Shown in pieces: positions 1 through 55,493 of a DNA stretch of 55,493 nt. This stretch comes from Bacteroidales bacterium (lineage in GTDB: Bacteria > Bacteroidota > Bacteroidia > Bacteroidales > Marinilabiliaceae). A program made the translations under genes and the position numbers. The stretch is from the NCBI GenBank assembly GCA_024401365.1, contig JAKSLE010000016.1:1-55493 (forward strand). Direction: 5' to 3'. The notes beneath the pieces are model-generated. The model saw only the letters and a program-made list of their open reading frames with translations. It searched no databases and was not told the origin of the DNA. Each line of letters opens with the position of its first letter. Position 1 is the first letter of the stretch.

Positions 1-24
1 TTTAACATCTAAACTGAAAATCTG

Positions 25-531
25 ATGAACAAGGAAGAAAAGAATACTCTCGCAGTTGAGCTTTCACAGGCAGTTAAGGACTACGCACATTTCTATGTCG
101 TAGACTTCTCTGGAATGAACGCTGAACAGACAAGTAAGCTCCGCCGTGAGTGCTTCAATAAGGAAGTTAAACTCATGGTCGTTAAAAATACTACTTTCGT
201 TAAGGCTCTTAAGGCTGTTAACGAGGAGGAGTATGCAGGCATGATGGACATGCTTAAGGGTTCTACAGCTATCATGTTTACCAACACAGGTAACGTGCCA
301 GCTAAGATCGTTAAGTCTTTCCAGAAGTCTGGCGACAAACCTGCATTGAAGGGCGCCTATGTTGAGCAGTCTGTATATGGTGCAGACCAGTTAGACGTGC
401 TCTCTGCAATCAAGAGCAAGAACGAACTCATCGCAGACGTTATCGCTCTCTTGCAATCTCCAGCTCGTACTGTTATTTCTGCTCTTACACACGCAGCAGA
501 AGGCAAGGAAGAGACTGAAACTTTAAAGTAA
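25..531 (+). CDS. rplJ: 50S ribosomal protein L10
   Basis: L10 forms the base of the ribosomal stalk: it binds 23S rRNA and carries L7/L12 dimers on its C-terminal helix. The 168-residue product has the family's usual length, with the conserved N-terminal region of alternating helix and strand (for example YFVVDFSGM-like segment near residues 24-32) and a helical tail ending in a charged [10 protein letters not shown]. The ATG at 25 is the only sensible start. It is followed after 37 bases by rplL and then rpoB, the standard order. In other bacteria L10 represses its own operon through an upstream leader; only 24 bases precede the gene here, so that leader is outside the window. Identification is secure from product and neighbours. 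Confidence 0.97.
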
Positions 532-568
532 CAATTTCATTAATTTTGACCCAATAATTTTTAGTACA

Positions 569-940
569 ATGTCAGATATAAAGAAACTCGCTGAGGAGTT
601 GGTAAACCTCACAGTAAAGGAAGTTAACGAGCTCGCAACAGTTCTCAAGGACGAGTACGGTATCGAGCCAGCAGCTGCAGCAGTAGTTGTAGCAGGTGGT
701 GCTGAGGCAGGTGCTGCAGCAGCAGAGCAGACAGAGTTCGACGTAATCCTCAAGAGCGCAGGTGCTGCAAAGCTCGGCGTTGTTAAGGCTGTTAAGGAGA
801 ACGCAGGTCTTGGCCTTAAGGAGGCTAAGGAACTTGTAGACAAGGCTCCATGCACAGTTAAGGAGAAGGTCTCTAAGGAAGAGGCTGAGGCTCTCAAGGC
901 TAAGCTCGAGGAAGCTGGTGCTGAAGTAGAACTTAAATAA
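569..940 (+). CDS. rplL: 50S ribosomal protein L7/L12
   Basis: L7/L12 is the multi-copy stalk protein that recruits and activates translational GTPases. The 123-residue protein has the expected three parts: an N-terminal dimerisation helix (about 1-30), an Ala/Gly-rich flexible hinge (about 34-52) and a C-terminal domain with the conserved pattern [10 protein letters not shown] and [12 protein letters not shown]. Codon use is strongly biased, as expected for a very highly expressed gene. It lies between rplJ and rpoB; a hairpin with a U-rich tail immediately downstream could reduce transcription into rpoBC. Confidence 0.97.
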
Positions 941-963
941 TAACAACCTATACTAGGATGGGT

Positions 964-996
964 GAGGAGTTAGCTCTCTAACTCCTCGCTTTTTCG
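964..996 (+). terminator. Hairpin between rplL and rpoB (partial terminator/attenuator)
   Basis: A perfect 10-base-pair stem (GAGGAGTTAG at 964-973, CTAACTCCTC at 978-987) with a 4-base loop is followed by GCTTTTTCGTGTTTTTG. It has the shape of an intrinsic terminator but sits inside the rpl-rpo operon, so partial termination setting the ribosome/polymerase ratio is the likely role. The 102-base gap shows no good TAnnTTTG promoter for rpoB. Confidence 0.75.
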
Positions 997-1042
997 TGTT
1001 TTTGTTACTTTATTTAGTTCCAATAAATCCAATACTGTATAA

Positions 1043-4000
1043 ATGAATCCACAGATAGCCGTAAGGGAAAGCTTTACTTCTCTCAAGAAACCACTACCAT
1101 TTACCGATTTCTTGGAGGTTCAGCTTAAGTCTTTCAGAGAGTTATTCCAACTCGGTACTACTCCTGAGGACAGAAAAAATGAGGGTCTCTACAAAGTTTT
1201 CGTAGAGAATTTCCCAATCAACGATACGAGAAACAACTTCGTATTGGAATTTTTGGATTATAGTATCGATCCACCTCGTTACACTATCCAAGAGTGCCTT
1301 GAGCAGGGCTTGACTTATAATGTGCCTCTCAAAGCTACTCTCCGTTTGTCTTGTAACGATCCAGAACATGAGGATTTCGATACAGTCATCCAAGATGTGT
1401 ATCTTGGTATGATTCCATATATGACCGAAAAAGGTAGCTTCATCATCAATGGCGCTGAACGCGTTATTGTGTCTCAGCTCCACCGTTCACCTGGTGTATT
1501 CTTCGGTCAGAGTGTTCACGCTAACGGTACTAAGCTCTATTCAGCTCGTATCATCCCATTCAAGGGCTCGTGGATCGAATTTGCTACTGACATCAACAAC
1601 GTGATGTATGCTTACATTGATCGTAAAAAGAAATTACCTGTTACGACAATGCTCCGCGCCATCGGTTTTGAGTCAGATAAAGATATACTTGATATTTTCG
1701 ACCTTGCTGACGAAATTAAGGTTAACAAGGCAAATCTCAAGAAGTGTGTAGGACGTAAACTCGCCGCTCGTGTCTTGAAGTCTTGGGTAGATGACTTCGT
1801 TGATGAGGATTCAGGTGAGGTCGTTTCTATTGAAAGAAATGAAATTATCGTAGATCGCGAGAATGTTCTTACCGAGGCTCAGATTGATGATATCATCGAG
1901 TCTGGCGTTAAGACAATCCTCCTCCATAAGGAGTCGGCTCTCGCTGATTTCGCTATTATATACAACTCGTTGCAGAAAGACCCTTGCAACTCAGAGAAAG
2001 AGGCTGTAGTTTACATCTACCGTCAGCTCCGTAATGCTGATCCACCAGATGAGGCTACCGCTCGTGACGTTATCGATAAGCTTTTCTTCTCTGATAAGCG
2101 TTACGATTTGGGCGAGGTAGGTCGCTACCGTCTCAACCAGAAGCTCGGTTTGTCAACTGATATGAATATCCGCGTGTTGACAAAGGAGGATATGGTGGAG
2201 ATTATTAAGCACCTTATCAATCTTCTTAACAGCAAGGCTACTGTTGATGATATCGACCACTTGTCTAACCGCCGTGTACGCACAGTGGGTGAGCAGTTGG
2301 CTAACCAGTTCGCTGTAGGTTTGGCTCGTATGGCTCGTACAATCCGCGAGCGCATGAATGTTCGCGATAATGAGGTGTTCACTCCTTCTGAGTTGATCAA
2401 TAGCAAGACTATTGCTTCTGTAATCAATAGCTTCTTCGCTACCAACCCATTGTCTCAGTTCATGGATCAGACCAACCCACTTGCTGAGGTAACTAATAAA
2501 CGTCGTATGTCAGCCCTCGGCCCTGGCGGTCTTTCTCGTGAGCGCGCAGGCTTTGAGGTTCGTGACGTACACTATACTCACTACGGTCGTTTGTGTCCTA
2601 TCGAGACTCCTGAAGGTCCAAACATCGGTTTGATTTCTTCTCTTACTATCTTCTCTAAGATCAATGATCTCGGCTTCCTCGAGACTCCATATCGTAAGGT
2701 AGAGAATGGTAAGGTCGATCTCTCTGACGAGGGCGTTAAGTACTTGTCGGCTGAGGAGGAGGAGAAGAAGATCATCGCTCAGGCTACTACAGCAATGGAT
2801 GATCAGGGTAATATCACCCAGGAGCGCGTTAAGGCTCACCAGGATGCTGATTTCCCTATCGTAGCTCCAGAGGATGTTGAACTTATCGATGTGGCTGCAA
2901 ACCAGATTGCATCAGTTGCTTCTTCATTGATTCCTTTCTTGGAGCATGATGACGCTAACCGTGCATTGATGGGATCAAACATGATGCGCCAGGCGGTTCC
3001 ATTGATCCGTTGCGAGGCACCTATCGTAGGTACAGGTCTTGAGGAGCCACTTATCCGCTTCTCTCGTACTCAGGTAGCTGCTGAGAAGGATGGTGTTATC
3101 GACTATGTTGATGCCAACCGTATCGTAGTTAAGTACGATTATACAGATGACGAGCGTTTCGTACGCTTCGAACCAGATACTAAGGAGTATATCCTTCCTA
3201 AGTTCCAGAAGACCAATCAGTCTACATCTATCGACTTGCGTCCTATCGTTAAGCTCGGTCAGCGTGTAACTAAGGGTCAGATCTTGACAGAGGGTTACTC
3301 TACAAATAACGGTGAGCTTGCTCTCGGCCGTAACCTTAAGGTAGCATTCATGCCTTGGAAGGGTTACAACTTCGAGGATGCTATCGTACTTTCTGAGCGT
3401 GCTGTACGTGAGGATATCTTCACATCAGTACACGTAGACGAGTACTCTCTCGAAGTTCGCGATACAAAGCGTGGTATGGAGGAACTTACAGCTGATATCC
3501 CTAATGTCGGCGAGGATGCTACTAAGGACCTCGACGAGCATGGTATCATCCGTATGGGTGCTCACGTTAAGCCAGGTGATATCCTCATCGGTAAGATTAC
3601 ACCTAAGGGAGAGAGCGATCCAACTCCAGAGGAGAAGTTGCTCCGTGCTATCTTCGGTGATAAGGCTGGTGATGTTAAGGATGCATCTCTTAAGGCTACT
3701 CCATCACTCCGTGGTGTTATTATCGGTCGTCGTCTCTACTCTAGAGTTGTCAAGGATCGCCGCAGCCGCAATGCTGAGAAGGCAGTTATCCAACAGATTG
3801 ACGATGAATTTGCAGCAAATGTTGACGCATTGCGCGGCAAGCTCGTTGAGAAGTTGTGTACACTCCTCAATGGCAAGACATCTCAGGGTGTAAAGGATTA
3901 CTTCGGTGTAGAGGTTATCGCTAAGGGCGTTAAGTTCTCGCAGCGTGTTCTCCTTGATGTAGATTACATTTCTGTCGACCCTTCTAAGTGGTCAACAGAT

Positions 4001-4849
4001 GCTCATACAAACGAACTTATCTATCAGGTAGTTCATAACTATCGTATGAAGTATAAGGACTTCGAGGCTGTAGAGAAGCGTAAGAAGTACAATGCTACTA
4101 TCGGTGACGAGCTTCCTTCAGGTATTATGCAGATTGCGAAGGTTTACATCGCTAAGAAGCGTAAGATCCGTGTAGGTGACAAGATGGCTGGTCGACATGG
4201 TAACAAGGGTATCGTTTCTCGTATCGTTCGTCTCGAGGATATGCCTTTCCTTGACGATGGTACTCCAGTAGATATCGTTCTTAACCCACTTGGTGTGCCT
4301 TCACGTATGAACCTTGGTCAGATCTATGAGACCGTTCTTGGTCACGCTGGTCGTATCCTCGGTAAGAAGTTTGCTACACCAGTATTTGACGGTGCTTCAC
4401 TCGAGCAGATTACAGAGTTGACTCGTAAGGCAGGTCTTCCAGACGTAGGTCGTACATACCTCTATGATGGTGGTACAGGCGAGCGTTTCCACCAGCCAGC
4501 TACAGTAGGTGTTGTATATATGCTTAAGTTGGGACACATGGTTGACGATAAGATGCACGCGCGTTCTATCGGCCCATACTCCCTCATTACTCAGCAGCCT
4601 CTCGGTGGTAAGGCTCAGTTCGGTGGTCAGCGTTTCGGAGAGATGGAGGTTTGGGCGCTCGAAGGTTTCGGCGCAGCAAACATTCTTCAAGAGATTTTGA
4701 CTGTTAAGTCCGACGACGTAATGGGTCGTGCTAAGGCTTACGAGGCTATCGTTAAGGGCGATTTGATGCCTACTCCAGGTATACCTGAGTCACTCAACGT
4801 GCTTTTGCATGAGATGCGTGGTTTGGGTCTAAGCGTCACACTTGAATAA
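1043..4849 (+). CDS. rpoB: DNA-directed RNA polymerase beta subunit
   Basis: The beta subunit forms half of the polymerase active-site cleft. The 1268-residue protein is full length for Bacteroidales and contains the family landmarks in order: the rifamycin-binding cluster (about 470-490), the stretch [12 protein letters not shown], the [13 protein letters not shown] segment, the [20 protein letters not shown] segment and the C-terminal [19 protein letters not shown] and SDD regions. One residue is unusual: where E. coli numbering 526 is His, this protein has Asn485 (AAT codon; context [12 protein letters not shown]), while the positions equivalent to 512, 513, 516 and 531 are the common Ser, Gln, Asp and Ser. 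It precedes rpoC by 21 bases. Confidence 0.99.
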
Positions 4850-4870
4850 GAATAATTATCTCTACTTTAT

Positions 4871-7800
4871 ATGGCATTTAGAAGAGAACAAAAAGGTAAG
4901 AGCAACTTCTCTAAGATTTCGATCGGTTTAGCATCGCCAGAGGAGATACTCGAGTTGTCTAGCGGCGAGGTACTCAAGCCTGAGACAATTAACTATCGTA
5001 CATACAAGCCAGAGCGTGACGGTCTTTTCTGCGAGCGCATCTTTGGTCCAGTAAAGGACTATGAGTGCCATTGCGGTAAGTACAAGCGTATCCGTTATCG
5101 CGGTATCGTCTGTGACCGTTGTGGTGTAGAGGTTACAGAGAAGAAGGTACGTCGTGAGCGTATGGGACACATCCAGTTGGTTGTCCCTGTAGCTCATATA
5201 TGGTACTTCAAGTCTATGCCTAATAAGATTGGATATCTTCTCGGTATCCCTTCTAAGAAGGTTGACTCAATCGTATACTACGAGAAATATGTAGTCGTAC
5301 AACCAGGTATTAAGGAGTCTGAAGGTTATGAGACTCTCCAGCTCCTCTCAGAGGAGGAATACCTTGATATAATGGACTCTCTCCCAAGAGAGAACCAGTA
5401 TCTCGATGATGACGATCCTAACAAGTTCATCGCTAAGATGGGTGCAGAGGCTCTTGAGCTTCTCCTTCAGCGTGTTGATCTTGAGGGCCTTTCGTTTGAG
5501 TTGAGAGACAGCGCCGAGAAGGAGACATCTCAGCAGCGTAAGAAGGAGGCATTGAAGCGCCTTCAGGTTGTTGAGTCGTTCAAGGCATCAAATGGTCGCA
5601 ACAAGCCAGAGTGGATGGTAGTAAAGGTAGTACCAGTTATCCCACCAGAGCTTCGTCCATTGGTTCCACTGGATGGTGGTCGTTTTGCTACATCCGATTT
5701 GAACGATCTTTATCGTCGCGTTATCATCCGTAATAACCGTCTTAAGAGACTTATTGAGATTAAGGCACCTGAGGTTATTCTCCGTAACGAGAAGCGTATG
5801 CTCCAGGAGGCAGTTGACTCATTGTTCGACAACTCACGTAAGTCGAATGCCGTTAAGACTGACTCTAACCGCGCGCTTAAGTCTTTGAGCGATAGCTTGA
5901 AGGGTAAGCAGGGTCGTTTCCGTCAGAACCTTCTCGGTAAGCGTGTTGACTATTCAGCTCGTTCGGTTATTGTCGTTGGACCAGAGCTCCGTATGCACGA
6001 GTGTGGTCTTCCAAAAGATATGGCAGCAGAGCTTTACAAGCCATTTATTATCCGTAAGCTTATTGAGCGCGGTATTGTAAAGACTGTAAAATCTGCAAAG
6101 AAGATAGTAGACAAGAAATCACCTGTAGTTTGGGATATCTTGGAGAACGTGATGAAGAACCACCCAGTTCTTCTCAACCGTGCCCCAACGCTTCACCGTC
6201 TTGGTATCCAGGCATTCCAGCCTAAGATGATTGAGGGTAAGGCTATTCAGCTCCACCCACTTGCTACAACAGCGTTCAACGCCGACTTCGACGGTGACCA
6301 GATGGCCGTTCACTTGCCACTTGGCAATGCCGCTGTACTTGAGGCACAGCTCCTCATGTTGGCTTCATTGAACGTATTGAACCCAGCCAACGGTGCTCCT
6401 ATTACAGTGCCTTCGCAGGATATGGTACTCGGTTTGTACTACATTACCAAGCCACGTCCAGGTGCTAAGGGTGAGGGTCTCGTATTCTACTCTCCAGTAG
6501 AGGCAGAGATTGCTTACAATGAGAAGCGCGTTGAACTCCATGCTCAAGTTAAGGTTCGTACAATGGACCTTGACGAGAACGACAACATTGTTGAGAAGAT
6601 GATTGATACTACAGTAGGTCGTATCCTCTTCAACAATGTAGTACCTAAGGAGGCTGGTTTTATCAACAAGCTTGTAACAAAGAAGTCTCTTCGCGATATC
6701 ATTACTCACGTACAGAAGTACTGCGGTATACCTAAGACAGTCGACTTCCTCGACGCTATCAAGAACATGGGTTACCGTATGGCCTTCGAGGGTGGTTTGT
6801 CATTCAACCTTGGTGACGTAATCGTACCTGCTGAGAAGAAGGATATCGTACAAAAGGGTTATGACGAGGTTGAGGAAGTGGTGAGCAACTATAACATGGG
6901 TTTCATCACGAACAACGAACGTTACAACCAGGTTATCGATATTTGGACGCATGTTAACGCTAAGTTGACAGATATCGTGATGGAGCAGCTTAAGAGCGAC
7001 CGTCAGGGCTTCAACTCAGTATACATGATGCTTGACTCTGGTGCCCGTGGTTCTAAGGAGCAGATTCGTCAGCTCTGCGGTATGCGTGGTTTGATGGCTA
7101 AGCCTCAGAAGGCTGGTGCAGAGGGCGGTCAGATTATTGAGAACCCAATTCTTTCCAACTTTAAGGAGGGCCTTTCGGTCCTTGAGTACTTTATCTCTAC
7201 TCACGGTGCTCGTAAGGGTCTTGCCGATACAGCTTTGAAGACAGCCGATGCTGGTTACTTGACACGTCGTCTTGTAGACGTATCTAACGATGTGATTATC
7301 ACATCTGAGGATTGTGGCACATTGCGTGGTCTTACATGTACAGCTATCAAGAACAATGACCAGGAGGTTGCATCACTTTACGAGCGTATCCTTGGTCGTG
7401 TATCAGTACACGATGTATATCACCCAATCACTGGCGAGTTGATCGTTAAGTCGGGCGAGGAGATTACAGAGGCTAAGGCTGAGATCATTGAGGCTTCTCC
7501 AATTGAGAAAGTTGAGATTCGTTCAGTACTTACTTGTGAGTCGCGTAACGGTGTCTGTGCTAAGTGTTACGGACGTAACCTTGCAACAGGTCGTATGGTT
7601 CACATCGGTGAGGCAGTCGGCGTAATTGCTGCACAGTCAATTGGTGAGCCTGGTACACAGCTTACACTCCGTACATTCCACGTTGGTGGTGTGGCTTCGG
7701 CAGTAGGTTCTGATAATACTATAGTATCTAAGTACGACGGTCTCGTTGATATTGAGGAGCTCCGTAGCGTACCTTATACAGATGACGAGGGTAAGGAGAT

Positions 7801-9157
7801 GGATATCGTTCTCAGCCGTCAGACTGAGTTGCGTATCGTAAATCCAGAGCGTCCAGACAACGTTATCGCTACACACCCAATTCCTCATGGTTCTAAGTTG
7901 TTCGTTAAGAACGGCCAGACAATCGCTAAGGGCACTGTAATCTGTGAGATTGACCCATACAACGGCTTGATCATCACTGAGAAGAGTGGTAAGGTGAAGT
8001 TTGAGAACATGATTGAGGGTAGCTCATACAAGGAGGAGTCGGATGAGGCAACAGGCTTCCGTGAGAAGGTAATCATTGAGAGCCATGACAAGACAGTCAG
8101 CCCAGCTATCTGTATTGTTGGTGAGGATGGTGAGGTTCTCCGTACATACAACTTGCCTGTAGGTGCTCACGTTTCAGTAAATGAGGGTGATTCGGTACGT
8201 CAGGGTGAGACAGTAGCCAAGACTCCACGTGCTGCTGGTAAGGGTGCTGGTGATATCACCGGTGGTCTTCCACGAGTAACTGAGTTGTTCGAGGCACGTA
8301 ACCCAAGCAACCCTGCTGTTGTAAGTGAGATTGATGGTGAGATTACCTACGGTAAGATTATCCGTGGTAACCGTCAGATCGTGGTTACATCTAAGACAGG
8401 TGAGCAGAAGAAGTACTTGGTACCACTTTCAAAGCAGATCCTTGTTCAGGAGAGCGATTATGTACGTGCAGGTATGGCACTCTCGGATGGTGCTGTAACT
8501 CCTTCAGATATTCTTTCTATCCTTGGTCCTACAGCGGTACAGGAGTACATCGTAAACGAGGTACAAGATGTATACCGTCTCCAGGGTGTAAAGATTAACG
8601 ATAAGCACTTCGAGATTATCGTACGTCAGATGATGCGTAAGGTAGAGATCGACGATCCAGGTGATACAAGATTCCTTGAGAGAGATGTTGTTGACAAGAT
8701 TGATTTCATCGAGGAGAACGACAACCTCTGGGGTAAGAAGTATATTATTGACGCTGGTGATTCGACATCATTGCGTGCTGGTCAGATTGTTTCGGCTCGC
8801 CGTTTGCGTGACGAGAACTCTCAGCTCAAGCGTCGTGACCTCAAGTTGGTTGAGGCTCGTGATGCAAAGGCAGCTACAGCAAGTCAGATACTTCAAGGTA
8901 TCACACGTGCGGCCCTTGGTACAAAGAGCTTCATGTCGGCCGCTTCCTTCCAGGAGACTACAAAGGTACTCAACGAGGCAGCTATCCAGGGCAAGAGCGA
9001 TTCGCTCCAGGGCTTGAAGGAGAACGTTATCTGCGGTCACTTGATCCCAGCCGGTACAGGTACACGTGGTTTGTGTGATGATATTGTAGGTTCGAAGGAA
9101 GATTTTGATATCTTGACGAACGGCAGTCATCGTCGCCAGACAGAGATGATAAGATAA
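4871..9157 (+). CDS. rpoC: DNA-directed RNA polymerase beta' subunit
   Basis: The beta' subunit carries the catalytic magnesium. In this 1428-residue protein the catalytic loop NADFDGDQM is at residues 470-478 (Asp472, 474, 476). The N-terminal zinc-binding cysteines are at 66, 68, 81 and 84, and a second Cys cluster lies in the CGTLRGLTC...[11 protein letters not shown] region in the C-terminal half. The trigger loop/bridge helix region ([19 protein letters not shown]) is present. The start ATG at 4871 gives [10 protein letters not shown], fitting the family. The gene ends before a strong terminator, closing the operon. Confidence 0.99.
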
Positions 9158-9179
9158 TATCTACATCTAATCAATATTT

Positions 9180-9214
9180 ACTCCCGAGAGGCTGATGCTT
9201 CTCGGGAGTTTTTG
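9180..9214 (+). terminator. Intrinsic terminator of the rpl-rpo operon
   Basis: A 10-base-pair stem (ACTCCCGAGA at 9180-9189 with TCTCGGGAGT at 9200-9209), a 10-base loop and a following T-run lie 22 bases after the rpoC stop. This is a classic strong intrinsic terminator. Confidence 0.92.
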
Positions 9215-9469
9215 TTTGAGAGGTGGGTGTGAAAATGCAATGATACGTGCTTTTGAAGAATATTGGTATAATGCTTAGAAAATAATACTTTCTGATATTG
9301 CGTCTGTATAGGCTCTGTCTATATAGTGTCTATATAGAGTGTATATAGAAGTCATATAGAGGTCGAATCTACATTTTTATTTATATCTGAAAATGGATGA
9401 TAGGGGAGGCGAGAGTATTAGATTTTAGGTTGGATAAAAACAAAAGAGAGGATGTTAGGGGGATTGCAT
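9215..9469. other. Intergenic stretch between rpoC and tilS
   Basis: I see no coding region. The stretch holds the CTATATAG-type repeat cluster (9302-9363) in its middle, and the tilS promoter begins at its right end. The rest is A/G-rich sequence with no clear structure. Confidence 0.6.
9302..9363. repeat. CTATATAG-type short repeat cluster, copy 1
   Basis: Four to five imperfect units of 10-14 bases built around TATATAG follow one another (GTCTATATAGT, GTCTATATAGAGT, GTATATAGAA, GTCATATAGAG). About 36 bases from 9329 align with 40784-40820 with only a few differences, including the order of the units. Function unknown. Confidence 0.7.
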
Positions 9470-9501
9470 TTTGCCTTTAATCTTTGAAAGATGTAAATTT
9501 G
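9470..9501 (+). promoter_or_regulatory. Bacteroidota-type promoter for tilS
   Basis: TTTG at 9470-9473 and TAAATTTG at 9494-9501 are 20 bases apart, an exact match to the Bacteroidota primary sigma consensus (TTTG, 19-21 bases, TAnnTTTG). Transcription should start near 9506-9510, which limits where tilS translation can begin. Confidence 0.7.
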
Positions 9502-9522
9502 TGAATTGAAATAAATTGCAGA

Positions 9523-10818
9523 TTGGTGGAGATTTGTGAATACGATAAGATGCTTGTGGCTGTCAGTGGAGGAGCTGACAGTGTGGCGCTGTTGCACATG
9601 CTCGTTGAAGCAGGCAAGCAATGCCGGGCTGTTCATTGTAATTTCCATCTCAGGGGAGAAGAGGCGGACCGAGACGAGGCCCATGTGAGAAGGCTGTGTG
9701 AGAAGCTTGGAGTTGCGTTGCACGTTGAGCATTTTGACACTAGAGCCTATGCGGCAGAACATAAGGTATCTATTGAGATGGCAGCCAGAGAGTTGAGGTA
9801 TGATCTTTTTGAAAAACTTTTGGACCAATACGATCTACCTGTTGTAGCCGTTGCCCATCATGCAGACGATGCTGTAGAGACCTTTATGCTGAATATTTCG
9901 CGAGGGACAGGAATCAAGGGGTTGACAGGAATGAAACAAATACAAGGGAGGGTAGTGAGGCCGCTATTGGGGATGTCTCGCAGAGATATAGAAAAATATT
10001 GTGACGAGAGGCATATAGAATATTGTACCGACTCTACCAATTTGGAAGACGAGTATACCAGGAATAAGATAAGGCATAATATTGTGCCTGTATTTAAGGA
10101 GATTAACCCCTCGTTTCTGCGATCGATTCGTGGGACGATGGAGCATCTTGCGCAAGTGTATGGTGTTTTTGCGAGAGAGATAGAGAAGTTCAAGCAGCGA
10201 GCCATGGCAGAAGACGGAGGGGAGACGAAGATAAATATTCAGCAAATCTTGGAACTAGGCGAAGATGCTGAGGTATATCTTTTTGAAGTATTGAATCCAG
10301 AAGGGTTTACGGCAGACTCCGTCAGGAAGATCTGTAAGACGTTACGAAGCGGTGACGCGTGCGGGAAAATATGGTATGGAGCGACGAAAAGAGCAATTAT
10401 TGACAGGGAGTGCATAATTTTGGCACAATCAGACGTTAGTTTTGCATCATATACTGTAGAAAAAGAAGGAGAAGTTGACGTTCCATTCAAGATGGAAGTA
10501 AAGAAGAAGGAAGTTGATTCATCGTTCATCCTATCAAGAGAATCCACCAAGATACATCTTGATGCGGACAAGGTAAAGTTTCCCTTGACAATCAGGCGAT
10601 GGAAAGAAGGAGACAGATTCAAGCCATTAGGGATGAAGGGCTGGAAGAAGGTATCGGATTTTTTTGTTGACCAAAAGATGGGGTTGAGAGAAAAAGAAGA
10701 GTGCTGGATTATGGAATCGGGCGGAGAAATAATATGGATAGTAGGGAGGAGAGTTGACGACAGAGTCAAGTGGACCAAGGAGACAAAAAGAGTATTAGAG
10801 ATTGAGATTGAGATATAG
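9523..10818 (+). CDS. tilS: tRNA(Ile)-lysidine synthase
   Basis: TilS attaches lysine to C34 of the tRNA-Ile(CAU), changing its decoding from AUG to AUA; it is essential in most bacteria. The PP-loop ATP-binding motif SGGADS is at residues 15-20. It is followed by family motifs [15 protein letters not shown] and [17 protein letters not shown], and GLTGM. The C-terminal TilS domain contains [16 protein letters not shown] and [12 protein letters not shown]. Length (431) is normal. The start is uncertain: TTG 9523, GTG 9526 or ATG 9550. An in-frame stop at 9502 rules out a longer N-terminus, so this protein lacks the roughly 10-15 leading residues common in relatives. ATA Ile codons are frequent nearby, consistent with a need for TilS. 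Confidence 0.93.
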
Positions 10819-10828
10819 AACAACAATA

Positions 10829-12055
10829 ATGAATATGAATACGCTAGAACGTTTTTTGAAATATGTATCGTTAGATACCCAAAGTGATGAGACTACAGAA
10901 GTAACTCCATCGACAGCAGGTCAGATGAGTTTTGCCAACGTCTTGGCAGAAGAACTCAAGCAGATGGGCATGCAAGAAGTTTCGGTCAGCACATACGGTT
11001 ATGTGATGGCTACCCTTCCTGCCAGCAGTAAGGAGATGGCTAAGAAGCCAGTCGTAGGATTCATTGCACATATGGATACCTCGCCGGATTATTCAGGCAA
11101 GGGAGTGAAAGCTCGTATCGTTGAGAAGTACGACGGGAAAGACATTGTACTTAATGAGTCATTAAACATTGTGCTCAAGCCAACCGAATCACCTGAGTTG
11201 CTCGATTATGTTGGTCAAGACATCATAGTTACCGATGGCACTACACTCCTTGGGGCGGATGACAAGGCAGGAATAGCTGAGATAATGGGAGCTATGCAAT
11301 ATATGATAGAACATCCCGAGGTAGAACATGGTAAGATACGTGTATGTTTTACGCCAGACGAAGAGATAGGGCAGGGGGCAGATCATTTTGATGTGCCTGC
11401 TTTTGGGGCTGACTATGCGTACACTATGGACGGTGGAGCTATTGGTGAGTTGGAATATGAGACCTTCAATGCCGCAGCAGCCAAGATAATATTCCGTGGT
11501 ATAAATGTGCATCCAGGAGCAGCAAAGAACAAGATGAAGAACTCGATGCGTATAGCGTCGGCGTTTGTATCTATGATACCCGACGAAGAAACTCCTGAGC
11601 ACACATCCGGGTATGACGGATTCTATCACTTGACGAGCATGGTGGGTACGGTAGAAGAGACTACGCTCAGTTATATCATACGCGACTTCGACAGAAAGAA
11701 GTTTGAGAAGCGCAAGCAAGAGATGGTAGACTTAGCGAAGAAGATAAACGTTCAATATGGCGAAGGGACTGCAGAGATAGAAGTTCGTGATCAGTACTAC
11801 AATATGTGCGAGAAGATAGAGCCTGTGATGTATATAGTAGATCAGGCCAAGAAAGCTATGGAGAATTGTGGTATTGTTCCGAAGATACAGCCAGTTAGAG
11901 GAGGTACAGACGGGTCGCGACTCTCGTTTATGGGACTTCCTACCCCTAATATTTTTGCTGGGGGTATAAATTTTCATGGGAAGTTTGAGTTTTTGCCAAT
12001 AAGCAGTATGCTCAAGGCTCAAGATGTGATAGTAGAGATTTGTAAGATATGCTAG
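10829..12055 (+). CDS. pepT: Tripeptide aminopeptidase (peptidase T)
   Basis: PepT is a cytoplasmic di-zinc M20 exopeptidase that removes the N-terminal residue from tripeptides. In the 408-residue form starting at ATG 10829, the metal-binding and catalytic motifs are [11 protein letters not shown] (His81, Asp83), LGADDKAG (Asp144) and TPDEEIG (Glu178 as base, Glu179 as ligand), with [11 protein letters not shown] and the terminal [15 protein letters not shown] segment containing the last metal His. Family members begin with a sequence like [12 protein letters not shown], so ATG 10835 is an equally good start. The gap to tilS is 10 bases and it overlaps the next gene by 7 bases, so tilS-pepT-helicase is probably one transcript. 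Confidence 0.95.
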
Positions 12056-15000
12056 ACGTTTACATGGCTTCTGCTGGCTCGGGTAAGACATATACCCTGG
12101 CCAAGATATTCATTAACCTCATAATTGAAGATTCGACCAAGTACGGTCGCATCTTGGCAGTGACATTTACCAACAAGTCGACTGCCGAGATGAAGCAGCG
12201 TATTGTGGAAAATCTGCATATATTGGCGCACAAGAATCTCAATGAGAAAGAAGAGAAGGAATATCAGAAGCTATTAGACGCGCAAAATGAGTATAGGGCA
12301 GAGCGACAACTGTCGGTAAAGAGCGAAACTGAGATAAATGCGGCTTGTGACAATGCGCTGAAGTTGCTGCTCAATAACTATGGGCAGTTCAATATACTCA
12401 CGATAGACAAATTTGTACAGAAGATAATACGATCGTTTGCCTTCGAGAATGGGTTGAGTGCAGACTACAAAGTCAACCTAGAGACTGACCAGACCAAGAT
12501 GGAGATGGTTGACAGGCTGATGGAGAAGATGGAAGAAGATGCCGATTTGCAAGTTTGGCTCAGTGAATTGATGAACCAGAACATGGATGACGGTAAAGGG
12601 TGGGGAATAGAGAAACAATTGGTGCCTATAGCAGAGTCGTTACTCAACGGTCATGAATTGGAAGAGAGTAACGACAGTACAGATTCTGTACAAAAGAGAA
12701 AAGAGCTAAAGCAACTTAAGGAGAAGAATGACAAACTGCTGAAGGAGGCATACGAAGAACTTGCTACTGCGATAGAGAGATTGGCTGATTCTGCCAGAAA
12801 TTATTCTTCGGACAGCGACTACAAAGGGAAAAGTGCTAATGCAGTATTGAAACTTGTCCATGGGGGCAACAACTACACTGCCAAAGAAATTGAGAAGATA
12901 GTCAAAGGCACCTCAAAGGTTGCCCTAAAATCCTTTGAAGGATATTTAAAAAAGTCGTACGATGAAGCAGGTTCAATACTCACCTCGGGCGATGACAGTG
13001 AAATAGTGTCGCGCTATGTTGAGTTGAAGCGAGTATGGGCGGAGAAGTATCCATTGATACGCACGCTTAAGCTATTAGGGTCGAGGTTCTACTCAACAGG
13101 AATCATTACAGAGCTGAAGAGTATTCTTGCACAATTAGAGCGAGAGCAGCATATGCAGATGATCAGCGAGGCGAACGAATTGCTAAGGCAACTGATAGAC
13201 GGAGCCAGCATACCATTTATATATGAAAAGGCAGGAACAAAGTTTGACCATGTGATGATAGACGAGTTTCAGGATACGTCGAAGACACAATGGGAGAACT
13301 TCAAGCCGCTTATTGACAACTGTATTGACCAGGCAGGAGAGAATGGTGAGAATCAGTGTCTAGTAGTAGGAGATGTTAAGCAAGCCATATATCGCTGGAG
13401 AAACTCTGACTGGAATACACTTCATGGTATAGTTCAAGAAGGGGATACCCTTAGGCAAAAGATAAATTCGCTCAAGGAGAATTGGCGAAGCAGCAAGCAC
13501 GTCATAGATTTCAATAATATGTTATTCCCTGCGATAGCAGAGAAGAGTGTGGGATATGCTGCCAGTCTGCTTGATGAAAATGAGACGGTGAGAAAAAGCC
13601 TTTCAGCCATCAGTGAGATATACAAAGCGGGAAAGCAAGACGTTCCACCGGCAGATAAGAAAAAGGCTCGAGACGGATATGTCCAGTTGTCCTTACTAGA
13701 AACCGGCAAGGAAGAAGACGGATATCTATCTGCGGAAGAAGTAGAAGCGAATAGGAATGAAGAACTGGCAGGGATTATTGAAGAATTAGTTAAGGAGAGA
13801 GGATACGAATATGGGGACATCTGCATTATTGTCAGGAAGAACAAAGAGGCTACGCCTATAGTGAGAGACCTCAACAGACGAGGAATAAAGGTTGTTTCCA
13901 GTCAGGCACTATATATCTGCGAAGCACAGGCTGTGGAATTGGTGTTGGCTGTTCTCTCACTGGTTGTAGATAGCAATAATGATGCAGCATTGGCACAAGT
14001 TATGGCGTTCAATGATGTAGTAACGCCCGTTGACAAGTTGTACAGCAAATGGAATAAAGAAGAAAAGAATGCGGTACTAGCCAAGGTAGGCATATTGCGC
14101 GGGAAGGGATTGCTATCTATGGTACTAGAGGCCATAGATATGTTGCCTAATGATATAGTGCGTAGAGACTATGTCTTTTTGGAAGCATTTTTAGAGAAGG
14201 TAAAGAGTTATTCCGACAGTCAGATAGCATCGGTAGTCGGTTTTCTGAGGTATGTAGAAGAGCACAGATATTCATCGAATTTTGTGATACAATCTACAGA
14301 AGGGCAGAAAGATGCGGTAGGGATTACGACTGTACACAAGAGCAAAGGCTTGCAATTTCCTGTGGTATTGATACCAAGTGCCGACTGGGAGTTCTTCAGG
14401 AGAGGTGGAAATGAGATATGGTGTGACTTTGCGGATGATGATCCATATACAAATCTCAAGAAGATGGAATTGCCATTCTCGCAGTTGAAAGAGACGAAGT
14501 ATGAATCGCAATACTATACCGAGGCCATACAAACAGTAGTAGATAATATCAATCTGCTATATGTAGCGTGTACCAGAGCTGAAGACTGCCTATATGTGTG
14601 GTGTAAAAGATCGTCGGGAGAAAAGAAATCTTTTACGATGGTAGCGATGAGTGATTTAATAGAGAAAGGACTAAATAGTGAATTTAAGGGAGAGTATGGT
14701 GAGGTAGTAATTGACGTAGAAGAAAAGAGGAAGGTAACGTACAAGTATGGAGACTCAAGCAAGATACAGGCAGGCAAGAAGTCGGCACCAGTACAAGAAA
14801 CAGAGAGAAGTGAGAGCAAAGAAGAGTTGATAAAGCTTTACAGTGATATCTCAAAACGACTCTCATTGACCGTTGCAGACCCAGAAGACGAAGATGAGAG
14901 CAAGGGAGGAACTATCAGGCATAGCATAATGCAAGATGTTGTAAAGCGATCTGATATAGACAAGGCGATTAAGCGTGCAGAGTACAAAGGTGAGTTGACC

Positions 15001-15360
15001 TCAGACGAGGCGAGAGAAATGAGGCAGAAGATAGACACGGGATTTGTCGGTGAAAATGGTGCGCTTGTAGAAAGTTGGTTTGCTGAAGACAATAGAGTTA
15101 TCAATGAATCGACAGTAATATACAAGACTAAGGGGCACGAAGGTCAAGATGGGCTATTGATAGAGAGGCGACCAGACAGGGTGGTAGTTACGCGAGACGG
15201 TCGCACAATGGTAATAGACTATAAGTTTGGCAACAATAAAACGGCAGAGCATAAACGGCAGGTAAAAGGGTATATGTATTACCTCGGTTTGGCTGGGTAC
15301 AACAATGTAAAAGGGTATTTATGGTATGTAGAACTCGGAGAAATTGAGGAGGTAGTATAA
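12049..15360 (+). CDS. AddA/RecB-like UvrD-family helicase with C-terminal nuclease domain
   Basis: A superfamily 1A DNA helicase fused to a RecB-type nuclease, the kind that processes double-strand DNA ends for recombination. Helicase motifs visible in the 1103-residue protein: Walker A ASAGSGKT (7-14), motif Ia [13 protein letters not shown], Walker [10 protein letters not shown] (403-410), RWRNSDW, motif V region [13 protein letters not shown] (from 761) and ACTRAED. The C-terminal PD-(D/E)XK nuclease has [11 protein letters not shown] and the catalytic RRPDRVV...VIDYK (Asp1057, Lys1059). The ATG at 12049 overlaps the pepT stop, suggesting translational coupling. AddAB systems have a second subunit (AddB), commonly encoded alongside; no AddB-like gene is in the window. 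Family assignment is secure; the exact complex is inferred. Confidence 0.9.
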
Positions 15361-15431
15361 AAGGTTTTGATTGTTTGTCGATAAAAAGAGCCTATTTGTC
15401 GGTTTTACTTTCCAGTTACCTTATAATGCTG

Positions 15432-15439
15432 TAGTTTTG
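15432..15439 (+). promoter_or_regulatory. Probable -7 element for the outer-membrane barrel gene
   Basis: TAGTTTTG matches TAnnTTTG. The upstream -33 element is weak (TTTC at 15409-15412, 19 bases away). It would give a leader of about 90 bases before the ATG at 15533 and it argues against the longer in-frame reading that starts at 15371. Confidence 0.45.
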
Positions 15440-15532
15440 TTATACAAAAATGCAGTGGCTAACAGAAGTCAACTCCACAAATTACTACCAAAAACCAAAA
15501 CGAAGAGGAATAAAGAAAGTTGTATTAATAAA

Positions 15533-18085
15533 ATGCGCAGAAGAATATTTATGTTTATGCTCAGCCTGATGTGCGTAGCCATCAGTGCGTTTGCTGAAAT
15601 AGGTAATGTAAAAGGACAGTTGAAAGATGCAGATACTGGACAACCTATAGAATTTGCTACAGTAGCCATTACTGATGCTACTGGAAAAATGGTAACAGGA
15701 GGTGTTACTGATTTGGACGGAATGTTCAATATCTCAGGACTTAAAGTCGGAAAGTATACTGTCACATGCTCGTACATGGGATATACGCCAGCGACGCTGA
15801 CAATAGACATTACACGAGAGGGACAGACAGCCAATATTGGAGTTCGTAACCTTCAGCCTGAGACTAGTGAGCTAGAGGAGGTTAAGGTAACAGGTAAGGC
15901 TGCTCAGATGCGATTTGAACTTGACCGAAAGGTATTCGATGCAAGTCAGAGTATCGCGGCTGAAGGCGGATCGGCGTCGGACCTTTTAGCTACAGTGCCA
16001 AGTGTAGAGGTAGACAATGATGGTGGCGTATCGCTTCGTGGCAATTCATCTGTAACAATATGGATTAATGGTAAAGCATCTGGTTTGTCGGCAGAGAACC
16101 AGGCTGATATTCTACAATTGTTGCCTGCAGATAACATTAAGCAGATTGAGGTAATTACCAATCCTTCGGCTAAGTATAGTCCAGAAGGTACAGCTGGTAT
16201 TATCAATATCATTCTCAAGGATGAGCGTACTAGTGGTTATTTTGGTTCGTTGAAGGCAGGTGCCAATACCAATGGTGGATACCATTTTTCTGGAAATGTC
16301 AATGTGAATGTTTCCAAGTGGGAATTTGGACTTGATGCCAGTCGTCGTCATCGCAAGATGAAAGGAGGTGCTGAGATGCATCAGATAGTATTCACCCCAT
16401 CTTACTCTAGTGCCCTTGCCAAGGAGAGTACGCTTGACCAGACGACAGATAGTAAGAATGAGAATTCAAACTGGTTTGGTCGTTTCAAGACGACATTCCA
16501 TCCTACACCAAAGAACGATATAGGTATTGTTCTTTCCGGAATGAAAGGAGAAGGAGACAGTGAGGAAGATATAGAGTATATCAAAAAGGGATTTAAAAAC
16601 TCTGTTGACGTTGGCGAATTGCTATATACCTCAAACAGAAAGGCTGAATCTGACAATGAGAATCAGATGCATAATATGGAGTTCAATTATCGTCACACAT
16701 TTACAGACGATCATCTTTTGGACTTCTCGATTTCTCAATTTGGTTGGAACAGCGATGGTACATCAGACTATAAGCAGAAGTACAATGTGCCTGCGGGGTT
16801 GGATCCTATAGGCGATGTTCATGAGGTAGAGAAAAATGAGAATGACAATAAGGGTACTGTAGCGCAATTTGACTATCAGATTAAGGTATCTGATGCTGTC
16901 AAAATTGAAGCAGGTTATAAAGGAACGTTCAATAGAAATAAATCGTTATTGGACAGGGTAGATGGTAGTATAAACACCTATCAAGATTTCAAGTACAACC
17001 AAGATACTCATGCTGAGTATATTACGCTTGGTGGTATGATTGGTAACTTGAACATTCAAGGCGGTTTGAGAGCAGAGCAGTGGGAGTTTGAGACTATAGA
17101 CCGTTCGTCAGAGACAGAAATGAATAGCTCTATACCGAATTTGGGCGATGAGGTAAGGGCAAAAAAAGATTTCTCGAAGTTGTTCCCATCACTCTTCGTA
17201 TCTTATGCTTTGCCTAGTGGTAATGAATTGCAAATCAACTACACTCGTCGTCTTCGCAGACCATGGGGAGGACAGCTCAATCCTGTACGACGTGTGACAG
17301 ATGCTCACAATATCCGATTTGGTAATCCAGAGTTGACACCAGAGTACACAAATGCATTTGAACTCAACTACATTAAGATGTGGGAAAGCGGTCAGACTCT
17401 TTCGTTCTCGGCATACTATAGAGCCACAAGTGATGTAATGGACCGCATTACATTTACACAAGGCGATGTGCGATATGACACACAGGCGAATGTGAGTGAC
17501 AGAAAGTCGGCAGGTAGTGAACTTGTAGGTAAGAATAGAATATCTACATGGTTTGAGCTTACCACGACACTCAATATGTTCTATCAGAAGATTGAGGCTT
17601 ATCGATATGCGCCAGATAAGAATTGGTTAGCACTTATGACAGGTAGTACAGAGACAACTACTGTAGTTGAGGGTGATGAGCAGAATTCGTTTAACTGGAA
17701 TGTGCGAATGATAGGTAACTTCACTCTACCTGGAGACGTATCAATGCAAGCTACCGGAATGTACAGGGGTAAGTCTAAGGGCGTTCAAGGATATTCCAAG
17801 CCGATGGGAGGTCTTGACGTAGGACTTAAAAAATCATTCTTGAAAGATAAACTTGTACTTAACGTAAATGGGCGTAACGTCCTCAATAGTCGTAAGTTCC
17901 GTAATGTCTTTGAGAGCGAAACCATGTACCAAGATTCAAAAAGATGGAGAAATGGTTGTGTAATTAATTGCACAATTACGTGGAAATTTGGTAACTTGAG
18001 CCTCAATAAGAAGAAGGGTCCTGACGGCTCTGACGGAGAAGAAGACGGCGGCGGCGTATCGTATAGCGGTGGCGGCGACGATTAA
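15533..18085 (+). CDS. Outer-membrane beta-barrel protein, TonB-receptor-like, with CarboxypepD_reg domain
   Basis: An 850-residue outer-membrane protein. ATG 15533 gives a signal peptide (MRRRIFMFMLSLMCVAIS, then AFA). Next come a carboxypeptidase-regulatory-like domain (GQLKDADTGQPIEFATVAI, about 25-105), a plug-like domain (LLATVPSVEVDNDGGVSLRGN, IEVITNPSAKYSPEGTAGIINI) and a large barrel of aromatic-ended strands. This is the OMP_b-brl_3 type of TonB-dependent-receptor-like protein, common in Bacteroidales; substrate unknown and no SusD-like partner is adjacent. A longer in-frame reading from 15371 adds 54 codons that would bury the signal peptide, so I reject it. After the last strand (CTITWKFGNLSLNKKK) there is an unusual Gly/Asp-rich tail ending SGGGDD, which would be periplasmic or surface loop. 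Confidence 0.85.
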   Translation: MRRRIFMFMLSLMCVAISAFAEIGNVKGQLKDADTGQPIEFATVAITDATGKMVTGGVTDLDGMFNISGLKVGKYTVTCSYMGYTPATLTIDITREGQTANIGVRNLQPETSELEEVKVTGKAAQMRFELDRKVFDASQSIAAEGGSASDLLATVPSVEVDNDGGVSLRGNSSVTIWINGKASGLSAENQADILQLLPADNIKQIEVITNPSAKYSPEGTAGIINIILKDERTSGYFGSLKAGANTNGGYHFSGNVNVNVSKWEFGLDASRRHRKMKGGAEMHQIVFTPSYSSALAKESTLDQTTDSKNENSNWFGRFKTTFHPTPKNDIGIVLSGMKGEGDSEEDIEYIKKGFKNSVDVGELLYTSNRKAESDNENQMHNMEFNYRHTFTDDHLLDFSISQFGWNSDGTSDYKQKYNVPAGLDPIGDVHEVEKNENDNKGTVAQFDYQIKVSDAVKIEAGYKGTFNRNKSLLDRVDGSINTYQDFKYNQDTHAEYITLGGMIGNLNIQGGLRAEQWEFETIDRSSETEMNSSIPNLGDEVRAKKDFSKLFPSLFVSYALPSGNELQINYTRRLRRPWGGQLNPVRRVTDAHNIRFGNPELTPEYTNAFELNYIKMWESGQTLSFSAYYRATSDVMDRITFTQGDVRYDTQANVSDRKSAGSELVGKNRISTWFELTTTLNMFYQKIEAYRYAPDKNWLALMTGSTETTTVVEGDEQNSFNWNVRMIGNFTLPGDVSMQATGMYRGKSKGVQGYSKPMGGLDVGLKKSFLKDKLVLNVNGRNVLNSRKFRNVFESETMYQDSKRWRNGCVINCTITWKFGNLSLNKKKGPDGSDGEEDGGGVSYSGGGDD

Positions 18086-18102
18086 AAGAAGGATAACATT
18101 AA

Positions 18103-18480
18103 ATGTTTGATTTACCGAAAGACGAACGAATAAGTTCAGATAAGACTATTGACTCGCTATTTACAGACGGCGATAGTTGTTTCAAATATCCTCTACGTGT
18201 GGTATTTAAGCCACGCGTAGAGGCTTCTGCTTCTACATCACGCATGTTGATCTCGGTTCCCAAGAAGAGATTTAAGCATGCAGTAGACAGAAACCGAATA
18301 AAGAGGCAAGTGAGAGAGGCATACCGACAGAACAAGTCATTATTGACTATGAAGGAGTCGGGTGCCGATATTGCTTTTGTATATGTATCATCGGAGCACT
18401 ATCCCCAGACAAGGATAGAGGGAGCTGTAGTTAGTGCACTGAAAGAGATAGATAAGAAATTAAATAATACGCGCGAATGA
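18103..18480 (+). CDS. rnpA: Ribonuclease P protein component
   Basis: RnpA is the small basic protein that helps the RNase P RNA cleave the 5' leader from tRNA precursors. The 125-residue protein has the family signature: the RNR motif DRNRIKRQVREAYR in the middle, SVPKKRFKHAVDRN before it, and a C-terminal ALKEIDKKL helix. The N-terminus (SSDKTIDSLFTDG) matches the family's KSRKxIxxLFxxG pattern loosely. It starts 17 bases after the barrel gene and overlaps the aldo-keto reductase by 4 bases (ATGA). It has neither rpmH nor yidD as neighbour, unlike many bacteria. Confidence 0.93.
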   Translation: MFDLPKDERISSDKTIDSLFTDGDSCFKYPLRVVFKPRVEASASTSRMLISVPKKRFKHAVDRNRIKRQVREAYRQNKSLLTMKESGADIAFVYVSSEHYPQTRIEGAVVSALKEIDKKLNNTRE

Positions 18481-19427
18481 AGTACAATAAGACAGGCAAG
18501 TGGGGATTGAAGTTACCTGCTGTATCGCTTGGTATGTGGCACAACTTTGGGTCGGAAGATTCGTTTTCCAATGCGAATAAGATATTAGTACATGCTTTTG
18601 ACAAAGGCATTACACATTTTGACTTGGCGAACAATTATGGCCCTATATACGGAAGCGCCGAAGAGACGCTAGGTAAAGTATTGAAAGGTGATTTAAGGGG
18701 ACATAGAGACGAGCTAGTCATTTCGACTAAGGCAGGATACGATATGTGGGACGGTCCTTATGGGGATGGTGGTTCCAGGAAGTACCTCATTGCCAGTCTC
18801 AATCAAAGTCTCAAGAGAATGAGACTAGAGTATGTAGATATTTTTTATCATCATAGGCCTGATCCTGAAACACCTATTGAAGAGAGCATGATGGCGTTGG
18901 ACCAAATAGTTAGAAGTGGCAAGGCTTTGTATGTAGGTATATCAAACTATCATCCTCAAGAGGCTAGAGAAGCGATGAGGATATTGAAAGAACTTGGCAC
19001 TCCATGTCTGATACATCAAGCTAAGTATAATATGTTTGAGAGATGGGTTGAGACAGAAGGGTTACTTGATGTATTGGAAGAGTACGGTGCAGGGTTGATA
19101 GCGTTTTCGCCTTTAGCACAAGGATTATTGACAGACAGATACCTCAAAGGCATACCAGAAGGATCTCGAGTTACGCACAGTACGTTTTTGACGGCTGAGA
19201 GTGTAGCAGAGACGCTAGATGTAGTAAAGAAGTTGAACAATTTGGCGGAGAAATCGCACATGACGCTCAGTGAGTTGGCTTTAAAGTGGATATTGAGGGA
19301 CAAGAGAGTGACTTCGGTATTGGTAGGCGCATCGAGTGTAGAGCAGTTGGACAAGAATATCGGTATTGCAGAAGATTTGCATCTTGATGCAGAACTTATT
19401 GCTGATATTGACAAAATATTGAAGTAA
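18477..19427 (+). CDS. Aldo/keto reductase, YghZ/GprA-like
   Basis: An NADPH-dependent aldo/keto reductase of 316 residues, closely resembling E. coli YghZ (L-glyceraldehyde 3-phosphate reductase). Shared stretches include LPAVSLGMWHNFG, HFDLANNYGP, ISTKAGYDMW and GGSRKYLIASLNQSLKRM. The catalytic tetrad is readable as Asp49, Tyr54, Lys85 and His126. The nucleotide-binding end has SVLVGASSVEQL. It is about 30 residues shorter than E. coli YghZ, missing a few residues at both ends. The ATG overlaps the rnpA stop. Likely role is reductive detoxification of reactive aldehydes or ketones; the substrate is inferred from similarity. Confidence 0.87.
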   Translation: MKYNKTGKWGLKLPAVSLGMWHNFGSEDSFSNANKILVHAFDKGITHFDLANNYGPIYGSAEETLGKVLKGDLRGHRDELVISTKAGYDMWDGPYGDGGSRKYLIASLNQSLKRMRLEYVDIFYHHRPDPETPIEESMMALDQIVRSGKALYVGISNYHPQEAREAMRILKELGTPCLIHQAKYNMFERWVETEGLLDVLEEYGAGLIAFSPLAQGLLTDRYLKGIPEGSRVTHSTFLTAESVAETLDVVKKLNNLAEKSHMTLSELALKWILRDKRVTSVLVGASSVEQLDKNIGIAEDLHLDAELIADIDKILK

Positions 19428-19449
19428 GCTATTTATAAACCAGACGTTA

Positions 19450-20862
19450 ATGGATCTATTTAATACTCTATTTGAGAAATCGACAGGGCAAAAGGTGGTG
19501 TCAGTCACTTTGTTGCCTCAGTCGGGTTCGAACAGGAAGTATTACCGCATTGTAGGGGAGAACGGGCTTTCGCTCATAGGAGTGAACAGTACAAATACTA
19601 CAGAGAGCAAGACTTTTCTACAATTTACGCATTCCATGAGAGATGCAGGACTCAAGGTGCCTAAGATTTATGGCGAAGACCTTGAGAAAGACATATACAT
19701 ACAAGAAGACCTTGGTGATATGTCGCTATACCAGCACATACTAGATGTACGTGCAAAGGAGGGGTATTTTACCAGAGAGCTTGAAGAGTTGTACAGAACT
19801 ATCCTGGACGATCTGAACATTTTTCAGAAGAAGGCAGCTGGAGTAGTAGACTTTTCGTTATGCTACCCTAGGTCGGCTTTTGATGAGCGCTCCATGGACT
19901 GGGATTTGCAATACTTCAAGTATTATTTTCTCAGGCTTGCAAAGATTCCATTTAACGAAGAGTTGTTGGAGAAAGATTTTGATGTGCTGAAAGAATATCT
20001 TCTCAAGCAGCCATTGGATATTTTTCTCTATAGAGATTTCCAGAGCAGAAATATTATGCTCAGGGGAGAGACTAAAGAGCCATGGTATATAGACTATCAA
20101 GGAGGTCGTAGAGGAGCGAGGCATTATGATGTAGCGTCATTGCTCTTTGATGCCAAGGCGGATATTCCTGCTGATGTGAGAGATAGGCTTGCGCGTTACT
20201 TTTTTGCGGAAGAGGCGGAACAGCAGATGCCAGTATTTTATGCATTTGTGTTGATACGCATTATGCAGGCTATGGGAGCATACGGATACAGAGGCTTTTT
20301 TGAGAGGAAAGAACATTTCTTGCAGAGCATACCATATGCATTAGGTAATATTAAGTATCTGTTGTCCAATGACTTGTTGCCTGATATAGAGATTCCGCAC
20401 TTGAGGGGAGTTTTGGAGGCGTTGGAGAATTCGGCTGTTATCCAAGGCATTATCAATCCAAAGAAAGCAAAGTTGCATGTTTATGTTGCCTCGTTCTCGT
20501 ACAAGAGAATGATTCCACATGAGTTTAATGGTGGAGGTCATACTTTTGACTGTAGGGCGTTGCCAAATCCAGGCAGGTATGCAGAATATAAACAATCGAC
20601 CGGCAAGGATTCAGACGTCATAGCGTTTTTTGACAAATATCAAGACGAGATGCAGAAGTTTATATCTGCAGCTAAGACGATAGTGTCGATGTCTGTGGAG
20701 AATTATATGGAGAGAGGATTTGAGTCGCTAATGGTATCATTTGGATGTACTGGTGGTCAGCACAGAAGTGTTTATTGTGCGGAAGCTATGGGAAAGTGGC
20801 TCAAGGATACGTATGATATAGATGTGACAATAAAGCATATAGAGCAAGAACTCAAGAAATAG
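19450..20862 (+). CDS. AmgK-like amino-sugar kinase fused to a RapZ C-terminal domain
   Basis: Two domains in 470 residues. Residues about 1-335 are an aminoglycoside-phosphotransferase-fold kinase like AmgK, the anomeric MurNAc/GlcNAc kinase of murein salvage. The P-loop-like N-terminus has PQSGSNRKYYRI. The catalytic loop reads YRDFQSRNIM (base Asp196; the usual HxD His is Tyr) and the metal motif is IDYQGG (Asp215). Residues about 341-470 are a RapZ C-terminal domain: VYVASFSYKR, DCRALPNPGRY, GKD and SFGCTGGQHRSVYCAE. In E. coli that domain binds glucosamine-6-phosphate; the RapZ N-terminal ATPase is absent here. The next gene, 14 bases on, is MurU-like, which completes the salvage pair. 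Kinase substrate and sensing role are inferred. Confidence 0.85.
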   Translation: MDLFNTLFEKSTGQKVVSVTLLPQSGSNRKYYRIVGENGLSLIGVNSTNTTESKTFLQFTHSMRDAGLKVPKIYGEDLEKDIYIQEDLGDMSLYQHILDVRAKEGYFTRELEELYRTILDDLNIFQKKAAGVVDFSLCYPRSAFDERSMDWDLQYFKYYFLRLAKIPFNEELLEKDFDVLKEYLLKQPLDIFLYRDFQSRNIMLRGETKEPWYIDYQGGRRGARHYDVASLLFDAKADIPADVRDRLARYFFAEEAEQQMPVFYAFVLIRIMQAMGAYGYRGFFERKEHFLQSIPYALGNIKYLLSNDLLPDIEIPHLRGVLEALENSAVIQGIINPKKAKLHVYVASFSYKRMIPHEFNGGGHTFDCRALPNPGRYAEYKQSTGKDSDVIAFFDKYQDEMQKFISAAKTIVSMSVENYMERGFESLMVSFGCTGGQHRSVYCAEAMGKWLKDTYDIDVTIKHIEQELKK

Positions 20863-20876
20863 GGAGGTAGGAGAAT

Positions 20877-21629
20877 ATGATGCAAGCAATGATTTTTGCG
20901 GCTGGGTTAGGAACAAGGCTTAGACCGTTGACGGATAATAAACCCAAGGCGTTGGTAGAGATGGGAGGTAAGCCACTGATAGAGTATGCTATGGACCATT
21001 TCTACGCTGAAGGGGCTAGGAGGATAGTGGTTAATGTACATCATTTTGCCAATCAGGTTGTAGAGTATCTTCAGCGCAATGGGAAGAATATGTGGCCTGA
21101 AGCAGAAATACTTATCAGTGATGAAAGCGGCAGATTGCTAGATACTGGTGGCGGATTAGTAAAGGCATTGCCATTATTTGATAAAAATGAGCCTATTGTA
21201 GTAGGTAATGCAGATGTGATATGTGATGCACCTCTAGCAGAGTTGTTGGATATGCATAAGAGGATACACAATGACGCTACGCTACTGACTAGAGTGAGGG
21301 AGTCGACACGTCAGCTTCTTTTTGATGACATGCACTATTTGTGTGGGTGGATAAATACATCTAGTGGCAAGATAAAAGGCGATGTAAATATATCGGATGT
21401 GCCACAGTACAAGCAACAAGCATTCTGTGGTATCCATATAATAGAGCCATTGCTTGTAGAAGAGATGAAAGAAGAGATGGGAGAAGTATTTGGTATTATG
21501 GACGGGTATCTTAAGTTGTGCCAGTCGAAAGATATCATGAATATTGAGCTCTCGAAAGAGTACCACTGGTTTGATGTAGGTACTACGGAGAAGTTGCAGA
21601 AAGCGTACAACTTTTTTCACAAATCATGA
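20877..21629 (+). CDS. murU: MurU-like N-acetylmuramate-1-phosphate uridylyltransferase
   Basis: A nucleotidyltransferase of 250 residues that should join UTP to an alpha-1-phosphorylated amino sugar, giving UDP-MurNAc without the GlmU/MurA steps. The NTP-binding signature MIFAAGLGTRLRPLT, followed by KPKALVEMGGKPLIEYA, is at the N-terminus. GRLLDTGGGLVKALPLF, VVGNADVICD and, near the C-terminus, WFDVGTTEKL match MurU rather than sugar-pyrophosphorylases with a long C-terminal helix. Pairing with the AmgK-like kinase supports this reading. Two consecutive ATGs (20877, 20880) are possible starts. It overlaps the M23 peptidase gene by four bases (ATGA). Confidence 0.82.
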   Translation: MMQAMIFAAGLGTRLRPLTDNKPKALVEMGGKPLIEYAMDHFYAEGARRIVVNVHHFANQVVEYLQRNGKNMWPEAEILISDESGRLLDTGGGLVKALPLFDKNEPIVVGNADVICDAPLAELLDMHKRIHNDATLLTRVRESTRQLLFDDMHYLCGWINTSSGKIKGDVNISDVPQYKQQAFCGIHIIEPLLVEEMKEEMGEVFGIMDGYLKLCQSKDIMNIELSKEYHWFDVGTTEKLQKAYNFFHKS

Positions 21630-23263
21630 AGAGAGTATATTTAGTAAGTATACTTGCGCTGATATGTGGTATGGTACTGGCGCAAGACAATAAGCATGTT
21701 CATCCGATGGATATAGCCGTCAGGATAAGTGCTTCTTTTGCTGAACTCAGGGCAGATCATTTTCATTCCGGCATTGATTTATCTACGTCGGGAGCTATAA
21801 ATATACCAGTTAAGTCGACCAAGGAAGGATATGTAAGCAGGATTAAAATAGCGACTTACGGTTATGGCTATGCTTTGTATGTAGATCATCCCGATGGTAC
21901 TACCACGGTATATGGGCACTTAAACTCACTAGCAGACAAGATCGACAAAGTATTGTGTGATTATCAGTATGAGCACAAGACATTTAACTGTGACATTCCG
22001 TTAGGGAAAGAGGTGCTACCGGTCAAGAAAGGAGAAGTTATTGCATACAGTGGTAATACAGGAGGCTCTGGAGGACCGCACTTGCACTATGAGGTGCGCG
22101 AAACAAAAAGTGAGCATCCGCTCAATCCGTTGGCCTTCCTGCCAAAGATAAAAGATGATATGGCTCCAACGATAATGGGAGTTAAAGCATACTCAGTGTG
22201 GAATAGAGGAGACAGAACTATTTACGAAGGCGAGCAATATTTTACGAATCCTAATAATAAGGTAATTACAGCGCCAGCAGGCAAGGTAGTGTTGGGAATT
22301 CATTGTACAGATTATTTTCAACAAGGAGGCAGACCATGCGGAGTGGTAGAGATAAAATTGTTCAAGAATGACGAGTTGATATTTGACAGCAACATTACTG
22401 ATATTGATTTTGATCTTACCAGGAATATAAATGCTCATATTGACTATGCAGAATGGGTTAAGAACAAGCGCTTTATACAGAGGTCGTATGTATTGCCAGG
22501 GAATCAGCTCGGTTATTATGAAGGCAAAGGAGAGATTGTGCTCTCGTACCCTGATACATTGAATATGCGATATGAGGTATATGACTATGCTGGGCACAAG
22601 AGTGTTTTGCCATTTAAGTTGACATGCAGTGGAAGGAAGAAAGCTAGGTTGGCTAGCAGTCCCGACACATACCAATGGAATAAGACATACGCCATTGATA
22701 CTTTGGGGATATCTGTTGTGCTTCCGCAAGGTTCGCTGTATCAAGATGAGGTACTCAACATAAAGAAGGCAAAAGATATCTGGACTATTGGCACCAATGA
22801 TATTCCGTTGCAAAAGGCGGTGACGATAACATTACCAGTACCAGATAGCCTTGAGGTGACGGATGTTTGTATACTATCGAGGAACAGTAAGAATCAGGTA
22901 GTATATGTTGGCGGAGACGTAAAAGACGGAAAGATAACTGCGCAGACCAGAAGTCTAGGTAGATTTTATGTAGGAGTCGATTCGGAGGCACCTTCTGTCA
23001 GGAGTAGGAATTCAAAGAGCAATTTGCAAAGAAGCAACTTGATAATGATAGGTGTGAGTGATAATTTGAGTGGGATTGGGGAGTATGAGGTGTATATTGA
23101 TGGGGAGTTCCATCCATTTGAGTATGATTACAAGCAGAATATGCTTAAGGCGAGGTTGTCGCGTTTAAGGTTGGCAAAAGGTAGCCATAAACTGTTGGCA
23201 ATAGTCTCTGACTCAAGGGGGAATAGTAAGCGCTTTGAGTGGAGTTTTTCTCTAGTTGAATGA
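21626..23263 (+). CDS. Secreted M23 (LytM-type) metallopeptidase
   Basis: A 545-residue exported protein with a signal peptide (MKRVYLVSILALICGMVLAQ). The M23 domain occupies about residues 25-170 and all zinc/catalytic residues are readable: HxxxD at His47/Asp51, YGHL (His98) and HLH at His152/154, so it should be active on peptide cross-links of murein. The remaining 370 residues are beta-rich and end in Ig-like repeats (GVSDNLSGIGEYEVYIDGEF). Translation is coupled to murU through an ATGA overlap, which places a murein-cutting enzyme with the salvage kinase and transferase. Confidence 0.9.
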   Translation: MKRVYLVSILALICGMVLAQDNKHVHPMDIAVRISASFAELRADHFHSGIDLSTSGAINIPVKSTKEGYVSRIKIATYGYGYALYVDHPDGTTTVYGHLNSLADKIDKVLCDYQYEHKTFNCDIPLGKEVLPVKKGEVIAYSGNTGGSGGPHLHYEVRETKSEHPLNPLAFLPKIKDDMAPTIMGVKAYSVWNRGDRTIYEGEQYFTNPNNKVITAPAGKVVLGIHCTDYFQQGGRPCGVVEIKLFKNDELIFDSNITDIDFDLTRNINAHIDYAEWVKNKRFIQRSYVLPGNQLGYYEGKGEIVLSYPDTLNMRYEVYDYAGHKSVLPFKLTCSGRKKARLASSPDTYQWNKTYAIDTLGISVVLPQGSLYQDEVLNIKKAKDIWTIGTNDIPLQKAVTITLPVPDSLEVTDVCILSRNSKNQVVYVGGDVKDGKITAQTRSLGRFYVGVDSEAPSVRSRNSKSNLQRSNLIMIGVSDNLSGIGEYEVYIDGEFHPFEYDYKQNMLKARLSRLRLAKGSHKLLAIVSDSRGNSKRFEWSFSLVE

Positions 23264-23281
23264 TTTATAACGGAAAATAAG

Positions 23282-23289
23282 TACATTTG
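23282..23289 (+). promoter_or_regulatory. -7 element for apbE
   Basis: TACATTTG followed by C matches TAnnTTTG exactly and lies 23 bases before the apbE ATG. The -33 element is poor (GTTG at 23255-23258, 23 bases upstream). Confidence 0.55.
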
Positions 23290-23312
23290 CGGACGCATAG
23301 TATGTAGAAAAT

Positions 23313-24344
23313 ATGAACAAGTTTAGCTTGCTAACAATAGTGTCGGTACTGACATTGGTTTTAGTATGTGGATGTGGGGAGAAGAAAGTTCCATATATCC
23401 ATGATACAGGATTTGTATTTGGCACTGCGTACAGTTTGAAGTATCAATCGACTGAGAGTCAGCATAACAATGTTCGTGCTGCGTTGGATGAGTATGATAA
23501 ATCGCTGTCGACATATAATGACAGTTCCATTATTTCCAAGATAAACCGCAATGAGCCGCACACAGTAGACAGTTTCTTTGTTACAGTCTGGAATAAAGCC
23601 AAGGAGATGAATGAGTTGTCTGACGGGGCATTTGATGTGACAGTTAGGGGCTTGAGTTCGCATTGGAGATTTGCCAAGGAGTATACACTTGATACGATTT
23701 CGGTAGAGATTTATGATTCGTTGTTACATACAGCTGCTGATGTGCTCAAGTATACAGGAATGGATAAAGTGAGCCTTGATGGGGAATGTATAGTAAAAGA
23801 CGACCCACGTATTCAGATAGATATGTGTGCATTGGCAGAAGGGTATGGTATAGATGTGGCGGCCTCGGTATTGGAGAAGAATGGTATTGAGAACTATATG
23901 GTGGAGATCGGTGGCGAGTTGCACTTGAAAGGTCTCAGTCCTAATGGAACAAAGTGGAGAATAGCCATTGACAGTCCTACAGAAGATAACTCCATATTAG
24001 AGCGTGTATCACAGCATATTATAGAGATTACGGACTGTTCGATTTCGACATCCGGTTCGTATCGTCAGTATTATTATACAGAAGATGGTAAGCGTATTTC
24101 GCACACGATAAATCCCAAGACAGGTCGTCCTATTGAGCATAAATGCGTAAGTGTCAGTGTGATAGCTTCGAATACTATGACGACGGATGCTTTAGCGACG
24201 ATATTTATGGTTATTGGTCCAGACAAGGCCTTAGAGATGGCTAACAAGCTAGATGGTGTTGAGGCGCTGATAATCTATGAAGGAGAAGATGACCAGTTGG
24301 TAGAGATTATGACCGACGGGTTCAGAAAGGTAATAGTACAATAA
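23313..24344 (+). CDS. apbE: FAD:protein FMN transferase lipoprotein
   Basis: ApbE attaches FMN through a phosphoester to Thr/Ser of target proteins such as NqrB/NqrC and RnfG/D, on the outer face of the inner membrane. The 343-residue protein has a lipoprotein signal ending in VCGC (lipidated Cys21). Family features: DTGFVFGTAYSLKY, SLSTYNDSSIISKIN, QIDMCALAEGYGIDVAASVL, YMVEIGGELHLKG, and the C-terminal HTINPKTGRPIEH and SNTMTTDALATIFMVIG, where the magnesium-binding Asp lies. It heads a likely apbE-M28-rnhB transcript with spacings of 12 and 2 bases. Confidence 0.93.
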   Translation: MNKFSLLTIVSVLTLVLVCGCGEKKVPYIHDTGFVFGTAYSLKYQSTESQHNNVRAALDEYDKSLSTYNDSSIISKINRNEPHTVDSFFVTVWNKAKEMNELSDGAFDVTVRGLSSHWRFAKEYTLDTISVEIYDSLLHTAADVLKYTGMDKVSLDGECIVKDDPRIQIDMCALAEGYGIDVAASVLEKNGIENYMVEIGGELHLKGLSPNGTKWRIAIDSPTEDNSILERVSQHIIEITDCSISTSGSYRQYYYTEDGKRISHTINPKTGRPIEHKCVSVSVIASNTMTTDALATIFMVIGPDKALEMANKLDGVEALIIYEGEDDQLVEIMTDGFRKVIVQ

Positions 24345-24356
24345 AAAGTTGCATTA

Positions 24357-25361
24357 ATGAATAAGAGCACTCTATTTGCAGCACTTAGCGGCGTGATATT
24401 ATTTAGTCTGCTATCGTGCCAGAATACACAGCATAATAACTCGGGGGCATCTGCTACGGTTAAGGAAGAGGTGTTGAATGTAGATTTTTCGGCAGATTCG
24501 GCATATCAGTATACGGCAGAACAGGTAGCATTTGGTCCACGTGTGCCAGGTACAGAAGCCCATGGCAAGTGTTTGGATTATTTAGCAAGTACATTGGCGC
24601 GATTTGGCGCTGAGGTAGAGATTCAAGAAGGTGATGGCACTAATTATCTAGGAAACAGGCAGCATATCAAGAATGTTATAGGGCGTATTCAGCCGCAGAA
24701 AGCCAATAGAGTAATATTGTGTGCGCATTGGGATTCACGTCCATGGTCGGACAACGACAAAGATGCGAAGGTGCGAGACACTCCAGTAGACGGAGCAAAT
24801 GATGGTGCCAGCGGTGTTGGTGTATTGCTCGAGGTGGCGCGACAATTGCAGTTGAAGCAGAGCAAGATAGGAGTTGACATTATATTCTTTGATGTAGAAG
24901 ATATGGGAACACCCAGTCACAAGAACGACGTTAAGCACCTACAAGATACATGGTGTTTAGGCTCTCAGATGTGGGGTCAAAGTGACATGGGAAAGAGATC
25001 TCAAGCCAGGTTTGCCATCTTGTTGGATATGGTTGGTGCACCCAATGCTACATTTTATAGAGAATCGTTTTCCATGCAATGGGGGTCGAATATTGTAGAC
25101 AACGTATGGGGCAGGGCGCATAAGATGGGCTTTGGATCGTATTTTGTGAATTCTGATGGTGGGTATATTACAGACGACCACTATTATATACACAGGCATA
25201 CAAAGATTCCTGCTATAGATATCATACAATATGATTCTCAGAGCAATACATCATTTGGCTCGTACTGGCATACGCAGCAAGATACTATGGACAATGTAGA
25301 CAAGGCCACATTGAATGCTGTAGGAAGTGTAGTTCTTGGTGTTTTGTACAACGAGAAGTAG
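24357..25361 (+). CDS. M28-family lipoprotein, glutaminyl-peptide cyclotransferase type
   Basis: A 334-residue lipoprotein (signal ending LLSC, Cys21) that closely resembles the type II glutaminyl cyclase of Porphyromonas gingivalis: AFGPRVPGTEAH, LCAHWDSRPW, DGANDGASGVGVLLEVAR, FDVEDMG, LDMVGAPNATFYRE and SYWHTQQDTM. Zinc ligands are predicted as Asp149, Asp182 and His305, with Glu181 as base. Such enzymes convert N-terminal Gln of exported proteins to pyroglutamate after signal peptide removal, common in this phylum. It could instead be an M28 aminopeptidase, but the single-zinc pattern and overall match favour the cyclase. Confidence 0.85.
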   Translation: MNKSTLFAALSGVILFSLLSCQNTQHNNSGASATVKEEVLNVDFSADSAYQYTAEQVAFGPRVPGTEAHGKCLDYLASTLARFGAEVEIQEGDGTNYLGNRQHIKNVIGRIQPQKANRVILCAHWDSRPWSDNDKDAKVRDTPVDGANDGASGVGVLLEVARQLQLKQSKIGVDIIFFDVEDMGTPSHKNDVKHLQDTWCLGSQMWGQSDMGKRSQARFAILLDMVGAPNATFYRESFSMQWGSNIVDNVWGRAHKMGFGSYFVNSDGGYITDDHYYIHRHTKIPAIDIIQYDSQSNTSFGSYWHTQQDTMDNVDKATLNAVGSVVLGVLYNEK

Positions 25362-25363
25362 GT

Positions 25364-25945
25364 ATGCTTTTACCATATTTAAATAGTGGCATCATAGAAT
25401 GTGGTGTTGATGAGGCAGGTAGAGGATGTCTTGCTGGGCCTGTAGTGGCGGCGGCTGTCATTTTACCAGAAGATTTTGCCTCGGAATTTATCAATGACTC
25501 CAAGCAGTTGACGGCCAAGAAGCGAGATGCGTTACGCCCTGTGATAGAAGAAAATGCTCTTGCGTGGTCGGTCTGTATGATAGACAACACCATTATAGAC
25601 GAGAAGAATATACTACAAGCCACATACGATGCGATGCATGGGGCGATAAACGGGTTGAAGATAAGACCTGAGCACATTATAGTAGATGGCAACAGGTTTC
25701 GTCCATTTGACGGTATAGGTCACACTACCATAGTAAAAGGAGACGGAAAGTACCTCAGTATAGCTGCTGCTTCTATATTAGCTAAGACGCACAGGGATGA
25801 GTATATGATGGAGCAGCATAAGATTTATCCTGTGTATGCATGGGATAAAAATAAGGGGTACCCTACTGCAGCCCATTGTGAGGGCATTGCTGAGTATGGT
25901 ACCTCCCCTTTGCACAGACTGACCTTTCAAAAGGTCAAGTCGTAA
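25364..25945 (+). CDS. rnhB: Ribonuclease HII
   Basis: RNase HII removes ribonucleotides misincorporated in DNA. The 193-residue protein has the catalytic motif GVDEAGRG (Asp16, Glu17), followed by NDSKQLTAKKRD, IIVDGNRF (third acidic residue), and the KGDGKYLSIAAASILAKTHRDEYM region with the fourth acidic residue. Length is normal. ATG 25364 lies two bases after the preceding stop. It faces pyrE tail to tail with only 6 bases between stop codons and no visible terminator. Confidence 0.96.
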   Translation: MLLPYLNSGIIECGVDEAGRGCLAGPVVAAAVILPEDFASEFINDSKQLTAKKRDALRPVIEENALAWSVCMIDNTIIDEKNILQATYDAMHGAINGLKIRPEHIIVDGNRFRPFDGIGHTTIVKGDGKYLSIAAASILAKTHRDEYMMEQHKIYPVYAWDKNKGYPTAAHCEGIAEYGTSPLHRLTFQKVKS

Positions 25946-25951
25946 TATTAT

Positions 25952-26584
25952 TTAGCAGCCCCAAGTATCTGGAGACTTGCGCCACTCCTTGAGAGTGTCG
26001 ATATCGGCTGATGTTACGTATCCTGACTCAACAGCAGCCTGGATCATATCGTTGTAGTTGCTGAGAGTTGTAAGTTCAACCTTAGCATCTGCGAAAGCGT
26101 CGACAGCCTTCTGGAAGCCGTATGTAAAGATAGCGAGCATGCCAACTACCTCGGCGCCAGCGTTGCGGAGAGCCTCGACAGCCTTGAGAGAGCTGCCACC
26201 TGTAGAGATGAGGTCCTCGATAACCAATACCTTCTGGCCTGCCTTAAGATCGCCCTCGATAAGGTTCTCCATGCCGTGGTTCTTAGGAGCAGAACGAACG
26301 TAGATAAAAGGTTTGTTGAGGAGGTCGGCTACAAGAGCGCCCTGAGCGATAGCGCCAGTTGCCACGCCAGCCACTACGTCGAAATCGGCATATTTCTCCT
26401 TAGCAATCTTAGCGAAAGACTCTTTGATATATGTACGAGCAGCAGAGTAAGACAAAGCCTTACGGTTGTCGCAGTATATAGGTGATTTCCATCCAGAAGC
26501 CCAAGTGAAAGGGTTGGTAGGTTGAAGGCGGATAGCCTTAATGTCGAGCAATTGCTTTGCTACTGTTAGAGATATCTCGTTCAT
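25952..26584 (-). CDS. pyrE: Orotate phosphoribosyltransferase
   Basis: PyrE transfers orotate onto PRPP to make OMP in pyrimidine synthesis. The 210-residue protein from ATG at 26584 begins MNEISLTVAKQLLDIKAIRL, as in relatives. A longer in-frame reading to 26656 would run through the promoter and is rejected. Motifs: PFTWASGWKSPIYCDNR, GVATGAIAQGALVAD, FIYVRSAPKNHGMENLIEG and the PRPP-binding loop VLVIEDLISTGGSS. It is a single gene with its own promoter at 26603-26633. Confidence 0.95.
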   Translation of the reverse strand: MNEISLTVAKQLLDIKAIRLQPTNPFTWASGWKSPIYCDNRKALSYSAARTYIKESFAKIAKEKYADFDVVAGVATGAIAQGALVADLLNKPFIYVRSAPKNHGMENLIEGDLKAGQKVLVIEDLISTGGSSLKAVEALRNAGAEVVGMLAIFTYGFQKAVDAFADAKVELTTLSNYNDMIQAAVESGYVTSADIDTLKEWRKSPDTWGC

Positions 26585-26602
26585 GATGAAATTATTTTTG
26601 TG

Positions 26603-26633
26603 CAAAATTAAAAAAGAGGTGTCATAGTTGAAA
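26603..26633 (-). promoter_or_regulatory. Promoter for pyrE
   Basis: Read on the minus strand: TTTC, 19 bases, TAATTTTG, then C. The -7 box fits TAnnTTTG exactly. It gives a leader of about 10-15 bases to the ATG at 26584. Confidence 0.65.
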
Positions 26634-26676
26634 ATAAATAACGAACTTTGACACATAAACTTTAATACAAAAGGCG

Positions 26677-28116
26677 ATGAAAAAGTACTCTATCCTGATA
26701 TTGGCTTTGATTTCAAGTATAATATTTGTGTCTTGTGATGATGACACTAATGCGCAAAAGCCAAAACCAGGTCCTAGTGGGGCCAGCAAGACGATAAAGG
26801 CCAACGAGTTTGTATTCTCCATTATGGATACATACTATCTGTACAATGAGGGTATATCGGATGATAAAGGATATCCTATTATAGATTATACTAAGGAGAC
26901 AGATACTGAGGAGTATTTTGAGAAGCTAAAAGATGAGAGAGATATTTTCTCGTTCATTACAGATGATGCTGAGGAGTACAATAAAGAAGAGAGCGGTATA
27001 ATGACAGATATGGGATGGAAGGTAACGCTCATGTACGGAGACAGTGAGAAGAAGAGTGTTATGGCAGCTGTCAACTACGTTTATGAGGGCACTCCTGCAT
27101 ATGAAGCCGGTGTTAGACGAGGAGACTATGTGGTAAAAATAAATGGGCAGCAGATGACACCTTCGAACTATAGGGATGTTTGGAACAAGGATGGACAGTA
27201 CACCCTTTATAGATTTGACGCAGAAGAGAAGAGAGAGATAATTACTTGCGACTTGAAATCGCGAGAGATTAACACGTCGCCTATAGCAGAAGCTCATATA
27301 TTCACACTTGATGATGGAATGAAAGTAGGCTATCTTCTCTACATGGACTTCAAGGATAAATTTAATGAAGAGCTGTTGGACGTATTTGAGACATTCAACA
27401 CGGAAGGAGTCAGCAAGTTGATACTTGACCTTCGATACAATCCTGGTGGAGCGATGCTTGCATGTTCGCAATTGACATCGCTTATTGCGCCTATAGATGT
27501 AGTAAAGTCAAAGAAGCAGATTATACATTATCAGTATAATGATAATCTTCAAAAAGAGTTGGGAGTAGACGAGTCGACATTTGTTAATAATTCAGAGGTA
27601 CTTGGAGCCAATTTGAATCTCAAGGACATTGTGATAATTCAAGGTAGTGGTACATACTCGGCATCGGAAGCTACGATTATAGGTCTTAAGCCATATATGA
27701 ACGTTTATACTATTGGTTCGACTTCTGGAGGAAAGAACACGGCTATGTTTATACTTACGCCAGACATGTTTGAGAACAGGTTGGGAGAGCCAATATTTGA
27801 CAAGAGCATCAATAACTGGTTGATAGCTCCACTTGTTGCGTTCTATTACAACAGTGAGAACTATACATTTGACACGACAGACGGAGATGGTATGGATCCA
27901 GATTACGCGTACAATGAATTTGATGACCTATACCGTGCTCCACTTGGGAAGCCAGAAGAGAAATTGACCTCGTTGGCACTCGAGTACATAAAGAACGGGC
28001 AGATTGCGGCGAACAAGTCGGCACGCATTGCACCATTTGGCAAAGTTATTCCAGCAGAAAAGTATTGTAAGATTGAGCCATTGAAGGCAGAGCCTAGAGT
28101 TGACCTTTTCAAGTAA
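26677..28116 (+). CDS. S41-family (C-terminal processing type) protease lipoprotein
   Basis: A 479-residue lipoprotein (signal ending FVSC, Cys20) with DDD right after the Cys, resembling the surface-export signal of Bacteroidota lipoproteins. A PDZ-like stretch (YEGTPAYEAGVRRGDYVVKINGQ) sits at about 130-155. The S41 domain carries LILDLRYNPGG and SGTYSASEAT with the nucleophile Ser328, then TIGSTSGGKN with the likely Lys. It is predicted to cut periplasmic or surface substrates; the target is unknown. The trxB gene follows within about 18 bases. Confidence 0.87.
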   Translation: MKKYSILILALISSIIFVSCDDDTNAQKPKPGPSGASKTIKANEFVFSIMDTYYLYNEGISDDKGYPIIDYTKETDTEEYFEKLKDERDIFSFITDDAEEYNKEESGIMTDMGWKVTLMYGDSEKKSVMAAVNYVYEGTPAYEAGVRRGDYVVKINGQQMTPSNYRDVWNKDGQYTLYRFDAEEKREIITCDLKSREINTSPIAEAHIFTLDDGMKVGYLLYMDFKDKFNEELLDVFETFNTEGVSKLILDLRYNPGGAMLACSQLTSLIAPIDVVKSKKQIIHYQYNDNLQKELGVDESTFVNNSEVLGANLNLKDIVIIQGSGTYSASEATIIGLKPYMNVYTIGSTSGGKNTAMFILTPDMFENRLGEPIFDKSINNWLIAPLVAFYYNSENYTFDTTDGDGMDPDYAYNEFDDLYRAPLGKPEEKLTSLALEYIKNGQIAANKSARIAPFGKVIPAEKYCKIEPLKAEPRVDLFK

Positions 28117-28134
28117 TAACTAAACTTGGCGCAG

Positions 28135-29061
28135 ATGAATGTGATTATTATTGGTGGAGGACCTGCTGGATATACGGCTGCCATATATGCGTCTCGTGCA
28201 GGTTTAGAGCCAGTGGTCATAGAAGGTCCGTTACCAGGCGGGCAGTTGACCACCACCACTACCATTGAAAACTATCCAGGATTTCCTAATGGGGTAGATG
28301 GTACAGAGTTGGTCATGCAGATGAGGGAGCAAGCAGAGAGATTAGGAGCGAATCTTGAGGGAGCCATTGTTGAGAAGGTAGAGTTTTCTGCGGAAGAAGG
28401 AGGTTGCCATAAAGTCGCGCTTGATGATGGCAGGGTTATGGAAGCCAAGGCTTTGATTATTGCCACAGGTGCAGAAGCCAAGTATTTGGGGTTATCGGCA
28501 GAAGAGAGGTTGAGAGGCAGTGGTGTTTCGGCGTGTGCTACATGTGATGGATTCTTTTACAAAGGGAAGACAGTAGCGGTAGTAGGAGGAGGAGACACGG
28601 CGGCAGAAGAGGCCCAATATTTAGCATCACTAGCGCAAAAGGTATACCTTATTGTGAGGCGCAATGTATTGAGAGCTTCAAAGGCGATGCAAGACAAGCT
28701 TTTCAGCAATCCTAAGATAGAGATACTGTTTGAGCATGAGACAGTAGATTTGTTAGGCTCGCCAGTTTTGAAACAAGCAGAACTTGTATATCGCAGAGGT
28801 AAAGCAGATGAAGCTAGGAAGGTAATAGATATTGATGGATTCTTCTTGGCTATAGGACATACGCCTAAGTCGGAATTGTTCCATCCGGCAGTTGAAGTAG
28901 ATGCTGAGGGGTATATCAAGACATTTGATGGGACAACACGTACCTCGGTAAGGGGAGTCTTTGCTTGTGGAGATGTTGCGGATCCTAGATACAGGCAATG
29001 TATTACGGCTGCGGCATCAGGATGTAAGGCAGCTATGGACTGCAAGCAATATCTAGAATAA
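28135..29061 (+). CDS. trxB: Thioredoxin reductase
   Basis: TrxB uses NADPH and FAD to reduce thioredoxin. Landmarks in the 308-residue form from ATG 28135: FAD site IIIGGGPAGYTAAIYASRAG, GGQLTTTTTIENYPGFP, the redox pair CATC (134-137), the NADPH site VAVVGGGDTAAEEA, and the C-terminal VFACGDVADPRYRQCITAAASG. An in-frame TTG at 28126 would add three residues. It lies 18 bases after the S41 protease gene and is followed by a terminator. Confidence 0.95.
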   Translation: MNVIIIGGGPAGYTAAIYASRAGLEPVVIEGPLPGGQLTTTTTIENYPGFPNGVDGTELVMQMREQAERLGANLEGAIVEKVEFSAEEGGCHKVALDDGRVMEAKALIIATGAEAKYLGLSAEERLRGSGVSACATCDGFFYKGKTVAVVGGGDTAAEEAQYLASLAQKVYLIVRRNVLRASKAMQDKLFSNPKIEILFEHETVDLLGSPVLKQAELVYRRGKADEARKVIDIDGFFLAIGHTPKSELFHPAVEVDAEGYIKTFDGTTRTSVRGVFACGDVADPRYRQCITAAASGCKAAMDCKQYLE

Positions 29062-29090
29062 GGAAGTAGATAATATACTTCGCACATACG

Positions 29091-29130
29091 TACGTCTATG
29101 GAGGAGAATCTTCATAGGCGTATTTCTTTT
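29091..29130 (+). terminator. Terminator after trxB
   Basis: Stem TACGTCTATG (29091-29100) pairs with CATAGGCGTA (29113-29122), one G-T pair, and is followed by TTTCTTTT. Confidence 0.75.
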
Positions 29131-29184
29131 ATGTATATGGAATTATTGGTATCCGCTAAACTTTTTTGACAGACATAAAAAATA

Positions 29185-29218
29185 GGCTGAATCTTCATTG
29201 TGAAGATCCAACCTTTTT
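29185..29218. terminator. Second, probably bidirectional hairpin terminator
   Basis: A stem with core ATCTTCA/TGAAGAT (29191-29197 and 29201-29207), extended by TG/CA and GG/CC pairs, is flanked by A-rich sequence on the left and TTTTT on the right. It sits between the trxB terminator and the sbcC remnant, so it may have belonged to a lost gene. Confidence 0.6.
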
Positions 29219-29290
29219 CGTTTAATTTGTTTTCACCACAAAAAACTTATTAACGATGGGCAAAAGTACACATTTTATCGGTCAGCGATA

Positions 29291-29503
29291 ATTCTTTTTA
29301 TTGATGAAGGATTTGGCACACTCGACAATACAAATCTTGATTCAGTCATGTCGACACTAGAGAAGCTTCAGCAAATAGCTGGTCAGAGCAGTAGGCGAGT
29401 AGGTATTATCTCGCACCGTTTGGAACTTGATGAACGAATACCTGTGCAGATCAAGCTCAAGAAACAGGGCGAAGGACGAAGTTCTGTTGATATAGTACTG
29501 TAA
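29291..29503 (+). pseudogene. Decayed C-terminal fragment of SbcC-like exonuclease ATPase
   Basis: Translating from 29291 to the stop at 29501-29503 gives about 70 residues that match the end of SbcC: ILFIDEGFGTLDNTNLD (Walker B and D-loop), VMSTLEKLQQIAG, VGIISHRLELDERIPVQI and a final IVL. Everything upstream (coiled coils, Walker A, signature motif) is missing and no plausible start codon precedes it in frame, so it cannot make a working subunit. The homology begins abruptly just before the Walker B, marking a breakpoint. The reading frame itself is intact, so the deletion may be recent. Confidence 0.8.
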
Positions 29504-29553
29504 AGTGAGTATTGATTGTCGATAGTCTGTTGTTCGAATACCCAAAAGTAGCG

Positions 29554-29585
29554 ATTGAATTGCTTTGCTAACGGCAATACCTTTG
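29554..29585 (+). promoter_or_regulatory. Promoter of the xus-like operon
   Basis: ATTG at 29554-29557, 20 bases, then TACCTTTG at 29578-29585 followed by C. The -7 box is an exact TAnnTTTG. The predicted start is about 20 bases before the ATG at 29614. No clear Fur-type palindrome overlaps it. Confidence 0.6.
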
Positions 29586-29613
29586 CACTCGGTTCAATGA
29601 TAACAGACAATAG

Positions 29614-31992
29614 ATGAAAATTATACTCATGCTGCTGATGACTTTGGCTGTCAATGTAGTTTATGCTCAAAGTAGTACCGGCACAATATACGGACGAATT
29701 GTAGATAGTGATGGACAGGCACTATATCCTGTAGCCATTGCAGTAGAAGGTACATCAGTAGGTACACAGAACAACGCAGACGGAACGTTCGTACTCTCAG
29801 GAGTAAAGCCAGGAGAAGTAATACTCAGATTCTTTATTCTCGGTTCGCAACCAAAGCAGCTAAACGTCAGCATGTCGGCCAGTGGCAAGGTTGATGTAGG
29901 CGATGTCTTGCTCGAAGCAGATCAGACTGAAATTGATGAGGTGATGGTAGTGAGCAAGTCGGCCGCACGCATTGAGCAGGAGAAAGCTTTTGCTGTGTCG
30001 GTAGTCGACCTGTCGAAGATGTATAACGTGTCGGCACCGATAAGCAAGTTGCTAGGTGCTGAGAGCAGTGTACGAATTAGAGAAGATGGGGGTATGGGCT
30101 CTTCGTTCAGCATGAGTATCAACGGATTCTCGGGCAATCAGGTAAAATTCTTTATGGACGGTATTCCGATGGACAACTTCGGAGCCTCGTTTAGCATCGC
30201 CAACTTTTCATCCAACATGGCAGAGCGCATCGACGTCTACAAGGGCGTTATTCCTGTAGCGCTTGGTGCTGATGCATTAGGCGGTGCTGTCAATGTCGTT
30301 ACAAGACATAATGCTAACTATCTTGATGCATCCTATTCTGTAGGCTCGTTCAATACACACAAGGTGGCACTCAATGGAGCGCTTACTTCAGATAGAGGCC
30401 TGACTGTGCGCCTCAACGGATTCTACAACTATTCCGACAACGACTATAAAGTTTATGCCCAGGTAATTGATCTCAAAACAAATGCCAAGATGGGCAACAA
30501 GTGGGTACGCCGATTCCATGACGATTACTCATCGAAAGGCATGCGCTTGGAAATTGGCTTCACTGGACGCTCATGGTGCGATTATCTTCTGCTAGGACTC
30601 ATTATGTCGGAGAACAACAATAATGTACAGACAGGAGCCACAATGGATGCTGTCTATGGCGGTGTTGAGACTAGCAGCAAATCGCTTATTCCCTCGATAA
30701 GATTCAAGAAAGACGACATACTTGTTGATGGACTTTCGCTTTCGGTATATGGCACATATGCTGCTGTAGACAATTACTCGGTCGATACGCTTGCCTACAA
30801 ATATAACTGGCTTGGAGAGAGAATCGCAACCAACAATCGTGGTGAGTTTGCTCTGAACGACACAAAGATAATGTCTCGAGAATGGCAAGGTATTGCTAAC
30901 CTTTCGTATGTAATCAATGAACATCAGAATTTGACGCTCAACAATGTAGCTTCAACAATAGAGCGTGTAAGCCATGACTATGCTAATCCCAACAATGTGA
31001 TGAATGATATTGAGCAGAATCTATCAAAAAATGTGACAGGTTTGGGATATCAGGTGAAGTTCAGTAAGTGGAATGCCAATTTCTTTGGCAAGTTCTTTAA
31101 TCTCAAGACAAGCACATATAAGCAGTTTGATGCATATACCGACAATGAACGTTGGGAAAAGGTGAACGCTTCAAAGCAGAATCTTGGTTATGGTGCGGCA
31201 TTGACCTACTTCATCATTGACGATATGCAGTTGAAAGCATCATACGAACTAGCATGCAGAATGCCAGAAGCAGTCGAGATGTTCGGAGACGGATTGCTTC
31301 AGAAGAGCAATATAAACCTCAAGCCAGAGAAGAGCAAAAACCTTAATATCGGTTTAGGTTACTGCCACCTGGCATCACGCCATAAGATTTCGGCAGATGT
31401 CAATGTCATATATCGCAATGCAGATGACTTTATACGCAAGGGTGTAAGTCTTTCGAGCAATCCAACTACAGGCTATGAGAATCTTGGCAATGTAGTCACT
31501 AAGGGTGTTGAATCTTCGGCAAGATATGAACTTGCTTCGGCATGGCACGTTGGAGGCAATGTGACCTATCAGAAGATAACAGATGAGGAGAAGTGGGTGA
31601 AGATATCGAATAGCTATGTAGGCTCGACAACTGAGAATATCACATACGGACAGAAGTTGCCTAACATCCCATATCTTTTTGCCACAGCCGAAACAGGATG
31701 GGCATTTACAGATGTAGTGGCTAAGGCTTCGCAGTTGACAGTTGATTATTCAATGAGCTATGTACACGAATACTTCCTTTCGTTTACGGGATTAGGTTCG
31801 GCATCAGCCAAAAAGGTTATTCCGACACAAGTGTCGCACAATGTGGCGGTAGGCTACAGTATGCAGAATGGACGCTATTCGGTCAATGCTGAAGTTTGCA
31901 ACCTGACCAACGAAAAGCTCTATGACAACTACAAACTTCAGAAGCCAACACGAAGCTTCAGTATCAAACTTAGATATTTCATTTATCGATAA
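29614..31992 (+). CDS. xusA: TonB-dependent receptor, XusA-like (siderophore uptake)
   Basis: A 792-residue outer-membrane receptor. Signal peptide (MKIILMLLMTLAVNVVYAQ), CarboxypepD_reg-like domain (GTIYGRIVDSDGQALYPVAIAVEG, about 22-105), plug (MYNVSAPISKLLGAESSVRIRE, MSINGFSGNQVKFFMDGIP, ERIDVYKGVIPVALGADALGGAVN) and a 22-strand-type barrel ending in IKLRYFIYR. The gene order receptor, DUF4374 lipoprotein, PepSY protein is that of XusABC, which captures enterobactin-type xenosiderophores in Bacteroides thetaiotaomicron. Its Arg codons are mostly CGN with no AGG that I could find, unlike the AGG-rich tilS. The ligand is inferred from the operon. Confidence 0.85.
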   Translation: MKIILMLLMTLAVNVVYAQSSTGTIYGRIVDSDGQALYPVAIAVEGTSVGTQNNADGTFVLSGVKPGEVILRFFILGSQPKQLNVSMSASGKVDVGDVLLEADQTEIDEVMVVSKSAARIEQEKAFAVSVVDLSKMYNVSAPISKLLGAESSVRIREDGGMGSSFSMSINGFSGNQVKFFMDGIPMDNFGASFSIANFSSNMAERIDVYKGVIPVALGADALGGAVNVVTRHNANYLDASYSVGSFNTHKVALNGALTSDRGLTVRLNGFYNYSDNDYKVYAQVIDLKTNAKMGNKWVRRFHDDYSSKGMRLEIGFTGRSWCDYLLLGLIMSENNNNVQTGATMDAVYGGVETSSKSLIPSIRFKKDDILVDGLSLSVYGTYAAVDNYSVDTLAYKYNWLGERIATNNRGEFALNDTKIMSREWQGIANLSYVINEHQNLTLNNVASTIERVSHDYANPNNVMNDIEQNLSKNVTGLGYQVKFSKWNANFFGKFFNLKTSTYKQFDAYTDNERWEKVNASKQNLGYGAALTYFIIDDMQLKASYELACRMPEAVEMFGDGLLQKSNINLKPEKSKNLNIGLGYCHLASRHKISADVNVIYRNADDFIRKGVSLSSNPTTGYENLGNVVTKGVESSARYELASAWHVGGNVTYQKITDEEKWVKISNSYVGSTTENITYGQKLPNIPYLFATAETGWAFTDVVAKASQLTVDYSMSYVHEYFLSFTGLGSASAKKVIPTQVSHNVAVGYSMQNGRYSVNAEVCNLTNEKLYDNYKLQKPTRSFSIKLRYFIYR

Positions 31993-32008
31993 TAATAAAA
32001 ACTATAAA

Positions 32009-33244
32009 ATGAATAAGACAATCAAGACTATGGCCTTTGCTGCCATGTGTGTTTCTGCCTCAATGGGCTTTGTTGCTTGCGATGACTCCGACGACGATGA
32101 GGTAGTATCAAAGAACGGAAAGTATGTAGTCAATCTTGGCATAACAGGTGCCGACAACGTTACTGTTTACTATACACTCTCGGTAGAAAGCCTTATGGGA
32201 GAAACTATCAGTGCCTCCGGTCAAGGTATTGAGCAAGAAGGTTACCACGATTTTACTAAGGGAGGCTCAACAGTGTTTAGCATTGGCGGAATGGGCGTTA
32301 ACGAGTGTAGTGGCTTTGTGCGTGATGCAGAAGGAAATCTCACAATGAATGGCAATTTTGTGTTCGACAATACTCTCAACGAGATTGTTGAAGCCGATGG
32401 TAATAAGATGATTGCGCTCGATATGCCACGCAATGCAGAGGTTGGCGCTAATTTGACATTCTATCATGTGAATCAAGCTAACTGCAGTATAGAGGGAAAA
32501 GAGACATCAATAAGCGTTGCGCCAATGAACGAGTGCGACTGGCCATCAATAACAGGTATGGCTTATAGCGGAGGCTATGTTTATATCTCGTATATGCCTA
32601 TGAACTCAAACACTTATGCTACGGAGTTTACCGACACAGCCTATATCTGTGCATATAGCTATCCAGATATGAAGCTAGTAGCTCACATCAAGGATGCCCG
32701 TACAGGTAATATCGGTACATGGAACGCAAGCAATGGCATTGTTAAGGATGAGAATGGCGACTTGTATCTGATGTCGTCGTCGGCAATAGGCAATGGCTTC
32801 TCAATGGCGACAAAGGGAGCAGCTTTTCTCCGTATCAAGAATGGTGCGCTTGAAACAGATGCAGATTATTTCTTTGATTTCTCAGCAGCAACTGCACAGA
32901 TTGGACTTTATCGTCCATCGCATATACTCTATCTTGGAGGTGGATTGGCACTTGTTGAGGTTAGTTCGCTTTCGGATGAAGAGGATGCACGATGGAGCGA
33001 CTTGAGCCGCAAGACATGCATTGTTGACCTCTACAACAAGACAGTATGCGAAGTGTCGGGTATTCCAGTTCACAATGGTGATGGAGGACGTCGATTTGCA
33101 GCTACATATAGCGATGGTTATGCTTATCTCTCTATTCAGGAAGAGGGTGGACGTTATATCTATCAGGTAGATCCAAAGAGTGCAACTGCAGTTCGAGGTG
33201 CAAAGCTTTCGGCAACATTCCTTGCTGGACTGTTTGTCCTCTAA
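32009..33244 (+). CDS. xusB: DUF4374 surface lipoprotein, XusB-like siderophore binder
   Basis: A 411-residue lipoprotein from ATG 32009; a longer in-frame reading starts inside xusA and lacks a signal at its end. The signal ends FVAC (Cys24), followed by DDSDDDE, an acidic stretch typical of surface-exported Bacteroidota lipoproteins. The body is a beta-propeller-like DUF4374 protein, ending in the family pattern YQVDPKSATAVRGAKLSATFLAGLF. In B. thetaiotaomicron XusB binds ferric enterobactin at the cell surface and hands it to XusA. It starts 16 bases after xusA. Confidence 0.85.
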   Translation: MNKTIKTMAFAAMCVSASMGFVACDDSDDDEVVSKNGKYVVNLGITGADNVTVYYTLSVESLMGETISASGQGIEQEGYHDFTKGGSTVFSIGGMGVNECSGFVRDAEGNLTMNGNFVFDNTLNEIVEADGNKMIALDMPRNAEVGANLTFYHVNQANCSIEGKETSISVAPMNECDWPSITGMAYSGGYVYISYMPMNSNTYATEFTDTAYICAYSYPDMKLVAHIKDARTGNIGTWNASNGIVKDENGDLYLMSSSAIGNGFSMATKGAAFLRIKNGALETDADYFFDFSAATAQIGLYRPSHILYLGGGLALVEVSSLSDEEDARWSDLSRKTCIVDLYNKTVCEVSGIPVHNGDGGRRFAATYSDGYAYLSIQEEGGRYIYQVDPKSATAVRGAKLSATFLAGLFVL

Positions 33245-33261
33245 TTTGAATATTTCTTTAG

Positions 33262-34383
33262 ATGTATTTTCGCAAGATATGTTCCGAGCTTCATACGTGG
33301 CTCGGACTTGTTTCTAGTCTGGTTATCGTAGTGGTTTGCCTCACAGGTGCTCTCTACGCTTTCAGAGATGAGATAACTGAAATGTCGGAGCCATGGCGGC
33401 ATGTTGAACCAATGGAGAGTGAACACATTCTCCCATCGCACGCCATTGCTCTGGCTGTTTCGGCTATGGGTGATACAACTGTTAGTGCACTGACATACGG
33501 TGAAGCAATAGATGCTGTACGTGTTGACAACAGTGTCTATGGCGGTCGTTCGGTCACAGTTTGGCTTAATCCGTATTCGGGTGAGGTACTTAAGGTGGTA
33601 AGAAAAGAGGTTGGCGATTTTGACTTCTTTGCATGGGTATTGCGAGGTCATTTGTCGCTATGGTTGCCACGTGAGGTAGGACGTCCTATTGTTGGCTATT
33701 CAGTGCTCGTTTTCTTTATAACTCTGCTTACGGGATTGTTTATATGGATGCCTCGAAAGATGAGCTTGAAGGGCTTGAAAGGCATGTTTACGTGGCGTGG
33801 TGGATTCAGATGGCCGTCGTTTAACTTTATGCTTCATGCTGTGGCCGGCACATACGCATTGATACCGCTTATGGCTTTATGCTTTACGGGCATGATGTTT
33901 GCCTTGTCGTGGTTTGTTTCGATGATGTATATGACGGTATCTGGAGGGCGAGATGTTGAGCCATATTCCTTGCCAATGTCTGAAGTGTCCGTTTCTGCCT
34001 ATGAAAACACACTTGATGAACTCCATCGCCGTTTGCGTATGGAAGAGCCTGAAGCGTGTGAGTTCTATTATGCTTTGCCCCATGACAGTTCGGGGTGTAT
34101 TCGTGTAAGCATAGTGCATGAACGAGGGTCGTATTACAAGACCGACAACCGTTTCTTCGATCAGTATAGTTTGAAGGAACTAGAAGGAAGCGGACCTTAT
34201 GCAGGTAAGTACAGTACAAAGGATGCAGCGGACAAAATGATGCGCATGAACCTCGAGATACATGATGGACGCATGTGGGGCTTTGCTGGCAAGGTTGTAA
34301 TGTTTGTTGCTAGCCTTATTGGAGCTTCGTTGCCTGTAACCGGAGTGATATTGTTTGTTAAGCGAAAATGTCGCTCAAAGTGA
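33262..34383 (+). CDS. xusC: PepSY-domain inner-membrane protein, XusC-like
   Basis: A 373-residue membrane protein of the PepSY_TM family. Four membrane segments can be read: WLGLVSSLVIVVVCLTGALYAF near the start, IVGYSVLVFFITLLTGLFIW, GTYALIPLMALCFTGMMFAL and VMFVASLIGASLPVTGVILF near the end. Large periplasmic parts lie between the first two and the last two. Conserved His residues near membranes (HTWLG, RGHLSLW, MLHAVAGTYA, LEIHDGRMW) suggest a haem- or redox-type ferric-siderophore reductase, as proposed for this family. It starts 17 bases after xusB and ends the cassette. Confidence 0.85.
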   Translation: MYFRKICSELHTWLGLVSSLVIVVVCLTGALYAFRDEITEMSEPWRHVEPMESEHILPSHAIALAVSAMGDTTVSALTYGEAIDAVRVDNSVYGGRSVTVWLNPYSGEVLKVVRKEVGDFDFFAWVLRGHLSLWLPREVGRPIVGYSVLVFFITLLTGLFIWMPRKMSLKGLKGMFTWRGGFRWPSFNFMLHAVAGTYALIPLMALCFTGMMFALSWFVSMMYMTVSGGRDVEPYSLPMSEVSVSAYENTLDELHRRLRMEEPEACEFYYALPHDSSGCIRVSIVHERGSYYKTDNRFFDQYSLKELEGSGPYAGKYSTKDAADKMMRMNLEIHDGRMWGFAGKVVMFVASLIGASLPVTGVILFVKRKCRSK

Positions 34384-34387
34384 CTTT

Positions 34388-34495
34388 TTACTCTACGACT
34401 TCGGCGATTGTGGTGCTGATGATGTTGGCCTCGGTAAGACCACCAGAGGTGTAAACAGTCCAATAATATGGAATAACAGAGAGATGGTTGTAGTA
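34388..34495 (-). pseudogene. Possible short protein remnant (C-terminal tail)
   Basis: On the minus strand, between stop codons at 34496-34498 and 34388-34390, a 35-codon stretch reads like real protein (VIPYYWTVYTSGGLTEAN, then IISTTIAEVVE). There is no start codon. I do not recognise the family. Position just outside the xus operon suggests debris of a disrupted gene; it could be chance. Confidence 0.35.
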
Positions 34496-34500
34496 CTATA

Positions 34501-34544
34501 GAAGTATAAGGGAAGGTACTTGTTGCTCGCAGTTTTTTATTTAA
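34501..34544. repeat. Dispersed repeat, copy A
   Basis: Pattern: TATAAGGGA (34505-34513), an 8-base core AGGTACTT (34514-34521), then GTTGCTCGCAG and a T-run (34522-34543). The same layout occurs at 47787-47834 and 51961-51998 with different cores. The 22 bases 34522-34543 are identical to 51977-51998. Confidence 0.8.
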
Positions 34545-34560
34545 GTGAGGGGATAAATAA

Positions 34561-34590
34561 ATCGTGCATCATAAAAGAATGATGCACGAT
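34561..34590 (-). terminator. Terminator downstream of rpsO
   Basis: A perfect 12-base-pair inverted repeat, ATCGTGCATCAT (34561-34572) and ATGATGCACGAT (34579-34590), 6-base loop. Read on the minus strand it follows rpsO by 28 bases and is followed by TTATTTAT. The T tail is weak; it may work in both directions against xusC. Confidence 0.65.
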
Positions 34591-34618
34591 AGTATGTCTT
34601 TCGATTACTAGGATCGGA

Positions 34619-34888
34619 TTACTTACGCAAACCAAGCTTAGCAATGATAGCACGATAACGCTCAATATCACGAGACTTGAGGTAATCGAGCTGACGACGA
34701 CGCTGGCCTACGAGCTTACGGAGTGCGAAAGCTGTTGACTTGTCGTTGTGGTTAGCCTTCAAGTGCTCAGTGAGGTGCTGAATACGGAAAGTGAAAAGTG
34801 CTACCTGGCTCTCAGCAGAACCTGTGTCCTGAGCTGTCTTGCCATACTGACCGAAGATCTCTGTCTTCTTCTCTTTTGAAAGATACAT
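34619..34888 (-). CDS. rpsO: 30S ribosomal protein S15
   Basis: S15 binds the central domain of 16S rRNA early in 30S assembly. The 89-residue product has standard length and motifs: FGQYGKTAQDTGSAESQVALFT, the conserved HLKANHNDKSTAFALRKLVGQRRRQLDYLK segment with the rRNA-binding His/Asp/Ser, and a basic end. It is monocistronic, with a promoter at 34964-34994 and a leader of about 70 bases that contains a hairpin (34914-34931). Confidence 0.97.
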   Translation of the reverse strand: MYLSKEKKTEIFGQYGKTAQDTGSAESQVALFTFRIQHLTEHLKANHNDKSTAFALRKLVGQRRRQLDYLKSRDIERYRAIIAKLGLRK

Positions 34889-34913
34889 TGTTGTAATGTT
34901 TTATAAAGTTAGT

Positions 34914-34931
34914 TTTTCACCAGCGGTAAAA
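34914..34931 (-). promoter_or_regulatory. Hairpin in the rpsO leader
   Basis: On the minus strand TTTTACC-GCT-GGTGAAAA forms a 7-base-pair stem including one U-G pair, 26 bases before the rpsO ATG. S15 represses its own mRNA through leader structures in several bacteria; whether this is such a site is a guess. Confidence 0.35.
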
Positions 34932-34963
34932 TCAATCGTTCTACTACCAGCTTAAATCGGGTG

Positions 34964-34994
34964 CGAAGTTAGTAAATCTTTCTAAATCAACAAC
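34964..34994 (-). promoter_or_regulatory. Promoter for rpsO
   Basis: Minus strand: GTTG, 19 bases, TAACTTCG. One mismatch in each box relative to TTTG and TAnnTTTG, with correct spacing. Confidence 0.5.
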
Positions 34995-35008
34995 TACTTT
35001 TGCAAAGT

Positions 35009-36661
35009 TTAATATTCAAAAGAGCTACCACCGAGGAATTCGCGGATGATAGAAGTAGGAGGAACGGCATCGGTCTTCAAAGTCTTGAAGTAAGACAACA
35101 ATTTGAGCAAGCGTCGAGCCTCGGCATATTGAGGAGTATTACGTCCGACCTCCAAGAGGATGCTCTCGGCCTGAGGTTTAAGGACAGACAATTCATAGCA
35201 GAGGGCAGTATTGAACATTACATCTGCGTACTCCTGGTTGGGGTATATATATTTATCCTCGCCACGGCGTACGCTAGGCCAGCGGGCTATGGTATCTGTT
35301 GCTGAATATCCGCGGGTAGCGTAGTCGCGCACCATACGGCGAATAAGGCGGTTGTCCGTAGTATGCAGGCGGGTCAGATTATCCAGATTGATAGAAGCCA
35401 ACGGGCAGATATAGATGCCGAACTTAGCCTCCTGAGGGATTTGGTAGGTAAGTTGAGGAGTCAATGCATGGGTACCCTCGATAACCAAGACATCGCCCTC
35501 CTTCATTTTCAGTCTATTACCCACGAAAGTACGGGAACCAGACTTAAAGTCGAACTTAGGCACCTCGATCTCCTCTCCGTTCAAGAGTTGAGACAACTGT
35601 TCGTTGAAGAATTTGATATCGATAGCCTCTACGGCTTCGAAATCGTAGTCGCCATTTTCGTCGCGAGGGGTATTTTCGCGATTTACGAAATAGTCGTCGG
35701 TAGAAAGGTTGACGGGAGTCATACCATTTACCATCAGTTGGAGCGCCAAGCGTTTACTGAAAGTTGTCTTACCGCTTGAAGAAGGTCCAGCGATCATGAC
35801 GAACTTAACGCCAGGGCGCTGTTTGATCATATCGGCGATAGCGGCAATTTTCTTTTCGTGGAGTGCCTCTGCGATTTGCAGTACGCGATTACCATCGCCA
35901 GCCTCTATACGTTCGTTGAGGTCGGCCAGATTCTGTACGCCCAAAGTTTTGAGCCATCCATCGAACTCCACGAATACGGAGAACATTTTATCCTGGCGGA
36001 TAGCCTCGGAAAGTTGCGTTGGGTCAGCCTTCATAGGCAACTGGAGGAGTACGCCATTATGGTATGGTATTAGGTCGTACACATCCACGATACCTGTATG
36101 AGGGACGAGGTCGCCGAAGAGCGAAACTGTGTAGCCCTTGAGGGTATGTACGGTAGTATAGATATCGCCATGATTAAGCAAGAGGCGTTGCTGTTCAAGG
36201 TCGGAAGATATCAACTTGCAAGCCTCGACGGTCTCTATTTCTTGGCGCTCGTAAGGGAGCGCTGCTGCTGTGAGTTGGCGCATTTTAGACTTTATGCGAA
36301 GGATCTCGGTATCGGAAATTTCGACCTTGCCATTCTGGATGATTTCGCAGTACAATCCATTAGATACAGAGTGGCGAATCTCCAGTCGTGCATCGGGGAG
36401 GATCTCCTTTACGGCGACATAGAGGAGGAAGCGTAGAGAGCGGGTGTATACTCTAAGGCCCTCGGAATGAGTAATATCGAAGAAAGTTATCAGTTTTGGT
36501 TGATATACTCTATAAGTCAGGCCGATAGCCTTATTATTTACGATAGCCCCCAGAACTGAGTACTTCAACTTTATGCCAACTTTTTTTGCGACATCAGCGA
36601 GGGTCATTCCCTCCTCGACCTCTACGGTCTTGCCGATGTTGGTGATATTTAGTTTTACCAT
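35009..36661 (-). CDS. Nucleoside kinase-like protein with TGS domain (uridine kinase/PRK family)
   Basis: A 550-residue three-part protein. An N-terminal TGS domain (about 1-60: VEVEEGMTLADVAKKVGI) and a ThrRS-like second additional domain (about 65-240) precede a P-loop kinase of the uridine kinase/phosphoribulokinase family. Walker A GPSSSGKTT is at 292-300, with STDDYFVNRENTPRDENGDYDFE following and VLVIEGTHAL as Walker B region. This architecture is widespread in Bacteroidota and Firmicutes and usually annotated as a nucleoside kinase; the real substrate has not been clear to me. It lies 82 bases downstream of the CotH gene on the same strand. Confidence 0.85.
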   Translation of the reverse strand: MVKLNITNIGKTVEVEEGMTLADVAKKVGIKLKYSVLGAIVNNKAIGLTYRVYQPKLITFFDITHSEGLRVYTRSLRFLLYVAVKEILPDARLEIRHSVSNGLYCEIIQNGKVEISDTEILRIKSKMRQLTAAALPYERQEIETVEACKLISSDLEQQRLLLNHGDIYTTVHTLKGYTVSLFGDLVPHTGIVDVYDLIPYHNGVLLQLPMKADPTQLSEAIRQDKMFSVFVEFDGWLKTLGVQNLADLNERIEAGDGNRVLQIAEALHEKKIAAIADMIKQRPGVKFVMIAGPSSSGKTTFSKRLALQLMVNGMTPVNLSTDDYFVNRENTPRDENGDYDFEAVEAIDIKFFNEQLSQLLNGEEIEVPKFDFKSGSRTFVGNRLKMKEGDVLVIEGTHALTPQLTYQIPQEAKFGIYICPLASINLDNLTRLHTTDNRLIRRMVRDYATRGYSATDTIARWPSVRRGEDKYIYPNQEYADVMFNTALCYELSVLKPQAESILLEVGRNTPQYAEARRLLKLLSYFKTLKTDAVPPTSIIREFLGGSSFEY

Positions 36662-36743
36662 ATGTTAGTGAATTGTATTTTTTTATGATGATTTTGTGCT
36701 TGATTTTGAAATGATGGCTTTGGGGGCACGGGTGATGGGGGTG

Positions 36744-38405
36744 TTACATGGCGTCGAAGTTTGTTTTCAGCCAGTCGAGGCGTGCGGATAGCCAAGATTT
36801 TATGTAATCCACCTGTTCGTTGTATGCGGATTCTGTTGTAGCATCGCTACTATTTCGGTCGCATAACCTACCCCACAACTTATTATTTGCTATAGCAGAC
36901 TTTTTGGTTGCTTCGGCTACTTTTTCGATGTGGGCGATCATTGCAGCCTTATTGTTATAGTAAGAATTGAAGCGTTCCTTTACAGAAGCGACGAATGCGG
37001 GGTCATTGAACATACGATTGATCCACGATGCATTTTTTATGTGGAAGCCCTCTGGTTGGTTTATGTGAGCGTTGTTCCACTCAGGAGGGCAGCCGCCGAA
37101 GCTCACATCGAAATCCCAGAGGGGGCCCATTTTAAGTTTCCCGGTACGAGCGAGATTCATGTAGCAGCTAGTGTGGAATGCGGCATCGCAGTTTTTGGTA
37201 ATCTCCATCATGAGGTACCATTCTACGAAAGACTCCATATCTATCAGCGATTTGTAGCCTTTGTTTTCGTCCAGCCAATCTGCAGAGTATAGGGCGGCAT
37301 CTGCTCGAGATACAAAATCCTTTACAAAATTGTAATTCTCGTCATTTGCCTCTACGTCAGGATCTTTGATGTTTATAGGCATAGAGATATGTGGGACATG
37401 GAAAATGATGTCGGCGGGATCGGCCTTTCCGTCAATTTCCAGGAGGAATCCATCCTCGCCTACATTTACGCGATTCTCGGCGATTTTCAGTTGGTCGCCC
37501 AGTTGATATGTACCGTTGTACTTACCATTAAGGATCATGTCTACGAAATGGAATCTTGGGACATAATCTAGGTGGCTATACTCAGAAGCTATCCAATAAG
37601 CGACATCGGTTCTTATCATTGGATTGTCGAGGTAGTTGGCCAGCAAGACCCACTCCTTGTCCTTAGGTTCGCCCATCAAAGACTGTTTTTTGTCGAATTT
37701 CATTTTGTAGGGCTTCTTGGGGGCGCCCCAAGTAGAATTTCCGCGGCCCTTGATTTTCATTTCGCCCTGAAAATCAGGATATATACCTGCGCCATGGATA
37801 GAGACCGTTGCCCCTGTTATGTAATCCTCCTTACTGAGGATAGGTTCGCTATTGGGGGTAGAGATTACGATAACAGGCAGACCGTTGTCGACCTTTCCGA
37901 TGATTTCAAAAGAATTTGATGAGATTTGGATAATTTCGCCTTTGGTATTTGTAGTATTGATTACAATAAAGGCAGAATCTCTATACTCGGCATCGTTCAA
38001 GGCATCCTCTATGATAACTTGATACTCGCAGGAATTTGTATCTTCAGGCTCGTTGTTGTACACCTGGTCTACGTGGACCAATCTGTAGTTGGCAGGAGAG
38101 GTGCTAATAACCTCATTTGAAGTAGAGTCGATTCTATTTGCCAGTAACTGACAACTATTGATATCCAATTCAGAACCATAAGGAGTTGCCTTGAAAGATA
38201 TAGTTGCCTGATTGCCAGTAGATAATGTGACAGGACCTGTGGGTTGGACTGTTATGCTAGGAGTTTTTCCCTTGTTATCTGAGCCCAAGATATCAACATT
38301 ATCGTCGTGACATGATGAGGCTATGAACGAGCAAGCGCATATAAACAAAATACGCAAGATGCTCCTCCCCAATAAATATGTCAGACTATTGGTATTTTTT
38401 TTCAT
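36744..38405 (-). CDS. CotH-kinase-family lipoprotein
   Basis: A 553-residue lipoprotein (signal ending ASSC, Cys32, followed by HDDNVD). An Ig-like N-terminal part precedes the CotH domain: MKIKGRGNSTWG, KKPYKMKFDKKQSLMG, KDKEWVLLANYLDNPMIRTD and GPLWDFDVSFGG near the end, where the metal-binding Asp residues lie. CotH proteins are atypical kinases; the Bacillus member phosphorylates spore-coat proteins. Surface members in Bacteroidota have unknown targets. It is preceded on its strand by tex, 90 bases away. Confidence 0.85.
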   Translation of the reverse strand: MKKNTNSLTYLLGRSILRILFICACSFIASSCHDDNVDILGSDNKGKTPSITVQPTGPVTLSTGNQATISFKATPYGSELDINSCQLLANRIDSTSNEVISTSPANYRLVHVDQVYNNEPEDTNSCEYQVIIEDALNDAEYRDSAFIVINTTNTKGEIIQISSNSFEIIGKVDNGLPVIVISTPNSEPILSKEDYITGATVSIHGAGIYPDFQGEMKIKGRGNSTWGAPKKPYKMKFDKKQSLMGEPKDKEWVLLANYLDNPMIRTDVAYWIASEYSHLDYVPRFHFVDMILNGKYNGTYQLGDQLKIAENRVNVGEDGFLLEIDGKADPADIIFHVPHISMPINIKDPDVEANDENYNFVKDFVSRADAALYSADWLDENKGYKSLIDMESFVEWYLMMEITKNCDAAFHTSCYMNLARTGKLKMGPLWDFDVSFGGCPPEWNNAHINQPEGFHIKNASWINRMFNDPAFVASVKERFNSYYNNKAAMIAHIEKVAEATKKSAIANNKLWGRLCDRNSSDATTESAYNEQVDYIKSWLSARLDWLKTNFDAM

Positions 38406-38495
38406 AACAAGGCAAAGACTTTGGTAGAACGCGAAAAACTCGAGGTCAAGAAATGCAAAGGATATATCTTGGGCCTAGAGTTAAGTCGAAATATA

Positions 38496-40643
38496 TTAAT
38501 CCTTCATTGAAAGACTAATTCTATTTCTCTTACGATCGATGTCGATAACAGTTACCTTAACGTGCTGGTGTAATTTGAGCACGCTATTGATATCCTTTAC
38601 GAAAGTGTTGGACACGGCAGATATATGTACCAAGCCATCCTGGTGGACACCTATATCTACGAAGGCGCCGAAAGCAGTAATATTGGTCACTATTCCAGGG
38701 AGGCGCATACCCGTCTGGAGGTCGTCTATAGTATTTATGCCATCAGCGAAGCGGAACTCCTCCAGTTGTTCGCGAGGGTCTCGTCCCGGTTTCTCCAACT
38801 CCTGCATGATATCTGTGAGGGTAGGAAGGCCTATGGTATCCGAGACATATCGGCGGATGTCGATAGCCTTGCGTTTTTCGCCGCTACAGATAAGGTCCTT
38901 GACAGAGCACTTAGTATCCTTAGCCATCTGTTGTACGATAGGGTAGGCCTCGGGGTGGACTGCAGAATTATCCAGAGGGTTTTCGGCGTCGCGTATACGG
39001 AGGAAGCCTGCGCACTGTTCGTAGGCCTTAGCACCTAGGCGAGGCACTTTTTTCAGTTGTGCTCGAGAAGTGAAGGCGCCATTTTCGGCACGATAATCAA
39101 CTATGTTTTGGGCAAGTTGTGGGCCGAGGCCAGACACATAAGTAAGCAACTCCTTAGATGCGGTATTGACATCCACTCCCACGCTATTTACGCAAGAGAC
39201 CACCACCTCGTCGAGGGCGTTTTTCAGGCGAGTCTGGTCGACGTCGTGCTGATACTGGCCTACACCGATACTTTTGGGGTCGATTTTTACAAGTTCAGCC
39301 AAGGGGTCCATGAGTCGGCGTCCTATAGAGACAGCCCCTCGGACGGTAACATCCTCATTAGGGAATTCGTCGCGAGCCACCTTAGATGCAGAATATATGC
39401 TAGCGCCGTCCTCGCTAACCACGAAGATGCGCAATTTGCCAGAAGGGTCGATTCGGCGGGCTATCTCCTCTGTTTCTCGGGATGCGGTACCATTACCTAT
39501 AGCTACTGCCTCGATGTTGTATTTTTTTATCAAGAGGCGCAATGTTTGCAAAGAGCCCTCTGGGTCGGCCTTAGGGGGGTGAGGGTATATTACGGTATGG
39601 TAGAGCAGAGAGCCATGTTGGTCTAGGCACACCACTTTGCACCCCGTACGGAAACCAGGGTCGAGAGCCAGCACTCGCTGTTCCCCCAGGGGGGCAGCCA
39701 GCAATAATTGCCTCAAGTTGTCGCGGAATACGCGTATAGCCTCGGTATCCGCCTCGTATTTTGTCTGTGCGTTATATTCGGTCTCGATAGAAGGTTCCAG
39801 CAGGCGGTCGTAAGCATCATCGATAGCCAATTTTATCTGCTCGGCAGAATTGCGGCTACTTTGGGAGCGGGCATAGTTGCGCTCGATGCGAGAAACGGCG
39901 CTATCCTTATCTCGGGGAGCGACTTGGACCTTGATTATGCCCTCGTTTTCGGCGCGACGTATAGCCAAGAGACGGTGAGCAGGCATACGAGACATGCTCT
40001 CGGCGAGGTTGAAATAATCTGAGAACTTATCGCCCTCGGTCTCCTTGCCTTTGACGACCTTTGTTTTCAGTTGTGCTGTATTTTTGAAAGCCAATCGGAC
40101 GATATCGCGGGTATTATTATCCTCGCTGACCATTTCGGCAATGATATCGCGTGCGCCCTGGAGGGCATCCTCGGCGGTAGGTACGTTGTCGTTGAGATAT
40201 TTCTCCGCCTCTGCCTCGACATCACGCAAGTTGCCCAGAAGAATTTTGGTTGCCAAAGGCTCCAAGCCATTCTCCTTAGCCTTTGCGGCGCGGGTTTTGC
40301 GTTTAGGTTTATAAGGCAAGTAGAGGTCCTCGAGTTTGGTCATATCCCAAGTAGAGGTAATCTGGCGCTCTAGTTCGGGCGTCAGTTTATCCTGTTCGCT
40401 TATTGTCTTCAATATTGTCTGTCGGCGGGCCTCGACCTCCTGGTATTTGGCGTAGAGATCCTTTATTTCACCGATTTTCACCTCGTCCAATCCGCCGGTG
40501 AGTTCTTTTCGGTATCGGCTGATGAAAGGTACGGTAGCGCCGTCGTCCAATAATTTTATTGTATTACGGACATTAGAAGTATTGATTGTCAGTTCTGCTG
40601 CTATCAGCTTAACGTAAGTCTCTGCGTTGATTTCCTGCGCCAT
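38496..40643 (-). CDS. tex: Tex-family RNA-binding transcription accessory protein
   Basis: Tex binds RNA and influences transcription and stress survival. The 715-residue form from ATG at 40643 begins MAQEINAETY. Domains in order: N-terminal helical region (PFISRYRKELTGGLDE), YqgF-like RNase H fold (VLALDPGFRTGCKV), helix-hairpin-helix repeats (LLTYVSGLGPQLAQNIVDYR, LKKVPRLGAKAYEQCAGFLRI) and a C-terminal S1 domain (GMRLPGIVTNITAFGAFVDIGVHQDGLVHIS). An upstream in-frame ATG at 40676 lies upstream of the predicted transcription start, so 40643 is the right start. Confidence 0.95.
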   Translation of the reverse strand: MAQEINAETYVKLIAAELTINTSNVRNTIKLLDDGATVPFISRYRKELTGGLDEVKIGEIKDLYAKYQEVEARRQTILKTISEQDKLTPELERQITSTWDMTKLEDLYLPYKPKRKTRAAKAKENGLEPLATKILLGNLRDVEAEAEKYLNDNVPTAEDALQGARDIIAEMVSEDNNTRDIVRLAFKNTAQLKTKVVKGKETEGDKFSDYFNLAESMSRMPAHRLLAIRRAENEGIIKVQVAPRDKDSAVSRIERNYARSQSSRNSAEQIKLAIDDAYDRLLEPSIETEYNAQTKYEADTEAIRVFRDNLRQLLLAAPLGEQRVLALDPGFRTGCKVVCLDQHGSLLYHTVIYPHPPKADPEGSLQTLRLLIKKYNIEAVAIGNGTASRETEEIARRIDPSGKLRIFVVSEDGASIYSASKVARDEFPNEDVTVRGAVSIGRRLMDPLAELVKIDPKSIGVGQYQHDVDQTRLKNALDEVVVSCVNSVGVDVNTASKELLTYVSGLGPQLAQNIVDYRAENGAFTSRAQLKKVPRLGAKAYEQCAGFLRIRDAENPLDNSAVHPEAYPIVQQMAKDTKCSVKDLICSGEKRKAIDIRRYVSDTIGLPTLTDIMQELEKPGRDPREQLEEFRFADGINTIDDLQTGMRLPGIVTNITAFGAFVDIGVHQDGLVHISAVSNTFVKDINSVLKLHQHVKVTVIDIDRKRNRISLSMKD

Positions 40644-40663
40644 AGTCTTGATATTTCTATTGG

Positions 40664-40694
40664 CAAATATAGCCAAAAAAGGGAAGTATACAAC
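40664..40694 (-). promoter_or_regulatory. Promoter for tex
   Basis: Minus strand: GTTG, 19 bases, TATATTTG, then C. The -7 box is exact. It predicts a leader of about 15 bases to the ATG at 40643. Confidence 0.65.
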
Positions 40695-40780
40695 AAGTTG
40701 TGCGGCTAGTGTTGGTATTTAGTTTTTATTAGGAGAAAGTTTAGATAGATAAGAGGTAAAACTGCTTCTCTGTATTAAGG

Positions 40781-40820
40781 CTGTCTATATAGAGCGTATA
40801 TAGAGTCTATATAGAGCTAT
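40781..40820. repeat. CTATATAG-type short repeat cluster, copy 2
   Basis: Three units (GTCTATATAGAGC, GTATATAGA, GTCTATATAGAGC) in the same order as at 9329-9363. It lies between the tex promoter and the hpf terminator. The remainder of this gap (about 40700-40870) shows nothing else I can name. Confidence 0.7.
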
Positions 40821-40876
40821 GAGAGTATTATTTTTATAATATAATTATGCGGAGTGAGAAGGGGAGGGGTGGAGAC

Positions 40877-40926
40877 AAAAAAAGACCGAGGTATCGGTCT
40901 GATGACGAACCTCGGTCGGTCTTTTT
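40877..40926 (-). terminator. Terminator after hpf
   Basis: GACCGAGG (40884-40891) pairs with CCTCGGTC (40910-40917), flanked by A7 on the left (T7 on the minus strand) and T5 on the right, so it can act in both directions. The GACCGA unit can also pair with TCGGTC at 40894-40899 or 40916-40921, giving alternative folds. Confidence 0.75.
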
Positions 40927-40967
40927 ATATCTGCGCCAGCTATGTAAATAGTGGTGCGCTAAAGATA

Positions 40968-41255
40968 TTACTTCTCTTTGTATTTTTGGAGTTGCTTTTT
41001 CAATGCGTCGCAAGAGAGGTCGATACTTTCCTCGAAAGTCTTGCACTGTTTTTGAGCGACGAGCAAATCACCACTTACTGCCAACTTTATCTCAGCTACC
41101 TTATTCTCTGTGTTCTCTGCCTTATCGAGGCTAAGAACTACGTCTGCGCCAATGATGCCGTCGTAGAAGTGATCGAGCTTAGAAACCTTGTGCTCAATAA
41201 ATTCCTTGAGTTGTGCCGAAGCATCGAAATGCAAAGATTGGATGTTAATCTTCAT
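40968..41255 (-). CDS. hpf: Short-form ribosome hibernation promoting factor
   Basis: HPF binds the 30S decoding centre and holds ribosomes inactive in slow growth. The 95-residue product begins MKINIQSLHFDASAQLKEFIEHKVSKLDHFYD, the family's N-terminal pattern, and ends in a Lys-rich helix. It is the short form, without the C-terminal dimerisation domain of long HPF. It starts 2 bases after the xerC-like stop, an arrangement common in this phylum. Confidence 0.93.
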   Translation of the reverse strand: MKINIQSLHFDASAQLKEFIEHKVSKLDHFYDGIIGADVVLSLDKAENTENKVAEIKLAVSGDLLVAQKQCKTFEESIDLSCDALKKQLQKYKEK

Positions 41256-41257
41256 AA

Positions 41258-42169
41258 TCAGTCCTCCTTATTCTTCTGTGCCCACGGGTGGGCGGTTTGA
41301 TATATGTTACTCAATTGCTTGAAGTCGCTATGAGTATAGATTTGTGTTGCCGCTAGGCTTGAGTGACCGAGGAGCTCCTTTATGGCCATTAAATCGGCTC
41401 CATTGTTCAACAATGCCGTTGCGAACGAATGTCTTAGTATATGTGGACTCTTACGCGAAACTGTGCTTACAAGTTCCAGATTTTGGTGAACAATTTTATA
41501 GATGTGCCAAGGCTTCATCTGTTCTCCGTTGGGATTGAGGAACATAGGGTCGGAATTTTTTATTGTATCACCGAATTCCTCTTTCCTTTTGCTAAGATAA
41601 TAAATTAAATCGGATTCCAGTTGCTGGGTGAACGGAATTATTCGTTGTTTATTTCTTTTTCCGAGCACAGTTATGTAGTGCATACCGTAGTTGACGTCGA
41701 CGGGGGTGAAGTTGAGCAGCTCAGAGAGGCGCATTCCCGTCATGTAGAGGATTTCGATAATCATGTGGTCGCGCACACCCTCGTAAGAATTATCGAATTC
41801 GACGTTATCCAGGAGGTCGTCCATTTCCTGAGGTTGGACGAAAATAGGTAATGTTTTAGGTGTTTTGACGTTTTCGATGAGTTCGCAAGGATTTTTGACG
41901 ATTATTTCATCGTGCATCAGGTACTTGTAGTAGCTACGTACGCTAGCTATTTTGCGGTTGACACTACGTTCCTTCATTCCCAGGGCCAGGAGGCTCATGA
42001 TGAAGCGGCGGACTATGCGGGGGGTAGCTTTGGTATTATCCTCCAGGTCGGTATGTTGTTCCACGAAGTTATTCCACAGACCGAGGTCGTTCCTATACGC
42101 CAGCACTGTCAGTGGCGAGCAACGTTTTTCGTAGAGCATATATTTTAGGAAGTCCTCTCTATAGTCCAT
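41258..42169 (-). CDS. XerC/XerD-type tyrosine recombinase
   Basis: A 303-residue tyrosine recombinase of the housekeeping Xer type, which resolves chromosome dimers at dif. All catalytic residues are present: Arg147 (TGMRLSELL), Lys171 (GKRNKQR), His243 and Arg246 (HILRHSFAT), His269 (LLGHSS) and Tyr278 (IYTH). The N-terminal SAM-like domain (residues 1-95) is complete. Location next to hpf is the conserved chromosomal locus in Bacteroidales, so it is not part of a mobile element. Which Xer it is (C or D) cannot be decided here. Confidence 0.92.
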   Translation of the reverse strand: MDYREDFLKYMLYEKRCSPLTVLAYRNDLGLWNNFVEQHTDLEDNTKATPRIVRRFIMSLLALGMKERSVNRKIASVRSYYKYLMHDEIIVKNPCELIENVKTPKTLPIFVQPQEMDDLLDNVEFDNSYEGVRDHMIIEILYMTGMRLSELLNFTPVDVNYGMHYITVLGKRNKQRIIPFTQQLESDLIYYLSKRKEEFGDTIKNSDPMFLNPNGEQMKPWHIYKIVHQNLELVSTVSRKSPHILRHSFATALLNNGADLMAIKELLGHSSLAATQIYTHSDFKQLSNIYQTAHPWAQKNKED

Positions 42170-42210
42170 GTGAATCTGCGTTCATTCCTACATAGTGGTG
42201 TATACGTAAA

Positions 42211-42239
42211 GAAGGGATACCTTGTTAGGGTATCCCTTC
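42211..42239 (-). terminator. Hairpin after purA
   Basis: GAAGGGATACC (42211-42221) and GGTATCCCTTC (42229-42239) form an 11-base-pair stem with a 7-base loop, 24 bases after the purA stop on the minus strand, followed by TTTACG. Confidence 0.7.
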
Positions 42240-42263
42240 AATATTTATTGGATTAGCGATGAA

Positions 42264-43523
42264 TTATCTTACGATAGTCTGCTCGCGGTCGGGACCTACT
42301 GAAACGAACTTTACAGGAACGCCGAGGTACTCCTCGATGAACTTGATATAGTTTTTGTACTCTGTAGGGAACTGAGACTCGCTAGTAACCTTGGTCATAT
42401 CAACCTTCCAGCCTGGGAACTCCTTGTAGATTGGTTCCACGCCCTCGTTGATATCGAAAGGCATATCCTTAGTCTCGACGCCGTTGACCTTGTAAGCTAC
42501 GCAAGCCTTGATAGTAGGGAACTGGTCCATAACGTCGCTCTTCATCATGATGAGTTGAGTAACGCCATTAATCATAACTGCGTACTTGAGAGCCACTAGG
42601 TCGATCCATCCACAGCGGCGAGGGCGGCCAGTAACGGCGCCAAATTCGTGACCGAGTTTACGGAGTTCCTCGCCCACCTCGTCGAACAACTCAGTAGGGA
42701 AAGGGCCAGAGCCTACGCGTGTGCAGTAAGCCTTGAAGATACCGAATACTTCGCCGATTTTATTAGGAGCGACACCGAGGCCGGTGCAAGCGCCTGCGCA
42801 TATTGTGTTAGAGGAAGTTACGAATGGGTATGAACCGAAATCGATATCGAGCATAGTACCCTGAGCGCCCTCTGCCAATACTTTTTTACCCTCGGAGAGA
42901 GTTTTGTTTACGAAATGTTCGCTATCTACGAACTTAAACTGCTTAAGTTTTTCGATACCAGCCAACCAATCCTTCTCGATAGGCTCGAGGTCGTACTTGA
43001 AGTCGTAGTGAGAGAGGATTTCCTTGTGGCGAGCGATAGCTGCTTCGTACTTCTCCTTGAAATTATTTTCGATATCACCTACACGGAGGCCATTACGAGA
43101 AGTCTTATCGGTGTATGTAGGGCCGATACCCTTACCTGTAGTACCGATCTTACCTTTACCCTTAGCTGCTTCGTAAGCTGCATCGAGGAGTCGGTGAGTT
43201 GGGAGGATGAGGTGAGCCTTGCGAGAGATGTATAGACGGTCGGTGAGTTTGTGACCGCTCTGCTCGAGCTGTTCGATTTCGGCCTTAAACAATGCTGGGT
43301 CGAGAACTACGCCGTTGCCTATGATATTAACCTTGCCGCCCTGGAAGATACCAGAAGGTACAGAACGGAGCACGTATTTCTGGTTTTCGAACTCGAGGGT
43401 GTGGCCTGCGTTTGGTCCACCTTGGAATCGGCTTACTACTGAATAGTTTGGGGTCAATACGTCAACGATTTTACCCTTGCCTTCGTCTCCCCATTGCAAT
43501 CCTAATAAGACGTCTACTTTCAT
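42264..43523 (-). CDS. purA: Adenylosuccinate synthetase
   Basis: PurA makes adenylosuccinate from IMP, Asp and GTP, the first committed step to AMP. The 419-residue protein starts MKVDVLLGLQWGDEGKGKIVD (GTP-binding loop and catalytic Asp), has FQGGPNAGHT with the catalytic His, GKGIGPTYTDK, EGAQGTMLDIDFGSYPFVTSS, and VTGRPRRCGWIDL near the C-terminus. Length and motifs are fully normal. The upstream neighbour on the strand is fur, separated by a terminator hairpin. Confidence 0.97.
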   Translation of the reverse strand: MKVDVLLGLQWGDEGKGKIVDVLTPNYSVVSRFQGGPNAGHTLEFENQKYVLRSVPSGIFQGGKVNIIGNGVVLDPALFKAEIEQLEQSGHKLTDRLYISRKAHLILPTHRLLDAAYEAAKGKGKIGTTGKGIGPTYTDKTSRNGLRVGDIENNFKEKYEAAIARHKEILSHYDFKYDLEPIEKDWLAGIEKLKQFKFVDSEHFVNKTLSEGKKVLAEGAQGTMLDIDFGSYPFVTSSNTICAGACTGLGVAPNKIGEVFGIFKAYCTRVGSGPFPTELFDEVGEELRKLGHEFGAVTGRPRRCGWIDLVALKYAVMINGVTQLIMMKSDVMDQFPTIKACVAYKVNGVETKDMPFDINEGVEPIYKEFPGWKVDMTKVTSESQFPTEYKNYIKFIEEYLGVPVKFVSVGPDREQTIVR

Positions 43524-43568
43524 GAATGTGTATATGTTTTATCGTCGTTTTCTATATTATATTACACT

Positions 43569-43600
43569 AAAAAGCGAGGCATACTCGGCTGGCATACCTC
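43569..43600 (-). terminator. Terminator after fur
   Basis: GAGGCATAC (43576-43584) and GCATACCTC (43592-43600) form a 9-base-pair stem with two G-T pairs. On the minus strand it is followed by GCTTTTT. It lies 17 bases past the fur stop and before purA. Confidence 0.75.
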
Positions 43601-43616
43601 TCTTTCGTGCGCTAAA

Positions 43617-44105
43617 TTATACATTATTCTCTGAATTCGCAACTCTCTTAGCCTGGCATTTTTTGCAGTAGCCATAGATGTAGAGAGAATGGTGGGTGAT
43701 ATAGAAGTCGGCCCTATCAGCCACCTCTCTTGCGATATCTTCTATTTCGGTATCTATTTCTATGATATCACCACAAGTCAGGCAAACCAGATGGTCGTGC
43801 GGTTTATTCCCGAAAGCTCTCTCGTAATGGGCGCTATTGTTACCAAACTGATGTTTGATGATAAGTTTGGCATCCAGGAACATATTTATAGTATTGTACA
43901 AAGTTGCTCTTGACACCCTATAGTTTTTTGCTTTCATGTGGACGAAGATATCCTCCACGTCGAAATGGCCGTTGTGGGTATAGATATCCTCGAGTATAGC
44001 CAACCGTTCAGGTGTTTTGCGTTGTTGGTGCTGTTCGAGGTAATCGATCAGCATCTTTTTTGCACTTTCAAGTATACGAACCTGTACTTGTTTTTTATCT
44101 GCCAT
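43617..44105 (-). CDS. fur: Fur-family metal-responsive regulator
   Basis: A 162-residue Fur-family repressor. The winged helix has KTPERLAILEDIYTHNGHFDVEDIF and the recognition helix RVSRATLYNTINMFLDAKLI. The metal and dimerisation part has HYERAFGNKPHDHLVCLTCGDIIE with the first CxxC, and CKKCQAK as the second CxxC (structural zinc). Fur versus PerR cannot be separated from sequence alone. A 19-base palindrome (44150-44168) lies 45 bases upstream and could be its own operator. Confidence 0.9.
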   Translation of the reverse strand: MADKKQVQVRILESAKKMLIDYLEQHQQRKTPERLAILEDIYTHNGHFDVEDIFVHMKAKNYRVSRATLYNTINMFLDAKLIIKHQFGNNSAHYERAFGNKPHDHLVCLTCGDIIEIDTEIEDIAREVADRADFYITHHSLYIYGYCKKCQAKRVANSENNV

Positions 44106-44149
44106 TTGTGTGTGTTCTATTTAGACAGCGTAAAAATAACAACTATCTC

Positions 44150-44168
44150 TGAAATAGACACTATTTCA
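44150..44168. promoter_or_regulatory. 19-base palindrome upstream of fur
   Basis: On the minus strand TGAAATAG-TGT-CTATTTCA is a perfect 8-base inverted repeat with a 3-base centre, the size of a Fur-family operator. Its first three bases are the stop codon of the preceding gene. Binding is inferred. Confidence 0.45.
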
Positions 44169-46145
44169 CTCAACAATCTTTATTTCGATGCGTCTATTTA
44201 GTGCGCGGCCCTCGTCGGTAGAGTTGTCGGCGATAGGCTGAGACATGCCGTAGCCATTGGTCTTTATGCGATTTGCGTCGATGCCCTTACTGATAAGATA
44301 TTGGGCGGTACTCCTGGCGCGGTCGGCAGACAACTTATTATTATAAGCTACGGATCCCTTGTTGTCGGTATGACCTCCGATTTCGATGGTCAGGTTAGGG
44401 TTATCCTGCATGAGGACCAATACCTTATTAAGTTCCACGAACGACTCAGACTTGAGGTTCGTTCGGTCGAATTCGAAGAAAATATTCTTGAGAGTAATTT
44501 TTGCTCCCACTCGGATAGGGGTCATAGGCATATCCAGGTAGACCTTGCCACCCTTCTCCTTCACCTCCTTGAGGGCGAAAGTTTCCGAATGGTGGAGGTA
44601 GTTCTCCTTAGTAGAGATGAGAGCGTAGTCGTTGCCTGACGGCATATTCAGCATGAAAGAGCCATCGGCAGGGCGAGATTCCGAGATTGTCACCTTGCGA
44701 CCCGTAGACAAGTCGAGAAGTTCCAGTTTAGCCGACAGAGGTTTAAGAGTCTCCTCGTCGTAAACCTTACCAGCTATATATGAGACTACGTTTGGACGGT
44801 GGGCCTCAGGTATTTCGAAGCAGAAAAGTTCCTTTATCAATCGGCCATCTCCGTGCTCCACCTCGGTAGAATAGTAACCGCGGTTGCCGGCAGTATTGAC
44901 TATCAAGCCCACCTCGTCATTAGAGGTGTTGATAGGGTATCCTATGTTGAGGGGAGCGTTCCACTGGGCGGTATCGTTATCGCGGCGAGAGACGAAGATG
45001 TCGTATCCACCCATTCCCTCCCATCCGGTAGAAGAGAAGAAGAGCGTTCTATTATCGGGGTGGATGAACGGAGAAGCCTCGTCGCCCTCGGTATTTATTG
45101 TTGCGCCCAAGTTTTTCACAGGTTCGAATATAGGGAGGCCATTCTCCTTAAACCCCTTTATTTTAGCGCTCCAGATATCGTGGCCGCCGATGCCGCCCTT
45201 TCGTCCAGATACGAAATACAATGTCTGTCCGTCGGCAGACAAGCAAGGTTGGCTCTCCCAAGCAGACGTATTGACAGGTTGTCCTATATTTTGAGGCTTA
45301 GTCCAGCCAGTTTTAGTTCTTCTAGAAAAATAGATATCACACGAACCCTCAGAATCCTCGCGTCCGCAGATAGTGAGGAACATCCACTGTCCGTCGGGCG
45401 ACAAAGCCTGCGCGCCCTCGTTGGCATATCGGGTATTTATGTCGGTAACATCCTGGAGGATACCCCATTCTCCGTTTTCGTCGCGGATAGCCATACAAAA
45501 ATCCTCCTGAAAATGTCGGGCTGATTTAGGCATGTTAGGGTTGCGTCTATACTCCTCGGGGTTGTTTGGTCGTAAAGCTGTGAGGACCAATTCATTCTCG
45601 TCGAGGGTTAGGCTAGGCCAGTAGAGGTCGTACCCTGGGAGGATATTTTTGCTCACATGTTCGGGGTTGAATGGTACGGGGTGATCGATGAGGAAGCGGA
45701 CATATTTAGCGTGGTTGACCCACATATCGACATCCTTGCGCATACGCTTTGGGTTGGCGAAACGTTTATAGAGGTCGAAATACCTTATAGAAGCCGTGTC
45801 CTGTCCCATTTTACACAATGCCACTCCTGCGGAGTAGTAAGCCATAGGGTAGAATGTAGAATCGATAGCTATACCAGCCTCAAGAATTTTCAGTTGCTCT
45901 TTGTAGCGGCGTTGAGACTTATATATATCTGCCAAGGCGAAATAGCAATCGAGGAATTTAGGGTCGAGCTTCAGTGCGTACTCCAAACGCTCGGTGGCAG
46001 CGGTATATTTCTCCCACAAGAAAAACTCTTGGCCCTCCTCGAAAGCGGCGATAGCCTTTTTGTTTTTTGAGGCGTACTTAGTCTGTCCGCATATTTGGGC
46101 TAAGCAGACACTCAAAAGGGCGAGAAGAAAGAGAGATTTTTTCAT
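44166..46145 (-). CDS. TPR-PD40-OmpA protein, PorE-like
   Basis: A 659-residue exported protein (signal MKKSLFLLALLSVCLAQICGQ). Order of domains: TPR-type repeats (about 25-140: EYALKLDPKFLDCYFALADIY), PD40/WD40-like propeller blades (about 165-430: SPDGQWMFLTICG, SADGQTLYFVSGRKGGIGG, DNRTLFFSSTGWEGMGGYDI), a carboxypeptidase-regulatory-like domain (SYIAGKVYDEETLKPL, about 455-535) and an OmpA peptidoglycan-binding domain (IEIGGHTDNKGS, LSADRARSTAQYL, EGRALNRRIEI). This is the layout of PorE, a type IX secretion component that anchors to murein. Whether the organism has that system cannot be seen here. It overlaps ruvX by an ATGA. Confidence 0.85.
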   Translation of the reverse strand: MKKSLFLLALLSVCLAQICGQTKYASKNKKAIAAFEEGQEFFLWEKYTAATERLEYALKLDPKFLDCYFALADIYKSQRRYKEQLKILEAGIAIDSTFYPMAYYSAGVALCKMGQDTASIRYFDLYKRFANPKRMRKDVDMWVNHAKYVRFLIDHPVPFNPEHVSKNILPGYDLYWPSLTLDENELVLTALRPNNPEEYRRNPNMPKSARHFQEDFCMAIRDENGEWGILQDVTDINTRYANEGAQALSPDGQWMFLTICGREDSEGSCDIYFSRRTKTGWTKPQNIGQPVNTSAWESQPCLSADGQTLYFVSGRKGGIGGHDIWSAKIKGFKENGLPIFEPVKNLGATINTEGDEASPFIHPDNRTLFFSSTGWEGMGGYDIFVSRRDNDTAQWNAPLNIGYPINTSNDEVGLIVNTAGNRGYYSTEVEHGDGRLIKELFCFEIPEAHRPNVVSYIAGKVYDEETLKPLSAKLELLDLSTGRKVTISESRPADGSFMLNMPSGNDYALISTKENYLHHSETFALKEVKEKGGKVYLDMPMTPIRVGAKITLKNIFFEFDRTNLKSESFVELNKVLVLMQDNPNLTIEIGGHTDNKGSVAYNNKLSADRARSTAQYLISKGIDANRIKTNGYGMSQPIADNSTDEGRALNRRIEIKIVE

Positions 46146-46558
46146 AAGCGTTTCTGTTCTAGGTAATCCTGTAGAATCAAGGAAGCTGACACCTTATCTA
46201 CGATGCCATTTTTGTTGTCGCGTTTCTTTTTGCCGAGGCCGGCGTCGAGCATAGATTGGAAAGCGATCTTTGTGGTATAGCGTTCATCGAAGAAATCCAC
46301 TTCGATGTTAGGCAAGGCCTTTTTGAGGCGTCCCACGAAAGGTCGAATATAGCGCATAGAATCGCTATCCTCGCCATTGGGTTGGCGTGGGTAGCCGATG
46401 ACGATTGTTTTCACCTCCTCCTTAGCGGTATAGTTGGACAAGAACTCTAAGAGTTGTGCTGTATCGACGCAAGTCAGAGGTTGTGCGATGATACCAGCCG
46501 AGTCTGTGACTGCTATACCAGAGCGTTTTTTGCCGAAATCAATAGCCAATATGCGCAT
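46142..46558 (-). CDS. ruvX: Putative pre-16S rRNA nuclease (YqgF/RuvX)
   Basis: An RNase H-fold protein of 138 residues, implicated in 16S rRNA 5'-end processing. Motifs: MRILAIDFGKKRSGIAVTD at the start, IVIGYPRQPNGEDSD, VDFFDERYTT and a C-terminal DKVSASLILQDYLEQKR. ATG at 46558 is chosen because the family begins at MRILAID; a 16-codon upstream extension would cross the upstream terminator hairpin. It overlaps the PorE-like gene by 3 bases of stop/start. Confidence 0.93.
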   Translation of the reverse strand: MRILAIDFGKKRSGIAVTDSAGIIAQPLTCVDTAQLLEFLSNYTAKEEVKTIVIGYPRQPNGEDSDSMRYIRPFVGRLKKALPNIEVDFFDERYTTKIAFQSMLDAGLGKKKRDNKNGIVDKVSASLILQDYLEQKRL

Positions 46559-46578
46559 TAAGATAATTTTTATAGTAA

Positions 46579-46612
46579 AAGACGATGCTACATCACGATG
46601 CAGCACCGTCTT
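46579..46612 (-). terminator. Terminator after the DUF3078 gene
   Basis: AAGACG-a-TGCT (46579-46589) pairs with AGCA-c-CGTCTT (46602-46612), 10 pairs with one mismatch, and on the minus strand is followed by TTACTATAAAAAT. Confidence 0.7.
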
Positions 46613-46641
46613 ATTTAAGTCTTTATATTTATAGGGAAGTA

Positions 46642-47556
46642 TTACTTACCCCACTTGAACTGCAAGCCGAAGCCGAACAACTCCTTAACCTGAACGCGAG
46701 CGCCGCGGAGGCGAGTCTCCTTAGTACCGTCGGCCAACTCTACTGTCTGCTTGTACTTGATATCGTCATCGAAGAGGATATTGAACTTAAGGACAGCAGT
46801 CAACCAGTCGTTGACGTTGAGGTTGAAGCCAGTCTCCATGTCGACATCGATATGCTCAGGGTGGTCGGTAAGGTTAGAGAAGAAATCTGCACGCAAGAAG
46901 TAATCGACATTCTTAACGAGGTTCTTCTTGTTGATATTCAACTTAGCAGAAGCACCATACTCCATACGAACCTTATCGCCCTGCTCGAGGCCGTAAGATT
47001 TAGACAGCAAAGTATCTGAAACTACGGTAATGTGGCCAGTTACAGGAGAGAGGAAGAATGAGAAGCAATCGTTAGGCTTATAGAGCATACCTAAAGACAA
47101 GTTGATGTATGCAGGAGCGAAGCCTTTAGAAACGTACTCTCTCTCGTCCTTGCCGAGGTATTTATAACCCTTAGCGAACTGAGACTTGAAGTCGAAAGAA
47201 GCAGAGTAGAATAGTTTCTGCTTAGCTGCATCGTAACCGTATACAGAAGAGAGGAGGATTTTATCCTCGGACTTCTGATAGTCCTCGCCGTCGTACTTCA
47301 TCATACCATAGCCAAGATCGAGGACGTTGTCCCAAGTAGCTTTTTCTGACTTGTAATTTGCTGTTGTCTTAGAAAGGAATGTACCTGACAAAGAGTTCTT
47401 ACCACCGGCTGCCCAATTCTTCAAGGAGATCTGGTTGAATGTGAACGAACCGTTGCCGCCAACCTTCCAGTGGCTGATACTGTCTTGCTGGGCATTAGCG
47501 CCGCCCATAACAACTAGCATCAATAATGCTGATAGCATCAATTTGATTTTCATCAT
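46642..47556 (-). CDS. DUF3078 outer-membrane barrel protein
   Basis: A 304-residue exported protein with signal peptide (MMKIKLMLSALLMLVVMGGANAQ). It has the DUF3078 pattern: HWKVGGNGSFTFNQISLKNWAAGGKNSLSG, then alternating amphipathic strands and turns to a C-terminal FGFGLQFKWGK. Predicted outer-membrane barrel of about 12 strands; function unknown. Two start ATGs (47556, 47553) are possible. A TAAGTTTG box (minus strand, 47565-47572) lies only 9 bases upstream of the first ATG, so either the leader is very short or that box is not used. Confidence 0.8.
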   Translation of the reverse strand: MMKIKLMLSALLMLVVMGGANAQQDSISHWKVGGNGSFTFNQISLKNWAAGGKNSLSGTFLSKTTANYKSEKATWDNVLDLGYGMMKYDGEDYQKSEDKILLSSVYGYDAAKQKLFYSASFDFKSQFAKGYKYLGKDEREYVSKGFAPAYINLSLGMLYKPNDCFSFFLSPVTGHITVVSDTLLSKSYGLEQGDKVRMEYGASAKLNINKKNLVKNVDYFLRADFFSNLTDHPEHIDVDMETGFNLNVNDWLTAVLKFNILFDDDIKYKQTVELADGTKETRLRGARVQVKELFGFGLQFKWGK

Positions 47557-47867
47557 TTTTTTCTCAAACTTATAGATATATTTAACTTTTCACTGTTTAG
47601 GGAAGATTTTGGATTGGGTACCAAAAAACTTCTGTTGTCTATGTTGCGCGCCTAGAATTGCGATTAACAATTCCTCTATTTCTTTAGTGTTGTTGTTTTT
47701 TCTCCTATTACGCCTTTAAGGGGGGTAAGGTTACACATTAGTTTATACCATCTTTGATGTAGGAGTAAGTAGTGTGTGTATAGTGTGAGGTATAAGGGAA
47801 GTACCTTGTTGCTCGCAGTTTTTTTTCTTTAGTTGTACTGAATAAGGGAATAGTTTAACTTTTTTGC
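47557..47867. other. Intergenic stretch between divergent DUF3078 and DUF4837 genes
   Basis: No coding region seen. It contains repeat copy B (47787-47834), a possible weak CATCTTTG -7-like box near 47750, and a G-run (AAGGGGGGTAAGG near 47717). Nothing else recognised. Confidence 0.6.
47787..47834. repeat. Dispersed repeat, copy B
   Basis: TATAAGGGA (47791-47799), core AGTACCTT (47800-47807), then GTTGCTCGCAG and a T-run (47808-47826). With the preceding A, the core is the exact reverse complement of copy A's core. It ends about 35 bases before the DUF4837 promoter. Confidence 0.8.
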
Positions 47868-47875
47868 TATCTTTG
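47868..47875 (+). promoter_or_regulatory. -7 element for the DUF4837-pdxA operon
   Basis: TATCTTTG matches TAnnTTTG exactly, 27 bases before the ATG at 47903. No good TTTG at -33. It also shows that an in-frame TTG start at 47864 would be outside the transcript. Confidence 0.55.
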
Positions 47876-47902
47876 TTTCAACGTACTAAATATATTACCG
47901 AT

Positions 47903-48925
47903 ATGAGAGTTTTAATTACGTCGATTTTGGTTTTGCTATTAGGGCTTTCGTCATGCTCTGGTGGCCAGGAGAAGAATGGCAAGACGTTCCTCCCCACTGT
48001 TACGGGCCGTAACGGTGAAGTCCTTGTTGTGATGAACGATGCTATAAAGACCGACACATGTGGTGCGTATATACGAGCTATGCTTGCTGATGATTTTGTA
48101 GGGCTAAGTACTCCGGAGCCTATATTTGATATGCAGAGCATACCTGCCAAGTATATGACAGCGGAGATGAAGACGTTCCGCAATATTCTTTATGTAGAGA
48201 TGTCGGACACCATCAATATGGAAGGAGTTCGTTTTTATAACGACTACTGGGCAACGCCACAAGCCTTCATTTCGGTAAGGGCTAAAAACAAGACATCTCT
48301 TCTATCGCTATTGGAAGAGAATCATATAAAGATAGTTAGTTTCCTTGTGAAGAGTGAGCGAGACAGGCTTATAGCGTTTAATCGCAAGGCTGGCAGCAAT
48401 TCGCTTGGTAATGATATTAAGGAGCGTTATGGTATTTCGTTGGTAATACCAAATACATTCAGCAAGTGTAATCCCAAGAATGCGGAAGACATGAGTTGGA
48501 TACAGATAGATACAGATGAGAGTCAGTGTGGTATGTTTGTATATTCGTATGACTATACATCGGAAGAGTGCTTTACGAAAGAGTACATTCTGAACCACAG
48601 GGACAAGCTGCTGAGAGATAATGTCGAGGGTCCAAACGGCTCGTATATGTGTACGGAGATACGTTTTGGCTTAGATGAGATTACATACAAGGCAGGAGAG
48701 TACAATAATATGTATGTGGCAGAGATAAGAGGTCTATGGAGGATGGAAGGGTATGCTATGGGTGGCCCATTTATTCTTCGTGCGCATCTTGATCAGGCGG
48801 CGAACAAGGTTATTGTGACAGACGGTTATGTTTATTATCCATCGAAAGAGAGGAAAAGAAATCTGATCCGTCAGTTAGAGGCAGTTATGTACTCCCTCGA
48901 CTTTGTGAAAGAAGAAACAAAATAA
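47903..48925 (+). CDS. DUF4837 lipoprotein
   Basis: A 340-residue lipoprotein of the Bacteroidota-specific DUF4837 family, function unknown. The ATG at 47903 gives a lipoprotein signal, MRVLITSILVLLLGLSSC (Cys18). The rest is a soluble mixed alpha/beta protein with LPTVTGRNGEVLVVMND near the start and GEYNNMYVAEIRGLWRMEGYAMGGPFILRAH near the end, the latter a family hallmark. pdxA follows in 12 bases; the link to vitamin B6 synthesis is positional only. Confidence 0.82.
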   Translation: MRVLITSILVLLLGLSSCSGGQEKNGKTFLPTVTGRNGEVLVVMNDAIKTDTCGAYIRAMLADDFVGLSTPEPIFDMQSIPAKYMTAEMKTFRNILYVEMSDTINMEGVRFYNDYWATPQAFISVRAKNKTSLLSLLEENHIKIVSFLVKSERDRLIAFNRKAGSNSLGNDIKERYGISLVIPNTFSKCNPKNAEDMSWIQIDTDESQCGMFVYSYDYTSEECFTKEYILNHRDKLLRDNVEGPNGSYMCTEIRFGLDEITYKAGEYNNMYVAEIRGLWRMEGYAMGGPFILRAHLDQAANKVIVTDGYVYYPSKERKRNLIRQLEAVMYSLDFVKEETK

Positions 48926-48937
48926 TATAGAATATAT

Positions 48938-50059
48938 ATGAATCCAAACGAAGAGTATTCGGATGTAGAGCAGAGTAGTATTCCTGCGATGCCAAAGGAG
49001 GTGCCTACTATAAAGGTAGGTATTACGCAAGGTGACATCAATGGAATAGGTATAGAGACGATTATCAAGGCGTTGGGAGAGCCAGATATGACAGATAATT
49101 TCATACCTGTGATATACGGTTCGTCGAAAGCCTTTGCGTTTTATCGCAAGAATATTGATGTTACGAACTTCAATCTGAATAATATACGCACGGCAGAAGA
49201 GGCGCATGCGCGCAGGATAAATATAGTAGACTGTTCGACAGACGATCTGCATGTAGAGCCAGGGCAATCGACACCACAAGGCGGAGAGGCAGCCTTTGCA
49301 GCGCTTCAGGCTGCGGTAGCCGATCTCAAGGCTGGGAAGATAGATGTTTTGGTTACTGCGCCTATAAACAAGAAGAATATTCAGGGGGACAACTTCCACT
49401 TCCCGGGCCATACAGAGTATCTTCAGAAAGAGGCTGGTGAGTTGCCAGCGTTGATGCTTATGGTATCCGGTAAGATACGAGTAGGAGTAGTTGCGGGGCA
49501 TATGCCTATGGCGCAGGTGCCATCATACATTACGGTAGAGCGTATTTTGGACAAGTTGCGTATTCTCAACAATACTCTCAAGCAAGATTTCACTATCCGT
49601 CGTCCTAGGATTGCGGTATTAGGGTTGAATCCACATGCTGGAGACAATGGACTTCTAGGTTCTGAAGAAGAGCAAGTAATAATTCCGGCTATCAAGGCCG
49701 CATCGGAAGAGGGAATCTATGCGATGGGCCCATATGCGGCTGATGGTGTCTTTGGCTCGGAGTCGCTAGGTAAGTTTGATGCTATATTGGCGATGTATCA
49801 TGACCAAGGGTTGGCGCCATTCAAGGCGTTGGCATTTGAGACCGGAGTGAACTACACGGCAGGTTTGCCATTTATCCGTACATCGCCAGACCATGGTACG
49901 GCATACGACATTGCTGGTCAGGGACGAGCTTCGGCTGATTCGATGCGTTCGGCTATTTGGCTTGCGCTTGATGTATTCAAGAGCAGGAAGATTAACCGAG
50001 AGATCAGTGCCAATCCTATGGTAACACGTGCTGAGCAGGTAAGAGAGCGTAATGCATAA
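48938..50059 (+). CDS. pdxA: 4-hydroxythreonine-4-phosphate dehydrogenase
   Basis: PdxA oxidises 4-phosphohydroxy-L-threonine with NAD in the DXP-dependent pyridoxal phosphate pathway. The 373-residue protein shows the metal-binding His residues: FPGHTEYL, VAGHMPMAQVP and MYHDQGLAPFKA, plus GLNPHAGDNGLLG and the active-site TAPINKKNI. The start at 48938 includes an extra, poorly conserved 25-residue N-terminus before KVGITQGDINGIG. The stop overlaps the next gene by 8 bases. Confidence 0.95.
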   Translation: MNPNEEYSDVEQSSIPAMPKEVPTIKVGITQGDINGIGIETIIKALGEPDMTDNFIPVIYGSSKAFAFYRKNIDVTNFNLNNIRTAEEAHARRINIVDCSTDDLHVEPGQSTPQGGEAAFAALQAAVADLKAGKIDVLVTAPINKKNIQGDNFHFPGHTEYLQKEAGELPALMLMVSGKIRVGVVAGHMPMAQVPSYITVERILDKLRILNNTLKQDFTIRRPRIAVLGLNPHAGDNGLLGSEEEQVIIPAIKAASEEGIYAMGPYAADGVFGSESLGKFDAILAMYHDQGLAPFKALAFETGVNYTAGLPFIRTSPDHGTAYDIAGQGRASADSMRSAIWLALDVFKSRKINREISANPMVTRAEQVRERNA

Positions 50060-50612
50060 AAGTAAATCAGACATAAGAAAAGAGGTGAGAGTACGCAAGC
50101 AAGCGCTCTCGCCTCTTTCTATTTCCGCTGCAAGTCGTGAGATGTGCGGTAGGTTAGAGGTATCGCCACTATTGAGGGGAGCCCAGATAATAGTTGCTTT
50201 TTGGCCGATGAAAGATGAGATAGATATCAGGGGATACCTTATTAAAGAAGAGATGTTGGGGGAGAAGAAGATATATTTGCCGGTAATAACAGGAGATGGG
50301 GTAATGGAATTCAGGTTATTTGAGGGAGAAGAGAATATGGCTCAAGAACCACAATTCGGTATTTGGGAACCCATCAGTAAAGAGGTACTATTGCCAGATG
50401 AGGTAGGCGACAAGAAGTTGACCATTATAGTACCCGGGGTAGCCTTTACTGAAAAAGGAGACAGATTAGGGCGTGGCAGAGGTTTTTATGACAGGATACT
50501 ATGCGCTTTCGAGGGAGCTACCACTATAGGCGTATGTTACAACTGTCAGATGTATGACGAGTTGCCTACGGACCCTCATGACAAGCCTATAGATGTAGTT
50601 TATTCTATTTGA
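50052..50612 (+). CDS. 5-formyltetrahydrofolate cyclo-ligase
   Basis: Converts 5-formyl-THF to 5,10-methenyl-THF using ATP (YgfA/FthC/MTHFS). The 186-residue product has SKSDIRKEVRVRKQAL at the start (substrate- and ATP-contact Lys/Arg), FWPMKDEIDIR in the middle and the ATP-site motif RLGRGRGFYDRIL near residue 150. Length is normal. It ends 8 bases inside the convergent downstream gene's 3' end, so the two transcripts overlap. Confidence 0.93.
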   Translation: MHKSKSDIRKEVRVRKQALSPLSISAASREMCGRLEVSPLLRGAQIIVAFWPMKDEIDIRGYLIKEEMLGEKKIYLPVITGDGVMEFRLFEGEENMAQEPQFGIWEPISKEVLLPDEVGDKKLTIIVPGVAFTEKGDRLGRGRGFYDRILCAFEGATTIGVCYNCQMYDELPTDPHDKPIDVVYSI

Positions 50613-53544
50613 ATTTGATACTCAGTATAGCCTCTGCGGCCAAGTCGTTCGTTTCGGAGCGATGAGACAAGCGTGTACCCACAGTTATAGGGTAGGGCAG
50701 TTGCAGCCAATAAGTCTCGGCAGACAACTCTATGCCATAAGAATACTGAGTCAGATGCTTTCTATCCGTCATGGTAGTAATCCAAGCGTAATCGTAGAAT
50801 GGGCGAGCGATTATACGTTTGATATGTAATATTGGGCCAAGAGACAAGTCGGGGTCCGCCACAGGCAATGAATAAGTAGTACGCAAGAGGGTATAGCGCG
50901 AAGACTCTATGCGATGGCAGCCACGAGGAGTTGGGATTGCGTTGGCGAATAGATGTAAGTCCGCCAAGGCAAAATCCTCAGACAAATATATTTTAGAAGC
51001 AGAAGTTGCGACTTTTCGGCGTTGGTAGCTTATGGAGCCACGTATTTGGTGGGTATGTCCTATTCCGGGCAGGTACAAAGAGAATGAAGCTGCAGAGAGA
51101 CGTCCGTAATCCGTTTTGCCCCATGGTGTATGGCGTAGAGAAGCAGAAACGGCTACGCCGTATCGAGAGCCGACCTGTCTTTCGGCGTAGCTATGCATTA
51201 TAGCAGCCGAAAAATTATATGAAAGATTAGAGGCGCGCACTGAAGAGTAGCCAGACACTACCTTATGAGATATTGGTTTCCCATATCGGTTGCGCACACT
51301 ATATTCGATACAATCCAAAGTTAACCCCTTGTCGTGGCGATACTCTATGTTGGACCCGACAGACAGAGAGCGAGACCAAGGTCCAGATGTAAACTGCAGA
51401 GGGATGTTGACGCCAAGAGACACGCGATTAGATACCCGGCTATCGTTGGCAGAACAGCGCCAAATAATAGTATCGGCAGGAGACTCCTTTATTATAGGAG
51501 CAGATTGGTATAGTAAAAATACATCCTCCTTCTGATTAGAATAAGACAAAGAGAAGATAGGGAGTAGAGCCGATGTAGATAAGTCGGCGTAGAACCTCTC
51601 AGTAGAATTAGGGTCGAGGTTGACTCCAGCCTGAGCTGTCAATGTGCCCAAGACATTTTGGGACATCAGAGAGACACCTGGAGCCAAGGTAGTAGCAGAA
51701 GGGTCGATATTGACGGGACCCCATGAATGAGGTCGGAATGAAACTCGGTGGTAGCGAGAAGGAGTTGGGAGGTTGCCATTCTCATGTTTGGGCAAATCGT
51801 GCACAGACAACGGTAGGGGAGATATGGTGTCAGCCTCCGAATAAGACAAAACGGACGAAGATATTACGGGAGCGAAACCATTACGTTTGTAGACCGAGAA
51901 GAGCAATCTATCTGCCTCATTAGAAGAGAGTTTCTGAGGATGGTATGCATTAGGTGTGGTTATAGGGAGCCTATAGGTTGCTCGCAGTTTTTTATTTATT
52001 GCGTAGATGCGATTGGTACCAGATTCATCCGAAGAATACAAAATATTATCCTTGCCATCGAACGAGAGGTCCTTGATATTAGCATATTGAGGAGGAGTAG
52101 AAATCGCCTTGTCGGAAGATATGTCATGAACGACTATTGAGATACCATCTTCAGAAAGGAGGGCATATGCCAGCTCATTGTCGGAGATAAAAATCGGGAA
52201 ACGAGGTTCGTAAGGGATAGGGAATGCGGTAGAATATAAGGTATTACCATTGAAGTCGGTAACCGTTATAGCCCGTTGTCCATTAGGCAATTGCTCCACC
52301 ATTACGATTTTAGAGCCATCGATAGAGATAGAAGGCGCTGAAAGGTGGCTGTTTTCTTGATGAGAAATAGTATGGACCTTTCTGTCGGACAGAGAAAGCC
52401 ATTTTATGACCTCCTGAGAGGCATTACCCCAGCGAGGATGAGGTTGGCGTTCGGACCATACTAGGGTGTCTCCGTGGAGGTCGAATTGAGATTCATTCCG
52501 TAACCCTGGGTAGTGGATGACAGACTCCTTGCCATCGGGGGATAATGCTACGAAAGCCAGTATTTCGTTTGTGCTTATGCGGTAAGCCACTATTGTGTCG
52601 GAATTGTGGTACTGGTGAGGGTGTGAATAAGAAGTATAGAATTTAGGTTCGGCGGTAACCGTTTTGGGGGCAGGCTCCGTGTTGCTATTTTTCCATTCAT
52701 TGTACCAATAAGTCATAGCCTCTTGATAGAAAGCGTTGCGGCGCATACCGGTGAGGTGGCGCAATTTTCGGTCGAATGGGTTCAGAGAAAGAGGTGTTCG
52801 TCCGCACTCCTTCAATATTTCGTGCCATATATCCAGGGAATCGGTATTATATTTCAGTCGTCCGTAAGCAGCCAAGAGATACCCCATGTGGTAGAAATCA
52901 GGAAAGAAATGTCGGTAAGAGCCAAAGAAAGACTGCTCGTAAGTCGGCATTTCCCCTGCCAAAGCTATAGCTCGGTCTCGGTCGATCCACGAAGCATCGC
53001 GGCCTCGGCCTCCATTAGTACGGTCGGTCTCGCTCCATACGGCATCGCCCTCGAGGAGCCACTTAGGGACAAAAAGACCCAATACCAGTCCGGTAGCCTG
53101 CTGTCCGAAAATTGCATTAAGCACAGAAGTCTGGCCATTCTCTATCAATGTAGTCTGCCAAGCGTGGCGACCCTCGTGAGTAGCCAAGTGGAAGAGCCAG
53201 GGGGTGCAATCAGATTCGTTGTCGGCATATCCATAAGCCTCCATTCTTCGTGGAGCCCATGAGACCAGGCCATTGCTATAAGCAGTGGAGCTATGGAGAA
53301 GTACGGGGAGTGGTCGGCGGTTCCAAAAACGGTCATTAGAGACATTCAGAAAATCGCGAGGGATGAGGGGCAATAAGTAATCGGCCTGCTGCTGAGCCAA
53401 GGAATCATATATCAATGTTACCCCATTGGACTCCATCTGCTTCCAACGTTTATGCCATGGGTCGTCGCCAGAAGAAAAATACTGAGCCTGGGCAGAAGAG
53501 AAGCAAAAAGATAATAAGGACAATATGAAGATAAGTCGCCCCAT
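50605..53544 (-). CDS. Exported gluzincin-like metalloprotease with beta-propeller and outer-membrane barrel
   Basis: A 979-residue protein, not a family I can name. Signal peptide MGRLIFILSLLSFCFSSAQA. Residues about 30-290 look like a peptidase-MA-type gluzincin: zinc motif HEGRH (His123, Glu124, His127) and a downstream KWLLEGDAVWSE (Glu165 as likely third ligand), followed by helices. Residues about 300-570 are TolB-like propeller blades (LSPDGKESVIHY, SIDGSKIVMVEQLPNGQ, SFDGKDNILYSSDESGTNRIY). Residues about 600-979 are a barrel ending with AILSIKFK. The repeat copy C (51961-51998) is translated in frame near residues 515-528. Its start overlaps the lptF/G stop by one base. Confidence 0.75.
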   Translation of the reverse strand: MGRLIFILSLLSFCFSSAQAQYFSSGDDPWHKRWKQMESNGVTLIYDSLAQQQADYLLPLIPRDFLNVSNDRFWNRRPLPVLLHSSTAYSNGLVSWAPRRMEAYGYADNESDCTPWLFHLATHEGRHAWQTTLIENGQTSVLNAIFGQQATGLVLGLFVPKWLLEGDAVWSETDRTNGGRGRDASWIDRDRAIALAGEMPTYEQSFFGSYRHFFPDFYHMGYLLAAYGRLKYNTDSLDIWHEILKECGRTPLSLNPFDRKLRHLTGMRRNAFYQEAMTYWYNEWKNSNTEPAPKTVTAEPKFYTSYSHPHQYHNSDTIVAYRISTNEILAFVALSPDGKESVIHYPGLRNESQFDLHGDTLVWSERQPHPRWGNASQEVIKWLSLSDRKVHTISHQENSHLSAPSISIDGSKIVMVEQLPNGQRAITVTDFNGNTLYSTAFPIPYEPRFPIFISDNELAYALLSEDGISIVVHDISSDKAISTPPQYANIKDLSFDGKDNILYSSDESGTNRIYAINKKLRATYRLPITTPNAYHPQKLSSNEADRLLFSVYKRNGFAPVISSSVLSYSEADTISPLPLSVHDLPKHENGNLPTPSRYHRVSFRPHSWGPVNIDPSATTLAPGVSLMSQNVLGTLTAQAGVNLDPNSTERFYADLSTSALLPIFSLSYSNQKEDVFLLYQSAPIIKESPADTIIWRCSANDSRVSNRVSLGVNIPLQFTSGPWSRSLSVGSNIEYRHDKGLTLDCIEYSVRNRYGKPISHKVVSGYSSVRASNLSYNFSAAIMHSYAERQVGSRYGVAVSASLRHTPWGKTDYGRLSAASFSLYLPGIGHTHQIRGSISYQRRKVATSASKIYLSEDFALADLHLFANAIPTPRGCHRIESSRYTLLRTTYSLPVADPDLSLGPILHIKRIIARPFYDYAWITTMTDRKHLTQYSYGIELSAETYWLQLPYPITVGTRLSHRSETNDLAAEAILSIKFK
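51961..51998. repeat. Dispersed repeat, copy C, inside a coding gene
   Basis: TATAGGGA (51961-51968), core GCCTATAG (51969-51976), then 22 bases (51977-51998) identical to 34522-34543. On the minus strand it encodes NKKLRATYRLPI within the propeller part of the protease gene, keeping the frame open. Confidence 0.75.
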
Positions 53545-55046
53545 TATGCATTCTGTTCTTCAGCCTCTTTTGGGCGCAATATTTTCACTTTTATGAGGAA
53601 AGTCTGGATTTTGAGCCACAATTTGGTGTATGCCTCAGAGCGGAACAAGTCGGAATCGGTAGCCGACTTATAAGTGAGGAATATGCCTATGACGAGGAGG
53701 ATGCTAGTGGAGAGCCACATACCGCATGGGATGAACCATACATCCTCTCGAGCCATTTTCATTCCGAATGTGTCGATTACGTAATATATGATGAAGAAAA
53801 TTACGGATATTACGATAGGCATACCCAGACCACCCTTACGTATGATAGCGCCAAGAGGTGCGCCGATGAAGAAGAAGAGCAAGCATGCCAGAGGCATGGT
53901 AAACTTCTTGTGGCGCTCCATGATATGTCGGTTGAGGCGTCCGTGGTCAGTTTTTGTATTATATACATGGTCGTCGATAGTCTGTTTGAGGCGGCGAGCC
54001 GAAGCTACGGCAGACTCATAAGCCAATTTCTTTTGGATTTCGGTCAGTGTTTCAGCCAAGGAATCCAAGCTAGGGAATATTTTACCCGTGTCGATAGCGC
54101 ATACGAAGGCAGAGTCGGATCTGTAGTAAGACCTTGCTCTTTGCCCCACGGACATGAGGCTATGCCTATGCAGAGAATGCTGGAGGGAATCCTCCAAGTG
54201 CTGTAGCGAGTCGACGCCCTGTTTCAGTTGGGACAACCCCTTCATGGTATAATTATCCCTAAGCATATCCTCGCTCATACGAGTAAAGCTCATGCCGTCG
54301 ACCTTGATTTGAGCCTTTTGGATAGAAAACTCATCGTGGCGGTACATTTGGCGTTCGCGATCGGAGAGGCGTTTATTGGACAAAGCCACCTTTTCGTCGT
54401 AAGTTATACCACTATATAAGGTAAGTTCCACCAATCCCAGTTTGTCGTTGATATCGATTTTACCAGAATCAGCCAAGGTAGTATTGAAGGTATTATTTAC
54501 CTCGTCGCGGTGATCGTGGATGACGAGGTCGTACATCATACCAGTCTTAGTATTTTTGCGGTCGACCTTGATACGGAATCCCTTGATGGTATTGCAGTAA
54601 GTTTTTTCCTTGAATTCCATTTCCGGGTTAGCGTTACGGATAGAATTCAGCAAGGTATAGAATTTCAGGTTAGCTACGGGGAGGACATTGTTGCTGAACC
54701 AGAAAGCAGATATACTGATGATGAAAGTAACGATAGCGATAGGGCGCATTATACGCCAGAGGGAGATACCTGAAGCCTTGAGGGCTGTAAGCTCGTAATT
54801 TTCGCCAAGGTTACCGAACGTCATGAGAGCGGCCAGCAAGATAGCCAGAGGTAGGGCCATGGGGGTAAGCTGGATAGCCAAGTAGAAGAGAAGTTCTGCT
54901 ATGACTGGGATTTCTATACCCTTTCCTACGATATCGTTGACATACTTCCAGACGCCCTGCATAAGGAGTATGAACAGGGAGATGAAGAAAGTCATCAACA
55001 GTGGACCGATGTACGACCGCAGTATGAAGAGTTCGATTTTTTTCAT
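53544..55046 (-). CDS. LptF/LptG-type permease (YjgP/YjgQ family)
   Basis: Inner-membrane permease of the lipopolysaccharide transport machine LptB2FG, which pulls LPS out of the inner membrane. The 500-residue protein has three N-terminal membrane helices (IGPLLMTFFISLFILLMQGVW, LFYLAIQLTPMALPLAILLAAL, IAIVTFIISISAFWF), a long periplasmic region and three C-terminal helices (FTMPLACLLFFFIGAPLGAII, IVISVIFFIIYYVI, TSILLVIGIFLTY). LENYELTALKASGIS-like cytoplasmic coupling segment (NYELTALKASGIS) is present. The periplasmic part is longer than in E. coli, as usual in this phylum. LptF and LptG cannot be told apart here. Confidence 0.9.
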   Translation of the reverse strand: MKKIELFILRSYIGPLLMTFFISLFILLMQGVWKYVNDIVGKGIEIPVIAELLFYLAIQLTPMALPLAILLAALMTFGNLGENYELTALKASGISLWRIMRPIAIVTFIISISAFWFSNNVLPVANLKFYTLLNSIRNANPEMEFKEKTYCNTIKGFRIKVDRKNTKTGMMYDLVIHDHRDEVNNTFNTTLADSGKIDINDKLGLVELTLYSGITYDEKVALSNKRLSDRERQMYRHDEFSIQKAQIKVDGMSFTRMSEDMLRDNYTMKGLSQLKQGVDSLQHLEDSLQHSLHRHSLMSVGQRARSYYRSDSAFVCAIDTGKIFPSLDSLAETLTEIQKKLAYESAVASARRLKQTIDDHVYNTKTDHGRLNRHIMERHKKFTMPLACLLFFFIGAPLGAIIRKGGLGMPIVISVIFFIIYYVIDTFGMKMAREDVWFIPCGMWLSTSILLVIGIFLTYKSATDSDLFRSEAYTKLWLKIQTFLIKVKILRPKEAEEQNA

Positions 55047-55065
55047 TGAAATCTATTTGCAGGCG

Positions 55066-55096
55066 CGAAGATACGGATAAAAGAGGAGAAAACAAA
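55066..55096 (-). promoter_or_regulatory. Promoter for the LptF/G gene
   Basis: Minus strand: TTTG (55093-55096), 19 bases, TATCTTCG (55066-55073), one mismatch in the -7 box. Leader about 15 bases. Confidence 0.6.
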
Positions 55097-55106
55097 AGAA
55101 AGAAAG

Positions 55107-55179
55107 TCGGGGTGAGGCGACTCGAACGCCCGACCCCTACGTCCCGAACGTAGTGCGCTACCAACTGCGCTACACCCCG
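55107..55179 (-). tRNA. tRNA-Pro (CGG)
   Basis: Seventy-three bases fold as a full cloverleaf: acceptor CGGGGTG/CACCCCG with discriminator A, D arm GCGC, anticodon stem CTACG/CGTAG with loop TTCGGGA (anticodon CGG), and T arm with TTCGAGT. CCA is not encoded. Confidence 0.93.
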
Positions 55180-55194
55180 AAAAATGCTAGAAAT

Positions 55195-55223
55195 AAAAAA
55201 ACCGTCGGACGAATGTCTGACGG
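55195..55223 (-). terminator. Terminator after tRNA-Pro(TGG)
   Basis: CCGTCGGAC (55202-55210) and GTCTGACGG (55215-55223) form a 9-base-pair stem with a 4-base loop; on the minus strand T7 follows. It separates the two proline tRNAs. Confidence 0.85.
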
Positions 55224-55232
55224 CTTACTCTG

Positions 55233-55307
55233 TCGGGGTACCAGGATTCGAACCTGGGACCCCCTGCTCCCAAAGCAGGTGCGCTAACCGGACTGCGCTA
55301 CACCCCG
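55233..55307 (-). tRNA. tRNA-Pro (TGG)
   Basis: Seventy-five bases: acceptor CGGGGTG/TACCCCG (last pair G-T), discriminator A, D arm with GTCCGGTTAGCGC, anticodon stem CCTGC/GCAGG with loop TTTGGGA (anticodon TGG) and T loop TTCGAAT. CCA not encoded. Confidence 0.94.
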
Positions 55308-55321
55308 AGAATATTTGGCAC

Positions 55322-55342
55322 AAAAAAACCGTCGAGAGACGG
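55322..55342 (-). terminator. Terminator after tRNA-Thr
   Basis: CCGTC-GAGA-GACGG (55329-55342), 5 base pairs, followed on the minus strand by seven T residues. Short stem but a tetraloop-like turn and a long T-run. Confidence 0.75.
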
Positions 55343-55351
55343 ACCTTGTTG

Positions 55352-55423
<72 letters not shown>

Positions 55424-55441
55424 AGAGGGTTTTTACCCGTG

Positions 55442-55493
55442 AGCGGAAAACGAGACTCGAACTCGCGACCCCAACCTTGGCAAGGTTGTGCTC
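55442..55493 (-). tRNA. tRNA-Gly (GCC), partial
   Basis: The 3' part of a tRNA cut by the window edge: anticodon stem CAACC/GGTTG with loop TTGCCAA (anticodon GCC), T loop TTCGAGT, acceptor 3' strand ending TTTCCGC and discriminator T. The D arm and 5' acceptor strand are outside the window. Confidence 0.88.

Follow-up and report, generated by a model that had tools for sequence, protein, structure and literature searches.

An AmgK-like sugar kinase associated with a RapZ-derived C-terminal module in Bacteroidota, commonly followed by a MurU-like gene

In Pseudomonas, the AmgK/MurU route of cell-wall recycling is reported to employ a separate phosphatase of the HAD type, MupP, and the MurU route underlies intrinsic fosfomycin resistance in the bacteria that use it (PMC5371407). 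The route is also used by Caulobacter (PMC13046382), and within Bacteroidia it is known from Tannerella forsythia (PMC13046382, PMC7670621), whose AmgK/MurU pair, when expressed in E. coli, allows labelling by MurNAc probes (PMC13041923). RapZ has been described in a different setting: in E. coli its C-terminal domain by itself binds glucosamine-6-phosphate (GlcN6P), and the GlmY/GlmZ system with RNA-binding RapZ is described as confined to Enterobacteriaceae (PMC7073468). The B. subtilis relative YvcJ binds UDP-GlcNAc, and a K22A substitution prevents this binding (PMC7525490); by its position K22A lies in the N-terminal half of YvcJ, so this result is no evidence that the C-terminal domain binds a ligand.

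The window analyzed here (the whole stretch of 55,493 nucleotides from a Bacteroidales contig) carries both protein families in a single forward-strand open reading frame of 470 codons. The ORF list, Pfam and NCBIfam identified an AmgK-like sugar kinase followed by a RapZ C-terminal domain, which confirms that the fusion noticed in a sequence-only reading of this DNA is real. The locus comprises the following features:

18103-18480, forward strand: rnpA (Pfam Ribonuclease_P)
18477-19427, forward strand: aldo/keto reductase
19450-20862, forward strand: AmgK-like kinase / RapZ_C fusion, whole gene, 470 aa
19450-20439, forward strand: APH-fold kinase half, residues about 1-330, best Foldseek match 3csv
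20470-20844, forward strand: RapZ_C module, residues 341-465
20530-20577, forward strand: subclass signature, residues 361-376 (GGG insertion, FDCR, NPGR)
20743-20772, forward strand: phosphate-binding loop GCTGGQHRSV, residues 432-441 (C433-x5-R439-S440)
20877-21629, forward strand: MurU-like sugar-1-phosphate nucleotidyltransferase, the next gene
21626-23263, forward strand: M23-family peptidase (cell-wall hydrolase type)

The order rnpA, aldo/keto reductase, fusion, murU-like gene and M23 peptidase on one strand, with gaps of -4, 22, 14 and -4 bases, makes a shared transcript of these genes likely; the MurU-like gene follows the fusion after 14 bases, and its end shares 4 bases with the beginning of the M23 gene. 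Promoter-like sites show no excess (10 versus 14.0 in shuffled sequence), while terminator-like sites number 5 versus 2.7. Elsewhere in the window, a CotH-type kinase gene (36744-38405, Pfam CotH E 3.2e-41) has a neighbor at 35009-36661 that encodes a phosphoribulokinase/uridine kinase domain.

The first half of the fusion is matched by Pfam APH at residues 20-252 (E 1.4e-9, over the cut-off), and its best Foldseek match, 3csv, has an E-value of 1.8e-13. It carries the catalytic-type motifs RDFQSRN (195-201) and IDYQGG (214-219), in which the catalytic Asp and metal-binding residues D196, N201 and D215 are kept in 73 of 73 aligned sequences (A3). No NCBIfam kinase family other than AmgK matches this half, in line with the resemblance to AmgK that had been proposed. 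Because the scores of 45.9 bits (cut-off 550) and 40 bits (cut-off 500) lie below the equivalog level, the protein is named AmgK-like here, not AmgK. The same holds for its neighbor, taken as MurU in the sequence-only reading: MurU is its best NCBIfam family (E 5.1e-36), at 124.2 bits against a cut-off of 370 and 122.9 against 250, both below the threshold. The fusion thus resembles AmgK, the MurNAc/GlcNAc anomeric kinase of the MurU route, in being an APH-type kinase often followed by a MurU-like gene, and differs from it by the additional RapZ_C half and by scores far under the AmgK cut-offs.

A MurU-like gene lies downstream of the fusion in the same orientation, no more than 1.5 kb away, at 42 of 57 loci in one set and at 46 of 76 in a second, which comprises those of the best 80 scan loci with at least 900 bases downstream; the pairing, for which such a count had been proposed, extends well beyond a one-off. 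At the remaining 15 of 57 and 30 of 76 loci, such a gene is missing within this distance, and the association is accordingly common, not universal. Together with the low AmgK and MurU scores, these loci would fit a kinase that is not an AmgK and acts on another sugar, with the RapZ_C module serving that pathway. We regard this as improbable, since no other NCBIfam kinase family matches the first half, MurU is the best family for the next gene, and the kinase/MurU-like gene order recurs in Acidobacteriota and Elusimicrobiota MAGs. By analogy with the known families, an AmgK-type substrate and a partnership with the MurU-like enzyme would be expected.

The second half of the protein is a RapZ_C domain both by Pfam (PF22740, residues 343-465, E 4.1e-30, over the gathering score) and by structure. 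The NCBIfam RapZ model covers the fusion only at model positions 148-275 of 278 (95.7 bits, cut-off 244); the N-terminal Walker-motif ATPase half of RapZ is absent, as had been noted from the letters alone, together with the hallmark GCTGGQHRSV. In the predicted model this loop sits between strand 426-433 and helix 439-454. Across A3, C433, T434, G435, G436, H438 and S440 are invariant (73/73) and R439 is kept in 72 of 73; D367, R369, N373, P374, G375 and H463 are likewise invariant, and position 376 holds Arg or Lys in all 73 sequences of A3 and in 28 of 29 in A1. A3 leaves out L089, L108, L120 and L139 (frame over 519 aa), L095, L119 and L136 (no ORF assigned) and the split locus L114. By pairwise comparison the module is conserved as well as the kinase, with a mean identity of 0.558 versus 0.523 and with 20 of 125 versus 35 of 321 invariant columns. 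In a Saprospiraceae copy (L075, 35-1480), which was left out of A4, the loop Arg is replaced by His (C-x5-H), which may reflect a modified pocket or a fault in the assembly.

The pocket was compared between canonical RapZ (10 of 40 listed records, from alpha- and gammaproteobacteria, Bacillota and an actinomycete) and 13 AmgK-linked modules (the window, four named fusions, six split-adjacent and two unlinked modules). C247, T248, G249, G250, H252, R253, S254, D182, R184 and H276 (E. coli numbering) are common to both sets, no exception being seen, and the E. coli phosphate loop C247, T248, G249, H252 and R253 is essentially invariant in the AmgK-linked modules. The sets differ at three positions: H190 is His in eight and Tyr in two canonical proteins versus Gly in all 13 AmgK-linked ones (also 73/73 in A3 and 29/29 in A1), W191 is Trp or Tyr in ten versus Arg or Lys in 13, and R238 is Lys or Arg in ten versus Phe or Tyr in 13. 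A Gly-rich insertion near the H190 position occurs in the AmgK-linked copies and not in canonical RapZ; in the window copy it is two residues shorter than in the others, and residue 358 is Glu, not Asp. The same signature is shared by fused, free and unlinked modules, so it is tied to the kinase and not to the fusion itself. Judged by these residues and the insertion, the AmgK-linked modules form a distinct subclass; they differ from RapZ and YvcJ also in lacking the ATPase half and a conserved basic tail. Of the five E. coli pocket residues H190, T248, G249, H252 and R253, four are kept in the fusion family. The expectation of a conserved GlcN6P pocket therefore holds for the phosphate loop and fails at H190, where the change to Gly and the Gly-rich insertion mean that GlcN6P cannot be assumed to be the ligand.

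The module might instead bind RNA, as E. coli RapZ does, a function that the sequence-only reading had named as one option. The equivalents of K170 (10/13) and R184 (13/13) are retained, but R238 is Phe or Tyr in 13 of 13 AmgK-linked modules, the basic tail residues K270, K281, R282 and K283 are not conserved, the RNA-binding region is described as limited to Enterobacteriaceae (PMC7073468), and no Rfam family matches positions 15000-27000 at E-values up to 1. As the RNA-contact residues are not kept, RNA binding appears unlikely, and among the alternatives weighed here it is the least probable.

To assess the distribution of the fusion, counts were made on an even draw of 296 Bacteroidota genomes; a separate search for relatives gave a match in 40 of 41 genomes. 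The fusion query matches 100 of the 296 genomes, and RapZ_C is over its cut-off in 36, all of which lie within these 100 and also carry the kinase. By open frame and position, the module is fused to the kinase in 27 of them, encoded by a separate gene next to it in seven (G052, G071, G135, G250, G305, G317, G321) and unlinked in two (G220, G311), where it adjoins an endonuclease gene and an MFS gene. Attachment of the module to the kinase, as noted in the window, thus holds for most carriers, though not for the nine in which the two are separate proteins. Of the other 64 matching genomes, 63 belong to one family (f34) of weak stand-alone kinases lacking RapZ_C, and one (G049) carries a strong kinase and likewise lacks RapZ_C. 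The f34 kinases lie beside a MurU-like gene in five of six loci checked; at L159, L161, L162, L164 and L165 the stand-alone AmgK-like kinases neighbor longer MurU-like proteins of 309-344 aa. A kinase with no attached module was also seen in the related genome G026 (L150, 6722-7711, reverse strand).

A second scan retained the best 80 of at least 587 relatives among at least 595 pattern matches. These 80 loci, mostly from MAGs, span Bacteroidota, Ignavibacteriota, Calditrichota, Acidobacteriota, Elusimicrobiota and Fidelibacterota. Two PLSDB-listed plasmid records, from Bacteroides finegoldii (WP_237923178.1) and Parabacteroides distasonis (WP_005858754.1), encode fusions of 476 aa, followed by a nucleotidyltransferase gene matching the MurU-like protein of the window. 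Both fusions (L222 and L223, each at 3993-5423) are annotated as ‘RNase adapter RapZ’, despite the missing ATPase half and the sugar kinase present. The gene pair is found in Phocaeicola massiliensis too, and Prevotella sp. oral taxon 299 has the fusion with no MurU match within 5 kb.

In the split loci L043, L060, L146, L147, L148 and L151, the kinase gene comes first, followed by a gene for a RapZ_C protein of 133-139 aa and then by the murU-like gene. A quick tree of the kinase halves, in which long branches call for caution and the unlinked rows sit on such branches, was built after dropping L088, L123, L133 and L140. Five split rows of family f21 nest among fused kinases within a 13-row clade (support 99), the split kinase of G071 groups with a fused neighbor (support 99), and the split Calditrichaceae locus L114 groups with fused rows (support 92). 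As split rows fall inside fused clades, at least one lineage, and probably more than one, has retained the module as a free protein following fission. In G071 (L043, 1480-2901) the break between kinase and RapZ_C consists of a stop and a new start within six bases in the same frame, which may be a fission or a sequencing error. The survival of the module as a free protein weakens readings that depend on attachment; a subunit or an enzyme fits.

A structural role was also weighed, in which the module mainly dimerizes the kinase or holds substrate or product for MurU, its loop binding and neither regulating nor catalyzing. F181A and D182A are reported to abolish dimers of the E. coli C-terminal domain (PMC5737377), and all 13 AmgK-linked modules retain both residues. 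Cys, His, Arg and Ser are nevertheless conserved more strictly than dimer contacts need, and in two genomes the module lies far from the kinase gene. We consider this role doubtful, slightly less so than a kinase for another sugar.

Directly established are the composition of the protein, the fixed association of module and kinase among the genomes sampled, the invariance of the phosphate loop and the remodeling of the pocket. From there, our tentative first choice, at somewhat less than an even chance, is an anomeric kinase of the MurU route that is tuned by an amino-sugar phosphate held in its RapZ-derived pocket. The kinase would convert MurNAc, and possibly GlcNAc, to the 1-phosphate, which would be passed to the MurU-like enzyme encoded next door. 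The C-terminal pocket would bind the phosphate of an amino-sugar metabolite, and this binding would adjust the kinase so that salvage tracks precursor supply. We infer both the nature of the ligand and the effect of its binding on activity; allostery on the kinase would be plausible, and the putative ligand is possibly MurNAc-6P, GlcNAc-6P or the kinase’s own product rather than GlcN6P. No neighbor names the ligand: apart from the fusion, present at 85 of 90 loci, and the MurU cluster, present at 48, every neighbor cluster is limited to seven of 90 loci or fewer, and a family scan of 72 chosen neighbor proteins gave no ligand lead among the matches listed (25 of 113 families).

Several observations argue against this sensor. 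The loop Cys is invariant, yet a plain phosphate sensor should not need a Cys; none of the AmgK-linked copies compared retains the pocket residue H190 of E. coli; the module as a gene of its own in some lineages speaks against a need for covalent coupling; and the AmgK and MurU scores under the curated cut-offs count against it as well. A C-x5-R-[ST] loop between a strand and a helix is the signature of thiol (cysteine-dependent) phosphatases, tyrosine phosphatases included, and the C-x5-R-S of the module lies between strand and helix in just this manner in the predicted model. The module could thus be a cysteine-dependent sugar-phosphate phosphatase, the fusion turning MurNAc-6P into MurNAc (the MupP step) and then into MurNAc-1P for MurU. 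We judge this a serious alternative, though an unlikely one, and rank it after the sensor; its extended form, in which RapZ_C is catalytic, the fusion is a bifunctional MurNAc-6P phosphatase and MurNAc 1-kinase, and classical RapZ descended from such enzymes and kept the pocket for sensing, is a little less probable again.

In hhalign the C-x5-R-S of the module falls in the same register as in LMW phosphatases, but with a probability of only 1.1%, and no protein of the tyrosine-phosphatase type is among the best 50 matches listed of either Foldseek or VIA-align. The Pfam RapZ_C profile weakly matches a DSP-like protein of the window’s own genome (profile 68-111, E 0.004, below the cut-off) in a region containing that protein’s own C-x5-R-S; its DSPc match (E 0.0017, below the cut-off) is about as weak. 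This protein (164 aa; L002 1357-1848, reverse strand; contig C12:34031-34522) has no match in 60 other genomes searched. No general acid for phosphatase catalysis was identified in the module, and the parts of the literature covered by the search hold no mention of a phosphatase activity of RapZ. In favor of catalysis, C247S inactivates E. coli RapZ, GlcN6P looked chemically transformed in crystals of the C-terminal domain, and the authors propose a catalytic role for the thiol (PMC9841335). The tested pocket variants of E. coli RapZ, however, also failed to bind GlmZ (PMC9841335), so lost RNA binding explains the C247S phenotype as well.

Genomic context speaks on both sides. In split loci the free RapZ_C protein lies between the kinase and the MurU-like gene, as would suit an enzyme. 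AnmK, the maker of MurNAc-6P, occurs without MurQ in 12 of the 36 RapZ_C genomes; 13 have both, three MurQ only and eight neither. AnmK is thus missing from 11 of the 36 and from 15 of 15 tested genomes of the window’s genus, and MurQ, counted at E below 1e-80, is present in 16 (14 over the curated cut-off); it is absent from the five genomes of the genus tested. Whatever the combination of AnmK and MurQ, the module is retained, a pattern that fits a sensor of a general precursor more readily than an enzyme dedicated to MurNAc-6P. AnmK was rejected as a predictor of the module, being found in 25 of 36 RapZ_C genomes versus 206 of 296 overall and in none of 15 in the window’s genus. None of the 206 genomes with AnmK carries an f34 kinase.

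A catalytic module would supply the step of the MurNAc-6P phosphatase MupP. MupP is described as an HAD enzyme (PMC5371407), and neither Pfam nor the structure searches relate the module to HAD; being RapZ_C by both, it might stand in for MupP but is not itself a MupP. Among the seven HAD_2 proteins of the window’s own genome, the MupP model scores 34.6 bits at best, its cut-off being 359, which would leave the step to be filled. The model is, however, over its cut-off in none of the 296 genomes and equally in none of 14 controls, Caulobacter included, so that an absence of MupP is not implied. A complementarity with MupP by way of f34, the family lacking RapZ_C and holding nearly all the best MupP-model matches, was dropped because the single f34 protein tested scores higher as a phosphoglycolate phosphatase (135.9 bits) than as MupP (114.1 bits).

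Parabacteroides distasonis, a carrier of the fusion, belongs to Tannerellaceae, the same family as T. forsythia, whose AmgK/MurU pair represents a Bacteroidales MurU route, as does the candidate route of the window. T. forsythia is reported to lack glmS, glmU, murA and murB (PMC5790795), so a GlcN6P sensor there would track breakdown, not synthesis.

The open-licence PMC papers searched include none that mentions RapZ and AmgK together, in agreement with the earlier statement that no description of such control was known. Neither RapZ nor AmgK is among the matches listed in a search combining both with tyrosine phosphatases or CX5R, and in the portions of open-licence literature retrieved, RapZ with Bacteroides concerns E. 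coli phage resistance only. Within this literature the fusion, the pocket subclass and the fission seem undescribed; both component families are known, and what seems new is their conserved arrangement.

Whichever reading applies, the name ‘RNase adapter RapZ’ on the two public examples misleads pathway annotation, and the pairing makes it easy to test whether wall recycling is linked to metabolite sensing or whether the module adds another enzyme activity. If the module is catalytic, it would supply a step of muramic-acid recycling and explain both the original role of RapZ and the essential thiol of the E. coli protein. If it regulates the kinase, it would constitute a direct, protein-level switch between wall recycling and new synthesis outside Enterobacteriaceae.
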